Assembly (NCBI RefSeq): GCF_002797375.1
Contig: NZ_KZ454941.1
Span: 802,836 to 849,899 of the forward strand
DNA from: Bacillus sp. FJAT-42315
Lineage (GTDB): Bacteria; Bacillota; Bacilli; Bacillales; Domibacillaceae
Direction of reading: 5' to 3'
Length of the DNA stretch: 47,064 bases
A program made the position numbers and the translations under genes. Positions 1 through 47,064 of this stretch are shown here, one piece after another; within the stretch, counting starts at the first letter, position 1, and the number at the start of each line of letters is the position of its first letter. Under the pieces are notes generated by a model. The model was not told the DNA's origin. It saw only the letters and a list, made by a program, of their open reading frames with translations, and searched no databases.

Positions 1-10
1 ACCTTTTACT

Positions 11-29
11 GATAATGAATTTCATTTTC
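11..29 (+). promoter_or_regulatory. Fur box upstream of siderophore importer
   Basis: GATAATGAATTTCATTTTC matches the 19-bp Fur consensus (GATAATGATAATCATTATC) at 15 of 19 positions. It lies about 50 bp before the first importer gene, as expected for iron-repressed siderophore uptake. The promoter itself is mostly outside the window. Confidence 0.75.
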
Positions 30-78
30 TTCTTTGAACAGTCAAAAAAATCTCTGTAGGAGAGTCGCTACGATTGTT

Positions 79-1029
79 ATGAAAAGAAGATATTTAATCA
101 TTGCGTTAATTATTTTATCCATTGCTTCCTTGTTCATTGGCGTTACGCACATTTCTCCGTTAGATTTATTTAATTTAACGAATGAACAGACGATGATCTT
201 TTGGCAAAGTCGTGTTCCACGACTAGTGAGTATTATTATTGCTGGAATGAGTTTAAGTATTGCTGGGTTAATTATGCAGCAGTTGAGCCGAAATAAGTTT
301 GTCTCACCAACAACGGCTGGAACAATGGACTCTGCGAAGCTAGGAATTTTAGTTTCTATGATTCTATTTACCTCCGCTACGATGTTGCAGAAGATGATTG
401 TTGCTTTCATTTTTGCGATGGCTGGTACATTTTTATTTATGAAAATACTAGACAAAATAAAAATGAAAGATGTGATTTTCATTCCGCTTGTCGGATTAAT
501 GTTCGGGAATATTTTAGGATCGATCACAACATTTTTTGCCTATAAATATGGGTTGATTCAAAATATTGAGGCTTGGTTGCAAGGTGATTTTTCGATGGTA
601 ACATCAGGAAGATATGAATTATTGTACATAAGTATCCCGTTATTATTTATTGCTTATATGTATGCGGATAAATTTACTTTAGCAGGAATGGGAGAGGAGT
701 TTGCCGTGAACCTTGGCTTGAATTATAAGCAAGCGGTGAACATCGGGCTGACGATTGTGGCGTTATCGACGACGTTAGTTGTGTTAACAGTCGGCATCAT
801 TCCGTTTTTAGGATTAGTTATTCCTAATATCGTCTCGATTTATCAAGGAGATCATTTGAAGAAAAGCTTAGCCCATACAGCCTTACTTGGCGCGATTTTC
901 GTTCTGTTTTGTGATATTCTCGGCCGCATTATCATCTACCCATACGAAATTCCGATTGGATTGACAGTGGGCGTGATCGGCAGCGGTATCTTTATTTACA
1001 TGCTGATGAGGAGAAAAGCTTATGCGTGA
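79..1029 (+). CDS. yclN: Petrobactin-type siderophore ABC importer, permease 1 (YclN/FpbN-like)
   Basis: FecCD-family inner-membrane permease, 316 aa. It forms half of the channel that moves a ferric catecholate siderophore across the membrane. The sequence is almost wholly hydrophobic, with about nine helices, and carries the family pattern of a conserved SRNKFVSPTTAGTMD segment near residue 75 and GLVIPNIVS in the ATPase-contact region. From memory it closely resembles B. subtilis YclN (FpbN), the petrobactin permease. The ATG at 79 follows a GTAGGAGAG ribosome site; an upstream TTG at 34 in the same frame is less likely. The end overlaps yclO by 8 bp, so the genes are translationally coupled. 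A Fur box just upstream implies iron repression. Confidence 0.9.
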   Translation: MKRRYLIIALIILSIASLFIGVTHISPLDLFNLTNEQTMIFWQSRVPRLVSIIIAGMSLSIAGLIMQQLSRNKFVSPTTAGTMDSAKLGILVSMILFTSATMLQKMIVAFIFAMAGTFLFMKILDKIKMKDVIFIPLVGLMFGNILGSITTFFAYKYGLIQNIEAWLQGDFSMVTSGRYELLYISIPLLFIAYMYADKFTLAGMGEEFAVNLGLNYKQAVNIGLTIVALSTTLVVLTVGIIPFLGLVIPNIVSIYQGDHLKKSLAHTALLGAIFVLFCDILGRIIIYPYEIPIGLTVGVIGSGIFIYMLMRRKAYA

Positions 1030-1972
1030 AAACAAGAAAATATTAATCCTATCAGTAGCAGCTGTCGTGTTGATTCTCGCCTTTTTGTTTACGGATCTTG
1101 GGTATAATTGGAGCTACGCTTTGCCGAAGCGTGGTTGGAAAATATTTGCGATTGTACTGACGGGAGCGGCGATTGCATTTGCGACGCTTATCTTTCAAAC
1201 GATCACCAATAACCGAATTTTAACACCGAGCATTTTAGGATTAGATTCTTTATATATGCTCATTCAAACCGTATTAATTTTCACGTTAGGCTCCACCAAC
1301 TTGACTATTATTAATAAACAAGTGAACTTTCTTATCTCGGTTGTGCTGATGATTTTGTTCTCAAGTATTTTGTATAAAATCTTGTTTAAACGAGATAACG
1401 GAAACATTTACTTCTTGCTATTGATCGGTTTGATTTTTGGTACATTTTTTCAAAGTTTTTCTACGTTCATGCAAGTGCTTATTGATCCGAATGAGTTCAT
1501 GATGATTCAAGGAAAAATGTTTGCTAGCTTTAACAATGTGCAAACGGACGTATTAGCGTTAGCGGTTCTGTTAATTGTCCTTGTGTCGATCTACTTTGCT
1601 CGATTTATGAAATACCTCGATGTGTTATCGCTTGGAAGAGAACATGCGATTAACCTTGGTGTAGATTATGACTATGTCGTCAAACGATTGCTCGTTGTTG
1701 TTGCTATTTTAATTTCAGTAGCAACGGCTCTTGTTGGCCCGATTACGTTTTTAGGGTTGCTCGTTGTTAACGTGGCATATGAACTATTTAAGACGTATAA
1801 ACATTCGTATTTATTATTGGGTTCGATCTTAATTAGTATTATTGCCCTTGTCGGGGGACAACTGATCGTGGAGCGTGTCTTCACCTTCAGCACGACGTTA
1901 AGTGTCATTATCAACTTTATCGGCGGAGTTTATTTCATTTATTTATTGTTAAAGGAGAATAAACAATGGTAG
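1022..1972 (+). CDS. yclO: Petrobactin-type siderophore ABC importer, permease 2 (YclO/FpbO-like)
   Basis: Second FecCD-family permease, 316 aa, expected to heterodimerise with the preceding permease in the membrane. It has multiple hydrophobic helices and the family motif GPITFLGLLVVN near residue 240, corresponding to the region that contacts the ATPase. It starts inside the end of yclN and its own end overlaps yclP, giving a tightly coupled operon N-O-P-Q in the same order as in B. subtilis. Substrate assignment to petrobactin or another catecholate rests on family resemblance and gene order, not on a visible ligand-specific motif. Confidence 0.88.
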   Translation: MRENKKILILSVAAVVLILAFLFTDLGYNWSYALPKRGWKIFAIVLTGAAIAFATLIFQTITNNRILTPSILGLDSLYMLIQTVLIFTLGSTNLTIINKQVNFLISVVLMILFSSILYKILFKRDNGNIYFLLLIGLIFGTFFQSFSTFMQVLIDPNEFMMIQGKMFASFNNVQTDVLALAVLLIVLVSIYFARFMKYLDVLSLGREHAINLGVDYDYVVKRLLVVVAILISVATALVGPITFLGLLVVNVAYELFKTYKHSYLLLGSILISIIALVGGQLIVERVFTFSTTLSVIINFIGGVYFIYLLLKENKQW

Positions 1973-2724
1973 AAGTGCAAAGCGTGTCCAAAGTCTATGG
2001 AAGTAAAGCAGTGATTGATCAAGTATCAGTTAATATTCCTAAAGGCAAAATTACTTCGTTTATCGGGCCTAATGGTGCGGGGAAAAGTACGCTTTTATCA
2101 ATGATTAGTCGTCTCATTACGAAAGATGAGGGAGAAATTTTCGTTGATGGAGAAGAAGTAAGCCGAGCGAAAAGTAAAGAGCTGTCTAAGAAAATTGCGA
2201 TATTAAAGCAATCGAATTACTTAAACTTGCGCTTAACTGTACGAGAACTTGTTTCCTTTGGTCGTTTTCCTTACTCGCAAGGAAAGCTAAAGGAAGACGA
2301 TTGGAAGCATGTTGATGAAGCCATTCGCTATATGGAGCTAGAAGATATGCAGCATAAATATCTTGATCAACTAAGTGGTGGACAACGTCAGCGTGCGTTC
2401 ATTGCGATGGTGATCGCTCAAGATACGGAGTATGTCTTGCTAGATGAACCACTCAATAACTTAGATATGAAACATTCTGTCCAAATCATGAAAGTGTTAA
2501 GAAGGTTGACAAATGAGTTAGGCAAAACGGTGATCATTGTTATTCACGATATTAATTTCGCTTCTTGTTATTCCGATTACATTGTCGCTTTAAAAGACGG
2601 CAAAATTGCAAAACAAGGCTCGGTGGATGAGATGATGGATCGCCAAATATTGAAAGACATTTATGAAATGGATATGAACATTGAAACAGTGAATAATTGT
2701 AAAATATGCGTATATTTTAAATAG
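1966..2724 (+). CDS. yclP: Siderophore ABC importer ATPase (YclP/FpbP-like)
   Basis: Cytoplasmic ATPase of the iron-siderophore importer, 252 aa. Walker A is GPNGAGKST (residues 34-42), the signature is LSGGQ (136-140), and Walker B ends with YVLLDEP (Asp160, Glu161), followed by the D-loop NNLD and the H-loop histidine in VIHDINF. All catalytic motifs are intact and the length is normal for the FepC/FhuC class. It overlaps yclO by 7 bp and is followed 12 bp later by the binding protein gene. Confidence 0.93.
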   Translation: MVEVQSVSKVYGSKAVIDQVSVNIPKGKITSFIGPNGAGKSTLLSMISRLITKDEGEIFVDGEEVSRAKSKELSKKIAILKQSNYLNLRLTVRELVSFGRFPYSQGKLKEDDWKHVDEAIRYMELEDMQHKYLDQLSGGQRQRAFIAMVIAQDTEYVLLDEPLNNLDMKHSVQIMKVLRRLTNELGKTVIIVIHDINFASCYSDYIVALKDGKIAKQGSVDEMMDRQILKDIYEMDMNIETVNNCKICVYFK

Positions 2725-2736
2725 GAGTGTAGACAT

Positions 2737-3687
2737 ATGTGGAAAAAATTATCCCTACTGTTGATGACGATGTTATTCGTTGTTGTTGCAGCAGCTTGTA
2801 GTTCAGAAACAAAAGAAGATAAAAAAGCAGAAGAACCAAAGAAAGAAGCAGAAAAAATAACGGTTACTCATGAATTAGGCGAAACAGATGTGCCGAAAAA
2901 CCCAGAAAAAGTCGTTGTTTTTGATTTGGGTACACTTAGCACGTTGGATACATTAAATGTTGAAGTAGCTGGACTTCCGAAAGATGTAGTTCCTGCTTAC
3001 TTATCTAAGTATGAAGATGAAAAATATGAAGGCCTTGGTGGATTAAAAGAGCCTGATTTTGAAAAAATCCATGCGATGAAGCCAGATTTAATTATCATTT
3101 CAGGTCGTCAAGCAGATATGTATGATCAGTTTATGGAAATTGCTCCGACGATTTATTTAGGAGTAGACGAAAAAGATTACATGAATTCTTTTAAGAAAAA
3201 TACAGAAATCGTAGGCCAAATTTTTGGTAAAGAAGAAGAAGTGAAAACAGAATTAGCAAAGGTTGACGCACAAATTCAAGCAGTAAAAGACGTAGCAGCT
3301 AAATCTGGAAAGACTGGCTTAATTGTTTTAGCGAGTGAAGGAGAAATGAGTGCTTACGGACCAGGCTCTCGCTTTGGAATTCTTCATGATGAATTAGGTG
3401 TCAAACCTGCGGATGAAAACATTGACATTTCTAATCACGGTGCAAGTATTTCATTTGAATATATCGTGGAAAAAGATCCAGATTATCTATTCTTAATCGA
3501 CCGTGGTGCAGTCGTCGGTGGAAAAGCTTCTGCTGAACAAGTAGTAGCAAATGATTTATTAAAAAACACAAAAGCAATCAAAGATGACAACGTAGTTTAC
3601 TTAGACGGAAACTACTGGTACCTATCTGGCGGCGGGCTAGGATCTGTCTCTGCGATGGTGAAAGAAGTAGCAGAAGGATTAAAATAA
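2737..3687 (+). CDS. yclQ: Siderophore-binding lipoprotein (YclQ/FpbQ-like)
   Basis: Extracellular substrate-binding lipoprotein, 316 aa, that captures the ferric siderophore and delivers it to the YclNO channel. It has a lysine-containing N-terminus, a hydrophobic core and a lipobox ending at Cys21 (VAAAC), then a charged, lysine/glutamate-rich linker (residues 23-40) typical of Gram-positive lipoproteins. The body has the class III periplasmic-binding-protein pattern with a single long connecting helix around residues 160-185. Last gene of the operon, followed by a strong terminator. B. subtilis YclQ binds petrobactin; that specificity is inferred here. Confidence 0.9.
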   Translation: MWKKLSLLLMTMLFVVVAAACSSETKEDKKAEEPKKEAEKITVTHELGETDVPKNPEKVVVFDLGTLSTLDTLNVEVAGLPKDVVPAYLSKYEDEKYEGLGGLKEPDFEKIHAMKPDLIIISGRQADMYDQFMEIAPTIYLGVDEKDYMNSFKKNTEIVGQIFGKEEEVKTELAKVDAQIQAVKDVAAKSGKTGLIVLASEGEMSAYGPGSRFGILHDELGVKPADENIDISNHGASISFEYIVEKDPDYLFLIDRGAVVGGKASAEQVVANDLLKNTKAIKDDNVVYLDGNYWYLSGGGLGSVSAMVKEVAEGLK

Positions 3688-3694
3688 TAAGCGG

Positions 3695-3735
3695 AAAAGA
3701 GGCATTCCCGATTTGTGGGGAATACCTCTTTTTTG
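3695..3735 (+). terminator. Rho-independent terminator of the siderophore operon
   Basis: The arms AAAAGAGGCATTCCC and GGGGAATACCTCTTTT pair, with a mismatch-bearing stem, and are followed by a T-run. It sits directly after the yclQ stop codon. Confidence 0.9.
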
Positions 3736-3846
3736 TTTTAGTGCGAGAAGTTCGACCGTTGCACCTATCGATTGCTACTCCGCCAAATAGCCCAGTATCA
3801 GTTCTACAAAAAAAGGACAGTCTAATCATAAAGGGGGTGAATTCCT

Positions 3847-4002
3847 TTGGCAAAAGACGTTCTTTGTGAAGTAAATAACTGTACTTTCTGGGCGCAAGGA
3901 AATAAATGTTCAGCGGAAGCTATTTATGTTGTCAGTCATAAAGGGCAACAAGCCTCTGACAGCAAAGAAACCGACTGTAACACATTCGAACCCCATATAT
4001 AA
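3847..4002 (+). CDS. DUF1540 domain protein
   Basis: Small 51-residue protein. Four cysteines are arranged as in DUF1540 (Cys7, Cys12, Cys21 and Cys44), with the family pattern C-x4-C-x(7-9)-C-x-A and a C-terminal C-x-TFEP. Start is TTG at 3847, with a strong AAAGGGGGTGA site 6 nt upstream. Cys spacing suggests metal binding, but the biochemical role of the family is unknown. It has no partner gene; the next feature is a repeat block. Confidence 0.85.
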   Translation: MAKDVLCEVNNCTFWAQGNKCSAEAIYVVSHKGQQASDSKETDCNTFEPHI

Positions 4003-4215
4003 GAAGAAAAGCGGAAGTCCACTAGCCGTTAGCGCTTGTAGCTAGACAAAAGAAAAGCGGAGCCGACTGTTCAGACACGACAAGCAAATGGCAGAATGAC
4101 GTAATGGTGTTCTTCAGCCATGCAGTCAGGCTGCCATTTGACTCGAGTGTCTAAGAGGCGGAGCTGGACAAAAGAAAAGCGGAAAGCGCTGCTCATCGGC
4201 GTATGGGCTGGAACG
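4003..4215. repeat. REP-like interspersed repeat block with long imperfect hairpin
   Basis: A GACAAAAGAAAAGCGGA direct repeat occurs at 4045-4061 and 4167-4183, with a shorter relative at 4003-4017. Between them lies a long imperfect inverted repeat: AGACACGA and CAAATGGCAG (4073-4094) against CTGCCATTTG and CGAGTGTCT (4131-4152). The segment 4160-4215 is closely related, in inverted orientation, to 32035-32095. No coding capacity is seen. Confidence 0.7.
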
Positions 4216-4235
4216 ATCCGCACCTAACCAAGAAG

Positions 4236-4262
4236 CCAGTTACCACCACGGTAACTGGTTTC
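4236..4262. terminator. Hairpin between repeat block and MFS gene
   Basis: CCAGTTACC and GGTAACTGG form a perfect 9-bp stem around a short loop. It has only a weak T-tract on the plus strand. It resembles the terminator at 6481-6520 in sequence and may serve the DUF1540 transcript. The region 4263-4379 holds nothing else recognisable. Confidence 0.45.
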
Positions 4263-4379
4263 AGATTATTTGGACTTACCTTAAGAATTCTCTTATGCCT
4301 CTACTAAGAATAAGATCTTATTCAATACAAAATGCTTACCCCCGTAAATTTTTGTATTCGTAGTTTTACATATATTTAT

Positions 4380-5771
4380 TTACATACGTACGAATCGCCA
4401 TGTTAGTAAAGATGCTCCAAGATATGCAATAGCCATTACTAAGAAAGCAACACTTACGCCAGAATACCAATTCTGAGATTCATAAAGTACGATCCCCATT
4501 ATTGCAACACCTATTAAAGCCCCAATTTGCCTATTAACATTTAATGTTGCACTTGCTATATTTGCATGTTCCTTACCTGCAGCTTGCATCACAGTAACCG
4601 TCATTGCTGGCACTGCAACACCAACTCCTAAGTTAGCCATTGCATAAATCACAGCTAAAATCCAATAAGGGGCACTAGAAACAATAACCATTAAAATTAA
4701 TGATCCCATTCCAGCTATTATAAGAGACATTAACATCGGAATTTTCACTCCGAATCGTGTTGTTAATAGGGAGAATAGTAGATTACCTATGATAAACACT
4801 ACCATCATTGGTAATAACTCCACGCCAGCCATAAAAGGGCTCGAGCCTTTTGCTTTTTGAAGGAATAATCCAAACATAAAAATCCCTCCAAAGAGTGCAA
4901 AGTTAATTAAAAAGCCAACAACATTCGCTGATGAAAAACTTGAATTATTGAATAAATTAATAGGAATAATAGGGACCTTCACCATACGTTCTATGTAAAT
5001 AAAAAGAACGGCAGAAACAATGGTTACAATAATTGCGATTATTACAGGAGAAGAAAACCACCCAATGGATGGACCTTCAATAAGAACAAAAGAAAGTCCA
5101 GCTAAAGTGATAATTCCTAAAATATGATTTAGAAGGTTCAAACGACTTTTAACACCAGGAGAATGAGTCACAATCAAGTAAGCCATTAAGAGTCCAATAA
5201 TACCTATTGGGATGTTAATTAAGAATATACTTCGCCAACCAAATGTATGAACTAATACTCCACCAACAAAAGGCCCTAAACCTGAAGAAATAGAAACAAT
5301 AGCAGACCATATACCAAACATTTTTGCTCGTTTTTTTGCATCTGGATAAGAAGTTGTTAATAAGCTTAAGGAACTCGGCATAAATAAAGCGGCACCTGCC
5401 CCCTGTAAAAAACGAGTTGCTATAAGAATATTTCCAGTGGGTGCTATAGCACATAATATCGATGCGAGTACAAAAATTGTTAAACCGATCATATAAATGT
5501 TTTTGGCTCCAAATCTATTGGCTAATGAACCACCGGCTAAAAGCAATGAAGCAAAAGATAATAGATAGCTATCCACAATCCATGTAGCACTTGAGAGACT
5601 AATTTGTAACTTTTCTTGAATATCAGCAACGGCTACATTTACTACTGTAACGTCAAGTGTAGCCATCACGAATCCCATTGCTAACGCAACCAAAATCCAA
5701 ATGTCAGAATGAGTATGCGGTTGAGTATGTTGTATTTCAGCTTTATTATTATTTACTCCTTGTATCGTCAT
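4380..5771 (-). CDS. MFS drug exporter, DHA2 (EmrB/QacA) family
   Basis: Inner-membrane proton-driven exporter, 463 aa, with about 14 predicted helices. DHA2 hallmarks visible are a D-V-T-V-V-N-V-A helix-1 motif (near residue 40), a motif A region LANRFGAKN after helix 2, and a motif C stretch GLGPFVGGVLVHTFGWR ending in IFLINIPIG (near residues 163-190). Start ATG at 5771, with GGGAGGT about 11 nt upstream. It is divergent from an HxlR-type regulator, which probably controls it. The substrate cannot be told from sequence; antibiotics, dyes or aromatic compounds are all possible. Confidence 0.88.
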   Translation of the reverse strand: MTIQGVNNNKAEIQHTQPHTHSDIWILVALAMGFVMATLDVTVVNVAVADIQEKLQISLSSATWIVDSYLLSFASLLLAGGSLANRFGAKNIYMIGLTIFVLASILCAIAPTGNILIATRFLQGAGAALFMPSSLSLLTTSYPDAKKRAKMFGIWSAIVSISSGLGPFVGGVLVHTFGWRSIFLINIPIGIIGLLMAYLIVTHSPGVKSRLNLLNHILGIITLAGLSFVLIEGPSIGWFSSPVIIAIIVTIVSAVLFIYIERMVKVPIIPINLFNNSSFSSANVVGFLINFALFGGIFMFGLFLQKAKGSSPFMAGVELLPMMVVFIIGNLLFSLLTTRFGVKIPMLMSLIIAGMGSLILMVIVSSAPYWILAVIYAMANLGVGVAVPAMTVTVMQAAGKEHANIASATLNVNRQIGALIGVAIMGIVLYESQNWYSGVSVAFLVMAIAYLGASLLTWRFVRM

Positions 5772-5888
5772 CTTTATTTCAGACCTCCCATTTTAATTTA
5801 TATAGTCTAGTAAAAAGTCAAATGATAAGCTTCTAGAGTATATGCTTGTTAATAGATATCAAACTTGATGTTTACCATTGTCACCCTA

Positions 5889-5916
5889 TTTACTATACTA
5901 ATTGAAGTGCTATAAT
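5889..5916 (+). promoter_or_regulatory. Sigma-A-like promoter for HxlR-type gene
   Basis: TTTACT (5889-5894) and TATAAT (5911-5916) are separated by 16 bp, 62 bp before the start codon at 5978. Just downstream, around the expected transcription start, TACT (5925-5928) and AGTA (5941-5944) are split by a T-rich spacer. This recalls the TACT/AGTA operators of YodB/CatR regulators and is a possible autoregulatory site. Confidence 0.5.
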
Positions 5917-5977
5917 TGGGAAAGTACTGATTTTTTTTATAGTAACTATATAAAAATATACTTGAGGAGGAAGTCAA

Positions 5978-6334
5978 ATGAATAAACAAGGGAAAGATGG
6001 ATTATCTAAGTGTCCGATTGAAAAGACGATGATGGTGATAGGTGGGAAATGGACATTTGTCATTCTTAGAGATCTTTTTATGGGACCAAAGCGATTTGGT
6101 GAATTAGAAAAATCATTGCAAGGAATCAGTCCTAGAACTCTGTCCATAAGATTGAAAGAGTTAGAAAATGAAGGGATTATTAAGCGCGCAATTTACTCTA
6201 CTATTCCACCACATGTAGAATATTCTCTAACTGAAAAGGGACAAGATCTTCGTCCTATTTTTGATGAAATGAAGAATTGGGGAAATACATGGGATATATT
6301 AGATTTGAAAGAGAACAATGAACAACATGAGTAG
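5978..6334 (+). CDS. HxlR/DUF24-family winged-helix regulator
   Basis: 118-residue DNA-binding regulator. It has the DUF24 signature: an N-terminal Cys12 followed by PIEKTMMVIGGKWTFVILRDL and GPKRFGEL, a recognition helix in SPRTLSIRLKELE, and a wing with VEYSLTEKG. In relatives such as HypR, YodB and CatR the N-terminal cysteine senses electrophiles, quinones or disulfide stress, and Cys12 is in the equivalent place. Strong AGGAGG site before ATG 5978. Divergent from the MFS exporter, its probable target. The signal is not known. Confidence 0.85.
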   Translation: MNKQGKDGLSKCPIEKTMMVIGGKWTFVILRDLFMGPKRFGELEKSLQGISPRTLSIRLKELENEGIIKRAIYSTIPPHVEYSLTEKGQDLRPIFDEMKNWGNTWDILDLKENNEQHE

Positions 6335-6480
6335 TTAGCAGTAGAAGCATTTCAATACTATTTTCTTGGTATAGTATCCTCTTTAAAATCAAACAACTTT
6401 ATGGGAAGAATCAGGGGCGTTAATCATTTAAAACTTATTTGCATTATAAAAGGAAAATGCTCAAGTAATTGAATAAAAGC

Positions 6481-6520
6481 AAAACACCAGTTGCCATCAC
6501 GGCAACTGGTGTTTTCGTTT
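6481..6520. terminator. Bidirectional terminator
   Basis: A perfect 13-bp stem (AACACCAGTTGCC / GGCAACTGGTGTT) with a 5-nt loop is flanked by A-rich and T-rich tracts. It lies between the convergent HxlR gene and the histidine kinase, immediately next to the kinase stop codon. Confidence 0.85.
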
Positions 6521-7939
6521 TTAACTTCGACTAAGTGGCAATTGAACGATAAATGTGGTACCGAAGCTAGAGCTTTCTTTTAAGATTAAGTCGCCATCTA
6601 GGGCGTTGGCTAACAGTTTACTGAAAGGAAGGCCGAGACCGAGACCACGGATTTTATATTTTTTATTATCGCCTCGGTAAAATCGTTCGAACACTAGCTC
6701 TTGCTCTGCTTTTGGAATGCCTAAGCCGTTATCTTTTACTTCGATTAACAAAAGCTGATTTTCTTCCGTCAATGTAATGTCAATTTGACCATCTGCTTCG
6801 ACGGCGTGTTTAGCATTGTTGAGCAAGTTGACGATAATTTGCTGTAGTCGAACAAGGTCGGTGTAAATGATTCGGTCGGCTGTTAGTGTCGTTAACTCGA
6901 CAGCGATCGAGTCTAGGTCTTGCCCTATTTTCCATTGATGCACCATTTCAGTCATTAGCTCGTTGACGTGATGTTCTTCCATGGCAACGGGCAGGGCGTT
7001 CGCTGTAAAGGAGTTAAACTCTAATAAATCGTTGATCATTTTTTGCATTTTAGCCGTTTCCTTCAAAGAGATGCTCAAAAATTCTTCAGCTTCATCCCCG
7101 GTGACGACTCCATCTTTGACGGCTTGTAGTAGACCACTAATTGACGTGACAGGAGTTTTTAATTCATGAGTGACACCGGCTAACAGCTCTGCTCGCAACG
7201 CTTCTAGCTGCTGTAGCTTTTGCGCCATTTCTTTAAATGAATAGATTAAGTCATACACTTCCTGCTCTTTCGTATGCTCAGGGAGACGCACGTTGTAATT
7301 CCCCTCTTGAATTTGCTTGGCGGCTTCGGCTACTTGACTGATCGGTTTAGACAGCCTGCGCGATAAAATATAAATCGCCGCCCAGCCAAATAATCCGAGG
7401 CTGACGATCAAAATGGCTAACAAACGGTACTCATCGGTGACATTTCCGAGTTCGTTTTCCGGTTGTAGCATAATGACCCAGCCGAACACGACATCCTCCA
7501 CTTCAATCGGTTTTTTAATCATCCAAATGCGCGCTTCCTCCGTACCAGTCGGATACTTTAGCACATCTCTATTCTTTTGTAATAGATCGATGGGGAAGTG
7601 ATCTAAACTGTATGGTCCATCGGATTGATTCGTGGACAACACTTGACCAGCGGCATCAGTAATATAAATCGCTGGTGGACGTTCGGATTGTAAAAACTGA
7701 TCGCGACTTTTCAACGTATTTTTATCGATAGAAGGAGAAGTGTTGGGCTGTTGGCTACCCGCAATGCGGTTAGCTAATTCCTCAGCAATGAATTCGGAGA
7801 TCTCTAAACGATTTTCTAAAATTGTATGCTGAATCCAAGCAACAGAAAGGATCGTGACGACGATCAAGCCGAGGACTAACGTCGCTACATAGCGGGTCGT
7901 CCAATATTTAAGTAAAGAAATTCTATTCGTCTTTTTCAT
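6521..7939 (-). CDS. Membrane sensor histidine kinase
   Basis: 472 aa two-component kinase. TM1 spans about residues 16-38, then an extracellular sensor of about 135 residues, TM2 about 173-193, HAMP to about 245, then HisKA with phospho-acceptor His258 in VTHELKTP. The HATPase domain has the N-box (NLLNNAKHAV, near 371-380), G1 (DNGLGIP) and G2 (RGLGLGL). All catalytic boxes are intact. It overlaps the response regulator gene by 17 bp, so the pair is coupled. The signal is unknown; the extracellular domain is a Cache/PAS-sized region without a recognisable ligand motif. Confidence 0.92.
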   Translation of the reverse strand: MKKTNRISLLKYWTTRYVATLVLGLIVVTILSVAWIQHTILENRLEISEFIAEELANRIAGSQQPNTSPSIDKNTLKSRDQFLQSERPPAIYITDAAGQVLSTNQSDGPYSLDHFPIDLLQKNRDVLKYPTGTEEARIWMIKKPIEVEDVVFGWVIMLQPENELGNVTDEYRLLAILIVSLGLFGWAAIYILSRRLSKPISQVAEAAKQIQEGNYNVRLPEHTKEQEVYDLIYSFKEMAQKLQQLEALRAELLAGVTHELKTPVTSISGLLQAVKDGVVTGDEAEEFLSISLKETAKMQKMINDLLEFNSFTANALPVAMEEHHVNELMTEMVHQWKIGQDLDSIAVELTTLTADRIIYTDLVRLQQIIVNLLNNAKHAVEADGQIDITLTEENQLLLIEVKDNGLGIPKAEQELVFERFYRGDNKKYKIRGLGLGLPFSKLLANALDGDLILKESSSFGTTFIVQLPLSRS

Positions 7940-8618
7940 AAATACAAAATTGATACCCCAATCCTCTCAATGTTTTAATTTCTCCTTCTGCTTTCGGCCA
8001 GTTCTTCAACGATTTTCGCAGCCGCTTAATCGAGAGGTCCACTGCTCGATCACTGCCATCATAATCCTGCCCCCATACATGCTCAATCAGCTGCTCGCGA
8101 GTAAACGTGCGATTCGGCTGGGAAGCAAGAAAGAACAAAACCGATAAGTCACGTGGAGGTAATGAAATTTCTTCCTCCTTGATCGTCACTCGATGAGCCG
8201 TGCGGTCGATCGTTAAACAGCCATAGCTTGTTATAGAAGAAGGCGTTGGTTCCTCACCGCTTCTTCGTAACACAGCCTTCACTCGTGCCACGACTTCTTC
8301 GCCGTTAAATGGCTTCGCAATATAATCATCGGCGCCGCCATTTAAGCCGGATAGCCGATAATTGACATCGCCAAGAGCCGTTAGCATAATGACAGGACAG
8401 GAACTCGACTCTCGAATTGTTTTTAACACGGTCCACCCGTCCGCTTTTGGCATCATGACATCGAGTAATACGAGTGCCGGTTGCTCGGTTTGGAATTGCT
8501 CAATTGCTGCTTCTCCATCAAATGCTTGTACGACTTGAAAGCCACCTTTTAGCAAATAGGCCTTTAATACTTGGCTGATTGCCGGTTCATCTTCTGCTAC
8601 TAAAATCGTTGCTGTCAT
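7923..8618 (-). CDS. OmpR/PhoB-family response regulator
   Basis: 231 aa transcription factor. The receiver domain has acidic pair Glu9/Asp10, phospho-acceptor Asp53 (LLDVMMP), Thr80 and Lys102 (KPF). The C-terminal winged helix has DRAVDLSIKRLRKSL and an RGLGYQF wing end. Start chosen at ATG 8618 behind GGGGTGGGG; an in-frame upstream ATG at 8657 would add 13 residues not typical of the family. First gene of the kinase pair. A small secreted protein gene lies immediately upstream in the same direction and carries direct repeats in its promoter that this regulator may bind. Confidence 0.93.
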   Translation of the reverse strand: MTATILVAEDEPAISQVLKAYLLKGGFQVVQAFDGEAAIEQFQTEQPALVLLDVMMPKADGWTVLKTIRESSSCPVIMLTALGDVNYRLSGLNGGADDYIAKPFNGEEVVARVKAVLRRSGEEPTPSSITSYGCLTIDRTAHRVTIKEEEISLPPRDLSVLFFLASQPNRTFTREQLIEHVWGQDYDGSDRAVDLSIKRLRKSLKNWPKAEGEIKTLRGLGYQFCIYEKDE

Positions 8619-8658
8619 CAGCCCCACCCCTTTTTTCTTCATTATATAAAAAAACATA

Positions 8659-8685
8659 AAGAAGCTGCCAATCAGACAGCCTCTA
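8659..8685 (-). terminator. Terminator/attenuator hairpin before response regulator
   Basis: On the minus strand AGAGGCTG pairs with CAGCTTCT (one G-U pair), followed by a T-rich run. It lies between the small secreted protein gene and the response regulator gene, so it may limit read-through from the former into the latter. Confidence 0.55.
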
Positions 8686-8693
8686 AAAAAATA

Positions 8694-9065
8694 TTAGCGC
8701 ATAGCCTTTGCTTGTTGCTGGGCTTGGCGAACTTCTTGTGTTAATGTTTGATAATCTTTATCTTTATGAGAAATGCCGTACGTTTCCGCTTGTTGTTTCA
8801 TTTTCGCTTCGCGGACCTCTTTTGCTACTGCTTCAAAGTTTTTTCCTTTTGTATCAATCTCAAATTGCTCTGCTTGCTCATAAACAATATCTGAAAAGTC
8901 TCTTATTTTCTTAATTTGCAAACCCTCTTTATACTTCAAAGAAGAAGCCTCCGTCTTAGTTACGCTAGTTGCTGGTCCTTCTGCCGCCACAATCGTATGT
9001 GCCGATCCTAAAATGCTAATGGAAAGGGCTCCGCTCATCACATAAGACATCGTTTTTTTCTTCAT
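8694..9065 (-). CDS. Small secreted protein with two internal repeats
   Basis: 123 residues, not recognised as a named family. A signal peptide occupies residues 1-28 (KKKT, hydrophobic core, VAAEG cleavage region). The mature part has two related units of about 30 residues (around 62-91 and 92-121), each with AE-x3-I-x2-K-K/D, then an E-V-R-x-A/AQ helix end. It is charged and probably helical. It lies directly upstream of the two-component pair on the same strand, which suggests a regulon member or an accessory extracellular modulator; that is inference. Start ATG 9065 with a good upstream AGGAGG. Confidence 0.75.
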   Translation of the reverse strand: MKKKTMSYVMSGALSISILGSAHTIVAAEGPATSVTKTEASSLKYKEGLQIKKIRDFSDIVYEQAEQFEIDTKGKNFEAVAKEVREAKMKQQAETYGISHKDKDYQTLTQEVRQAQQQAKAMR

Positions 9066-9099
9066 TTATTTATTCCTCCTATACGGATAGACAAAAATC

Positions 9100-9148
9100 A
9101 TTACCTGATAACTATACTGTACAGGAACAATGTGTCAGTAGAATGTCA
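9100..9148 (-). promoter_or_regulatory. Promoter with OmpR-type direct repeats
   Basis: On the minus strand CTGACA and TATAGT form a plausible promoter with a spacer of about 16 bp upstream of the small secreted protein gene. TGTCA occurs at 9133-9137 and 9144-9148 on the plus strand (TGACA on the coding strand), an exact 11-bp period overlapping the -35 region. OmpR-class regulators bind direct repeats with this spacing. Confidence 0.45.
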
Positions 9149-9198
9149 AATGAGAAAAAAATTATTAATTTTTTAGCGAATTTCTTTCATAAAATTAA

Positions 9199-9235
9199 CA
9201 AAAAAATAGGCAGAGGAAGAAAGCACCCTCTGCCG
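9199..9235 (-). terminator. Catalase gene terminator
   Basis: On the minus strand GGCAGAGG pairs with CCTCTGCC around a 9-nt loop and is followed by a T-rich run. It lies just after the catalase stop codon. Confidence 0.85.
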
Positions 9236-9242
9236 CTAATAA

Positions 9243-10691
9243 TTATTTATAGGTGACGAGTTCAACATTCGCTTGTTCAGCTAATGTTTTTCCTAACTGC
9301 TCATCTGCTTGATAGAAATGAGAAATGACGCGTGCCACGATGTCGCGGTTCTTAATTTGTTTGAAGTCATTGAGAATATTTTTAATAAGCGCCTCTTTAG
9401 TTGCTTGATCATAATTGCGATAGATGCGACCCGCTTGTCCAAACTCATTCGTTTTTTCAATCGCTTGTCGTCCAGCCATGCCTTCCATCGGTTGTAACGG
9501 TTCTTCATATTGTTGAGCTTCTTTCGGTGCGTCTTCATAACTATTTGGCTCATAGTTAATTCGGTTTGTTTGTTGCTTCACTGGCATATAGCCGTCGCGC
9601 TGATAATTATGAACGTCCTTTTTCGGAGAGTTAATGTTTAACTGCAAATAGTTTGGTCCTAAGCGGTGGCGTTGTGTGTCTGAGTACGAGAAAAGACGCC
9701 CTTGTAATAATTTATCTTCAGAAGGTAGCATCCCTGGTACAAGCACCCCTGGATTAAAGCCTACCGATTCTACTTCAGAGAAAAAGTCTTCAGGATTTTT
9801 ATTTAACGTCATCGTACCGACTAACTCCCATGGAATGTCTTCTTCTAACCAATCCTTCGTCGCATCTAATAGATCAAAGTCAAATTTGTCCATATCCATA
9901 GGGTCTAGCACCTGCACATACAAATCCCACTCTGGATAATTGCCACTTTCGATTGCTTCATATAAGTCGCGCGTCGCATGGTTAAAGTCTTCTCCTTGAA
10001 TGGTTGCCGCTTCTTCAATTGAAAGGTTTTTAATGCCTTCCTTAGGTTGCCAACGTAATTTCACATAAACAGTTTTTCCTTCTTCATTAAACCATTTAAA
10101 TGCATGTACGCTTGAGCCGCGCATTTGGCGGTAGTTTGCCGGAATGCCTTCATCGGTAAATAGGTGAATCAACATATTTGTCGATTCTGGAGAAAGCGAC
10201 ATAAAGTCCCAATATCGTTCAGGGTGCTGAATATTTGTTGCTGGATCGGGCTTTAACGAATGAATGACATCCGGGAATTTAATCGCATCACGGATAAAGA
10301 AGATAGGAAGGTTATTACCGACGAAATCATAGTTTCCTTCTTCTGTGTAAAATTTAACCGAGAATCCGCGTGGGTCACGAGCTGTTTCTGGCGAATGCTT
10401 GCCATGAATAACCGTAGAAAAGCGAGCAAACACAGGTGTTGCCAATCCTTCTTCTTGCAAAAAAGCGGCTTTCGTATACTTTCTCATGCTATTTTTCACG
10501 ACAAAGACCCCGTGGGCTCCTGCGCCTCGTGCATGAACGACACGCTCAGGAATACGCTCGCGGTCAAAGTGAGCTAATTTTTCAATTAATTGATAGTCTT
10601 CTAATAAAGTAGAGCCTCGGCGTCCAGCCGTTTTGGAGTTTTGATTATCCGCTATAGGGGTTCCTTGATTCGTTGTAAATTTTTTCTTCAA
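9243..10691 (-). CDS. Monofunctional heme catalase
   Basis: 482 aa cytoplasmic catalase that dismutates hydrogen peroxide. Distal His53 (RVVHARGAGAHG), catalytic Asn126 (NYDFVGNNLP) and the heme-ligand motif RLFSYSD with Tyr336 are all present. Length fits the small-subunit clade of the KatA type; the precise katA or katX/katB name cannot be settled by eye. Start is TTG at 10691, with AAAGGAGTG 7 nt upstream; no ATG is better placed. A near-perfect PerR box upstream indicates peroxide induction. A terminator follows, so it is a single-gene transcript. Confidence 0.92.
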   Translation of the reverse strand: MKKKFTTNQGTPIADNQNSKTAGRRGSTLLEDYQLIEKLAHFDRERIPERVVHARGAGAHGVFVVKNSMRKYTKAAFLQEEGLATPVFARFSTVIHGKHSPETARDPRGFSVKFYTEEGNYDFVGNNLPIFFIRDAIKFPDVIHSLKPDPATNIQHPERYWDFMSLSPESTNMLIHLFTDEGIPANYRQMRGSSVHAFKWFNEEGKTVYVKLRWQPKEGIKNLSIEEAATIQGEDFNHATRDLYEAIESGNYPEWDLYVQVLDPMDMDKFDFDLLDATKDWLEEDIPWELVGTMTLNKNPEDFFSEVESVGFNPGVLVPGMLPSEDKLLQGRLFSYSDTQRHRLGPNYLQLNINSPKKDVHNYQRDGYMPVKQQTNRINYEPNSYEDAPKEAQQYEEPLQPMEGMAGRQAIEKTNEFGQAGRIYRNYDQATKEALIKNILNDFKQIKNRDIVARVISHFYQADEQLGKTLAEQANVELVTYK

Positions 10692-10708
10692 TGAAAATCA
10701 CTCCTTTT

Positions 10709-10723
10709 TGATAATAATTATAA
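10709..10723 (-). promoter_or_regulatory. PerR box upstream of catalase
   Basis: TGATAATAATTATAA matches the PerR consensus TTATAATNATTATAA at all but one defined position. It lies about 18-32 bp upstream of the catalase start codon, placing it over or near the transcription start, as in B. subtilis katA. Confidence 0.8.
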
Positions 10724-10891
10724 TTTAATATTTATTATCTTTAATGTCAAATAAAAAGTAATTGATTACGGAAATCTATGTAACAATAAAAAGCAACTAT
10801 AAGACAAATACTTGGAAGATGATCCACTTTGTTGTATGATATAGCTGTCAGTAAATTGAAATAAATAAAACAATGATTGAGGTAGTGAAAC

Positions 10892-11038
10892 ATGGTGCAA
10901 GAACAGAAACAATTATTGCTGCTGATGCAAGAAGCCATTGAAGAAGGGCATCGAGATGACAGCAAAGTGGAACAAGTAATGCACATCATTAAAGAGAGAA
11001 TGCAAGAAATGTATAAAGATGATCTACATAAAGTTTGA
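10892..11038 (+). CDS. Small helical protein of unknown function
   Basis: A 48-codon reading frame with its own GAGGTAGTG ribosome site and a terminator directly after the stop codon. The product is charged and predicted mostly alpha-helical, beginning MVQEQKQLLL and rich in Glu, Gln and Met, without cysteines or a signal peptide. Not recognised. The compact gene plus terminator architecture supports a real gene. Confidence 0.6.
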   Translation: MVQEQKQLLLLMQEAIEEGHRDDSKVEQVMHIIKERMQEMYKDDLHKV

Positions 11039-11044
11039 ACATTG

Positions 11045-11066
11045 CGACCGTTGGGTCGTTTTTTTG
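11045..11066 (+). terminator. Terminator of the 48-codon gene
   Basis: CGACC and GGTCG pair around GTTG and are followed by a seven-T run. It begins within 10 bp of the stop codon. Confidence 0.7.
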
Positions 11067-11241
11067 TGTGTTTAATAGAATGAATATCTTTCATTCATTT
11101 TTGTACCCAGTTTGCTTCGTTGACAAACAAACTTTTTGATCCTCGCCATCTCCCTCTAACACGTACTAGCTAAAAACTTCTTTTTTTCTAACAGTTCATG
11201 TCATTGTCTCTGCCTTTTCCAGAAAGTAAGATAATATGTAA

Positions 11242-11261
11242 GAAATATTATTTGATATTTC
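11242..11261 (+). promoter_or_regulatory. Candidate operator of the phenol operon
   Basis: GAAATAT, a 6-nt spacer and ATATTTC form a perfect 7-6-7 inverted repeat that ends 43 bp before the pheA1 start codon. The position suits an activator or repressor site for the operon. No standard -24/-12 sigma-54 promoter (TGGCAC-N5-TTGC) is visible in 11039-11304. Confidence 0.45.
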
Positions 11262-11304
11262 AGAAAATTAAAATGTAAGGGTTTACAAAAAAGGAGTGAA
11301 AAAG

Positions 11305-12813
11305 ATGTTAACTGGTCAAGAGTATTTAGAGAGCTTGAAGGATGGTCGAGCGGTGTATTTGAATGGGGAAAAAATTACGGATGTGACAGAGCACCCGGCT
11401 TACCGTAATTCGGCTCGTTCGATTGCCCGCATGTATGATGCGCTTCATGATCCGGAGATGGGAAAGATTTTGACGACGGAGACGGAATACGGAGACCGAA
11501 CACATAAGTTCTTTAAAACGCCAAAAAGTGCACAAGATTTGTTGGAATCGAGGGATGCGATCGCTCAATGGGCTAGATTGAGCTATGGGTTTATGGGACG
11601 CACCCCTGATTACAAGGCATCATTCACTGCTCATTTAGATGCTTACTCCACATATTACCAAGGATTTGAGAATAGTGCAAAGGCTTGGTACAAAAAAGCG
11701 ACGAAAGATGTGCCGTTTATTAATCACACGATTATTAATCCACAAGTTGATCGCTCCAAGCCGCTTCATGAAAATAAGGATGTTTTTGTTCGCGCAGTCA
11801 AAGAACGGGATGATGGGATTGTCGTTAGTGGCGCGAAGATGGTGGGAACAGCGGCGGCGCTGACGCATTATAATTTCGTTTCCAACTATGGACCGATGGA
11901 TTTAGGAGACGGCGACAAGAGTCATGCGCTTATTTTCTTCGTGCCGATGAATGCGCCGGGCGTGAAAATGATTAGCCGCCAATCGTATGAGCTGCAAGCG
12001 GCAGCAACGGGTTCACCGTATGATTATCCGTTATCGAGTCGCTTTGATGAAAACGATGCGGTCATTGTCCTTGATGATGTCTTTATTCCGTGGGAAGACG
12101 TGTTGACGTATAAAAATGTCGATATTACGAATAACTTTTTCGTGCAAACGGGCTTTTTTAACCGCTTTACGTTCCATGGCTGTACTCGTTTTGCCGTGAA
12201 GCTTGATTTTATGGCTGGGTTGTTATTAAAAGCTACAGAAGCATCAGGTACGAAGCAGTTTAGGGGAGTGCAAGCGAACATTGGTGAGGTACTTGCCTTG
12301 CGCAATATGTTCTGGGGACTTTCGACAGCGATGGCGACCGACCCAGAGTTTGGTATGAATGGAGTCGCGATTCCGAATGGTTTCTATGCGAACTCTTATC
12401 GTGTGTTGGCGCCGATGACATGGGTGCGCGTGAAAAATATTTTTGAACAAGTCGTCGCAGGTGGACTGATTCAGTTGCCTTCGAGTGCGAAAGATTTTTT
12501 AAGTCCAGAGCTTCGTCCGTATTTAGATAAATATTATCGTGGTTCGGGGATTGATGCGGAAGAGCGCGTGAAGTTGATGAAAATGATTTGGGATGCGATT
12601 GGTACAGAGTTTGGAGGACGTCATGAGCTATATGAAGTGAACTATGCCGGTAACCATGAGAACATCCGCTTAGAAGCGTTAAAGCACGCCGAAGGAACAG
12701 GAGCAGCGAATCAATTTAAGTCATTTGTCGATACGGCACTCGCTGATTATGACTTACACGGATGGACGAATTCTGTTTGGCAAGCGTCGGATCAAAAAGT
12801 ACCGGTTAAATAA
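11305..12813 (+). CDS. pheA1: Phenol 2-hydroxylase, oxygenase component (HpaB family)
   Basis: 502 aa FAD-dependent aromatic hydroxylase of the HpaB/PheA class, which adds an ortho hydroxyl to phenol to give catechol using reduced flavin from a partner reductase. Visible are the N-terminal HpaB domain, the GFMGRTPDYKASF substrate-region motif (near residues 96-108), and acyl-CoA-dehydrogenase-like helices to the end. It looks very close to the thermophilic Bacillus/Geobacillus PheA1 phenol hydroxylases. A 4-hydroxyphenylacetate substrate is possible by family, but the downstream catechol meta pathway (no homoprotocatechuate genes) favours phenol. ATG 11305 is preferred because AAGGAGTG sits 6 nt upstream; an in-frame GTG at 11296 lies inside that site. 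Confidence 0.88.
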   Translation: MLTGQEYLESLKDGRAVYLNGEKITDVTEHPAYRNSARSIARMYDALHDPEMGKILTTETEYGDRTHKFFKTPKSAQDLLESRDAIAQWARLSYGFMGRTPDYKASFTAHLDAYSTYYQGFENSAKAWYKKATKDVPFINHTIINPQVDRSKPLHENKDVFVRAVKERDDGIVVSGAKMVGTAAALTHYNFVSNYGPMDLGDGDKSHALIFFVPMNAPGVKMISRQSYELQAAATGSPYDYPLSSRFDENDAVIVLDDVFIPWEDVLTYKNVDITNNFFVQTGFFNRFTFHGCTRFAVKLDFMAGLLLKATEASGTKQFRGVQANIGEVLALRNMFWGLSTAMATDPEFGMNGVAIPNGFYANSYRVLAPMTWVRVKNIFEQVVAGGLIQLPSSAKDFLSPELRPYLDKYYRGSGIDAEERVKLMKMIWDAIGTEFGGRHELYEVNYAGNHENIRLEALKHAEGTGAANQFKSFVDTALADYDLHGWTNSVWQASDQKVPVK

Positions 12814-12851
12814 TTTTTCCTATATGAACAGTGTGAAAGGAGGAAAAACGT

Positions 12852-13328
12852 ATGGAAGATCGTCAATTTCGAAATGCGATGGGCAAATTTGCCACAGGTG
12901 TGAATGTAATTTTGACAGAGGTAGAGGGGGATGTGCACGGCATGACGGCCAACGCCTTTATGTCAGTATCGCTAGACCCAAAGCTAGTCGTTATTTCTAT
13001 CGGAGAACGAGCGCAAATGCTCGACAAGATTAAGCAGAGCCAGAAGTTTACCGTTAATATGTTAGCCGCTGATCAACAGGAGCTTTCGATGATCTTTGCT
13101 GGACAGATTAAAGAAAAGCAAGAGGTTGCGTTTGATCGTCTAGCGGATCAGCCTGTCCTTGGCGGAAGTGTGGCCCAAATCACATGTGAAGTGACAGCCG
13201 AGCATGTAGAAGGGGATCATACGTTATTTATTGGTAAAGTAACTGCTATTCAATTAGAAGAAAAAGATCCACTCATTTATTTTAGCGGTCGCTATCGTTC
13301 ATTAATGGAAGAAGTGCCGACGACTTAA
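12852..13328 (+). CDS. pheA2: Flavin reductase component of phenol hydroxylase
   Basis: 158 aa NADH:flavin oxidoreductase of the HpaC/PheA2 family that supplies reduced FAD to the oxygenase. It shows the flavin-reductase split-barrel pattern: an N-terminal FRNAMGKFATGVNVIL, GMTANAFMSVSLDPKLVVISIG (near 34-56), and FTVNMLAADQQE. The conserved C-terminal GDHTLFIGKV includes the usual histidine. Length matches PheA2 (about 160 aa). AAGGAGG precedes ATG 12852, 38 bp after pheA1, so the two are co-transcribed. Confidence 0.88.
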   Translation: MEDRQFRNAMGKFATGVNVILTEVEGDVHGMTANAFMSVSLDPKLVVISIGERAQMLDKIKQSQKFTVNMLAADQQELSMIFAGQIKEKQEVAFDRLADQPVLGGSVAQITCEVTAEHVEGDHTLFIGKVTAIQLEEKDPLIYFSGRYRSLMEEVPTT

Positions 13329-13343
13329 AAGGAGGAGAGCCGC

Positions 13344-14168
13344 TTGAAAACCATTGTTTTAGAGCCACAAAAATTAAGCGAGCTAAAGCGACAACCAGAG
13401 CCTTGTGTCGTTGCTCTCGGATTTTTTGATGGCGTTCATCTCGGTCATCGCCAAGTGATTCATGAAGCAAGAAACATCGCTTGCGAACAGGGTGTGTCGC
13501 TCGCTGTCATGACGTTTTTTCCACATCCGAAAGCAGTGTTATCGAAAGGAAAGCAGCGAGTGGATTATTTAATGCCAGTTACGGAAAAACAACGGATTTT
13601 CAAGGAACTAGGTGTGGATATTTGCTACATTGTTCCTTTCGTTCCGGCGTTTGCTTCCTTGACACCAGAGAGTTTTGTGCAGAACTATTTGCTAGACCTT
13701 GGCGTTCTTCATGCTGTCGCAGGCTTTGACTTTACGTATGGTTGTCGTGGCGAAGGACATATGGATCGGATGAAGATGGATTCTGGCGGCCTTCTTGACG
13801 TAACAAAAGTGGAAAAAGTCGCGTGTCATGGGGAAAAAATTAGCTCCACGCTCATTCGCGAAAAAATCCGCACTGGAGTAGTAGAAGAGATTCCGGCTTG
13901 TTTAGGGGAAGCTTACCGTGTGGAAGGTCGCGTGACAGGCTCAATCATTTTAATGAAGCCTTACTACATGCTGCCTTCCCCTGGGCGGTATGCGATAACA
14001 ATTCACAGTCAAAAGAGGAAGTTGTTGACAGAAGCCATTGTGACGGAAGAGCCGGGGCAAATTTTTTTACCGGATGTGGAAAAGTCGGATTTGATGCAAG
14101 GAGAGTATGTGTCGGTCGAATGGCAACGCTGTTTGTTTAGGGCGAGGGAGGAACTATTGGTTCGGTAA
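13344..14168 (+). CDS. FAD synthetase-like protein, RibF with degenerate kinase half
   Basis: 274 aa. The N-terminal half is an FMN adenylyltransferase: GFFDGVHLGHR (residues 26-36, HIGH-type nucleotidyl motif), FFPHPKAVL, FDFTYGCRGEG and KISSTLIREKI. In RibF proteins a riboflavin-kinase domain with a G-R-T-I-G-F-P-T-A-N motif follows. Here the C-terminal 85 residues lack that motif, so only FMN to FAD conversion is expected. TTG start at 13344 behind AAGGAGGAG. It lies 15 bp after pheA2 inside the operon, which suggests dedicated FAD supply for the hydroxylase. The chromosomal ribF should be elsewhere. Confidence 0.8.
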   Translation: MKTIVLEPQKLSELKRQPEPCVVALGFFDGVHLGHRQVIHEARNIACEQGVSLAVMTFFPHPKAVLSKGKQRVDYLMPVTEKQRIFKELGVDICYIVPFVPAFASLTPESFVQNYLLDLGVLHAVAGFDFTYGCRGEGHMDRMKMDSGGLLDVTKVEKVACHGEKISSTLIREKIRTGVVEEIPACLGEAYRVEGRVTGSIILMKPYYMLPSPGRYAITIHSQKRKLLTEAIVTEEPGQIFLPDVEKSDLMQGEYVSVEWQRCLFRAREELLVR

Positions 14169-14180
14169 GGAGGTATAAAG

Positions 14181-14609
14181 ATGTTTCTTGAGCATAAAAC
14201 GATTTCTAGGAGTTTAGCAACTAGAATGCTAGAAGCGGCTGTGGATAAGGCGGAAGAGCTTGGGGTGGCTGTTAATGTGGCAGTTGTGGATAATGGTGGG
14301 CATTTAATCGCTTTTACGAAAATGGATCACGCTCCATTGTTAAGTGCCGAAATTGCTCAAAACAAAGCGTACACAGCGGCGGCATTCGGTTTGCCTACAC
14401 ATGAGTGGTATGAATTGATTAAAGATGAACCATCGTTAAAAACAGGAATTGTCCACACGAATCGTCTCACGGTTTTTGGCGGGGGATATCCGATTCGTTG
14501 CGGCGATGCTCTTGCTGGCGGGATTGGTGTAAGCGGCGGGACGTTAGCGGAAGATCAAGCTTGTTGTGAAGCGGCCTTACTACAAATCAAGGAGGAGGTA
14601 AATAGATGA
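14181..14609 (+). CDS. GlcG/HbpS-family (DUF336) protein
   Basis: 142 aa. It has the GlcG/HbpS profile: an N-terminal helix, then VAVNVAVVDNGGHLIAF, KAYTAAAFG and a glycine-rich C-terminal GGGYPIRCGDALAGGIGVSGG. Proteins of this family bind heme or cobalamin-like tetrapyrroles or act as accessory proteins in diol and aromatic pathways; the role here is not established. ATG at 14181 with AAGGAGG. It overlaps the dioxygenase gene by 4 bp (ATGA), which argues for a stoichiometric or assembly link with that enzyme. Confidence 0.8.
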   Translation: MFLEHKTISRSLATRMLEAAVDKAEELGVAVNVAVVDNGGHLIAFTKMDHAPLLSAEIAQNKAYTAAAFGLPTHEWYELIKDEPSLKTGIVHTNRLTVFGGGYPIRCGDALAGGIGVSGGTLAEDQACCEAALLQIKEEVNR

Positions 14610-15520
14610 GTAGCATTGTGCGGATTGGACGATTGGAGCTTAGAGTGATGGATTTGGAGGAGTCGGTGAAATATTATACCGACATTATCGGCTTGCAGGA
14701 AACAGGCCGTGATGGCGATCGCGTTTATTTAAAGGCATGGGATGAGTACGATCACCACAGCATTATTTTACAAAAATCCGATTCAGCAGGCATGGATCAT
14801 ATGGCGTTTAAAGTGAAGGATGTGTATGAGCTAGAGAAGCTGGAATTTAAAATTGAGCAATTTGGCTGTAAGTTGACTCGTATCCCACACAATACTCGGT
14901 TAGCGGAAGGGCAAGCGGTCCGCTTTACGATTCCAACGGGGCATGAAGTGGAATTATACACAGAAATTGAACAAGTCGGATCAGGGACAGGGAATATCAA
15001 TCCCCACCCTTGGCCAGATGGATTAAAAGGAATCGCTCCTCACCGTTTAGACCATGCGTTATTAACAGGGGATGATTTAGAATCGGCGACGCGCTTTTTT
15101 ACTGAAGTGCTTGATTTCCACCAAACGGAAAAAATCGTCACGGTTGATGGTGAAGTAATGCTCGGAAGCTTCCTAGCGGCGACGAATAAAGCGCATGATA
15201 TCGCCTTTGTCAAAGGACCAGATGCGAAGTTTCATCATGCAGGATTTTATGTGGATAACTGGTATGAAGTGTTAAAGGCGGCGGATATTTTAACGAAAAA
15301 TGAAGTGCCGGTGGAGGTGACACCTACTCGTCACGGCATTACTCGCGGGCAGACGGTGTATTTCTTTGATCCATCGGGCAACCGTAATGAAGCCTTTGCA
15401 AGCGGTTATATTTCTTACTCCGATTTTCCAACGATTACGTGGACAGAAGATAAAATCGGGACAGGGATTTTCTATCATCGTCGTGAAATGCTCGAATCAT
15501 TCTCGAAAGCATTAACGTAA
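14606..15520 (+). CDS. pheB: Catechol 2,3-dioxygenase (extradiol, type I)
   Basis: 304 aa Fe(II) enzyme that opens catechol to 2-hydroxymuconic semialdehyde. It has two vicinal-oxygen-chelate domains. Iron ligands by alignment with XylE are His150 (HRLDHALL), His211 (KFHHAGF) and Glu262 (GNRNEAF), each 3 positions before XylE His153, His214 and Glu265. The active-site region PTRHGITRGQTVYFFDPSGNRNE is well kept. Length is very close to XylE (307). It is translationally coupled to the upstream GlcG-like gene. Confidence 0.95.
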   Translation: MSSIVRIGRLELRVMDLEESVKYYTDIIGLQETGRDGDRVYLKAWDEYDHHSIILQKSDSAGMDHMAFKVKDVYELEKLEFKIEQFGCKLTRIPHNTRLAEGQAVRFTIPTGHEVELYTEIEQVGSGTGNINPHPWPDGLKGIAPHRLDHALLTGDDLESATRFFTEVLDFHQTEKIVTVDGEVMLGSFLAATNKAHDIAFVKGPDAKFHHAGFYVDNWYEVLKAADILTKNEVPVEVTPTRHGITRGQTVYFFDPSGNRNEAFASGYISYSDFPTITWTEDKIGTGIFYHRREMLESFSKALT

Positions 15521-15535
15521 AAAGGAGGCAAAACA

Positions 15536-16300
15536 ATGACGGTTCAACAACGAGCGATCGCGCTGCTTGAGGCAGAAAAAACGAAGCAGCCGATCGACCC
15601 ATTTCCGCAGATGACGGTGGAGGAAGCGTATCACACACAATTAGAGCAAATTCGCCAAAAAGTCGAAGCGGGCGCGAAAGTAGTCGGCAAAAAAATCGGG
15701 TTAACGAGCAAAGTGATGCAGGAAATGTTTCAAGTGAATGAGCCAGATTACGGTCATTTACTCGATACGATGATGCATTTGGATGGAACGGAGGTGTCAT
15801 TGAACGATTTTATTCAACCGAAGCTGGAATTTGAAATTGCCTTTGTGCTGAAAAAAGATTTAAAAGGCCCAGGTGTGACGATGCTCGATGTGATTGATGC
15901 TACTGATTATATTGTGCCAGCGATTGAAATCATTGATAGTCGCATTAAAGATTGGAACATTCGCTTTGAAGATACGGTTGCGGATAATGGTTCCTCCGCT
16001 GGGGCGATTATCGGCGGCAAGCCAACCAAAATCGACCAAGTAAATCTTTCCTACATCGGGATGGCCGTTTATAAAAATGGCACATACTTTGATTCAGCTG
16101 CGGGTGCTGCAGTGATGGGGAATCCAGCGCGAGCGGTGGCATGGCTAGCGAATGCTCTCGGTGAATACGATATTTCTCTTCATGCCGGTGAAGTGATTTT
16201 ATCAGGCGCTTTATCAAAAGCGGTTCCGGTCGAAGTTGGTGATCAATGGACGGTTGAATTTGACCATATCGGCTCAGTATCAGCCACATTTCAATCATAG
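15536..16300 (+). CDS. dmpE: 2-oxopent-4-enoate hydratase (DmpE/XylJ type)
   Basis: 254 aa. Adds water to 2-hydroxypenta-2,4-dienoate to give 4-hydroxy-2-oxovalerate. Fumarylacetoacetate-hydrolase-like fold with [11 protein letters not shown], an [12 protein letters not shown] metal-site motif and [21 protein letters not shown]. The last motif, with IKDW, is the DmpE version; the paralogue at 18225 has YRNFNF as in DmpH. It lies 15 bp after the dioxygenase gene and shares the operon. Hydratase versus decarboxylase is decided by motif resemblance and gene order, so there is some risk of swapped labels. Confidence 0.85.
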
Positions 16301-16311
16301 GGGGTGCAAGG

Positions 16312-17193
16312 ATGGCAAGATGTAAAGTAGGCATTATCGGTTCTGGAAATATCGGAACCGATTTAATGTATAAAATTGAACGAAGTCATTATTTACAGAT
16401 GAGCGTCATGGTGGGAATCGACCCGGAATCAGAAGGGTTAAAAAAAGCGCGTGAACGAGGGTATGAAACGATTGATTCAGGCATTGATGGGTTGCTAGAA
16501 AGACCAGAATTAGTCGATATCGTGTTTGATGCAACAACAGCTAAAGCCCATCACGTCCATAGTGAAAAGCTGATTGCGCTAGGAAAAAAAGTGGTCGACT
16601 TAACGCCAGCAGCGATTGGGCCATTTACTGTACCACCAGTGAATCTTCAAGCTCATCTGTCTGAAGTAAATGTCAATATGGTTACTTGCGGTGGGCAAGC
16701 GACGATTCCAATTGTAGCGGCCATTGGTCAAGCGGTACCGGTTGATTATGCAGAAATTGTCGCAACGGTCGCAAGTAAAAGTGCCGGACCAGGCACAAGA
16801 GCCAATATTGATGAGTTTACGCGTACGACATCGAAAGCGATCGAACAGGTCGGAGGAGCCAAAAAGGGAAAAGCGATTATTATTTTAAATCCAGCAGAGC
16901 CGCCGATTATTATGCGCGATACAATTCATGCATTAGTGACAGAGGAAGGAAAAGAAGCGGAAATTATCGCTTCGATTGAACAAATGGTTGAGACGGTGCA
17001 GCAATATGTGCCGGGTTATCGCATGCGTGGCAAACCGCAAATCGAAGGCAAAAAGGTAACGGTTTTTATTGAAGTAGAAGGGGCTGGTGATTTCTTTCCT
17101 CCTTATTCAGGGAATTTAGATATTATGACAGCCGCCGCCGCTAAAGTGGGCGATGAGATTGCGAAGCAGTTGACAGCTGCCATGTTGAAGTAG
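16312..17193 (+). CDS. dmpF: Acetaldehyde dehydrogenase, acylating (DmpF type)
   Basis: 293 aa. Converts acetaldehyde and CoA to acetyl-CoA with NAD, taking acetaldehyde channelled from the aldolase. Rossmann motif GSGNIGTDL (residues 10-18), catalytic Cys126 in [10 protein letters not shown], and [16 protein letters not shown] in the catalytic domain are present. The ATG at 16312 follows GGGGTGCAAGG. 11 bp after dmpE and 9 bp before dmpG, the usual F-G neighbour pair whose products form a complex. Confidence 0.95.
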
Positions 17194-17202
17194 AGGAGGA
17201 GA

Positions 17203-18213
17203 ATGATGACAAAAAGAGACATTGAACTAGTAGACGTCACGTTAAGAGATGGCAGTCATGCGATGCGCCATGCGTTTACCGAGGAGCAAGTACGAGCGAC
17301 GGCAAGAGGGCTCGATCAAGCGGGCATCCGCTACTTTGAAGTATCACATGGCGATGGATTAGGTGGTTCTTCTTTGCAGTACGGATTTTCTAAAGTCGAT
17401 GAATTGAAGTTAATTGAAGCGGCAGCTGACGAATGCCAACAGGCGGAAGTGTCTGTATTGCTTTTACCAGGAATCGGGTTGAAAGAGGATTTGCAGGAGG
17501 CTGTGAAAGCTGGAGCCAAAATGGTTCGTGTCGCGACACATGTGACGGAAGCAGATGTGGCCCGCCAACATATTCAGCTCGGTCGTGAACTCGGATTGAA
17601 AACGGTCGGTTTCTTAATGATGGCTCATATGGCACCGATGGAAAAGCTGGTAGAGCAAGCGAAGTTATTTGAAAGCTATGGCGCAGAAATTGTCTATGCG
17701 ACAGATTCGGCTGGGGCGCTTCTTCCTCATGAAGTGAAGGAGCGGGTTGGCGCTTTAAGGGATGCTCTTCAGTGTGATATCGGATTCCATGGCCATAATA
17801 ATTTATCAATGGCAATGGCAAACACCGTAGCCGCGGTAGAAGCGGGTGCCACGTATGTAGATGGCAGTTTGCGCTGTCTTGGAGCGGGCAGTGGAAATAC
17901 CCAAACCGAAGTGATGGCGGCTGTGTTTGATCGCATGAATATTGAAACAGGAGTTGATCTGTATCAAGTGATGGATGTCGCTAATGAAGTGGTCGCGCCG
18001 TTTATGCCTCGCCCGCAAGAAATCACGGGATCAAGCTTAATTATGGGTTACTCTGGTGTGTACTCTAGCTTTCTTCTACACACGAATGAAGCGGCACGCA
18101 AATTCAACGTTGATGAACGAGATATTTTAGTTGAGCTCGGTCGCATGCAAGCGATCGGTGGTCAAGAAGACTTAATTTATGATATCGCTGCTCAAATTGC
18201 GGCTACGAAATAG
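17203..18213 (+). CDS. dmpG: 4-hydroxy-2-oxovalerate aldolase (DmpG type)
   Basis: 336 aa divalent-metal aldolase that splits 4-hydroxy-2-oxovalerate into pyruvate and acetaldehyde. HMGL-like TIM barrel with VTLRDGSHAMRH (catalytic Arg, metal Asp and His near residues 15-22) and the metal-binding HGHNN near residue 195, followed by the C-terminal communication domain that docks DmpF. Start at ATG 17203, with ATG 17206 as an equivalent alternative behind GAGGAGGAG. Confidence 0.95.
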   Translation: MMTKRDIELVDVTLRDGSHAMRHAFTEEQVRATARGLDQAGIRYFEVSHGDGLGGSSLQYGFSKVDELKLIEAAADECQQAEVSVLLLPGIGLKEDLQEAVKAGAKMVRVATHVTEADVARQHIQLGRELGLKTVGFLMMAHMAPMEKLVEQAKLFESYGAEIVYATDSAGALLPHEVKERVGALRDALQCDIGFHGHNNLSMAMANTVAAVEAGATYVDGSLRCLGAGSGNTQTEVMAAVFDRMNIETGVDLYQVMDVANEVVAPFMPRPQEITGSSLIMGYSGVYSSFLLHTNEAARKFNVDERDILVELGRMQAIGGQEDLIYDIAAQIAATK

Positions 18214-18224
18214 GGGGGAAACAA

Positions 18225-19022
18225 ATGAAATCTGTAACCGCTGAATGGATGGATCAAGTAGCGGAAGAGTTGTTTGAAGCGGAAAGCGAAGCACAAGAAG
18301 TCGATAAAATGACGGCTCGCTTTCTAGAATTAAATGCTGAAAATGCTTACGAGATTCAAAGAAAACTAATCAAGCTGAAAGAAGAAAGAGAACAAACGAG
18401 ACGTTCCGGATATAAATTAGGATTAACGAGCCGAGCGAAGCAAGAAATGATGGGCGTCCACGAACCTACATATGGCGTCCTGCTAGAAAATATGCAGCTA
18501 TTTGAAGGGGAACCAGTCTCCATCTCCCCATTTATTCACGCCAAAATTGAGCCGGAAATTGCCTTTGTTTTTGACAAGGAAGTGAAAGGCTCTGCGATTA
18601 CGACAGCAGCCATTTTAGAGGCGACCGCTTACATTGCTCCAGCAATGGAGATTATTGATAGTCGCTATCGTAATTTTAATTTTACGCTTGCAGATGTGAT
18701 CGCCGATAATTCTTCTTCTTCCCGCTATATTTTCGGTGAAAAGCTGTATCGTCCGACTGAGGTGGATTTGCGGTTAATGGGGATGGTGTTTAAGAAAAAT
18801 GGTGAAATCGAGTCGACGAGTGCCGGGGCTTCGGTGATGGGACATCCAGCGCGTGCCGTTGCTTGGATGGCGAATAAATTAGCGGAAACGGGTCAATCGA
18901 TTCAGCCAGGAGATGTCGTATTGTCAGGTGCTTTAGCGGGAGCGGTAACGATTGCTCCGGGCGATCATTTCTCCGTTCACTTTGATGGGATTGGATCATT
19001 GGATATTACATTTAAGGAGTGA
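18225..19022 (+). CDS. dmpH: 2-oxo-3-hexenedioate (4-oxalocrotonate) decarboxylase (DmpH/XylI type)
   Basis: 265 aa, paralogue of the hydratase at 15536. Decarboxylates 2-oxo-3-hexenedioate to 2-hydroxypentadienoate. It has YKLGLTSRAKQEMMGVHEPTYGVL, KIEPEIAFVF and EIIDSRYRNFNFTLADVIADN, the form seen in DmpH/XylI. Length (265) also fits DmpH, which forms a complex with DmpE. Start ATG 18225 after AGGGGGG; 7 bp before the tautomerase gene, its pathway predecessor. Confidence 0.87.
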   Translation: MKSVTAEWMDQVAEELFEAESEAQEVDKMTARFLELNAENAYEIQRKLIKLKEEREQTRRSGYKLGLTSRAKQEMMGVHEPTYGVLLENMQLFEGEPVSISPFIHAKIEPEIAFVFDKEVKGSAITTAAILEATAYIAPAMEIIDSRYRNFNFTLADVIADNSSSSRYIFGEKLYRPTEVDLRLMGMVFKKNGEIESTSAGASVMGHPARAVAWMANKLAETGQSIQPGDVVLSGALAGAVTIAPGDHFSVHFDGIGSLDITFKE

Positions 19023-19029
19023 AAAAAAG

Positions 19030-19233
19030 ATGCCCTTCATTCAAGTGAATATATTGCAAGGTCGTCCGCCTGAAAAAAAAGAGCGACTCATTGAAGAAGT
19101 GACATGGAAAGTTTCAGAGATTTTGGAATGTCCACAAGAGACGATTCGCGTCATGATTAATGAAATGCCGCCGGAGCATTGGGGCATTGCTGGTGAATCG
19201 GTGAAAAAGCGACGGGAAAAGGAGGAACAATGA
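19030..19233 (+). CDS. dmpI: 4-oxalocrotonate tautomerase
   Basis: 67 codons, a typical length. After removal of Met the N-terminal proline (PFIQVNI) is the catalytic base, and the Arg in GRPPEKK corresponds to the substrate-binding arginine. Converts 2-hydroxymuconate to 2-oxo-3-hexenedioate. ATG 19030 is required for the N-terminal proline; longer in-frame starts run back into dmpH and are rejected. It ends exactly one base before the ATG of the next gene, so the two are coupled. Confidence 0.93.
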   Translation: MPFIQVNILQGRPPEKKERLIEEVTWKVSEILECPQETIRVMINEMPPEHWGIAGESVKKRREKEEQ

Positions 19234-20709
19234 ATGGAAAACGTACAAACGAAAGTGAAGGAAGTTAAACTGTTCATTGATGGTGAATATGTGGAATCAG
19301 GAAGCGGCTCCCTGTTTGAAGTGAAAAATCCAGCGACGCAGCAAGTAATCGCTCGCGTGCATGAAGCGACGAAGGAAGATGTTGATCGCGCGTGTCGTGC
19401 CGCTCGTCGTGCCTTTGAAGAAGGACCTTGGCGAACGATGCCACTAGCCGAACGCTGTGCGAAAATTCGCCGGATGGCAGAAATTATCATCGAAAGAAAA
19501 GAAGAGTTGGCTCGTTTAGAAGCATTAGATGTCGGTAAACCCTATCCAGTGGCGTTAGAGCGAGAAATTCCACGCGCAGCGCACAACCTTAGTTTCTTCG
19601 CTGATTTTATGGAACAGCAAGGCGGAGAAGTGTATCCGATGGGGGAAGAATATTTAAATTATACGCGCTATGAGCCAGTCGGCGTGGCGGCACTGATTAC
19701 GCCATGGAATTTGCCGTTTATGTTAACGACGTGGAAGTTGGGGCCATGTCTTGCGGCCGGGAATACAGCGGTCATTAAACCAGCGGAAATTACGCCGATG
19801 ACGGTGTCTCTTCTTGGAGAAATTGCTAAAGAAGCGGGCATTCCAGATGGTGTGATCAATGTCGTACAAGGCTTCGGCCCAGGGTCAGCCGGAGAATTTA
19901 TGACGACGCATCCAGAAGTCGACCTTATTTCTTTTACTGGTGAAACATCGACAGGGAAAGCGATTATGAAAAATGGCGCTGATTCATTGAAGAAGGTTGC
20001 TTTCGAGCTTGGTGGAAAAGCGGCAAATATCGTCTTTGAAGATGCTAATTTAGACAAAGCCATTCCAGTTTCGATCCAAGCGGCCTTTTTAAACTCTGGG
20101 CAAGTGTGTCTAGCAGGGTCAAGAATTTTAGTGCAACGCTCGATCTTCAAAGAATTTGTCGATCGCTTTAAAGAGGCGGCTCTTGCGTTAAAAGTTGGTG
20201 ATCCGCAAGATTCGACCACAAATATGGGACCCGTTGTGAGCGAGGAGCATTATCGCAAAGTGACGAGTTACTTAGACATTGCCAAGGCAGAAAATGCCGA
20301 GCTTGTTTGTGGCGGTGCTCGCCCTGAACTGTCGGATGATTTAAAGGATGGCTACTATTTAGAGCCAACCGTTTATATTCAAGAAAATCCGCAAGCACGT
20401 ATTTGTCAGGAGGAAATTTTCGGCCCGATCGTGACGCTTATTCCGTTTGATACAGAAGAAGAGGCGCTGGAAATTGCCAATAACACCGATTACGGATTAA
20501 ACGGCGTTGTTTGGACGGACAATTTACAGCGGGCTCATCGAATCTCTCATCACGTTCGCGCCGGCACGATCTGGGTTAACTGTTGGTTTGTCCGCGATTT
20601 ACGTGCGCCGTTCGGTGGGTTTAAAAAGAGCGGCATCGGTCGTGAAGGCGGTCATCATAGCTTGGAGTTTTTCTCAGAAGCGAAGAATATTTGTATTGCG
20701 CTACAATAG
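19234..20709 (+). CDS. dmpC: 2-hydroxymuconic semialdehyde dehydrogenase (DmpC/XylG type)
   Basis: 491 aa NAD-dependent aldehyde dehydrogenase that oxidises the ring-cleavage product to 2-hydroxymuconate. ALDH motifs present are TPWNLPF, FTGETSTG, catalytic Glu in FELGGKAANIVF and catalytic Cys292 in NSGQVCLAG. Its last position in the operon differs from dmp/xyl operons, where it follows the dioxygenase gene directly. No DmpD/XylF hydrolase is present, so ring-cleavage products must go through this dehydrogenase branch. Confidence 0.92.
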   Translation: MENVQTKVKEVKLFIDGEYVESGSGSLFEVKNPATQQVIARVHEATKEDVDRACRAARRAFEEGPWRTMPLAERCAKIRRMAEIIIERKEELARLEALDVGKPYPVALEREIPRAAHNLSFFADFMEQQGGEVYPMGEEYLNYTRYEPVGVAALITPWNLPFMLTTWKLGPCLAAGNTAVIKPAEITPMTVSLLGEIAKEAGIPDGVINVVQGFGPGSAGEFMTTHPEVDLISFTGETSTGKAIMKNGADSLKKVAFELGGKAANIVFEDANLDKAIPVSIQAAFLNSGQVCLAGSRILVQRSIFKEFVDRFKEAALALKVGDPQDSTTNMGPVVSEEHYRKVTSYLDIAKAENAELVCGGARPELSDDLKDGYYLEPTVYIQENPQARICQEEIFGPIVTLIPFDTEEEALEIANNTDYGLNGVVWTDNLQRAHRISHHVRAGTIWVNCWFVRDLRAPFGGFKKSGIGREGGHHSLEFFSEAKNICIALQ

Positions 20710-20715
20710 AAAGGG

Positions 20716-20755
20716 TGAGCAAAGTGCTGAAAAGCACTTTGCTCATTCCTAATTT
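20716..20755 (+). terminator. Strong GNRA-loop hairpin after dmpC
   Basis: TGAGCAAAGTGCT and AGCACTTTGCTCA form a perfect 13-bp stem with a GAAA tetraloop. The T-run is weak and delayed (TTCCTAATTTTT). It may be a leaky terminator or an RNA-stabilising/processing element separating the enzyme genes from the ferredoxin-regulator pair. Confidence 0.7.
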
Positions 20756-20800
20756 TTGAATATTTCCGAATAATCAATTAAAATAAAGAGGTGGTTATTT

Positions 20801-21061
20801 TTGAAAGCGTTTACTAAAAATTTTACCGTTCAGTGTCGTGATACAGAATCGTTATTGAAGACGGCTTTGAAGCAGCAAGTGAATATTCCTTACGCCTGTA
20901 CAAAAGGTGGATGTGGCATGTGTAAGGTGAAAATCACAGATGGGCAATTTCGCCTTGGTCTATGCTCCAAGCGTGCTTTAACCGATGAAGAGCGGGCAGC
21001 AGGCTATGTGCTTGCTTGTCAAACGTATCCACAAAGCAGCACGACAATCATCCTTGCCTGA
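20801..21061 (+). CDS. XylT-like 2Fe-2S ferredoxin
   Basis: 86 aa plant-type ferredoxin. Cluster ligands are Cys33, Cys38, Cys41 and Cys73 (C-x4-C-x2-C-x31-C). In TOL-type pathways XylT/DmpQ re-reduces the oxidised iron of catechol 2,3-dioxygenase, and the location here fits this role. Start is TTG at 20801 with AAAGAGGTGG upstream. 91 bp after dmpC, beyond the hairpin, and 26 bp before the regulator gene. Confidence 0.85.
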   Translation: MKAFTKNFTVQCRDTESLLKTALKQQVNIPYACTKGGCGMCKVKITDGQFRLGLCSKRALTDEERAAGYVLACQTYPQSSTTIILA

Positions 21062-21087
21062 AAATATGAAAAAGAAAAGGTGAGATC

Positions 21088-22941
21088 ATGATGGAGACCG
21101 AACAATCTTTTTGGAAGCAGCTAAATATTACGTGCAGGAATGGAATGGTGTATGCAGATGATGCCCGTTCCATTCTTATTTCTATTGAGGCGTTTGGAAC
21201 ATTGAGAAGAGATTTAATTAAAAATATCGGACTCGACCGTATGAAGGCCTTCTTTTTTCGCTATGGCTGGCAAATTGGCTGGCAGGATGGAGAAAAAGCG
21301 CTTGCCGCTGCTTTTGAGACGTTGGAGGAGCAGGTGAAATACGGTCCAGTGCTTCACTCCTTAAAAGGGCATGTGCAAGCGTCGATGGATCACATTCGGA
21401 TTGTTGAGCAGGCAGGAAGAGTCCAGCAGTTTCATATGGAGGGCGTTTGGCGACATTCGTATGAAGCTGTTGAGCATGTCACGCATTTAGGTATGTCTGA
21501 TGTGCCTGTCTGTTTTACGTTAACAGGCTATGCGAGCGGCTATGTCACGCGTCTTGTTGGTGACACGGTCATTTTTAAGGAAACGCAATGTATTGGAACA
21601 GGAGCGGAAGACTGTCGCTGGGTCGGTAAGCTCGCTTCGGAATGGGGAGAGGAAGCGGCGGAGCAAATCGGGTATTGCCAGGAACAGCCGATTTTACGAG
21701 AGTTAGAGGTTACGAATGAAAAGTTGCTAGAAGAGAAGAATCATTTGGCAAAAGTGATGCTCGTTCATAAGATGCTGACAGAAGAAATTATTAAAGGCAA
21801 CCACCTTGATTCGATTGCGCAAGTGATGTATGAACAAACGGAGATCCCTGTGTTAATTGAAAACATTCACCACCAGCCGCTCGCTTATCAAGGAATGGAA
21901 CAAGAGCGGTTGCAGCAGGAGCAGCAAGAATTGATCGATCGAGCAGTTCGATTAGAGAAAACGAAATGGCTGCAAACTGCAAGTTGCCGTCGCTTAATGT
22001 CTCCTGTATTTTTACAAGGAAAGAAAGTCGGGTATTGTTCTTTCTTTTTAGAAAAAAATCAAGTCGCTAACGATGAAATTTTGACGATGTTTATTGAACG
22101 AATGTGTTCTGTTTGTTCGTTATTATTACTGAATGAAAAAACAAAATTTGAATCGACTGAACGAATGAAGGGGCGTTTTTTGGACGAGATTTTGAGTGGC
22201 AGGTATGCAGATGAGCAAGAAATTCTTAAACGAGCTAGCCTTATTTCATTCGATTTATCTAAAGCCTATTATTTAATCGTCGTTCAGTATGAAGTGGCAG
22301 CGAAAGATATAAAAAAAGAACTCACATTCTATGAACAAATGCTAGAAACAACGGCTAGTTTTTTTAAAGAAGCAGGATTAAACGCTCTTGTCGGTCAGCG
22401 TGATTCGGCGATTATTGTGCTTTTGTCTGAGCCGGGTGGGGATGTATCGGCCCTTTGCCATGCCTTTTTAAAGGAGCTATCGAATCGCTGTTTCAAAGTG
22501 GAATGTCAAGCGGGGATTAGCTTGAGAAATGATCAGATTCTTCATGCGCAAGAAGCATACGAAGAAGCGTTAACGGCGCTAAGAATGGCGTCGCGGCACA
22601 TGCCGGTCGTCAGTTTTGAATCGCTTGGGATCGTCGGCATTTTAATTAACAGCAACAATGAAGCGGCTGTCGAGAAGATTGCGAAATATACGCTTGGAAA
22701 ACTATATGATAAACTGGATGAGAAAAAAATCGAGCTGTTAAATACGTTGTATATTTTTTTGCTCAATGGTGGAAATTTGGAGGCAACGGCGGACGAGCTG
22801 GCCTTGTCTGTTAGCGGTTTACGCTATCGAATGAGCAAAATTGATCAAATGCTAGATGTGAGCTTGCGAGATGCAGAAGCAACTTTTCAGCTTTTGCTGT
22901 CCTTGAAATCTCTGAAATCGATTGGCAAGCTCGATTGGTGA
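21088..22941 (+). CDS. Phenol-responsive regulator: XylR_N + V4R + PucR-type HTH
   Basis: 617 aa. Residues about 10-115 resemble the XylR/DmpR N-terminal sensor and about 120-180 the V4R domain. The zinc site of the MopR/DmpR sensor is kept with exact spacing: Cys142, Glu165, Cys168, Cys176 (C-x22-E-x2-C-x7-C). Trp121 and His90 are candidate phenol-contact residues. A middle region (about 220-510) is GGDEF-like as in PucR/CdaR, and the C-terminus (about 555-612) is the PucR HTH with LEATADELALSVSGLRYRMSKI. There is no AAA+ sigma-54 domain, unlike DmpR. Probably the operon activator; ATG 21088 after AAAGGTGAG. Confidence 0.85.
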   Translation: MMETEQSFWKQLNITCRNGMVYADDARSILISIEAFGTLRRDLIKNIGLDRMKAFFFRYGWQIGWQDGEKALAAAFETLEEQVKYGPVLHSLKGHVQASMDHIRIVEQAGRVQQFHMEGVWRHSYEAVEHVTHLGMSDVPVCFTLTGYASGYVTRLVGDTVIFKETQCIGTGAEDCRWVGKLASEWGEEAAEQIGYCQEQPILRELEVTNEKLLEEKNHLAKVMLVHKMLTEEIIKGNHLDSIAQVMYEQTEIPVLIENIHHQPLAYQGMEQERLQQEQQELIDRAVRLEKTKWLQTASCRRLMSPVFLQGKKVGYCSFFLEKNQVANDEILTMFIERMCSVCSLLLLNEKTKFESTERMKGRFLDEILSGRYADEQEILKRASLISFDLSKAYYLIVVQYEVAAKDIKKELTFYEQMLETTASFFKEAGLNALVGQRDSAIIVLLSEPGGDVSALCHAFLKELSNRCFKVECQAGISLRNDQILHAQEAYEEALTALRMASRHMPVVSFESLGIVGILINSNNEAAVEKIAKYTLGKLYDKLDEKKIELLNTLYIFLLNGGNLEATADELALSVSGLRYRMSKIDQMLDVSLRDAEATFQLLLSLKSLKSIGKLDW

Positions 22942-22970
22942 AAGCAGGTAAATAAGGGAGGAAAAATGTG

Positions 22971-23942
22971 ATGCAACCTGTGCGTTTACAGCCTGGAGAT
23001 GAAGTGCGAATTATTGCCCCATCAACAAGCATGGCGTTAGTGAAAGGGGAACAAGTGAAGCTAGCGACCGAGCGATTAGAGAGCTTTGGTTTTCATGTGT
23101 CGTTCGGTCGTCATGTCGATGAACATGATATGTTTTTTTCGACGTCGGTGGAGAATCGACTGGAAGACTTACATGACGCGTTTCGCGATCCGAATGTGAA
23201 AGCGATTTTTACCGCGATTGGCGGCTATAATGTCAATCAGCTTTTATCACATATTGACTATGAACTGATTAAAGCCAATCCTAAAATAGTATGTGGCTAT
23301 AGTGATATTACTGCCCTGCAGTTAGCTATGTATGCTAAAACAGGGCTCATTACATATTCAGGCCCGTATTTTTCGACTTTCGGTATGAAGCACTTGTCTG
23401 ATTATGTCGTGCAAGGAATGCTCACCGCTTTAACAAATGATGCGCCCTTTGAGATGGAACCGTCAGATAAGTGGAGTGACGACAAATGGTATTTAGAACA
23501 AGATCAGCGCACCTATTATCCGAATCGTGGTCCGTTAATTGTGACGGAGGGAAAAGCGGAAGGACGTCTAGTTGGAGGCAACTTATGCACAATCAATTTG
23601 TTGCAAGGAACGGAATTTATGCCATCGTTGAAAGATGCTGTGCTCTTTATTGAAGACGATAATGAATCCCATTTGATGACGTTTGATCGACAGTTGCAAT
23701 CCTTGTTACACTTGCCGGATGCGAAGCACTTGAAGGCCGTCTTGATCGGCCGTTTCCAAAAAGAGTCGAATGTGACGGAATCTGCCCTTGTCGCATTGTT
23801 GAAAAACAAGCCGGAACTTGCACATATTCCGGTGATTGCCAACCTCGATTTTGGCCACACTGATCCGCTCGCCACGTTACCAATTGGTGGCTTGGCCGAA
23901 ATTGTAGCTGAAAACGGGAAGGTAGAGATTTGGATTAGTTGA
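22971..23942 (+). CDS. LD-carboxypeptidase / MccF-like (peptidase family S66)
   Basis: 323 aa serine peptidase of the LdcA/MccF family, which trims tetrapeptides from peptidoglycan or cleaves certain nucleotide-peptide antibiotics. Nucleophile Ser111 in GYSDITAL, the glutamate in IEDDNE, and the histidine in FGHTDP are visible. The start is ATG 22971 or the adjacent GTG 22968, behind AAGGGAGG. It follows the regulator by 29 bp in the same direction and ends in a strong terminator. It has no obvious link to phenol degradation and may simply be the last co-transcribed gene. Confidence 0.87.
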   Translation: MQPVRLQPGDEVRIIAPSTSMALVKGEQVKLATERLESFGFHVSFGRHVDEHDMFFSTSVENRLEDLHDAFRDPNVKAIFTAIGGYNVNQLLSHIDYELIKANPKIVCGYSDITALQLAMYAKTGLITYSGPYFSTFGMKHLSDYVVQGMLTALTNDAPFEMEPSDKWSDDKWYLEQDQRTYYPNRGPLIVTEGKAEGRLVGGNLCTINLLQGTEFMPSLKDAVLFIEDDNESHLMTFDRQLQSLLHLPDAKHLKAVLIGRFQKESNVTESALVALLKNKPELAHIPVIANLDFGHTDPLATLPIGGLAEIVAENGKVEIWIS

Positions 23943-23949
23943 ATTGAAG

Positions 23950-23982
23950 CTGTGTTGTAAGAATTACAACACAGTTTTTTTG
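23950..23982 (+). terminator. Terminator after the LD-carboxypeptidase gene
   Basis: A perfect 11-bp stem (CTGTGTTGTAA / TTACAACACAG) with a GAA loop is followed by a seven-T run. The remaining gap to nagB (to 24222) contains a promoter region and a short reading-frame remnant ending in LLDEE, but no supported gene. Confidence 0.9.
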
Positions 23983-24106
23983 TGTGTAGAAGGAGTCGAT
24001 CAAAAGTTTTTTGCAGTTCTTAAAAACGCCCAGACGGATTTCAATGAGCATCTATTGAAATTATTAGATGAAGAATGAAGAAAAATAGTCACAGTTCCCC
24101 TTTAAA

Positions 24107-24141
24107 TGGTATAGACAACCAAATAAAATACATGCTATTCT
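24107..24141 (+). promoter_or_regulatory. NagR/GntR-type operator and promoter of nagB
   Basis: TGGTATAGACAACCA (24107-24121) resembles the NagR (YvoA) operator TGGTCTAGACCA-type palindrome. It overlaps a possible -35 (TAGACA), with an extended -10 TGCTATTCT centred near 24138. The expected signal is release of repression by glucosamine-6-phosphate. No regulator gene is in the window. Confidence 0.55.
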
Positions 24142-24222
24142 TTTTGTAAACTGGAAAATGAAAGAAAATGATAAAATGTCGGTCGATCATTGAACGGTCG
24201 TAGGTAGAAGGGGAAAAGCAAA

Positions 24223-24948
24223 GTGAAGATTATTAAGGTAAAAGATTATCAGGAAATGAGTCAAACAGCTGCAGAGATCATCATTGCTCAAGTGAAAAAA
24301 AATCCAAAGCTTGTTCTAGGCTTAGCGACTGGAAGCACGCCCGAAGGACTATACAAAAACTTAATTGAAGACCATCAAGTAAATGGAACGACTTATAAAC
24401 AAGTGACAACTTTTAATCTGGATGAATATATCGGTTTGCCTAAAACGGATCACAATAGCTATTACGCTTTTATGAAGAAGCATTTATTTGACCACATTGA
24501 TGTACTAGTTGAAAATATTCATTTACCGAGTGGAGAAAAAGAGGATTTATCGGATGAATGTACAGCGTATGAGGCGCTGATTCATGAAGCAGGTGGTGTG
24601 GATGTACAGGTGCTAGGTATCGGCGGCAATGGACATATTGGCTTCAATGAACCTGGCACACCGTTTGATTCACTTACACATATCATTGAATTGGATGAAT
24701 CAACGAGAGAAGCGAATGCTCGCTTTTTTAACAGTTTAGAAGAAGTGCCGACTCAAGCGATTACGATGGGGATTCAAACGATTATGAGTGCGAAGGAAAT
24801 TGTGTTGCTAGCATCAGGCGCGGCAAAAGTAGAAGCGATCTCTAACTTGTTATTAGGGGAAGTGACTGAGGCATTTCCAGCTTCCTGCCTGCATCAACAC
24901 CCCAATGTAACTATCATCGTTGACGAAGCGGCTTTAAATGGAAAATAA
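24223..24948 (+). CDS. nagB: Glucosamine-6-phosphate deaminase
   Basis: 241 aa cytosolic enzyme that converts glucosamine-6-phosphate to fructose-6-phosphate plus ammonia. Motifs are LATGSTPEGLY, FNLDEYIGL, and GIGGNGHIGFNEPG with the catalytic Asp/His region. Length matches the Gram-positive short NagB. Start is GTG at 24223 with AGAAGGGG upstream. nagA is not adjacent; an IS element lies just downstream and could have separated it from other genes, or nagB may be a single-gene unit. Confidence 0.95.
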   Translation: MKIIKVKDYQEMSQTAAEIIIAQVKKNPKLVLGLATGSTPEGLYKNLIEDHQVNGTTYKQVTTFNLDEYIGLPKTDHNSYYAFMKKHLFDHIDVLVENIHLPSGEKEDLSDECTAYEALIHEAGGVDVQVLGIGGNGHIGFNEPGTPFDSLTHIIELDESTREANARFFNSLEEVPTQAITMGIQTIMSAKEIVLLASGAAKVEAISNLLLGEVTEAFPASCLHQHPNVTIIVDEAALNGK

Positions 24949-24961
24949 ATAGATCGTGCGT

Positions 24962-26866
24962 AAGGGGCTGTCCAGAAAGTCAGTGAAAACTGACTTTCTG
25001 TGACAGCCCTTCTTCATTTATGGAAAAAATCGCACAAAAAAATCGCCCTTTATAGTAAAATGAAGTTACCACACAACATCTCAAAAAGGAGCGATTTTTT
25101 ATGAGCAATCCAAAGATTACTACTGCCCATTATAGCACGCAAATGAGCCTTCCTCTAGAGGTAAAAGAAGAAACTTCCGTTTCTAAGCGAACGTTTTCTC
25201 CCACATTTAAACCGTATGATCCCTCTCAAAGCCAAGCAATCCTAGACATTGAAACTTGGATTCCTGAACATCATATCGCACGGGTGATTGATGAAATGAT
25301 CGAGGCGATCCCCGATGAGCAATTATTTGCCTATTATTCAGGTGGCGGTCGAAGCTCGTACCATCCGAAAATGATGTTGAAAGTGATTTTGTATGGGTAT
25401 TCCCAAAAAGTCTACTCGTGCCGTGGCATTGAAAAGCTGACAAAAGAAAACCTTCCGACGATGTGGTTAGCTGCGATGCAACAACCCGATTTCCGCACGA
25501 TTAATGAATTTCGAGGACAACGTATGAAAGCGATGATGGACGAATTGTTTGAAACGATGATTCTGAAGTTAATCGAGGACAAGTATATCACGATGGAAAA
25601 CTATTTCTTGGATGGCACGAAAATCGAAGCCAACGCCAATAAATACTCCTTTGTATGGAAAAAATCCACCACACGTTTTGAAGAAAAACTCAAAGAAAAG
25701 ATCGACCAGACGCTTCAACACATTGAAGAAGTGACCAAATCGGAATCAGATATCCCTCAAGAAGCGACGCCTGAACAGTTAGAAAACCTAGCGAATCAAC
25801 TAGAGAAGGAAGTCCATCAACTAACAGAAGAAATCGACCAAGAACCGGATGTTCAAATACGGAAAGAAAAGCGAAAGCAACGTAGCGCCTTAAGGAAACC
25901 GATGAAGCTGATTCGCATAGATTTCTTGCCTCGACTCGCCAAATACAAGGAACAAAACGCCACATTTGGTGATCGAAATAGTTATTCGAAAACCGACCCG
26001 GATGCGACGTTTATGCGTATGAAAGAAGATCACATGAAAAATGGTCAGTTGAAACCTGGATATAATGTGCAAATGGCGACAGAACATCAATTCATCTTAT
26101 TCTATACGATTCATCAACGACCAACGGATACACGCTGTTTCATTCCCCACTTGGAGAAATTGGCTTCCACGAATTTACCGATGCCCCAAACGGTGGTCGC
26201 CGATGCGGGGTATGGAAGTGAGGAAAATTATGTGTATGCGATTGGGGGAGAAAAAGAGCCGCGCTTTAACTATTTGATTCCGTATGCGACTTATATGAAA
26301 GAACAGGAACGAAGCTATAAAAAGGACATCCGAAACGCCAAAAACTGGACCTATGAGGAACAAGACGATCAATTTATTTGCCCAAACGGTCGTCGAGTGA
26401 AATTCTTGAAATACATGGACAAGAAAAACCGATCAGGTTACGTACAAAGCTATAAAGTGTACGAATGTGAAGACTGTTCCAGTTGCCCGTTGAAGGAGCG
26501 ATGCACAAAAGCGAAAGGTAATCGTCAAGTCCATTGGAATACGATTTTCGAAGAAATGAAAGCCAAGGCCAAAACAGCCCTTGAATGTGAGGAGAACGCC
26601 ACGATCTATGCTCGACGAAAAGTCGAAGTCGAAAGTGCGTTCGGTCACGTCAAGGGCAATCGGTCGTTCCGCAGATTTTCCTTGCGGGGGATCGACAAGG
26701 TACACGCGGAATTCGGGATTGTGGCTTTAGCCCACAACCTCCTGAAAGTAGCCGGCATCCGCCAGCTACTTTCAGAGAAGTATCGGAAACCAACAAAAAG
26801 AGGTGGAGAAAAACGACTCGTTTTTCTCCACCTCTTTTATTTTAGGGACTTATTAGACAGCTCCTT
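24962..26866 (+). mobile_element. IS1182-family insertion sequence
   Basis: The left terminal sequence GGGGCTGTCCAGAAAGTCAG (from 24964) and the right end, reverse complement GGAGCTGTCTAATAAGTCCC (to 26864), match at 14 of 20 positions, and both are preceded by AA. One transposase gene lies inside. A hairpin is formed by the left end and its inverse (24964-25010). I see no clear target-site duplication. The boundary is therefore approximate. Confidence 0.75.
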
Positions 26867-26876
26867 TTTTGGATGA
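25101..26876 (+). CDS. IS1182-family transposase
   Basis: 591 aa DDE transposase. The N-terminal DUF772-like region includes FETMILKLIEDKYI, with a charged helical linker at about 205-270. The C-terminal DDE_Tnp_1_6-like part has CPLKERCTKAKGNRQ and ESAFGHVKGNRSFRRF. All regions are in one frame without stops. Start ATG 25101 behind AAAGGAGCG. The frame runs through the right terminal repeat and about 12 bp into flanking DNA, so the native stop may be lost or is supplied by the target. Confidence 0.92.
   Translation: MSNPKITTAHYSTQMSLPLEVKEETSVSKRTFSPTFKPYDPSQSQAILDIETWIPEHHIARVIDEMIEAIPDEQLFAYYSGGGRSSYHPKMMLKVILYGYSQKVYSCRGIEKLTKENLPTMWLAAMQQPDFRTINEFRGQRMKAMMDELFETMILKLIEDKYITMENYFLDGTKIEANANKYSFVWKKSTTRFEEKLKEKIDQTLQHIEEVTKSESDIPQEATPEQLENLANQLEKEVHQLTEEIDQEPDVQIRKEKRKQRSALRKPMKLIRIDFLPRLAKYKEQNATFGDRNSYSKTDPDATFMRMKEDHMKNGQLKPGYNVQMATEHQFILFYTIHQRPTDTRCFIPHLEKLASTNLPMPQTVVADAGYGSEENYVYAIGGEKEPRFNYLIPYATYMKEQERSYKKDIRNAKNWTYEEQDDQFICPNGRRVKFLKYMDKKNRSGYVQSYKVYECEDCSSCPLKERCTKAKGNRQVHWNTIFEEMKAKAKTALECEENATIYARRKVEVESAFGHVKGNRSFRRFSLRGIDKVHAEFGIVALAHNLLKVAGIRQLLSEKYRKPTKRGGEKRLVFLHLFYFRDLLDSSFFG
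26798..26842 (+). terminator. Hairpin inside the transposase 3' end
   Basis: AAAAGAGGTGGAGAAAAACGA and its inverse (about 18 bp perfect) flank a 2-nt loop and are followed by a T-rich stretch. It sits within the final codons of the transposase, just before the right terminal repeat. Confidence 0.6.
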
Positions 26877-26889
26877 AGAAAATATTGCT

Positions 26890-27013
26890 AAAGTCAAAGA
26901 AAACGTTGCTAAGGTCGAAGAAAGCAATCCAAGGTCAAAGAAAACGTTGCTAAGGTCGAAGAAAGCAATCTAAGGTCAAAGAAATCGTCACTAAGGTCGA
27001 AGAAAGCCCCACA
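26890..27013. repeat. Degenerate tandem repeat array, 20-21-bp units
   Basis: Six units with starts at 26890, 26911, 26931, 26952, 26972 and 26993. Each begins AA(A/G)GTC(A/G)AAGAAA, followed by a variable 7-8 bp. Alternate units match better (AAGGTCAAAG versus AAGGTCGAAG), so the higher-order period is 41-42 bp, three copies. Translation in one frame gives a K/E-rich repeating peptide, but there is no start or Shine-Dalgarno site. It lies between the IS element and the nitroreductase terminator. Confidence 0.75.
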
Positions 27014-27019
27014 ATATCG

Positions 27020-27060
27020 ACAAAAGCGGCTAGTTCCACAATAGGAACTAGCCGCACGGT
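27020..27060 (-). terminator. Nitroreductase terminator
   Basis: GCGGCTAGTTCC and GGAACTAGCCGC (perfect 12-bp stem, 6-nt loop) are followed on the minus strand by a CTTTTG tract. It abuts the nitroreductase stop codon. Confidence 0.8.
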
Positions 27061-27064
27061 TACC

Positions 27065-27661
27065 TTATTTAAATACTTTTACACGTTCGTTCATTGGTTG
27101 GAATTCTTTGTCGCCAGCAGGAGCTACTGGTTTTCCGAATGGCATTTGAGACATTAGCTTCCAGTTTCCAGGCACGTTCCATTTTGCGCGAACTTTTTCG
27201 TCGATGAGTGGATTGTAATGCTGAAGTGTCGCACCGAAACCTTCTTGTTCTAACGCTGTCCAAACGATGTATTGAAGCATACCTGAAGATTGCATCGACC
27301 AAAGTGGGAAGTTGTCAGCATAAGTTGGGAAGCTCTCTTGCAGCCCTTTGACCACTGCTTCATCTTCAAAGAAAAGAATGGTACCATAACCAGCTTTGAA
27401 CATCTCCATTTTCTCTTCTGTTGGCCCGAATTGGTTAGCAGGAACTATTTCTCTTAACGTATCTTTTGTCAAGTCCCAAAGCTCGTCATGTTGTTGACCG
27501 AGAAGGACGATCGTACGGCCGCTTTGTGAGTTGAAAGCGGTAGGCGCATGCTTAACGGCAAATTCAACAACTTCTTGTATTCTTTCGTCTGACACTGTTT
27601 GCTCTTTACTAATAGCATAAATCGAACGTCTTGTTTCTACAGCTGAATAAAAATTGGTCAT
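27065..27661 (-). CDS. Nitroreductase-family NAD(P)H:flavin oxidoreductase
   Basis: 198 aa FMN protein. Typical nitroreductase elements are RRSIYAIS (FMN-phosphate-binding arginines), HAPTAFNSQSGRTIVL and EGFGATLQHYN, with a C-terminal PFGKPVAPAGDKEF. Resembles the B. subtilis HypO/YodC/YdgI group, which reduces quinones, nitro compounds or bound flavins. Divergent from an HxlR-type regulator, the same arrangement as hypR-hypO and yodB-yodC. Substrate not determined. Confidence 0.88.
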   Translation of the reverse strand: MTNFYSAVETRRSIYAISKEQTVSDERIQEVVEFAVKHAPTAFNSQSGRTIVLLGQQHDELWDLTKDTLREIVPANQFGPTEEKMEMFKAGYGTILFFEDEAVVKGLQESFPTYADNFPLWSMQSSGMLQYIVWTALEQEGFGATLQHYNPLIDEKVRAKWNVPGNWKLMSQMPFGKPVAPAGDKEFQPMNERVKVFK

Positions 27662-27709
27662 GATTTTTTCCTCTTTTCTGTTAGTTGTATTTTTTAAATA
27701 ATTAATTTT

Positions 27710-27724
27710 GTTACCTTTCGTAAC
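27710..27724. promoter_or_regulatory. Candidate operator between nitroreductase and HxlR gene
   Basis: GTTAC-CTTTC-GTAAC is a perfect 5-bp inverted repeat with a 5-nt spacer in the divergent intergenic region. It is a possible binding site of the flanking HxlR/DUF24 regulator. Another GTAAC-like half-site lies near 27757. Confidence 0.35.
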
Positions 27725-27834
27725 TTAGTATAAAATTATAAAAAAATAAAGTCAAGTAACTTTATTATAAAAAGTGTAAAGGTATCTTTTTCAAGAAAAA
27801 AGGGGTATAATTATAATATAAAGAGGTGAAAGAA

Positions 27835-28146
27835 ATGAAAGACATTCAGCTTTGTCCGAAGTTTGAAAAGGCCATGCAGATGATGGGGAAGCGTTGGACA
27901 GGATTGATTATTAATCAGTTGTTGATGGGACCTCAACGGTTTTCAGAGATAAAATCAGGTTTCCCTATTAGCGGGAAATTATTAACGGATCGATTGAAAG
28001 AAATGGAAGAAGAGGGGTTAGTGACACGCCAAGTTTACCCTGAGGTTCCCGTTCGTGTGGAATATGAGTTAACAGAGAAGGGACAAGCACTTGAGGCGAG
28101 CGTGAAAGAAATCGAGAAATGGGCTCATCAGTGGGTCGAATTATAA
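27835..28146 (+). CDS. HxlR/DUF24-family regulator (YodB/HypR-like)
   Basis: 103 aa winged-helix regulator. DUF24 pattern: Cys7 in LCPKFEKAMQMMGKRWTGLII, GPQRFSEI, the recognition helix near SGKLLTDRLKEMEEEG, and a wing VRVEYELTEKG. Cys7 corresponds to the redox-sensing cysteine of YodB, which responds to quinones and diamide. ATG 27835 is chosen because AAAGAGGTGA lies 5-6 nt upstream; a GTG at 27826 lies inside that site. Likely controls the divergent nitroreductase. Confidence 0.87.
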   Translation: MKDIQLCPKFEKAMQMMGKRWTGLIINQLLMGPQRFSEIKSGFPISGKLLTDRLKEMEEEGLVTRQVYPEVPVRVEYELTEKGQALEASVKEIEKWAHQWVEL

Positions 28147-28159
28147 CTGAATAAGAAAA

Positions 28160-28208
28160 AACATAAAAAGAGGACGTCCCTTTCATAGGAACATCCTCTT
28201 TTTATGTT
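28160..28208. terminator. Bidirectional terminator
   Basis: AACATAAAAAGAGGA and TCCTCTTTTTATGTT form a long stem with internal mismatches, shared by the convergent HxlR gene and the HemAT gene. Confidence 0.8.
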
Positions 28209-29518
28209 TACTTAGACTGTAGGTACTGCTCTGTGGAATCATTTAATTTGACGGCAGAGTGTGCGACTTCTTTTGAAGCATGTTCAATTTCTGTAATAAT
28301 GCTAGACAATTGTTGAAGCTGGTTTTCGATATAACGGTTTTGCTCCTTTGTGCCGCTAATTAATTCGAGCAATTGATTGAAATCGTTATCTGTCTGGGCC
28401 ATGCTTTGAATGCCCTTATGGACAAGGCTGTTGACCGTTTCTACTGATTGACTTACTTGCCCGATTAGCGCATTCGTTTTTAAAATATGGTCGGATACAC
28501 TTGAAGTTGATGTTTTCGTTTGATCAGATAATTTACGAATTTCTTCGGCCACCACTGCAAAGCCTTTTCCGTATTCTCCGGCGCGTGCTGCTTCAATCGA
28601 GGCATTCAGTGCTAGCAAGTTTGTTTGCCCAGCAATATTCCCTACGATCGTAATCACTTCGGTAATGCTTGAAGCGATTTGGTTTAATTCAGTTGAGAAT
28701 GTTTGGATGTCTGTAACTGCTTTTTGAATTTCAGATAGCTTTTGTCCTTGTTCTTTCAGCTGATTTTGCCCTTCTACGGAATGGCTGGCTGATTCATCAG
28801 CCATTGACATTCCTTCTTTCGCTAACTGCAAAATAGAATCGGCTTGTGAACTAAGTTCTTTTAAAGAGGCGGAGGTTTCTTGAGAAATAGCTGCTAATTC
28901 TTGTGAAACGGTATGAACTTTGTTCGTTAGCGCATCTTTACGCTCGTTCTCTAGCGATTGAATACGCTCAAATTCAATTTCATAAGCTTCGATCACAAGC
29001 TGCTGCTCTAAGCTCAACAGTTTTGAAACCGCACGAACGAGCTCCATTTGGTCTTCCTTAGAAATATTCATATCACTAATAAGAGTGAAAAATGAATTTT
29101 GTAAATCTTGAAAGGCGGATAGATACCATTTTGTTTTTAGGCCTATTTTGACATGCATATGAGCGATATTGATCCGTTTCTGTAAAAAGGCCTCATCGAT
29201 TTCTCCATTAAAAAGCTCTTGAAGATGTCTTCGTAACGTTTTTTTTAGGCGCTCTACGCTACTGTTTTCTTTGATGATCTCCATTAAGTTAGTTTGTTGC
29301 ACTAGTTTCGCGTAAAAAGAATCAATAACTGATGCTAGATGTTTTTCAACTTGTGGTTGAAGGAACTTGATCGCTCTTAAATCACTCTCTGTTAAGTCAA
29401 TCATTTTTATTTGTTCAGATAGCTCCGACCTTGGTTTTACTGATAACTTAACAGTTGATGTTGCAAAATTAGATTTATCAATATAGTCATTAGTAACTTT
29501 TGATTTGAAAAATTTCAT
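28208..29518 (-). CDS. hemAT: HemAT-type globin-coupled oxygen sensor (aerotaxis transducer)
   Basis: 436 aa soluble chemoreceptor that binds oxygen at a sensor-globin heme and signals to CheA. Residues about 35-185 are the globin domain, with proximal His122 (HVKIGL) and distal Tyr69, each one position from His123/Tyr70 of B. subtilis HemAT. The rest is a methyl-accepting signalling domain with the hairpin [23 protein letters not shown] and EIRKLSDQT. Start chosen at ATG 29518 with GAGGAG 8 nt upstream. A paralogue lies at 40780, so this strain has two. A chemotaxis role is inferred from family. Confidence 0.9.
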
Positions 29519-29742
29519 TTCCCCACTCCTCGTATAGCCCAATCTTCCTCTATTTTTTATATCAGTTTACCGTACTTTAGTCGATTGCGCTATGAAATTT
29601 CATACAGTAAACAGGTCCATTTTATGGGTCTCAAGGATTGTTTTCTGATTTTTTAGAAAAAATACTATTTGTGTAATACTCCTCATTCAAACAGTCTTTT
29701 CTTGTGATTCCTAGCATACATTTTAGAAAAAAGGGATGTGGC

Positions 29743-30150
29743 ATGATGAGGCTTAGCGAATTCGTTTACAACCCATATATTATGTGTGTCATAATGGCTT
29801 GTTTGTTTACAGTATTTCTCGCCGTTTTTTATGTCAGCTGGACGTTGATGGGCGTAGCGTTCATCGGTGGAGGGTGTTTTTTTCTTTATATTATCGCTAT
29901 TTATCGGCTAGTTCTTTATCAAGGGGTTCCTCGGCATGGAAAAAAAGAAGATCATCTATTTATGTCTCTTTGGTATGCATGGCCTCTTTATGTATTGAGC
30001 ACGATCGTGGTGTTCTTTTTCTTTAGTGAACTGGCGGCAATTTTCTATGCGGCGGGTGGATCATTTGGCATTCTTGTGAGCGAATGGTTGCAAGTGAAAA
30101 AAACAGAAGAAAGAGTAGCGGAACGAAAAGTAAAAATGAAGGCTCAGTAA
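29743..30150 (+). CDS. Small four-helix membrane protein, unknown function
   Basis: 135 aa, four hydrophobic segments (about 8-31, 33-58, 74-96 and 98-118) and a basic C-terminal tail rich in Lys, Glu and Arg. Not recognised as a named family. ATG 29743 (or the adjacent ATG 29746) follows AAGGGATG; the longer TTG/ATG starts upstream lack a site. Convergent with the thioredoxin-like gene. Confidence 0.7.
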   Translation: MMRLSEFVYNPYIMCVIMACLFTVFLAVFYVSWTLMGVAFIGGGCFFLYIIAIYRLVLYQGVPRHGKKEDHLFMSLWYAWPLYVLSTIVVFFFFSELAAIFYAAGGSFGILVSEWLQVKKTEERVAERKVKMKAQ

Positions 30151-30163
30151 AGGTAAAGGCTAA

Positions 30164-30191
30164 GTGGGGCAGATTAGATGTCTGCCCCCAC
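30164..30191. terminator. Hairpin between convergent genes
   Basis: GTGGGGCAGA and TCTGCCCCCAC pair, with one bulged C, around a 7-nt loop. The T-run is weak on both strands, so terminator activity is uncertain. Confidence 0.5.
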
Positions 30192-30194
30192 CGC

Positions 30195-30509
30195 TTATAC
30201 GCTTTGTAGAAATTCGATGACTTGCTCAGGTGATTTAGCATGTGCGCTATGAAGATGCGCTGTTTTTTCACCGTTTTGGTAAATCAACAAACTTGGAATC
30301 CCCATGACGTCGTATTTTTCGGCTAGTTCTGGGAATTCATCTCGATTGACTTCATACCAGTCATATTGGTTATATTCAGCGATAATATCATCAATGAACA
30401 TATCCATGCGGCGGCAATCCGGGCACCAGCCAGCAGTAAATTTCATAATAACGGACTTTTCCTGGGAAATTAATTGTTGGAATTGCTCGACACTTTTAAC
30501 TAACTCCAT
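30195..30509 (-). CDS. Thioredoxin-like protein
   Basis: 104 aa thioredoxin fold with a redox motif Trp-Cys29-Pro-Asp-Cys32, and cis-proline in MGIPSLLIY. This is the atypical WCPDC motif of the YtpP/YdbP-like group rather than WCGPC. A thiol-disulfide role is inferred; no signal peptide, so cytoplasmic. ATG 30509 follows a strong GGAGGAG. Confidence 0.87.
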   Translation of the reverse strand: MELVKSVEQFQQLISQEKSVIMKFTAGWCPDCRRMDMFIDDIIAEYNQYDWYEVNRDEFPELAEKYDVMGIPSLLIYQNGEKTAHLHSAHAKSPEQVIEFLQSV

Positions 30510-30752
30510 GGTAACTCCTCCTCAAATGTCTATCATCTGCTATTGTAGCGTGATCTGTACGTCGGAACAAATAAAAGATTTCAATTATGTAAAGCTTTTG
30601 TTAAAATGCTGACCAGTGTGGGGAATTATGGTTGGAGTGATCACTGCTAGTTTATTGTTCACATTTTTTGGATAAGTACGATGAAGACTGATAGATCAAG
30701 ACTTAGAGCTATATCGGTTGAATAGAGGAGTCTTTTGTCGGACGTTTGACTG

Positions 30753-30780
30753 TTGTTAAATTACGCAATAAGGTTATAAT
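30753..30780 (+). promoter_or_regulatory. Possible rodA promoter
   Basis: TATAAT at 30775-30780 with TTGTTA at 30753-30758 (16-bp spacer) 39 bp before the rodA start. The gap 30510-30818 otherwise shows no gene or conserved structure. Confidence 0.45.
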
Positions 30781-30818
30781 GTAGTAGGCGTAATTTTATT
30801 AGAAAGAGGAATCGTTCG

Positions 30819-31985
30819 ATGACTTCTCCAAATCAAAATTCTAGCCGGATCGATTTCGGCTTAATCTTAATTATATTAATGATGTTTGTTGTGAGTGTTG
30901 CCGCTATTTACAGTGCGCAGACAACTGGCCAATATGGAACTAACTTTGTCTTGAGACAAATGATTTATTATATTATTGGAATGATAATTATATTTGCTGT
31001 CATTCGGTTTGACTCCGATCAATTGTCAGCGATGTCCTGGTACTTGTATGGTTTTGGCTTGCTTTTGCTCGTAGCCTTGATCTTTGCACCAGCGGAGATT
31101 GCACCACGAATTAACGGAGCAAAAGCTTGGTTTAGATTAGGTCCTTTGTCCATTCAACCATCTGAGTTTGTCAAAACGTTTTTAATATTAACGCTTTCAA
31201 GGGTTATGGTTACTCATCATCAAAATAACCCTGTGAAGACGATACAATCAGATTTTATGTTATTGATTAAATTAGGAATTGTTACTCTGGCTCCGCTTTT
31301 ACTTGTGATCAAGGAGGATCTTGGAACTTCGCTTGTATTTATTGCGATCCTTTTAGGAATGATCTTTGTTTCGGGTATCACTTGGAGAATATTAGTTCCG
31401 CTTTTTGGATCAGCGACTGTTTTCATTGTCAGTATCTTTTATCTCGTACTCTATCACCCTATGGTTTTGGAGAAATATCTTGGAGTAAAGCAGTATCAGT
31501 TTGGCCGCATTTACTCTTGGCTTGATCCATACAGCTATGAAAGCTCCACAGGGTTCCATTTGACGAGGTCGCTCCTTGCGATCGGCTCTGGTCAAACGGC
31601 AGGAAAAGGTTTTGGTACGCGCGAAGTGTATCTTCCAGAAAGTCACACAGATTTTATCTTCAGTATCATTGGGGAAGAGTTTGGCTTTATCGGGGCTAGT
31701 GTCGTCGTTAGCTTATTCTTTTTGTTAGTCTATCACCTGACGAAACTGTCACTAAATACGAGAATCCCTTATTATTCGTACATGTGTGCAGGTGTCATTG
31801 CGATGATCACCTTCCACGTCTTTCAAAATATCGGAATGACTGTTGGACTCTTACCGATCACGGGAATTCCGCTACCGTTCATTAGCTACGGAGGAAGTTC
31901 TCTTATGGGGGTCATGTTTGCCATGGGATTGATCTTCTCGATCACCTACAATGAACGGCGATATATGTTCTCGTCTGACAACTAA
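30819..31985 (+). CDS. rodA: RodA-type SEDS peptidoglycan glycosyltransferase
   Basis: 388 aa polytopic membrane enzyme of the FtsW/RodA/SpoVE family that polymerises lipid II during side-wall growth. About ten helices. Motifs are QPSEFVK (near 112-118), the catalytic-loop ESHTDFIFSIIGEEFG, and GIPLPFISYGGSS near the C-terminus. It groups by eye with RodA rather than FtsW because of length and the lack of a long C-terminal tail. A stand-alone gene with its own promoter and terminator; the paired class B PBP is not adjacent. Confidence 0.87.
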   Translation: MTSPNQNSSRIDFGLILIILMMFVVSVAAIYSAQTTGQYGTNFVLRQMIYYIIGMIIIFAVIRFDSDQLSAMSWYLYGFGLLLLVALIFAPAEIAPRINGAKAWFRLGPLSIQPSEFVKTFLILTLSRVMVTHHQNNPVKTIQSDFMLLIKLGIVTLAPLLLVIKEDLGTSLVFIAILLGMIFVSGITWRILVPLFGSATVFIVSIFYLVLYHPMVLEKYLGVKQYQFGRIYSWLDPYSYESSTGFHLTRSLLAIGSGQTAGKGFGTREVYLPESHTDFIFSIIGEEFGFIGASVVVSLFFLLVYHLTKLSLNTRIPYYSYMCAGVIAMITFHVFQNIGMTVGLLPITGIPLPFISYGGSSLMGVMFAMGLIFSITYNERRYMFSSDN

Positions 31986-31989
31986 CAAA

Positions 31990-32026
31990 GGCTAGGCCTC
32001 TTGGTGATGGGGCCTGGCTTTTTGTG
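31990..32026 (+). terminator. rodA terminator
   Basis: GCTAGGCC and GGCCTGGC form a GC-rich stem followed by a TTTTTG tract. Confidence 0.85.
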
Positions 32027-32034
32027 TTTCGTTT

Positions 32035-32095
32035 CAGTCTATACGCCGCTGAACAGCGTCTTCCGCTTTTCGTTGTTCAGCTCCAGGCGCTAGCA
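32035..32095 (-). repeat. REP-like interspersed repeat, inverted copy
   Basis: Read on the minus strand this contains GGAGCTGAACAA, then GAAAAGCGGAA, CGCTG and CGGCGTAT, in the same order as at 4160-4215 on the plus strand, with about a dozen differences. It supports a dispersed repeat family in this genome. Confidence 0.7.
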
Positions 32096-32133
32096 TATCA
32101 AAACGCAGAAATTTGATGGGAAAGAGGATTTGA

Positions 32134-32278
32134 ATGAAAAAGCTGATTGTTCTTTTACTATGTGCCTTGTTTGTTGGAGCAGGGTGTTCGAAGGAAGAGA
32201 AAAAGTGTGAAAGTTCACGTCGAAAAAGGCGAATTGCACGAACATATAGAAGTGGTGGTGCCTGTCACTCCTCGATAA
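32134..32278 (+). pseudogene. Truncated, frameshifted lipoprotein gene (adaptor-like N-terminus)
   Basis: ATG at 32134 with AAAGAGG encodes a lipoprotein signal ending VGAGC (Cys18). After the lysine-rich SKEEKK stretch the useful frame is lost. Shifting frame restores a segment reading VKVHVEKGELHEHIEV, which resembles the start of HlyD/MFP adaptors (V-x-V-x2-G-x-L/I-x3-I-x-V). It then stops at 32278. A 30-nt interspersed repeat (32257-32286) overlaps the break. The uninterrupted frame 1 gives only a 68-residue product with no family pattern. Interpreted as decayed; the intact adaptor homologue begins at 32519. Confidence 0.5.
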
Positions 32279-32286
32279 TTGTCGAA
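32257..32286 (+). repeat. 30-nt interspersed repeat, copy 1
   Basis: Begins GGTGCCTGTCACTC and ends TTGTCGAA. Copies 2 and 3 are at 35641-35670 and 35985-36014, each exactly 30 nt. The gap 32287-32518 that follows has no gene or obvious structure beyond the next gene's promoter and AAAGAGGAG site. Confidence 0.8.
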
Positions 32287-32518
32287 TCAATGAATTACCC
32301 ACATATTACCAATTATGGTTTATGTGGGTTTTCTATGTGAATGAAGTGGTATGAGTTTGTAATAAAGCGGACATGGTTTTAAATTATTTGTAATAAATAG
32401 AAGTGTTTGCTAAGATTATGTCGAAGTAGTATTTTTTGGTGGAAAAAGATGGTGATACAATTTGTGTAAAAGTAGTAGAAAAATAGAATCATTTTCAAAG
32501 TAAAGAGGAGAATAGTAG

Positions 32519-33739
32519 ATGAGTAAAAAGAAAAAGTGGATTATCGCGATTGCGGTAGTCGTCATACTAGGGTTAGTGGCTGGGGGTTACATATTTACAA
32601 AGTCTAAGTTCAATAGTTCAGAAGGAGAAGGCGGAATTTTCCCGATGAAAGTGAGTGATATGATGGGGGGAATGGAGGCTGGCTCTGGAAGTTTATTTGC
32701 TGGAGTAGTTGAGCCGAAGGAAACAGAGAAAATCTTTATTGACCCTCAACGTGGAACGATTAAAGAGGTATTTGTGAAAGAAGGAGACGTTGTTAAAGCA
32801 GGTGCCCAGCTTTTTTCTTATGAAAATAAGGAAGGAGAAATGGAATTAAAGCAAAAAGGGATCGAGCTTGAAATTGCCAATAGCAGTGTAAGACAGAAGA
32901 AAGATGAAATTTGGCAAACAGAAAAGCAAATCAAAAATGCCGCTGGAGAAGAGAAAACGGCATTAAGACAGCAAGTGACACAAGCGCAGGCTGATTTAAA
33001 GATCTCTCAATTTGAAGTGGAAAAAGCGAATTTAGAGTATCAAGAAATGAAGAAAAAAGTGAATGATAATATTGTTAAAGCAAAAGTAAATGGTATCGTT
33101 CAAAAAGTCGATGAAGAGCAAAAACAGTCAGCGGCTGCGAACTATCAAATGGACCAACAGCAAGCTCCAGGTTCATTTATGCAAATTTATAATACCGATG
33201 CTTATTTTGTAAAAGGAACTGTGAATGAATTAATTAAAGATGAGCTTCAAGTGGGTCAAGAAGTGAACGTCGTTAGCCGAAAAGATCCAGCACTAAAATG
33301 GCCAGGGAAAATTATCGAAATTGGTAAATTACCAACCGAAGAAAATGGAGAAGACATGGGCATGGATATGGGCATGGGGGATATGATGATGAACCCGCAA
33401 GCATCGAACTATCCGTTCCAAGTGCAACTGACAGAGCATGAAGGGCTAGAGTTCGGTTACCATGTATTTATTGAATTAAAAGGAGCAGAAGAGGCACCTG
33501 AAGAAGTCATGATTCCATCAGATATGATTGTGATGGATGGCGATAAAGCATTTGTTTGGACGGTCGTTGATGAGAAGTTGAAGAAGCAAGAAGTCAAACT
33601 GGGTGAGGAACTACCAGATATGATGATGACGATCATCGAGAGTGGATTAAAGAAAGAAGATTACATTGTGTATCCAGATGACACAGTAAAAGAAGGAAAG
33701 AAGGTAACTATTGATGATTCACTTGAAGAACATCAATAA
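32519..33739 (+). CDS. MacA/YknX-like membrane-fusion adaptor of an ABC exporter
   Basis: 406 aa. An N-terminal anchor (residues about 7-27) is followed by a biotinyl-lipoyl/hairpin region (GTIKEVFVKEGDVVKAGA, near 79-96; coiled coil 105-180) and beta-barrel domain. Methionine-rich stretches are EDMGMDMGMGDMMM (near 278-292) and FPMKVSDMMGGME (near 41-53). It fits the YknX component of YknWXYZ or MacA of MacAB. Overlaps the ATPase gene. No YknW-like gene is seen. Substrate unknown. Confidence 0.85.
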   Translation: MSKKKKWIIAIAVVVILGLVAGGYIFTKSKFNSSEGEGGIFPMKVSDMMGGMEAGSGSLFAGVVEPKETEKIFIDPQRGTIKEVFVKEGDVVKAGAQLFSYENKEGEMELKQKGIELEIANSSVRQKKDEIWQTEKQIKNAAGEEKTALRQQVTQAQADLKISQFEVEKANLEYQEMKKKVNDNIVKAKVNGIVQKVDEEQKQSAAANYQMDQQQAPGSFMQIYNTDAYFVKGTVNELIKDELQVGQEVNVVSRKDPALKWPGKIIEIGKLPTEENGEDMGMDMGMGDMMMNPQASNYPFQVQLTEHEGLEFGYHVFIELKGAEEAPEEVMIPSDMIVMDGDKAFVWTVVDEKLKKQEVKLGEELPDMMMTIIESGLKKEDYIVYPDDTVKEGKKVTIDDSLEEHQ

Positions 33740-34403
33740 ATCATATTGGATTGGGAAGGAAGAAGTTCCGATCCTTCACGATATCAATCTTTCTATAGAA
33801 GAAGGCGAATATGTATCGATTATGGGGCCGTCTGGTTCAGGGAAATCAACGATCATGAATATTTTAGGCTGCTTAGATACACCAACGTCAGGAGAATATA
33901 CGCTCGATGGTAACAGCGTGCTATCGCGTAAAGAAAATGAACTGTCCAAAATTCGCAACGAATATATCGGTTTCGTCTTTCAAAACTTTAACTTGCTTCC
34001 AAGATTGTCTGCTGTAGATAACGTTCAATTACCGCTCGTATATGCGAAGGTGAATAAAAAAGAAAGACAGGAGCTTGCGATTGAGGCGTTAACGAAAGTC
34101 GGCTTGGCGGATCGCGTCAATTTTAAGCCGACGCAGCTATCAGGGGGACAAAAGCAGCGGGTTGCGATTGCGCGCGCGCTCATTAATAAGCCAAAGTTTA
34201 TTTTAGCGGATGAGCCGACGGGGGCGCTTGATTCGGTTTCGAGTGAGCAAGTGATGAACTTGTTTACTGAGCTGAACCGAGAAGGAGTTACCGTTGTGTT
34301 GATCACCCATGAAGATGAGATTGCCGAATTTGCTCATCGGAAAATTTTGCTTCGTGATGGGGCGATCATTAAGGATGAAAGGAGAGAAGGCTATGCTAGA
34401 TAA
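33714..34403 (+). CDS. MacB/LolD-like ABC ATPase (YknY-like)
   Basis: 229 aa. Walker A GPSGSGKST, Q-loop FVFQNFNLLPRL, signature LSGGQKQR, Walker B FILADEP with TGALD, and H-loop THEDE are intact. ATG 33714 overlaps the adaptor end by 26 bp; an in-frame TTG at 33711 is an equal alternative. Same size as YknY (230 aa). Energises the MacB-type permease next door; a subfamily that acts on extracytoplasmic substrates rather than classical transport. Confidence 0.9.
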   Translation: MIHLKNINKSYWIGKEEVPILHDINLSIEEGEYVSIMGPSGSGKSTIMNILGCLDTPTSGEYTLDGNSVLSRKENELSKIRNEYIGFVFQNFNLLPRLSAVDNVQLPLVYAKVNKKERQELAIEALTKVGLADRVNFKPTQLSGGQKQRVAIARALINKPKFILADEPTGALDSVSSEQVMNLFTELNREGVTVVLITHEDEIAEFAHRKILLRDGAIIKDERREGYAR

Positions 34404-35637
34404 TTTGAAGCTATCCTTTCAATCCATTTTTGCTCATAAAATGCGTTCGATTTTAACGATGTTAGGGGTCATTATCGGTATTGCTTCGATCATTGCGATT
34501 GTCGCAATGATCGAAGGGCAAAAAGAAAGTTTAAAGTCGAGCATCGTCGGAACCGGAAATAACTCGATTGCCATTATGTTTCAGTCGCCTGAAGCGATGG
34601 CGATGGGGGGAGATATGATGATGATGGGTGGAAGTGAAGAACCTCCGCCAGATGTCATTCCGGCGATCACGGATGAACAGCTAGAAGAAGCGATGGTACC
34701 TGACTTAGTGAAGTCGATTGCCGTTTTTTATCAAAATTATACACAAGCCTTTTATTTAAATAATTATTCTGATTCTGAGCTATATGCGATTGATGATAAG
34801 TATTTTTCGATTTTTCCAATCAAAATCCTTGAAGGAAGAAAGATTGCGCCGATTGAGCATGAAAAGGGCAGTCAAGTCGTGATGATTAATAAAACGACGA
34901 AAGATGCGCTCTTCCCAGAAGGGAACGCGCTTAATCAAGTGATTGAGATTAACCAAGTACCATTTCGAATTGTCGGTGTATATGCCGATGAAAAAAGCGA
35001 AGAGAACAATATGTTTATGATGGACATGGAGATGGGGAAAGTGTATGTGCCAAAATCGGCATGGCCGCATTTAGGTAGCTTTAACGATATTCCCCAAGTG
35101 CTCGTCCAAGCATATCACTCCGATCAGTTAGAAGCGGCAGGGCAATCGGTGGCGGATTCCTTGAACAGTCATTTACCACCGACGTCTACTTGGATGTACA
35201 GCATTCCTAACTTGGATCAAATTATGAAAGATATCAATGAGTTTAACCAAGCCTTTACGTTATTACTAGGCGGTATTGCTAGTATTTCCTTACTCGTTGG
35301 CGGTATTGGCGTCATGAACATTATGCTCGTTTCCGTCACCGAACGAACGAGAGAAATCGGCATTAAAAAAGCACTCGGAGCGAAGCGCTCTGTGATTCTA
35401 TGGCAATTTTTAACCGAATCTGCCGTACTCACAAGCATTGGCGGAATCATCGGCGTGTTAGTTGGTTTAGGAGGAGCAAAAGCAATCTCTTACTTTGCCA
35501 ACCTACCATTCGCCGCTCCGATCCCTGCCATTGTGGGATCTGTTATCTTCTCCATGGCAGTCGGCATCATCTTCGGTTTAATCCCATCGATGAAAGCTGC
35601 CAAAATGAAGCCAATCGATGCGTTGAGATACGAGTGA
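34393..35637 (+). CDS. MacB/YknZ-like ABC permease
   Basis: 414 aa. One N-terminal helix (about 20-45), a large extracellular MacB_PCD domain (about 50-285) and three C-terminal helices with the FtsX motif VTERTREIGIKKALGAKR. A methionine-rich loop, EAMAMGGDMMMMGG, lies near 66-81, echoing the adaptor. ATG 34393 is chosen, with GGAGAGAAGG upstream and an 11-bp overlap with the ATPase; an upstream extended frame (34309) would add 28 non-family residues. Ends at a 30-nt repeat copy. Confidence 0.88.
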   Translation: MLDNLKLSFQSIFAHKMRSILTMLGVIIGIASIIAIVAMIEGQKESLKSSIVGTGNNSIAIMFQSPEAMAMGGDMMMMGGSEEPPPDVIPAITDEQLEEAMVPDLVKSIAVFYQNYTQAFYLNNYSDSELYAIDDKYFSIFPIKILEGRKIAPIEHEKGSQVVMINKTTKDALFPEGNALNQVIEINQVPFRIVGVYADEKSEENNMFMMDMEMGKVYVPKSAWPHLGSFNDIPQVLVQAYHSDQLEAAGQSVADSLNSHLPPTSTWMYSIPNLDQIMKDINEFNQAFTLLLGGIASISLLVGGIGVMNIMLVSVTERTREIGIKKALGAKRSVILWQFLTESAVLTSIGGIIGVLVGLGGAKAISYFANLPFAAPIPAIVGSVIFSMAVGIIFGLIPSMKAAKMKPIDALRYE

Positions 35638-35640
35638 GCA

Positions 35641-35670
35641 GGTGCCTGTTACTCCCCGAGTTTTGTCGAA
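35641..35670 (+). repeat. 30-nt interspersed repeat, copy 2
   Basis: GGTGCCTGTTACTCC then CGAG, ending TTTTGTCGAA. It begins 4 bp after the permease stop codon. Related to copies at 32257 and 35985. Confidence 0.8.
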
Positions 35671-35694
35671 AGAATATGCTTGATTTTTGTAGCG

Positions 35695-35736
35695 AAAAGC
35701 CTGTACATAGTGAATGTGCAGGCTTTTCTTTTTTTG
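35695..35736 (+). terminator. Terminator of the efflux operon
   Basis: AAAAGCCTGTACA and TGTGCAGGCTTTT pair (one G-U), followed by CTTTTTTT. The stretch 35737-35870 contains the next gene's leader only. Confidence 0.9.
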
Positions 35737-35870
35737 TCTGGTTGGCCGGTGGTAAAATGATAGAAGAAGAGTCGTGCGTAATGTTTGAGGTTATTACTGG
35801 AATAACTAAAAATTTGGTTTTCTGAAAAATTAGAAAAGTATTTTTTTACAATAAATTGGAGGGTGTTACG

Positions 35871-36545
35871 ATGAAAAATGAAACACAGCAACCAGTAAGA
35901 TCTAATGAAGGAAAGCTGAGAACAAAAGAAGACCAATGGCAAAAGCTGAAACGATGGGAAAAAGAACTGCTTGATGACTTAGTAGGTGCCTGTCACTCCC
36001 CGAAATTTGTCGAAGAGATGATCGTGCTTAAGCCTTTTGCTAGAGAGGATATTCCTTTGTTAATCAATTGGGTGATGACGCCGGAGTTTTTAATGCAGTG
36101 GAGTGGGTCACAATTTCGTTTTCCTTTAACGGAGGAGCAGTTAGAGGAATATTGGCGAATGAGCTGTGAGAAAGATGCGAATGTTTATAGTTATAGCGTC
36201 GTACATAAAGAACAACAACAGGTGATTGGCCACCTTTCTTTCAAAGTCGATCCTGTCAATCAATCGGCTAGAATTGGAAAAGTATTGATTGGCGATTCGA
36301 GCATGAGAGGGAAAGGAATTGGCACACAAATGATCCAACAAGCCTTAACGATCCTCTTTGAGGAGATGCAGCTGCACCGAGTAAATCTAGGTGTATTTGA
36401 CTTTAACCAGTCAGCTATTGCTTGCTATGAACGTATCGGATTCAGAAGAGAGGGCTTGATGCGCGAATGTAGAAAAATAGGTAATACGTATTGGAATCAA
36501 TGGGAAATGGGGATATTATCAAGGGAGTGGATCAAAAATAAGTGA
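35871..36545 (+). CDS. GNAT-family acetyltransferase with an unusual N-terminal extension
   Basis: 225 aa. From about residue 50 (MIVLKPFAREDI) to the end it is a RimJ/RimL-type GNAT: QVIGHLSFKVD, IGDSSMRGKGIGTQM (acetyl-CoA loop) and ACYERIGFRREG. Residues 1-38 are charged and helical (DQWQKLKRWEKELLDD) and do not belong to the family. Residues 39-48 are encoded by the third 30-nt repeat (35985-36014). The start at ATG 35871 has GGAGGG; a start at 36018 would give a normal-length enzyme but its ribosome site is poor. Probably a gene fusion created at the repeat. Confidence 0.8.
   Translation: MKNETQQPVRSNEGKLRTKEDQWQKLKRWEKELLDDLVGACHSPKFVEEMIVLKPFAREDIPLLINWVMTPEFLMQWSGSQFRFPLTEEQLEEYWRMSCEKDANVYSYSVVHKEQQQVIGHLSFKVDPVNQSARIGKVLIGDSSMRGKGIGTQMIQQALTILFEEMQLHRVNLGVFDFNQSAIACYERIGFRREGLMRECRKIGNTYWNQWEMGILSREWIKNK
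35985..36014 (+). repeat. 30-nt interspersed repeat, copy 3, inside a coding region
   Basis: GGTGCCTGTCACTCC then CGAAA, ending TTTGTCGAA. It is in frame inside the acetyltransferase gene, immediately upstream of where the conserved domain begins. Confidence 0.8.
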
Positions 36546-36571
36546 TTGATGAATAAAGTGTGGTGTAAGAA

Positions 36572-37651
36572 ATGATTCAGCCGAAGTTAGCTCAGCAAAT
36601 TATTTATGAAGTTCGGAAGCTGCTCGATGAAGATATTATTGTCGTTGATACAGATGGGCGCATTATTGCGAGTACTGATCGTTCGCGAATTGGTCGTTTT
36701 CATGAAGGGGCCGCACTTGTGAGTGAAACGAGAAAAAAGAGGATTGTTACAGAAGAAGATGAACAGCGATGGACAGGCGTGAAGATGGGCGTGAACTTAC
36801 CGATTATGTTTCGCGGGGAAGTCGCCGGTGTGATTGGGATTACCGGTTCTCCTGAAAAAGTATCGCAATACGGAGAGCTGTTAAGAAAAATGACCGAACT
36901 GTTTATTCAAGAAAATCATTATCATGAGGAAGAGGACTGGCATACGCGATCACTAGAAGCGTTTGTATTACAGTGGATGGAGCAAAGAGAATGGGATGAT
37001 TTATTTCTCAATAAAGCGAATGTATTAGACATCGATCTAACGGTTAGGCGGCAAGTCGTTCTTATCTATTATCCGAATACACTCCTATTGAAGCCGATTT
37101 TGCGTCATTTCTCGGAAGTAGTAAAACAGCAATCAAAGACGATCATCCTTCGCTGGGGGCAAGATCAACTTATGATCTTGCTGGACGAAGAAAAGACGAT
37201 GGATCAATTCGAGAAATGGAAGGCGCTACTTGAAAAACAGCTCGCTCGCCGTGTTGCCATCGGTGTCGGTTCTCAGCAGCCAGCAACAGAATTAAAAACA
37301 TCCTTTCAACAAGCGGAACGAGCATTACATGTAGCAAAGCTTGCTACGACGATCGTATTAGAAAGGGAGCTGACGCTTGAGTTAATTTTAAGTGATCTCC
37401 AATCGAGCACGAAAGCGACTTATATGGAGCGAACGATTGCGCCAATTATGGACGATCAAGAATTAATGGAGACCCTTTCTGCCCTTTTCACCCATAATTT
37501 TTCTTATAAGCAAGCCTCGGAATCAATCCCGGTTCATATTAATACGCTCCATTACCGCTTGAAGAAAATAGAAGAGACGACAGGACTGAATCCGAAAGTG
37601 TTAGAAGATCAGCTCCAGTTGTATTTAGCTTGGCGACTGTTTAACGCATGA
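36572..37651 (+). CDS. cdaR: CdaR-family sugar-diacid/glycerate regulator
   Basis: 359 aa. N-terminal diacid-recognition domain (Diacid_rec: IIVVDTDGRIIASTDRSRIGRFHEGA), a central GGDEF-like region, and a C-terminal PucR HTH (near 305-355: INTLHYRLKKIEETTGL). In related bacteria CdaR activates genes for galactarate/glucarate and glycerate use. Here it is directly upstream of glycolate oxidase genes, matching the B. subtilis ysfB-ysfC-ysfD order. ATG 36572 has a weak AAGAAATG upstream. Confidence 0.87.
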   Translation: MIQPKLAQQIIYEVRKLLDEDIIVVDTDGRIIASTDRSRIGRFHEGAALVSETRKKRIVTEEDEQRWTGVKMGVNLPIMFRGEVAGVIGITGSPEKVSQYGELLRKMTELFIQENHYHEEEDWHTRSLEAFVLQWMEQREWDDLFLNKANVLDIDLTVRRQVVLIYYPNTLLLKPILRHFSEVVKQQSKTIILRWGQDQLMILLDEEKTMDQFEKWKALLEKQLARRVAIGVGSQQPATELKTSFQQAERALHVAKLATTIVLERELTLELILSDLQSSTKATYMERTIAPIMDDQELMETLSALFTHNFSYKQASESIPVHINTLHYRLKKIEETTGLNPKVLEDQLQLYLAWRLFNA

Positions 37652-37752
37652 GCTCGTTTGTGCATAAATAGTAAGCACGTGCGAGATCCCGACAAAAATT
37701 GCAAGTCTAGTTGGATCACTTATATGAAGTCCTTAAAATTGTATGTTTCGAT

Positions 37753-37783
37753 AAAAAAAGCAGGTCGCTCACCTGCTTTTTTT
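37753..37783 (+). terminator. cdaR terminator
   Basis: AAAAAAAGCAGGT and ACCTGCTTTTTTT pair around CGCTC. It separates cdaR from glcD, so the oxidase genes have their own promoter downstream. Confidence 0.9.
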
Positions 37784-37857
37784 ATATGTTCCTCCATAGT
37801 GTTTGTTCATAAAGCTACCTTATACTGAAGAAAATGTGGTGAAGGGAGCCAATTGTT

Positions 37858-39270
37858 ATGTTTTCTCAACAAGTAAAGGAAAAGTTAGTGGCGATTGTCG
37901 GTTCAGACAATGTAGATGATTCGAAAGCAGGTCGCCTTGTTTATTCATATGATGCAACACCGAACTTTCAATCGATGCCCGATGCCGTTGTGGCACCAAG
38001 AAATACGAAAGAAGTATCTGACATTGTTAAAGTGTGCCATGAGCATCGTATTCCAATCGTTCCTAGAGGTTCCGGTACGAACCTTTGCGCTGGTACTTGC
38101 CCAACAGAAGGAGGCATTGTTCTACTTTTTAAGCATATGAATCAAATCATTGAAATTGACGAAGAAAATTTAACCGTGACGGTGCAGCCAGGTGTCGTTA
38201 CATTAGATATGATTCGTGCTGCAGAGAAGCAAGGCTTATTTTACCCGCCTGATCCGAGCTCGATGAAAATCTCGACGATTGCCGGAAATATTAATGAGAA
38301 CTCTGGCGGTCTTCGTGGATTAAAATATGGCGTGACACGTGATTATGTGTTAGCACTTGAAATTGTTTTACCGAACGGAGACATGATCCGCACAGGAGGA
38401 AAGCTAGCGAAAGATGTCGCCGGTTATGACTTAACTCGTTTGTTCGTCGGATCAGAAGGGACGCTTGGTGTGATTACTGAGGCGACGTTGAAGTTAATCC
38501 CGATGCCGGAAACGAAAAAGACGATGCTCGCTTTATATCAAGACCTTGAAGTGGCCGCGCGTTCTGTTTCTTCCATTATTGCTAATAAAATCATTCCAAC
38601 GACGCTTGAGTTTCTAGATCAACCGACGTTAAAAGTGGTAGAGGATTTCGCCCAAATTGGCTTACCGACCGATGTACAAGCAGTTTTATTAATCGAACAA
38701 GATGGTCCGGAAGAAGTTGTCGCTCGCGATATGAAAAAGATGGCGGATATTTGCCGAGCAGAAGGGGCAGTGTCGGTTGAAGTAGCGGAAACAGAAACAG
38801 AGGCTGATGCGCTTCGTACCGCTCGCCGCTCCGCTCTTTCCGCTTTAGCTCGTTTAAAGCCGACGACGATTTTAGAAGATGCGACGGTTCCGCGTTCGGA
38901 AATTGCGGCGATGGTGAAAGCGATTAATGAGATCGCTGTGAAGCATAACGTAAATATTTGTACATTTGGTCATGCGGGTGATGGGAATCTTCACCCGACT
39001 TGCTTAACGGATGCTCGTGATCATGAAGAAATGGAGCGAGTGGAAGAAGCCTTTGCTGAAATTTTTGCCAAAGCGATTGAGTTGGGTGGCACGATTACTG
39101 GTGAGCATGGGGTTGGTGTGATGAAAGCTCCTTATTTGGAATGGAAGCTCGGAGCAGAAGGAATTCACGCGATGAAAGCGTTAAAGCAGGCATTTGATCC
39201 CCATAATATTATGAACCCAGGGAAAGTATTCGCGAAAGAAAGCCGCAAAAGAGTGGTGGTGACGAAATGA
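37858..39270 (+). CDS. glcD: Glycolate oxidase subunit GlcD, FAD-binding
   Basis: 470 aa FAD protein of the GlcD/LldD-like family that oxidises glycolate (or D-lactate) to glyoxylate (or pyruvate). FAD_binding_4 domain with PRGSGTNLCAG (near 62-72) and NENSGGLRGLKYGVTRDYV, and the C-terminal FAD_oxidase_C with FGHAGDGNLHP and GEHGVGVMK. ATG 37858 behind GAAGGGAG. Overlaps glcF by 4 bp. Confidence 0.9.
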   Translation: MFSQQVKEKLVAIVGSDNVDDSKAGRLVYSYDATPNFQSMPDAVVAPRNTKEVSDIVKVCHEHRIPIVPRGSGTNLCAGTCPTEGGIVLLFKHMNQIIEIDEENLTVTVQPGVVTLDMIRAAEKQGLFYPPDPSSMKISTIAGNINENSGGLRGLKYGVTRDYVLALEIVLPNGDMIRTGGKLAKDVAGYDLTRLFVGSEGTLGVITEATLKLIPMPETKKTMLALYQDLEVAARSVSSIIANKIIPTTLEFLDQPTLKVVEDFAQIGLPTDVQAVLLIEQDGPEEVVARDMKKMADICRAEGAVSVEVAETETEADALRTARRSALSALARLKPTTILEDATVPRSEIAAMVKAINEIAVKHNVNICTFGHAGDGNLHPTCLTDARDHEEMERVEEAFAEIFAKAIELGGTITGEHGVGVMKAPYLEWKLGAEGIHAMKALKQAFDPHNIMNPGKVFAKESRKRVVVTK

Positions 39271-40595
39271 CAACCTTGAAAGAACAACAGCAAATTCAAG
39301 TAGAGTTTCAGTCACGAATGAATGAAGATGAATTGCTGAACTGCATGCGTTGCGGTTTTTGCTTGCCGTCTTGCCCCACCTATATTGAATCCGGGTATAA
39401 GGAAAGCCACTCTCCACGTGGCCGTATCGCTTTAATGAAAGCTGTGGTCGATGGCCTAATTGAACCGGATGAAGACGTGGAACGTTCACTAGAGCTTTGC
39501 CTCGGTTGCCGCGCCTGTGAACCAGTCTGTCCATCGGGCGTTAAATACGGTCATTTATTAGAGGAAGCTCGCGACATTATTAACCAAAATAAAAAGCATT
39601 CCGCACCTGTTCAAGCGTTGCGTAATGTTGTCTTCAAAGGACTGTTTCCACATCAGGAGAGAATGGTGACTGTCACTAGTTTACTAGGCTTCTATCAGCG
39701 AAGCGGTCTACAAAAGGTTGTAAGAAAAGCAGGCTTTATGAATCTCTTCCCTGAAAACTTACGTACGATGGAACGAGTGTTACCACAAGTGCCGAAGAAA
39801 AAGGATATGAAAAATCGTCCGATGAATTTACCAGCTGAAGGAAAAAAAGTAGTCGCAACAGTTGCCTTTTTCTCCGGCTGTTTAATGGACACAATGTTCT
39901 TGGAAACGAATAATGCGACGATGAAGTTGTTGCAAAAAGCAGGCTGTAACATTACCGTTCCAAAAACACAAGCTTGCTGTGGAGCTCTTCATGGACATAG
40001 CGGAGAAAAAGAAGGCGCAAAAGAACTAGCTAGAAGGAACATTGCCGCCTTTGAAACCTGCCAAGCCGACTATATTATTACCAATGCTGGTGGTTGCGGG
40101 GCTTTCTTAATTGACTACGATCACTTACTGAAAGATGACCCACAGTGGGCAGAGCGGGCAAAAGCTTTTGTTGCCAAAATTAAGGACATTACGCAAATTT
40201 TATACGAGTTGGATTTTCATAAAAAAGTATTATTGAAAATGAACAACCCGCAAATCATCACCTATCAAGATTCCTGTCATTTGCGCAATGTGATGCGGAC
40301 GTTCACTGCTCCTCGAGCTTTATTAGCCGCTATTGAAGGCGCAGAATTTAGAGAAATGGAAGAATCAGATCGTTGTTGTGGTTCAGCAGGGATTTACAAC
40401 ATTGTCGAATCCGAGATGTCTATGCAGATTCTCGATCATAAAATGGAAAAGGCGAAAGCTACGGCTGCTCACACGATTGTCACAGCCAATCCAGGTTGCC
40501 TATTGCAAATGAAACTAGGGATCGAGCGTGAAGGACTAAGCGAAAAAGTTCGTGCTGTCCATATCGTTGATTTGCTTTTAGAGGCATTGAGATAA
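39267..40595 (+). CDS. glcF: Glycolate oxidase iron-sulfur subunit GlcF
   Basis: 442 aa electron-transfer subunit. Two 4Fe-4S sites: C-x2-C-x2-C-x3-CP in CMRCGFCLPSCP and in CLGCRACEPVCP, then two CCG domains (CCGALHGHSGE and CCGSAGIYN). As in B. subtilis YsfD, GlcE is not encoded nearby, so a two-subunit enzyme is implied. Coupled to glcD through an ATGA overlap. Confidence 0.92.
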   Translation: MTTLKEQQQIQVEFQSRMNEDELLNCMRCGFCLPSCPTYIESGYKESHSPRGRIALMKAVVDGLIEPDEDVERSLELCLGCRACEPVCPSGVKYGHLLEEARDIINQNKKHSAPVQALRNVVFKGLFPHQERMVTVTSLLGFYQRSGLQKVVRKAGFMNLFPENLRTMERVLPQVPKKKDMKNRPMNLPAEGKKVVATVAFFSGCLMDTMFLETNNATMKLLQKAGCNITVPKTQACCGALHGHSGEKEGAKELARRNIAAFETCQADYIITNAGGCGAFLIDYDHLLKDDPQWAERAKAFVAKIKDITQILYELDFHKKVLLKMNNPQIITYQDSCHLRNVMRTFTAPRALLAAIEGAEFREMEESDRCCGSAGIYNIVESEMSMQILDHKMEKAKATAAHTIVTANPGCLLQMKLGIEREGLSEKVRAVHIVDLLLEALR

Positions 40596-40603
40596 ATATT
40601 AGT

Positions 40604-40653
40604 AAAAAAGAAAGGATATCGATCATTCTGATGATCGATATCCTTTCTTTTTT
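40604..40653 (+). terminator. glcDF terminator
   Basis: AAAGGATATCGATCAT and ATGATCGATATCCTTT with A- and T-rich ends form a perfect stem of about 23 bp with a TCTG loop. Confidence 0.92.
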
Positions 40654-40688
40654 ATTATAAAATTGTAAACTTTATGTAAATATAATAG

Positions 40689-40719
40689 CTATTTATTGAC
40701 TTCTCATTCTAATAAATAG
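40689..40719. promoter_or_regulatory. Inverted repeat upstream of second HemAT gene
   Basis: CTATTTATT and AATAAATAG form a perfect 9-bp inverted repeat with a 13-nt spacer, 61 bp before the start codon. A possible regulator site. Confidence 0.35.
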
Positions 40720-40779
40720 GAGAATTAACATATTACTTTGTGTTTATTAGATCCCATTCTTGAGAGGCGGAACAGACTT

Positions 40780-42072
40780 ATGCTTTTTTTAAAGAGAAAA
40801 AGCAAGATTGCAACAGAAACATATTCGTATAGTGAGGAGAAAGTCTCCATTCAACTGGCTGATCCGGAGATGAAGCTTCAGCTAGAGATGGTTCGATTAA
40901 AAGAAGAGGATTTACAGCGGGTAAAAATGCTCAAGTCGCTTTTAATCGATCAATTAGATGATGTAATTGACCGTTTTTATCAAGTCGTGATGAAAAGCTC
41001 TGAATTAGAGGAAATTATGCAAAGTCATACGACGATTGAAAAGCTGAAAAAAGTGATTCATCAGTATATTATGGAGTTGTTTGACGGGACGATTGATGAG
41101 GCATTTATTCATAAACGATTAAATATAGCGAAAGCACATTATCGCATTGGTTTAAAACCGAAGTGGTACCTGTGTGCGTTTCAACAGTTACAGAATGGAT
41201 TGATTCAAAAAATAAGTGAAAAGATAGATGATGAACATTTGCAATATAAATGTATTTCTTCTATTTCAAAGCTATTAAGCTTTGAACAGCAGATCGTGTT
41301 AGAAGCTTACGAGAGCGAAACGCAATTAGCGATTGAACAAGAACACGAGAAAGCTCAACAGAAAATTACGAATGCCATTGAGAAGGTATCGAATAATTTA
41401 AGCCAAATCGTTTCAGATGGAATGGAGGTTGCCGATGAATTATCTCAGGATTCTAATCAGTTAAAGACTCACATTCACTCGACTAAAGAAAAAATGGAAG
41501 AGACATGTCAACTAGCATCAAGTGGACAAGGAACGATGGTACAGCTGACAGAGAACTTCTCAGAAATGGGAACGACGTCTTCAGATGCGTATATATTAAT
41601 TGAGAAACTGTCTTCCTCTTTTGAAGAGGTGATCCGTTCGATGCAGTTGATCATTAGCATTGCTGATCAAACGAACTTATTATCTTTAAATGCGGCTATT
41701 GAAGCAGCTCGCGCTGGAGAAGCAGGAAAAGGCTTTTCGATTGTAGCGCAAGAGGTAAGGAAATTGTCCGATGCGACGAAAGCTTCGGCGGACTCAGTCG
41801 GTTCATTAATTGATCAAGCGACAGTGGACATGGAGCGAGTGAAAAATGTCATGCAACAGCTCGATTCACTTGTAAAAACTAATCAATCCTCTTGCTCGAG
41901 CGCCATCGCTTCTTTTAGCGATATCGTAAACTCTTTACAATTAACAGTGAACGAAATACCAGAAGCCAATCACCACATTGAACTCGTCTCTGAATCAACG
42001 AAACAGATTAACGAGGCCATTTTGTTTATTAATGAAGCAATCGAAGCGCTTAAAACAGAAAAAGTGACATAA
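40780..42072 (+). CDS. Second HemAT-type globin-coupled sensor
   Basis: 430 aa, a paralogue of the gene at 28208. Globin domain with proximal His120 (AHYRIGL) and distal Tyr67, then a chemoreceptor-like signalling domain: [23 protein letters not shown] and [10 protein letters not shown]. Start at ATG 40780 with GAGGCGG; an in-frame TTG at 40738 has no good site. Signalling-domain residues outside the tip differ from the first copy, so it may have different adaptation or partners. Confidence 0.88.
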
Positions 42073-42074
42073 AG

Positions 42075-42110
42075 AAAGAACCTCTACACAGATGAGGTTC
42101 TTTTTTTGTT
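42075..42110 (+). terminator. Terminator after second HemAT
   Basis: AAGAACCTC and GAGGTTCTT pair around a 9-nt loop, followed by TTTTTTG. The opposite-strand gene ends at 42109, so it may serve both. Confidence 0.85.
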
Positions 42111-42744
42111 ACTTATTTCTCGCAATGAAGTTGTGTAATTGATCTAGTGTAGTAATATTTTCATTGCATGCTTGTTGATCTTGGCAAATGTAGTTGCCTC
42201 TTTTAACAAAAGTTCCTTGTTGAGGTCCTTTTACTTCTATCATAAACATACCCACTTCTTCATATTGATGGCAAAGTGCACAAATGCTTTTTTTCGTTAT
42301 GGGGTTAAATGTTCCATGAATACCCATCAGTTTATTGTTGTATGGAGTGACAATAAATCTCTTATTCGAGCCAAGGTCCTCCCAGCTTAAATAAGAAATC
42401 ACTTCCCAATTTACTTCCTTTAAAAAAGAAGTTTTTAGCTTCTTTGCTTTTGGAAACAGCTTTTTCAATGTTTGTTCTGTGACTGTTGGGAAAGGCATCA
42501 CATAAGGCTTTAATTGGGCTAACACCGCTTCACCCTCGGCTTTTTCTTCAATCGTAAGGATAGGAGTAAGCACTTGCTCCTGTTCATCAGTCATATTCGG
42601 AAACAAAGCAAATATTTTTTCCTTCGCGAGAGATTTCAACGCTTGAAGAACATCTATATCAGACACGCTTGCATGGCCATTCGTAAGAATCTGTACCTGT
42701 GACTTAATAAAATGAAATTGATCACTTCGGATAAATGGTTCCAT
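42109..42744 (-). CDS. FusB/FusC-like elongation factor G-binding protein
   Basis: 211 aa, close to FusB (213). The N-terminal helical part begins MEPFIRSDQFHFIKSQ, and the C-terminal treble-clef zinc site is visible as CALCHQYEE...GNYICQDQQACN. FusB-type proteins bind EF-G and rescue ribosomes stalled by fusidic acid. Chromosomal Bacillus homologues exist; resistance is not certain. ATG 42744 is preferred because GAGGAG is 8 nt upstream; a GTG at 42753 falls inside it. Confidence 0.87.
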   Translation of the reverse strand: MEPFIRSDQFHFIKSQVQILTNGHASVSDIDVLQALKSLAKEKIFALFPNMTDEQEQVLTPILTIEEKAEGEAVLAQLKPYVMPFPTVTEQTLKKLFPKAKKLKTSFLKEVNWEVISYLSWEDLGSNKRFIVTPYNNKLMGIHGTFNPITKKSICALCHQYEEVGMFMIEVKGPQQGTFVKRGNYICQDQQACNENITTLDQLHNFIARNK

Positions 42745-42871
42745 TCTTATCACTCCTCTTTCGCTTTAAGTGTAAAACATTGGTTGCCCTTTAGAAAGGG
42801 AGAAAATGAGTAGGAAACAAACTTGGTGTAAAAAAGCGTCTTCCATTAAGAAAGAATGCTTTGTATCAGGA

Positions 42872-43135
42872 TCATTTCTTATACACAATCTTCTTAATCG
42901 TCTCCACGGAGAGGAAATAATCTTCAGCTAGTTGTGCAATCGTTTGGCCGTTTTTAAAGGCTTGTTGAATGGAGGCATTTCGGTCATCGAGCGTTTTTCT
43001 GCTTCCTGAACGTGTCCCCCATGGTTCGTAAGACTTTTTTTGTTTAGGGATATAGATCGTTTCCCCTTGAATATATTTTTGAATTTCAATAATTAACTGT
43101 TCTGGTAACAAATTAGTTGCTTTTACATATTTCAT
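42872..43135 (-). CDS. CD3324-like small putative DNA-binding protein
   Basis: 87 aa. Begins MKYVKATNLLPEQLI and contains IQKYIQGETIYIP with a C-terminal HTH-like helix pair (IAQLAEDYFLSVETIKKIV), the pattern of the CD3324/Mor-like family. ATG 43135 follows AAGGGGCTGACC. A longer in-frame start upstream is unsupported. Confidence 0.75.
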   Translation of the reverse strand: MKYVKATNLLPEQLIIEIQKYIQGETIYIPKQKKSYEPWGTRSGSRKTLDDRNASIQQAFKNGQTIAQLAEDYFLSVETIKKIVYKK

Positions 43136-43383
43136 ATTGGTCAGCCCCTTATTTAAATAGTAAGAAATAAGGTGCAAAGCCAAATAAAATAGGCGATAGT
43201 GAGTTAAACGAACGTCCGCCCCATGCAAAGTATCGCCATGTTCCTATCAGGCTTTGCATGAGTCGCTCCAGACTGTGGTAAATAGAACTGATTTACCATT
43301 TGACCACCCCCAAGGATTTTATTTCCTATATATTATAAGATAAAATGAAATGTCTTGCATCTTGTTAGGAAAGGAATTGAAGA

Positions 43384-43935
43384 ATGGATAACGAATGGAT
43401 TCAATGGCTACCTGCTCACCCGCTCGTCGCCATCGTTGTGAGCATCAGTTTAAATATAGTGGTGGCTATTGTCGGTGTTTTGCCCAGTGCGTTCATCACA
43501 GCGGTGAATATTGGGGTGTTTGGATTGACAGGAGGATTAGTCGTATCGATCATTGGAGAAGCGGCAGGGGCTGTCGTCAGTTTTCTTCTGTATCGTCAAG
43601 GTTTAAAGAAATGGAAGATAAAATTAGAAAATAAATTTTTGAAAAAACTAGAACGGACAGAAGGGGTAGAAGCGATCTTTTTAGTCCTGTTCTTAAGAGT
43701 GGTTCCTTTTGTTCCTTCTGGTGCCGTGACGCTTTCGGCAGCTTTTAGTCAAATGGGCCTGCTCTCTTTCAGTATAGCGAGTACAATTGGAAAAATTCCT
43801 TCCTTATTCATTGAAGCGTATTCTGTGCAACAAGTGCTTCAATTAACATGGCAATGGCAGGTTGGGATCATCAGCTTACTTGTCCTTTTTTACATTATAT
43901 ATAAAAGCTATAAGAGACAAATGAAGGAGAATTAA
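43384..43935 (+). CDS. TVP38/TMEM64 (VTT)-type membrane protein
   Basis: 183 aa, about four to five hydrophobic helices and the SNARE-associated/VTT motif region GEAAGAVVSFLLYR, LRVVPFVPSGAVTLSAAFSQM and IGKIPS. Role in lipid scrambling or membrane homeostasis is suggested for this superfamily; the substrate is not known here. ATG 43384 with AAGGAATTG upstream. Confidence 0.82.
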   Translation: MDNEWIQWLPAHPLVAIVVSISLNIVVAIVGVLPSAFITAVNIGVFGLTGGLVVSIIGEAAGAVVSFLLYRQGLKKWKIKLENKFLKKLERTEGVEAIFLVLFLRVVPFVPSGAVTLSAAFSQMGLLSFSIASTIGKIPSLFIEAYSVQQVLQLTWQWQVGIISLLVLFYIIYKSYKRQMKEN

Positions 43936-43979
43936 CAACAAGTGCCGAGTGAGCATAGCTCACTCGGCACTTGTTGTTA
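43933..43979. terminator. Bidirectional hairpin containing both stop codons
   Basis: AACAACAAGTGCCGAGTGAGC and its exact inverse form a stem of about 22 bp with an ATA loop. The TAA of the VTT gene (43933-43935) and the stop of the GNAT gene (complement of 43977-43979) form the two ends. No strong T-run. Confidence 0.75.
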
Positions 43980-44432
43980 AGCAATATACTTAATCATTGC
44001 CACTTCATCACAGCACTCTAGCTTCGGACAATTCATGCAATCGATCCACGTTTTTTCCGGTAATTCCTCTCGGTTAATTCGCTCAAATCCACACTTAGTG
44101 AAAAACTCAGTTTCATAGGTTAGCGAAATGACACGCTTCACTTCTAATCTAGCTGCTTCGTTAACTACATGATCCACTAATTGTCGACCGATCCCTTTGC
44201 CCGCATGTTCTGGAGAAACAACTAACGAGCGCACTTCTCCAAGATCCTGCCCTAACACATGCAAGCCAGCGACTCCAAGAATGTCATCGCCCTCTTTCAT
44301 CACGTATAAGCTTTGAATTTGCTGATATAAAGATAGAAGCGAACGCGGCAACACAATTCCTTTTTCCGCATACCCTTGAATTAACTGATAAATCGCTGGC
44401 ACATCATTGGTCTTTGCATTAAAAATATTCAT
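43977..44432 (-). CDS. GNAT acetyltransferase, ArgA-like
   Basis: 151 aa. Acetyl-CoA loop SPEHAGKGIGRQLV (near 75-90) and the C-terminal ETEFFTKCGFERI. The tail CMNCPKLECCDEVAM is the cysteine-containing ending of the short stand-alone N-acetylglutamate-synthase-like GNATs. Start chosen at the third ATG (44432), with GAGGAG 7 nt upstream. Arginine biosynthesis is a possibility but no arg genes are adjacent. Confidence 0.8.
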   Translation of the reverse strand: MNIFNAKTNDVPAIYQLIQGYAEKGIVLPRSLLSLYQQIQSLYVMKEGDDILGVAGLHVLGQDLGEVRSLVVSPEHAGKGIGRQLVDHVVNEAARLEVKRVISLTYETEFFTKCGFERINREELPEKTWIDCMNCPKLECCDEVAMIKYIA

Positions 44433-44596
44433 CATCATTCTCCTCACCATTCCTGTCATCGTTCATCATAAAAAGTAATTATAATTATGCAACAAAATGA
44501 TTATATATTCAATGGCTTGATAGAAAAAAGTAAGGAACATTTCGATGTGTTTAAAGTTTAACTCCAAGGGCAATAATGGTGATTCAATTTAACTGT

Positions 44597-45115
44597 CTAG
44601 TTTTCTTGTAAAAAATTATTCTTTTTAAACGCTTCTTGCTCTTTTTCACTCATGATTCCTTTCGCTTTGCCGATATTTCCATCTTGGATATTCCAAATGG
44701 TGTTATGATCTTCATCTACTTTTTCGAAGCTCCCCTTTTTCCATTTTTCTAAAATCACAAGCATTTTTTCTTTATTAGGATAGTCGTTTGCCGACACAAT
44801 TTTGGTCAGTTCGTCAATGCGTTCAGGTGTCATTTCGACCGCTCCCCATTTATCATCCGCAATCACAAATTGATGCGTCATTTTGTTCATCACATCTAAT
44901 ACTTCATCTTCGGTTGAGTCCACCGTCACTTCACTCGGTTTTTCTTCTTGAATATTTTTCGTTTGTTGGAGATTGACCCCATCCTTTGTTACTGGTTCTC
45001 GATCGTTAAAGAAAATGATGAGTTGTAGGATGCCATAGATAATCAAAGTAATCAGTAAGATAAAAAAAAGTAATATGACGCCTATTTTTTTTGAATTTTT
45101 TGTCGCTGGTTCCAT
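44597..45115 (-). CDS. Membrane-anchored DUF6241-like protein
   Basis: 172 aa. One N-terminal transmembrane segment (about 12-35) and an extracellular domain with MTHQFVIADDKWGAVEMTPERI and LEKWKKGSFEKVDEDHNTIWN, which I recall as the DUF6241 pattern. Function unknown. ATG 45115 with GGAGCAG. The region 44433-44596 between this and the GNAT gene has nothing recognisable. Confidence 0.75.
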   Translation of the reverse strand: MEPATKNSKKIGVILLFFILLITLIIYGILQLIIFFNDREPVTKDGVNLQQTKNIQEEKPSEVTVDSTEDEVLDVMNKMTHQFVIADDKWGAVEMTPERIDELTKIVSANDYPNKEKMLVILEKWKKGSFEKVDEDHNTIWNIQDGNIGKAKGIMSEKEQEAFKKNNFLQEN

Positions 45116-45199
45116 GATCTCTGCTCCTTTTTATGAAAAAAAGATATTTTTCCAATTATATCATATATTGGTTTGCGGAGGGCCTGATAAGCGGCGTAG

Positions 45200-45318
45200 G
45201 ATTCTGCAAAAAGTGTCGTTGATTCAGTAAAAATATCGTGTGACTCAGCAAAAATCAAGTTGGATTCCGCAAATGAGATCAGTGATCCAGCAAATCGCCC
45301 CCGCCACTGAGTAAAAAC
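45200..45318. repeat. 21-bp tandem repeat array
   Basis: Units start at 45200, 45221, 45242, 45263, 45284 and 45305, an exact period of 21. Each begins GATTC/GACTC/GATCC then NGCAAA (consensus GAYTCNGCAAA), with the other 10-11 bp free. On the minus strand one frame reads as a heptapeptide repeat (FAESxxx). The gap 45116-45441 holds this array and otherwise only the glycerate kinase leader. Confidence 0.8.
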
Positions 45319-45441
45319 CTTCCCCCATACACTCCTCAATATTTCTCATCAATTTCTAATCTAGTTATCATGCCATTCTCTTTTTCCAACATTAGTATAA
45401 AGCTAACAAATAATAGATAAGGGAAAGGAAGTATATAGATT

Positions 45442-46620
45442 ATGCGTATTTTAGTTGTGCCTTCGGGCTTTAAAGAGAGTTTAGATGCGGAGCAGGCGGC
45501 TCAGTCGATGAAGGAAGGAATTATGCGGGTGATGCCGAGTTCAAATGTACGAACGTTGCCGATGGTGGATGGTGGAGAAGGGTTCACAAAAACAATTATT
45601 AAAATGAAGAATGGTCAATTATTCAAAGTGAAAGTAACGGGTCCAGTCGGGAAAAAGGTGTCTTCCCACTTCGGAGTGTTTGGTAAAAAGAAAAAAACAG
45701 CAGTGATCGAGATGGCAGCCGCCGCAGGACTTCGTCTAGTTCCACGAAATATGCGAGACCCTAGAAAGACAACAACACATGGCGTTGGCGAATTAATAAA
45801 AGCAGCGTTAGATAAAGGTGTACAGCGAATTTTACTCGGCTGTGGTGATTCAGGTACATCCGATGGGGGAGCAGGGATGGCTCAGGCGCTAGGGGTAAAG
45901 TTTCTCGATAAAAAAGGAAAGGAAATCTATATTGAAGGTGGTACTTCCCTTTTAAAAGTAGCCAAAATTGATCTGTCGGGAGTGGACTCAAGACTTCAGC
46001 ACGTACAAATTGATGTTGCTTGCAATTGGTTCAACCAATTATGCGGAGAAAACGGCGTGGCACGGGTATTTGGTCCGCAAAAAGGAGCGACGCCAGAGCA
46101 AGTAGCGGAATTAGAAGCAGCGCTTGAACAATTGGCAAACGTTATTGAGCGTGATCTCGGCATCGATGTTAGAGAGATGCCAGGAGGCGGCGCATCAGGC
46201 GGGCTCGGTACTGGATTGCACGCGCTCATCGGGGCGAAGTTGCACCCTCGCTATGACATCATTATGAAATATATTGACCTGGATGAAATGCTGTTAAAAA
46301 GTGATCTCGTCTTTACCGCAGAAGGCAGTATAGATTTCCAAACGCCCCGCGGAAAAATTCCAGCTGAAGTTGCTAAGCGAGCGAAAAAGCATCAATTGCC
46401 GGTTGTAGCGTTAGTCGGAACGGTCGGCAAAGGAGCTAGGCTTAATTATGAATATGGCATTGATGCATATACAAGTATTTTGCCCATGCCATCTACACTT
46501 GAAGAAGCTTTTATGAATGCGGAAAAATGGTTGAAAGATTGTACCGAAAGTGCGATGCGAACGATTTTAGTCGGCTTTCAGTTAGCGGCTCGTTTAAAGA
46601 AAAAGGGGCGAGTTTCTTGA
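45442..46620 (+). CDS. glxK: Glycerate kinase (GlxK/GarK family)
   Basis: 392 aa. Phosphorylates glycerate to 2-phosphoglycerate, linking glycolate/glyoxylate breakdown to glycolysis. Family motifs: VVPSGFKESLDAEQAA at the N-terminus, PMVDGGEGF, TTHGVGELIKAALDKG, GCGDSGTSDGGAGMAQALG, and PGGGASGGLGTGL. ATG 45442 behind GGGAAAGGAAG. It overlaps the next permease gene by 4 bp, suggesting a glycerate uptake-kinase pair. CdaR at 36572 is a candidate regulator. Confidence 0.92.
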   Translation: MRILVVPSGFKESLDAEQAAQSMKEGIMRVMPSSNVRTLPMVDGGEGFTKTIIKMKNGQLFKVKVTGPVGKKVSSHFGVFGKKKKTAVIEMAAAAGLRLVPRNMRDPRKTTTHGVGELIKAALDKGVQRILLGCGDSGTSDGGAGMAQALGVKFLDKKGKEIYIEGGTSLLKVAKIDLSGVDSRLQHVQIDVACNWFNQLCGENGVARVFGPQKGATPEQVAELEAALEQLANVIERDLGIDVREMPGGGASGGLGTGLHALIGAKLHPRYDIIMKYIDLDEMLLKSDLVFTAEGSIDFQTPRGKIPAEVAKRAKKHQLPVVALVGTVGKGARLNYEYGIDAYTSILPMPSTLEEAFMNAEKWLKDCTESAMRTILVGFQLAARLKKKGRVS

Positions 46621-47064
46621 AGGCGGCATTAGCGGCGAAGCAGGAAGCGGTAGTACCGGTCGAAGCACGAAAGCAGCGGCCGGCTTGGGTTGTTCCACTC
46701 GTGCTCATCAGTTTATTAGAGCTTTCCCTTTTGTTTGCCACCTCGATGACGATGGAAGCGAAGTGGAGCTTGTTTGGCTTCGGGTGTGCGATCATTTTAT
46801 GGACGACAACGAGTCTCAATTCTGCTTACGTCGCTTTAGGAGTAGTGTTATTTCTCGTCGTGACCGGAACGGCAAAGCAAGAGCTATTATTTGAATCATT
46901 AGCTTCTGATGTCATTTGGTTAATGATTGGCTCCTTCATTCTTGGAGGAGCTCTTCAAGTGACAGGATTAGCAGAGAAACTGACGAACCTAGTCATTAGC
47001 CGAGCGAAAAATGTGACGAGTTTATTTACTCTATTAACGATCGTCGTGCAATTGCTGGCATTTT
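46617..47064 (+). CDS. SLC13-type anion permease, 5' part (truncated by window end)
   Basis: 149 codons seen. TTG start at 46617 overlapping the glxK stop, preceded by AAAAAGGGGCG. Hydrophobic helices with DVIWLMIGSFILGGALQVTGLA, a SLC13/CitT-type motif. Given its partner it may import glycerate or a dicarboxylate. It continues beyond the window. Confidence 0.75.
   Translation, partial: MKAALAAKQEAVVPVEARKQRPAWVVPLVLISLLELSLLFATSMTMEAKWSLFGFGCAIILWTTTSLNSAYVALGVVLFLVVTGTAKQELLFESLASDVIWLMIGSFILGGALQVTGLAEKLTNLVISRAKNVTSLFTLLTIVVQLLAF

Follow-up and report, generated by a model that had tools for sequence, protein, structure and literature searches.

The locus studied here raises the question of how a phenol sensor of the kind carried by sigma-54 activators can control transcription when it is joined to a different output. 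The gene in question encodes a PheR-like regulator of 617 aa at 21088–22941 (+ strand) of a 47,064-nucleotide stretch of Bacillus sp. FJAT-42315 (contig NZ_KZ454941.1; hereafter the window, meaning the whole stretch analyzed). An earlier sequence-only reading had placed the gene and its length correctly and had proposed a phenol-responsive activator working at ordinary sigma-A promoters. That proposal is supported by the sensor fold, the anchoring residues, the absence of an AAA+ domain, the adjoining phenol meta-cleavage cluster and a conserved sigma-A-type promoter. The regulator is probably a one-component transcription activator that belongs to the PheR kind, responds to phenol and acts with sigma-A RNA polymerase and without an ATP-driven step; the response to phenol, activation as opposed to repression and binding at the pheA1 promoter are steps that we infer.

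Domain Organization of the Regulator

The regulator was dissected using Pfam, an AlphaFold2 model, Foldseek and VIA-align. From the N-terminus it comprises a V4R phenol sensor (aa 1–200), a linker helix (aa 202–235), a GAF-like domain with a core at about aa 236–325 (model residues about 212–360, VIA-align), a long helix (aa 329–369), a degenerate GGDEF-like domain (aa 370–500) and a PucR HTH (aa 545–611). In Pfam, XylR_N (aa 9–103, E 1.8e-20) and V4R (aa 123–179, E 5.3e-11) lie above the gathering cut-off, as do GGDEF_2 (aa 370–500, E 6.4e-15, 55.8 bits vs. a cut-off of 24.5) and, following it at the C-terminus, HTH_30 (aa 550–607, E 6.9e-14, 51.8 bits vs. a cut-off of 27). The sensor, the GGDEF-like middle and the PucR HTH had all been recognized from the sequence, while the GAF-like domain between the sensor and the GGDEF-like part had been overlooked. 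The best NCBIfam model is MobR, a phenol regulator, over the sensor part (aa 8–217), followed by AdeR over aa 320–607, both below cut-off. The AlphaFold2 model has a pTM of only 0.53 and so does not fix the arrangement of the domains in space.

The AAA+ sigma-54 module had been claimed to be absent, and the Pfam scan indeed gives no Sigma54_activat match. An AAA+ domain concealed in the middle region was rejected, as neither Pfam, nor comparison of the structure model, nor the loop pattern of sigma-54 activators reveals one. The G[AS][FY]TGA loop is found in 0/76 survey proteins, including the window protein, and in 10/10 sigma-54-type controls; this broader pattern was used because the exact GAFTGA occurs in only 4 of the 10 controls. 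The 76-protein set consists of the window protein, 71 proteins from surveys of the family and class, L004, and the plasmid proteins L045–L047. A Fis-type HTH_8 reaches just E 0.024 (14.8 bits vs. a cut-off of 22) in the regulator, within the HTH_30 match. The GGDEF or GGEEF active-site motif occurs in none of 67 aligned proteins, window protein included; the GGDEF-like part thus reads as degenerate, and an active diguanylate cyclase is unlikely.

The Phenol Sensor and Its Residues

Within its first 221 residues, the regulator matches the solved structures of MopR (7e-35), DmpR/CapR (7.2e-34) and PoxR (1.7e-29). Alignment of the sensor with MopR, which the sequence-only reading had proposed as a check, upholds the residue equivalences drawn there: by residue count along the 5kbe alignment, C142, E165, C168 and C176 fall on the MopR zinc set C155, E178, C181 and C189, with a spacing of 23, 3 and 8 in both proteins, and W121 falls on the phenol-contact W134 (DmpR W128). 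Its partner H90, which had been missed, falls on MopR H106 (DmpR H100), the second of the two residues placed at the phenol hydroxyl. According to the available part of PMC7264223, His100 and Trp128 of DmpR are the residues at the phenol hydroxyl, and the His position is Tyr in XylR, which responds to toluene/xylene. The pWW0 XylR row of the alignment likewise has Tyr at this position, where the window protein has His, and the His is kept in every full-length PucR-type row except L089. The Trp is not strictly invariant, since Leu replaces it in the DmpR-type plasmid protein L156.

It might be supposed that the sensor domain is a relic and that the GAF-like domain, a second potential ligand domain, receives the real input. 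This is very improbable, because the zinc ligands are invariant in 67/67 aligned proteins, the His/Trp pair is kept in 66/67 (the exception being L089), and alignment columns are on average more conserved in the sensor (0.53) than in the GAF-like part (0.36).

With regard to the pocket, Phe122, Tyr155, Tyr159 and Phe170 of DmpR are also kept in the regulator; Val113 is replaced by Ile103 and Phe93 by Val83, the latter being a clear difference, and the equivalent of DmpR Tyr90 could not be placed. The Val83 substitution lends something to the idea that, in place of phenol, the effector is a pathway product or a different aromatic compound (catechol, a hydroxyphenyl acid or a substituted phenol), although 6 of the 8 placed pocket residues are those of DmpR. 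The column of window residue 163 (DmpR Phe170) holds Phe or Tyr in some Bacilli relatives and Val, Ala, Thr or Ile in others, a variation that may possibly be an effector-size code.

The Neighbouring Phenol Meta-Cleavage Cluster

The regulator gene is the last of a cluster on the 3.57-Mb contig C1, with all genes on the + strand. The cluster begins with an HpaB-type flavin monooxygenase (11305–12813; Pfam/NCBIfam), taken as phenol 2-monooxygenase (PheA1); the listed GTG at 11296 lies within the likely ribosome-binding region, and the ATG at 11305, behind AAGGAG, is the likely start. It is followed by a flavin reductase taken as the reductase component PheA2 (12852–13328), an FAD synthetase-like protein (13344–14168), an HbpS/GlcG-like protein (14181–14609), catechol 2,3-dioxygenase (C23O, 14606–15520; TIGR03211), a 2-oxopent-4-enoate hydratase family protein (15536–16300; DmpE best model, below its cut-off), acylating acetaldehyde dehydrogenase (16312–17193; TIGR03215) and 4-hydroxy-2-oxovalerate aldolase (17203–18213; TIGR03217). 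A 4-oxalocrotonate decarboxylase/hydratase family protein (18225–19022; DmpH best model, below its cut-off), a 67-aa 4-oxalocrotonate tautomerase-type protein (19030–19233; Tautomerase, E 2e-21) and 2-hydroxymuconic semialdehyde dehydrogenase (19234–20709; best NCBIfam model, below its cut-off) complete the series. C23O, acetaldehyde dehydrogenase and the aldolase pass their NCBIfam equivalog cut-offs; the other enzymes are named from the best model or Pfam alone.

These assignments also bear on the effector. PheA1 scores best, below cut-off, with 4-hydroxyphenylacetate 3-monooxygenase models, which would suit an effector other than phenol; against this, C23O lies above its own cut-off, while the 3,4-dihydroxyphenylacetate dioxygenase model stays below its own. 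Taken with the pocket residues, a different effector is rather unlikely, and phenol is preferred.

A 16-pair terminator-like hairpin lies at 20713–20748 (+ strand), in the interval between the semialdehyde dehydrogenase gene and fdx. Terminator-like hairpins overall number 15 against 12.4 expected; on inspection by eye, the close congeners show a comparable stem and L053 does not. It is followed by a candidate promoter, TTGAAT-N17-TAAAAT, at 20756–20784 (+ strand), the TAAAAT of which is present in 5/6 aligned sequences (not L053), and by a plant-type 2Fe-2S ferredoxin gene (fdx, 20801–21061, + strand; TTG start; Fer2, E 4.5e-20) directly 5' of the regulator. The hairpin would speak for at least partial separation of the fdx-regulator pair from transcription of the cluster. 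A strong hairpin precedes this pair, which also has a candidate promoter to itself, so cells could already contain the regulator when induction begins. Elsewhere in the window, translations inspected by eye point to a transposase-like ORF (591 aa, 25101–26876) a little downstream of the cluster and to siderophore-type ABC transporter genes at 34–3687 (two permeases, an ATPase and a binding lipoprotein).

Predicted Promoter and Candidate Operator Upstream of pheA1

A sigma-A-type promoter of the catabolic cluster, TTGTCT-N17-TAAGAT, is predicted at 11204–11232 (+ strand). The TTG(N3)-N17-TA(N3)T core is found upstream of pheA1 in 9/10 genomes, one per region, and the tenth (L052) has CATTAT in place of the -10. 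Shuffles of five regions contain at least one core match in 38–47% of cases when any of three spacings is allowed and in 13–19% with spacing 17 alone; since the ten genomes are related, the 9/10 count carries only moderate weight. Promoter-like matches overall are as frequent as chance (23 found vs. 20.2 expected). For both reasons, the promoter claim rests on conservation.

Comparison of the window with three congeners shows identity at 43/50 positions in the 50 bp that lead up to the -35 and at 4/50 in the 50 bp preceding those; adding a fifth genome gives 27/50 and 0/50, respectively. Identity in the same four genomes is 25/29 over the promoter core and 11/16 just behind it, the yardstick being fourfold sites, which are identical at 16/60 in pheA2, 66/187 in the regulator and 82/202 in pheA1. 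This footprint is stronger evidence for the promoter than the 9/10 core count, and its sharp 5' edge could in part be a rearrangement boundary. The conserved block starts at about the first of two direct CTAACA repeats, at 11156 and 11188 (11156–11193, + strand; 32 bp apart), both of which lie within the conserved 50 bp and form a candidate operator. Two CTAACA repeats with a final G and a gap of 23–28 occur three times in the genome and once with the gap seen here; taken alone, the pair is a weak operator candidate.

Signals of sigma-54 type were also sought. A -24/-12-like site at 11101–11116 has 2 mismatches, lacks the GG and is equalled by 3% of shuffles; it is found in the window only, is not conserved in congeners and lies outside the conserved block. 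In the nine other pheA1 upstream regions, the best such sites have 3 or 4 mismatches. A GG-N10-GC core is absent from the 300 bases searched at the pheA1 of the window; such cores occur in 4/10 upstream regions, the best with 3 mismatches (L118).

The sign of control is not fixed by the anatomy of the protein, and the available part of PMC10715001 labels EtpR of A. aromaticum, a protein with a V4R domain, as a repressor. The regulator could then be a phenol-sensing repressor, whose effector-free dimer would sit on the DNA until phenol releases it. However, the conservation extends far to the 5' side of the -35, and the -35 itself (TTGTCT) is weak, both of which are usual for an activated promoter. 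This argument is not decisive because the core itself is conserved too, but repression is judged distinctly unlikely, and activation is the preferred sign.

Distribution Among Relatives

XylR_N was found in 9/24 genomes of the family, 44/398 of the class and 7/398 drawn from the phylum, these sets being samples and not a census. Among the 76 aligned proteins, HTH_30 is present in 70, GGDEF_2 in 70 and AAA+ in none. Of the six proteins without HTH_30, three are, judged by length, short or truncated ORFs (L097, L099 and the second one of L103); the others are L114, L116 and L117 from Bacilli, which have 337–356 aa, a weak or borderline XylR_N match and no zinc set. STAS is matched by three members of the set, and L114 scanned alone also matches it. 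Beyond the class, nine XylR_N matches occur in five genomes; of the eight examined, five are full-length proteins that lack AAA+ and combine XylR_N, V4R and HTH_30 with GGDEF_2, which in one of them falls below cut-off, and three are short or cut. The joining of a PucR-type output to the phenol sensor is usual among the sampled Firmicutes relatives. A one-off chimera or assembly join was rejected, as congeners carry the gene at 88–95% identity and HTH_30 is found in 70/76. Absence of sigma-54 in the host as the cause of the output swap was also rejected.

Around XylR_N genes in Bacilli, at least one of seven marker enzymes was found in 54/67 loci, against 0/9 and 0/3 in the controls, and PheA1, C23O, aldolase or acetaldehyde dehydrogenase in 48/67; these counts include contigs that stop short, and a match at 30% may be to a paralogue. 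The 13 loci without markers are L057, L073, L074, L076, L078–L080, L082, L088, L089, L103, L110 and L111. In addition, a XylR_N/V4R ORF of just 246 aa at L097:8977–9714 has a cluster with PheA1, C23O and GlcG-like genes nearby (G329). This ORF may be a disrupted or divided copy, given that the resemblance to the window regulator continues beyond it.

An unrooted tree of the sensor places 69 PucR-type rows and 10 sigma-54-type rows on two sides of one branch (100/100). This tree is silent on which output is older because it has no root, all its sigma-54 rows are of plasmid origin and several of its rows are long.

Proposed Mechanism and Meaning

The regulator would act as a dimer. On binding phenol or a simple alkylphenol, the sensor would shift the linker, and this change would be relayed through the GAF-like domain and the GGDEF-like domain to the paired HTHs. 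The dimer would bind the conserved direct repeats, which lie immediately 5' of the weak -35 in the catabolic promoter, and would recruit ordinary sigma-A RNA polymerase without an ATP-driven step. The link between the regulator and the DNA upstream of pheA1 is a candidate one. The -24/-12-like site at 11101–11116, V83 in place of Phe93 and the chance-level promoter matches count against this reading.

A broader reading, which is possible but tentative, is that the V4R sensor is a portable module wired by default in Bacillota to an ATPase-free sigma-A activator chain (GAF-like, motif-less GGDEF-like, PucR HTH), the GAF-like domain being a second, metabolic input. If this is true, phenol genes would come on only when phenol and the right cell state are both sensed. 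The DmpR sensor is thought to hold back the ATPase (PMC7264223, in the part available); the same sensor without an ATPase separates its own action from that of the AAA+ part, and two outputs for one input offer a ready comparison. Control of Gram-positive phenol operons is called mostly unknown in the available part of PMC2590616; the arrangement described here suggests a way for them to be switched without sigma-54, and these regulators offer a family of phenol sensors for sigma-A hosts.

Comparison with Known Systems

The window regulator shares the XylR_N and V4R sensor, the zinc set and the anchoring His/Trp positions with MopR, DmpR (CapR), PoxR and XylR. Unlike these proteins, it has no AAA+ domain, no G[AS][FY]TGA loop and no conserved -24/-12 site, and it carries GAF-like, GGDEF-like and PucR HTH parts instead. 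PucR/CdaR-type regulators have the C-terminal HTH_30 and the preceding GGDEF_2 in common with it, while the AdeR/PucR family (Rv2242 and BAD_0249 structures) matches its C-terminal half only, the V4R sensor being extra. No paper joining XylR_N or V4R with PucR was found in the literature searched, which lacked most subscription papers.

PheR was named in 2008 as a 642-aa protein of plasmid pGGO1 of Geobacillus stearothermophilus DSM 6285; its sub-domains are reported to differ significantly from those of DmpR and XylR, and its gene lies inside the phe operon and is co-transcribed with it by RT-PCR, while the term PucR is absent from the description in the available excerpt (PMC2590616). Likeness to PheR was judged via L045 (NZ_AP025622, Parageobacillus thermoglucosidasius), a PheR counterpart standing in for record DQ146476. 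L045 has 642 aa, as published for PheR, and the same four Pfam domains in the same order as the window regulator, at 34.9% identity; its gene comes directly after that of a ferredoxin, the phenol meta-cleavage genes of the cluster are ordered as published, and ferredoxin is the last gene before the regulator both in the window and on the P. thermoglucosidasius phe plasmid. PheR is plasmid-borne and within an operon, whereas the window regulator lies on contig C1, at the cluster end, behind a hairpin and a promoter-like site.

The chromosomal phenol locus of P. thermoglucosidasius, PtPL (Duffner 2000), is described in PMC8696081, where the figure legend lists hpaB, sgcE6, ribF, glcG, dmpB, meta-pathway genes, praC, dmpC, ddhD and pucR, a set and order close to those of the window; as far as this excerpt goes, PtPL also has dmpD, which was not found in the window cluster, and other neighbours, and its pucR is likened to the window regulator by label alone. 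In the same excerpt, plasmid and chromosomal phenol loci carry genes labelled pucR, purine catabolism regulatory protein, and the plasmid locus is equated with that of 2008; the names XylR and PheR do not appear in it. Each half of the regulator is therefore in print under a different name, and the PheR kind is widespread and already published as an uncharacterised gene. Given this published relative and the overlooked GAF-like domain, the novelty implied by the sequence-only reading is reduced. The present analysis adds the dissection into domains, GAF-like part included, both residues of the anchoring pair, the rule throughout the phylum as sampled and, as candidates, a precise promoter and operator.
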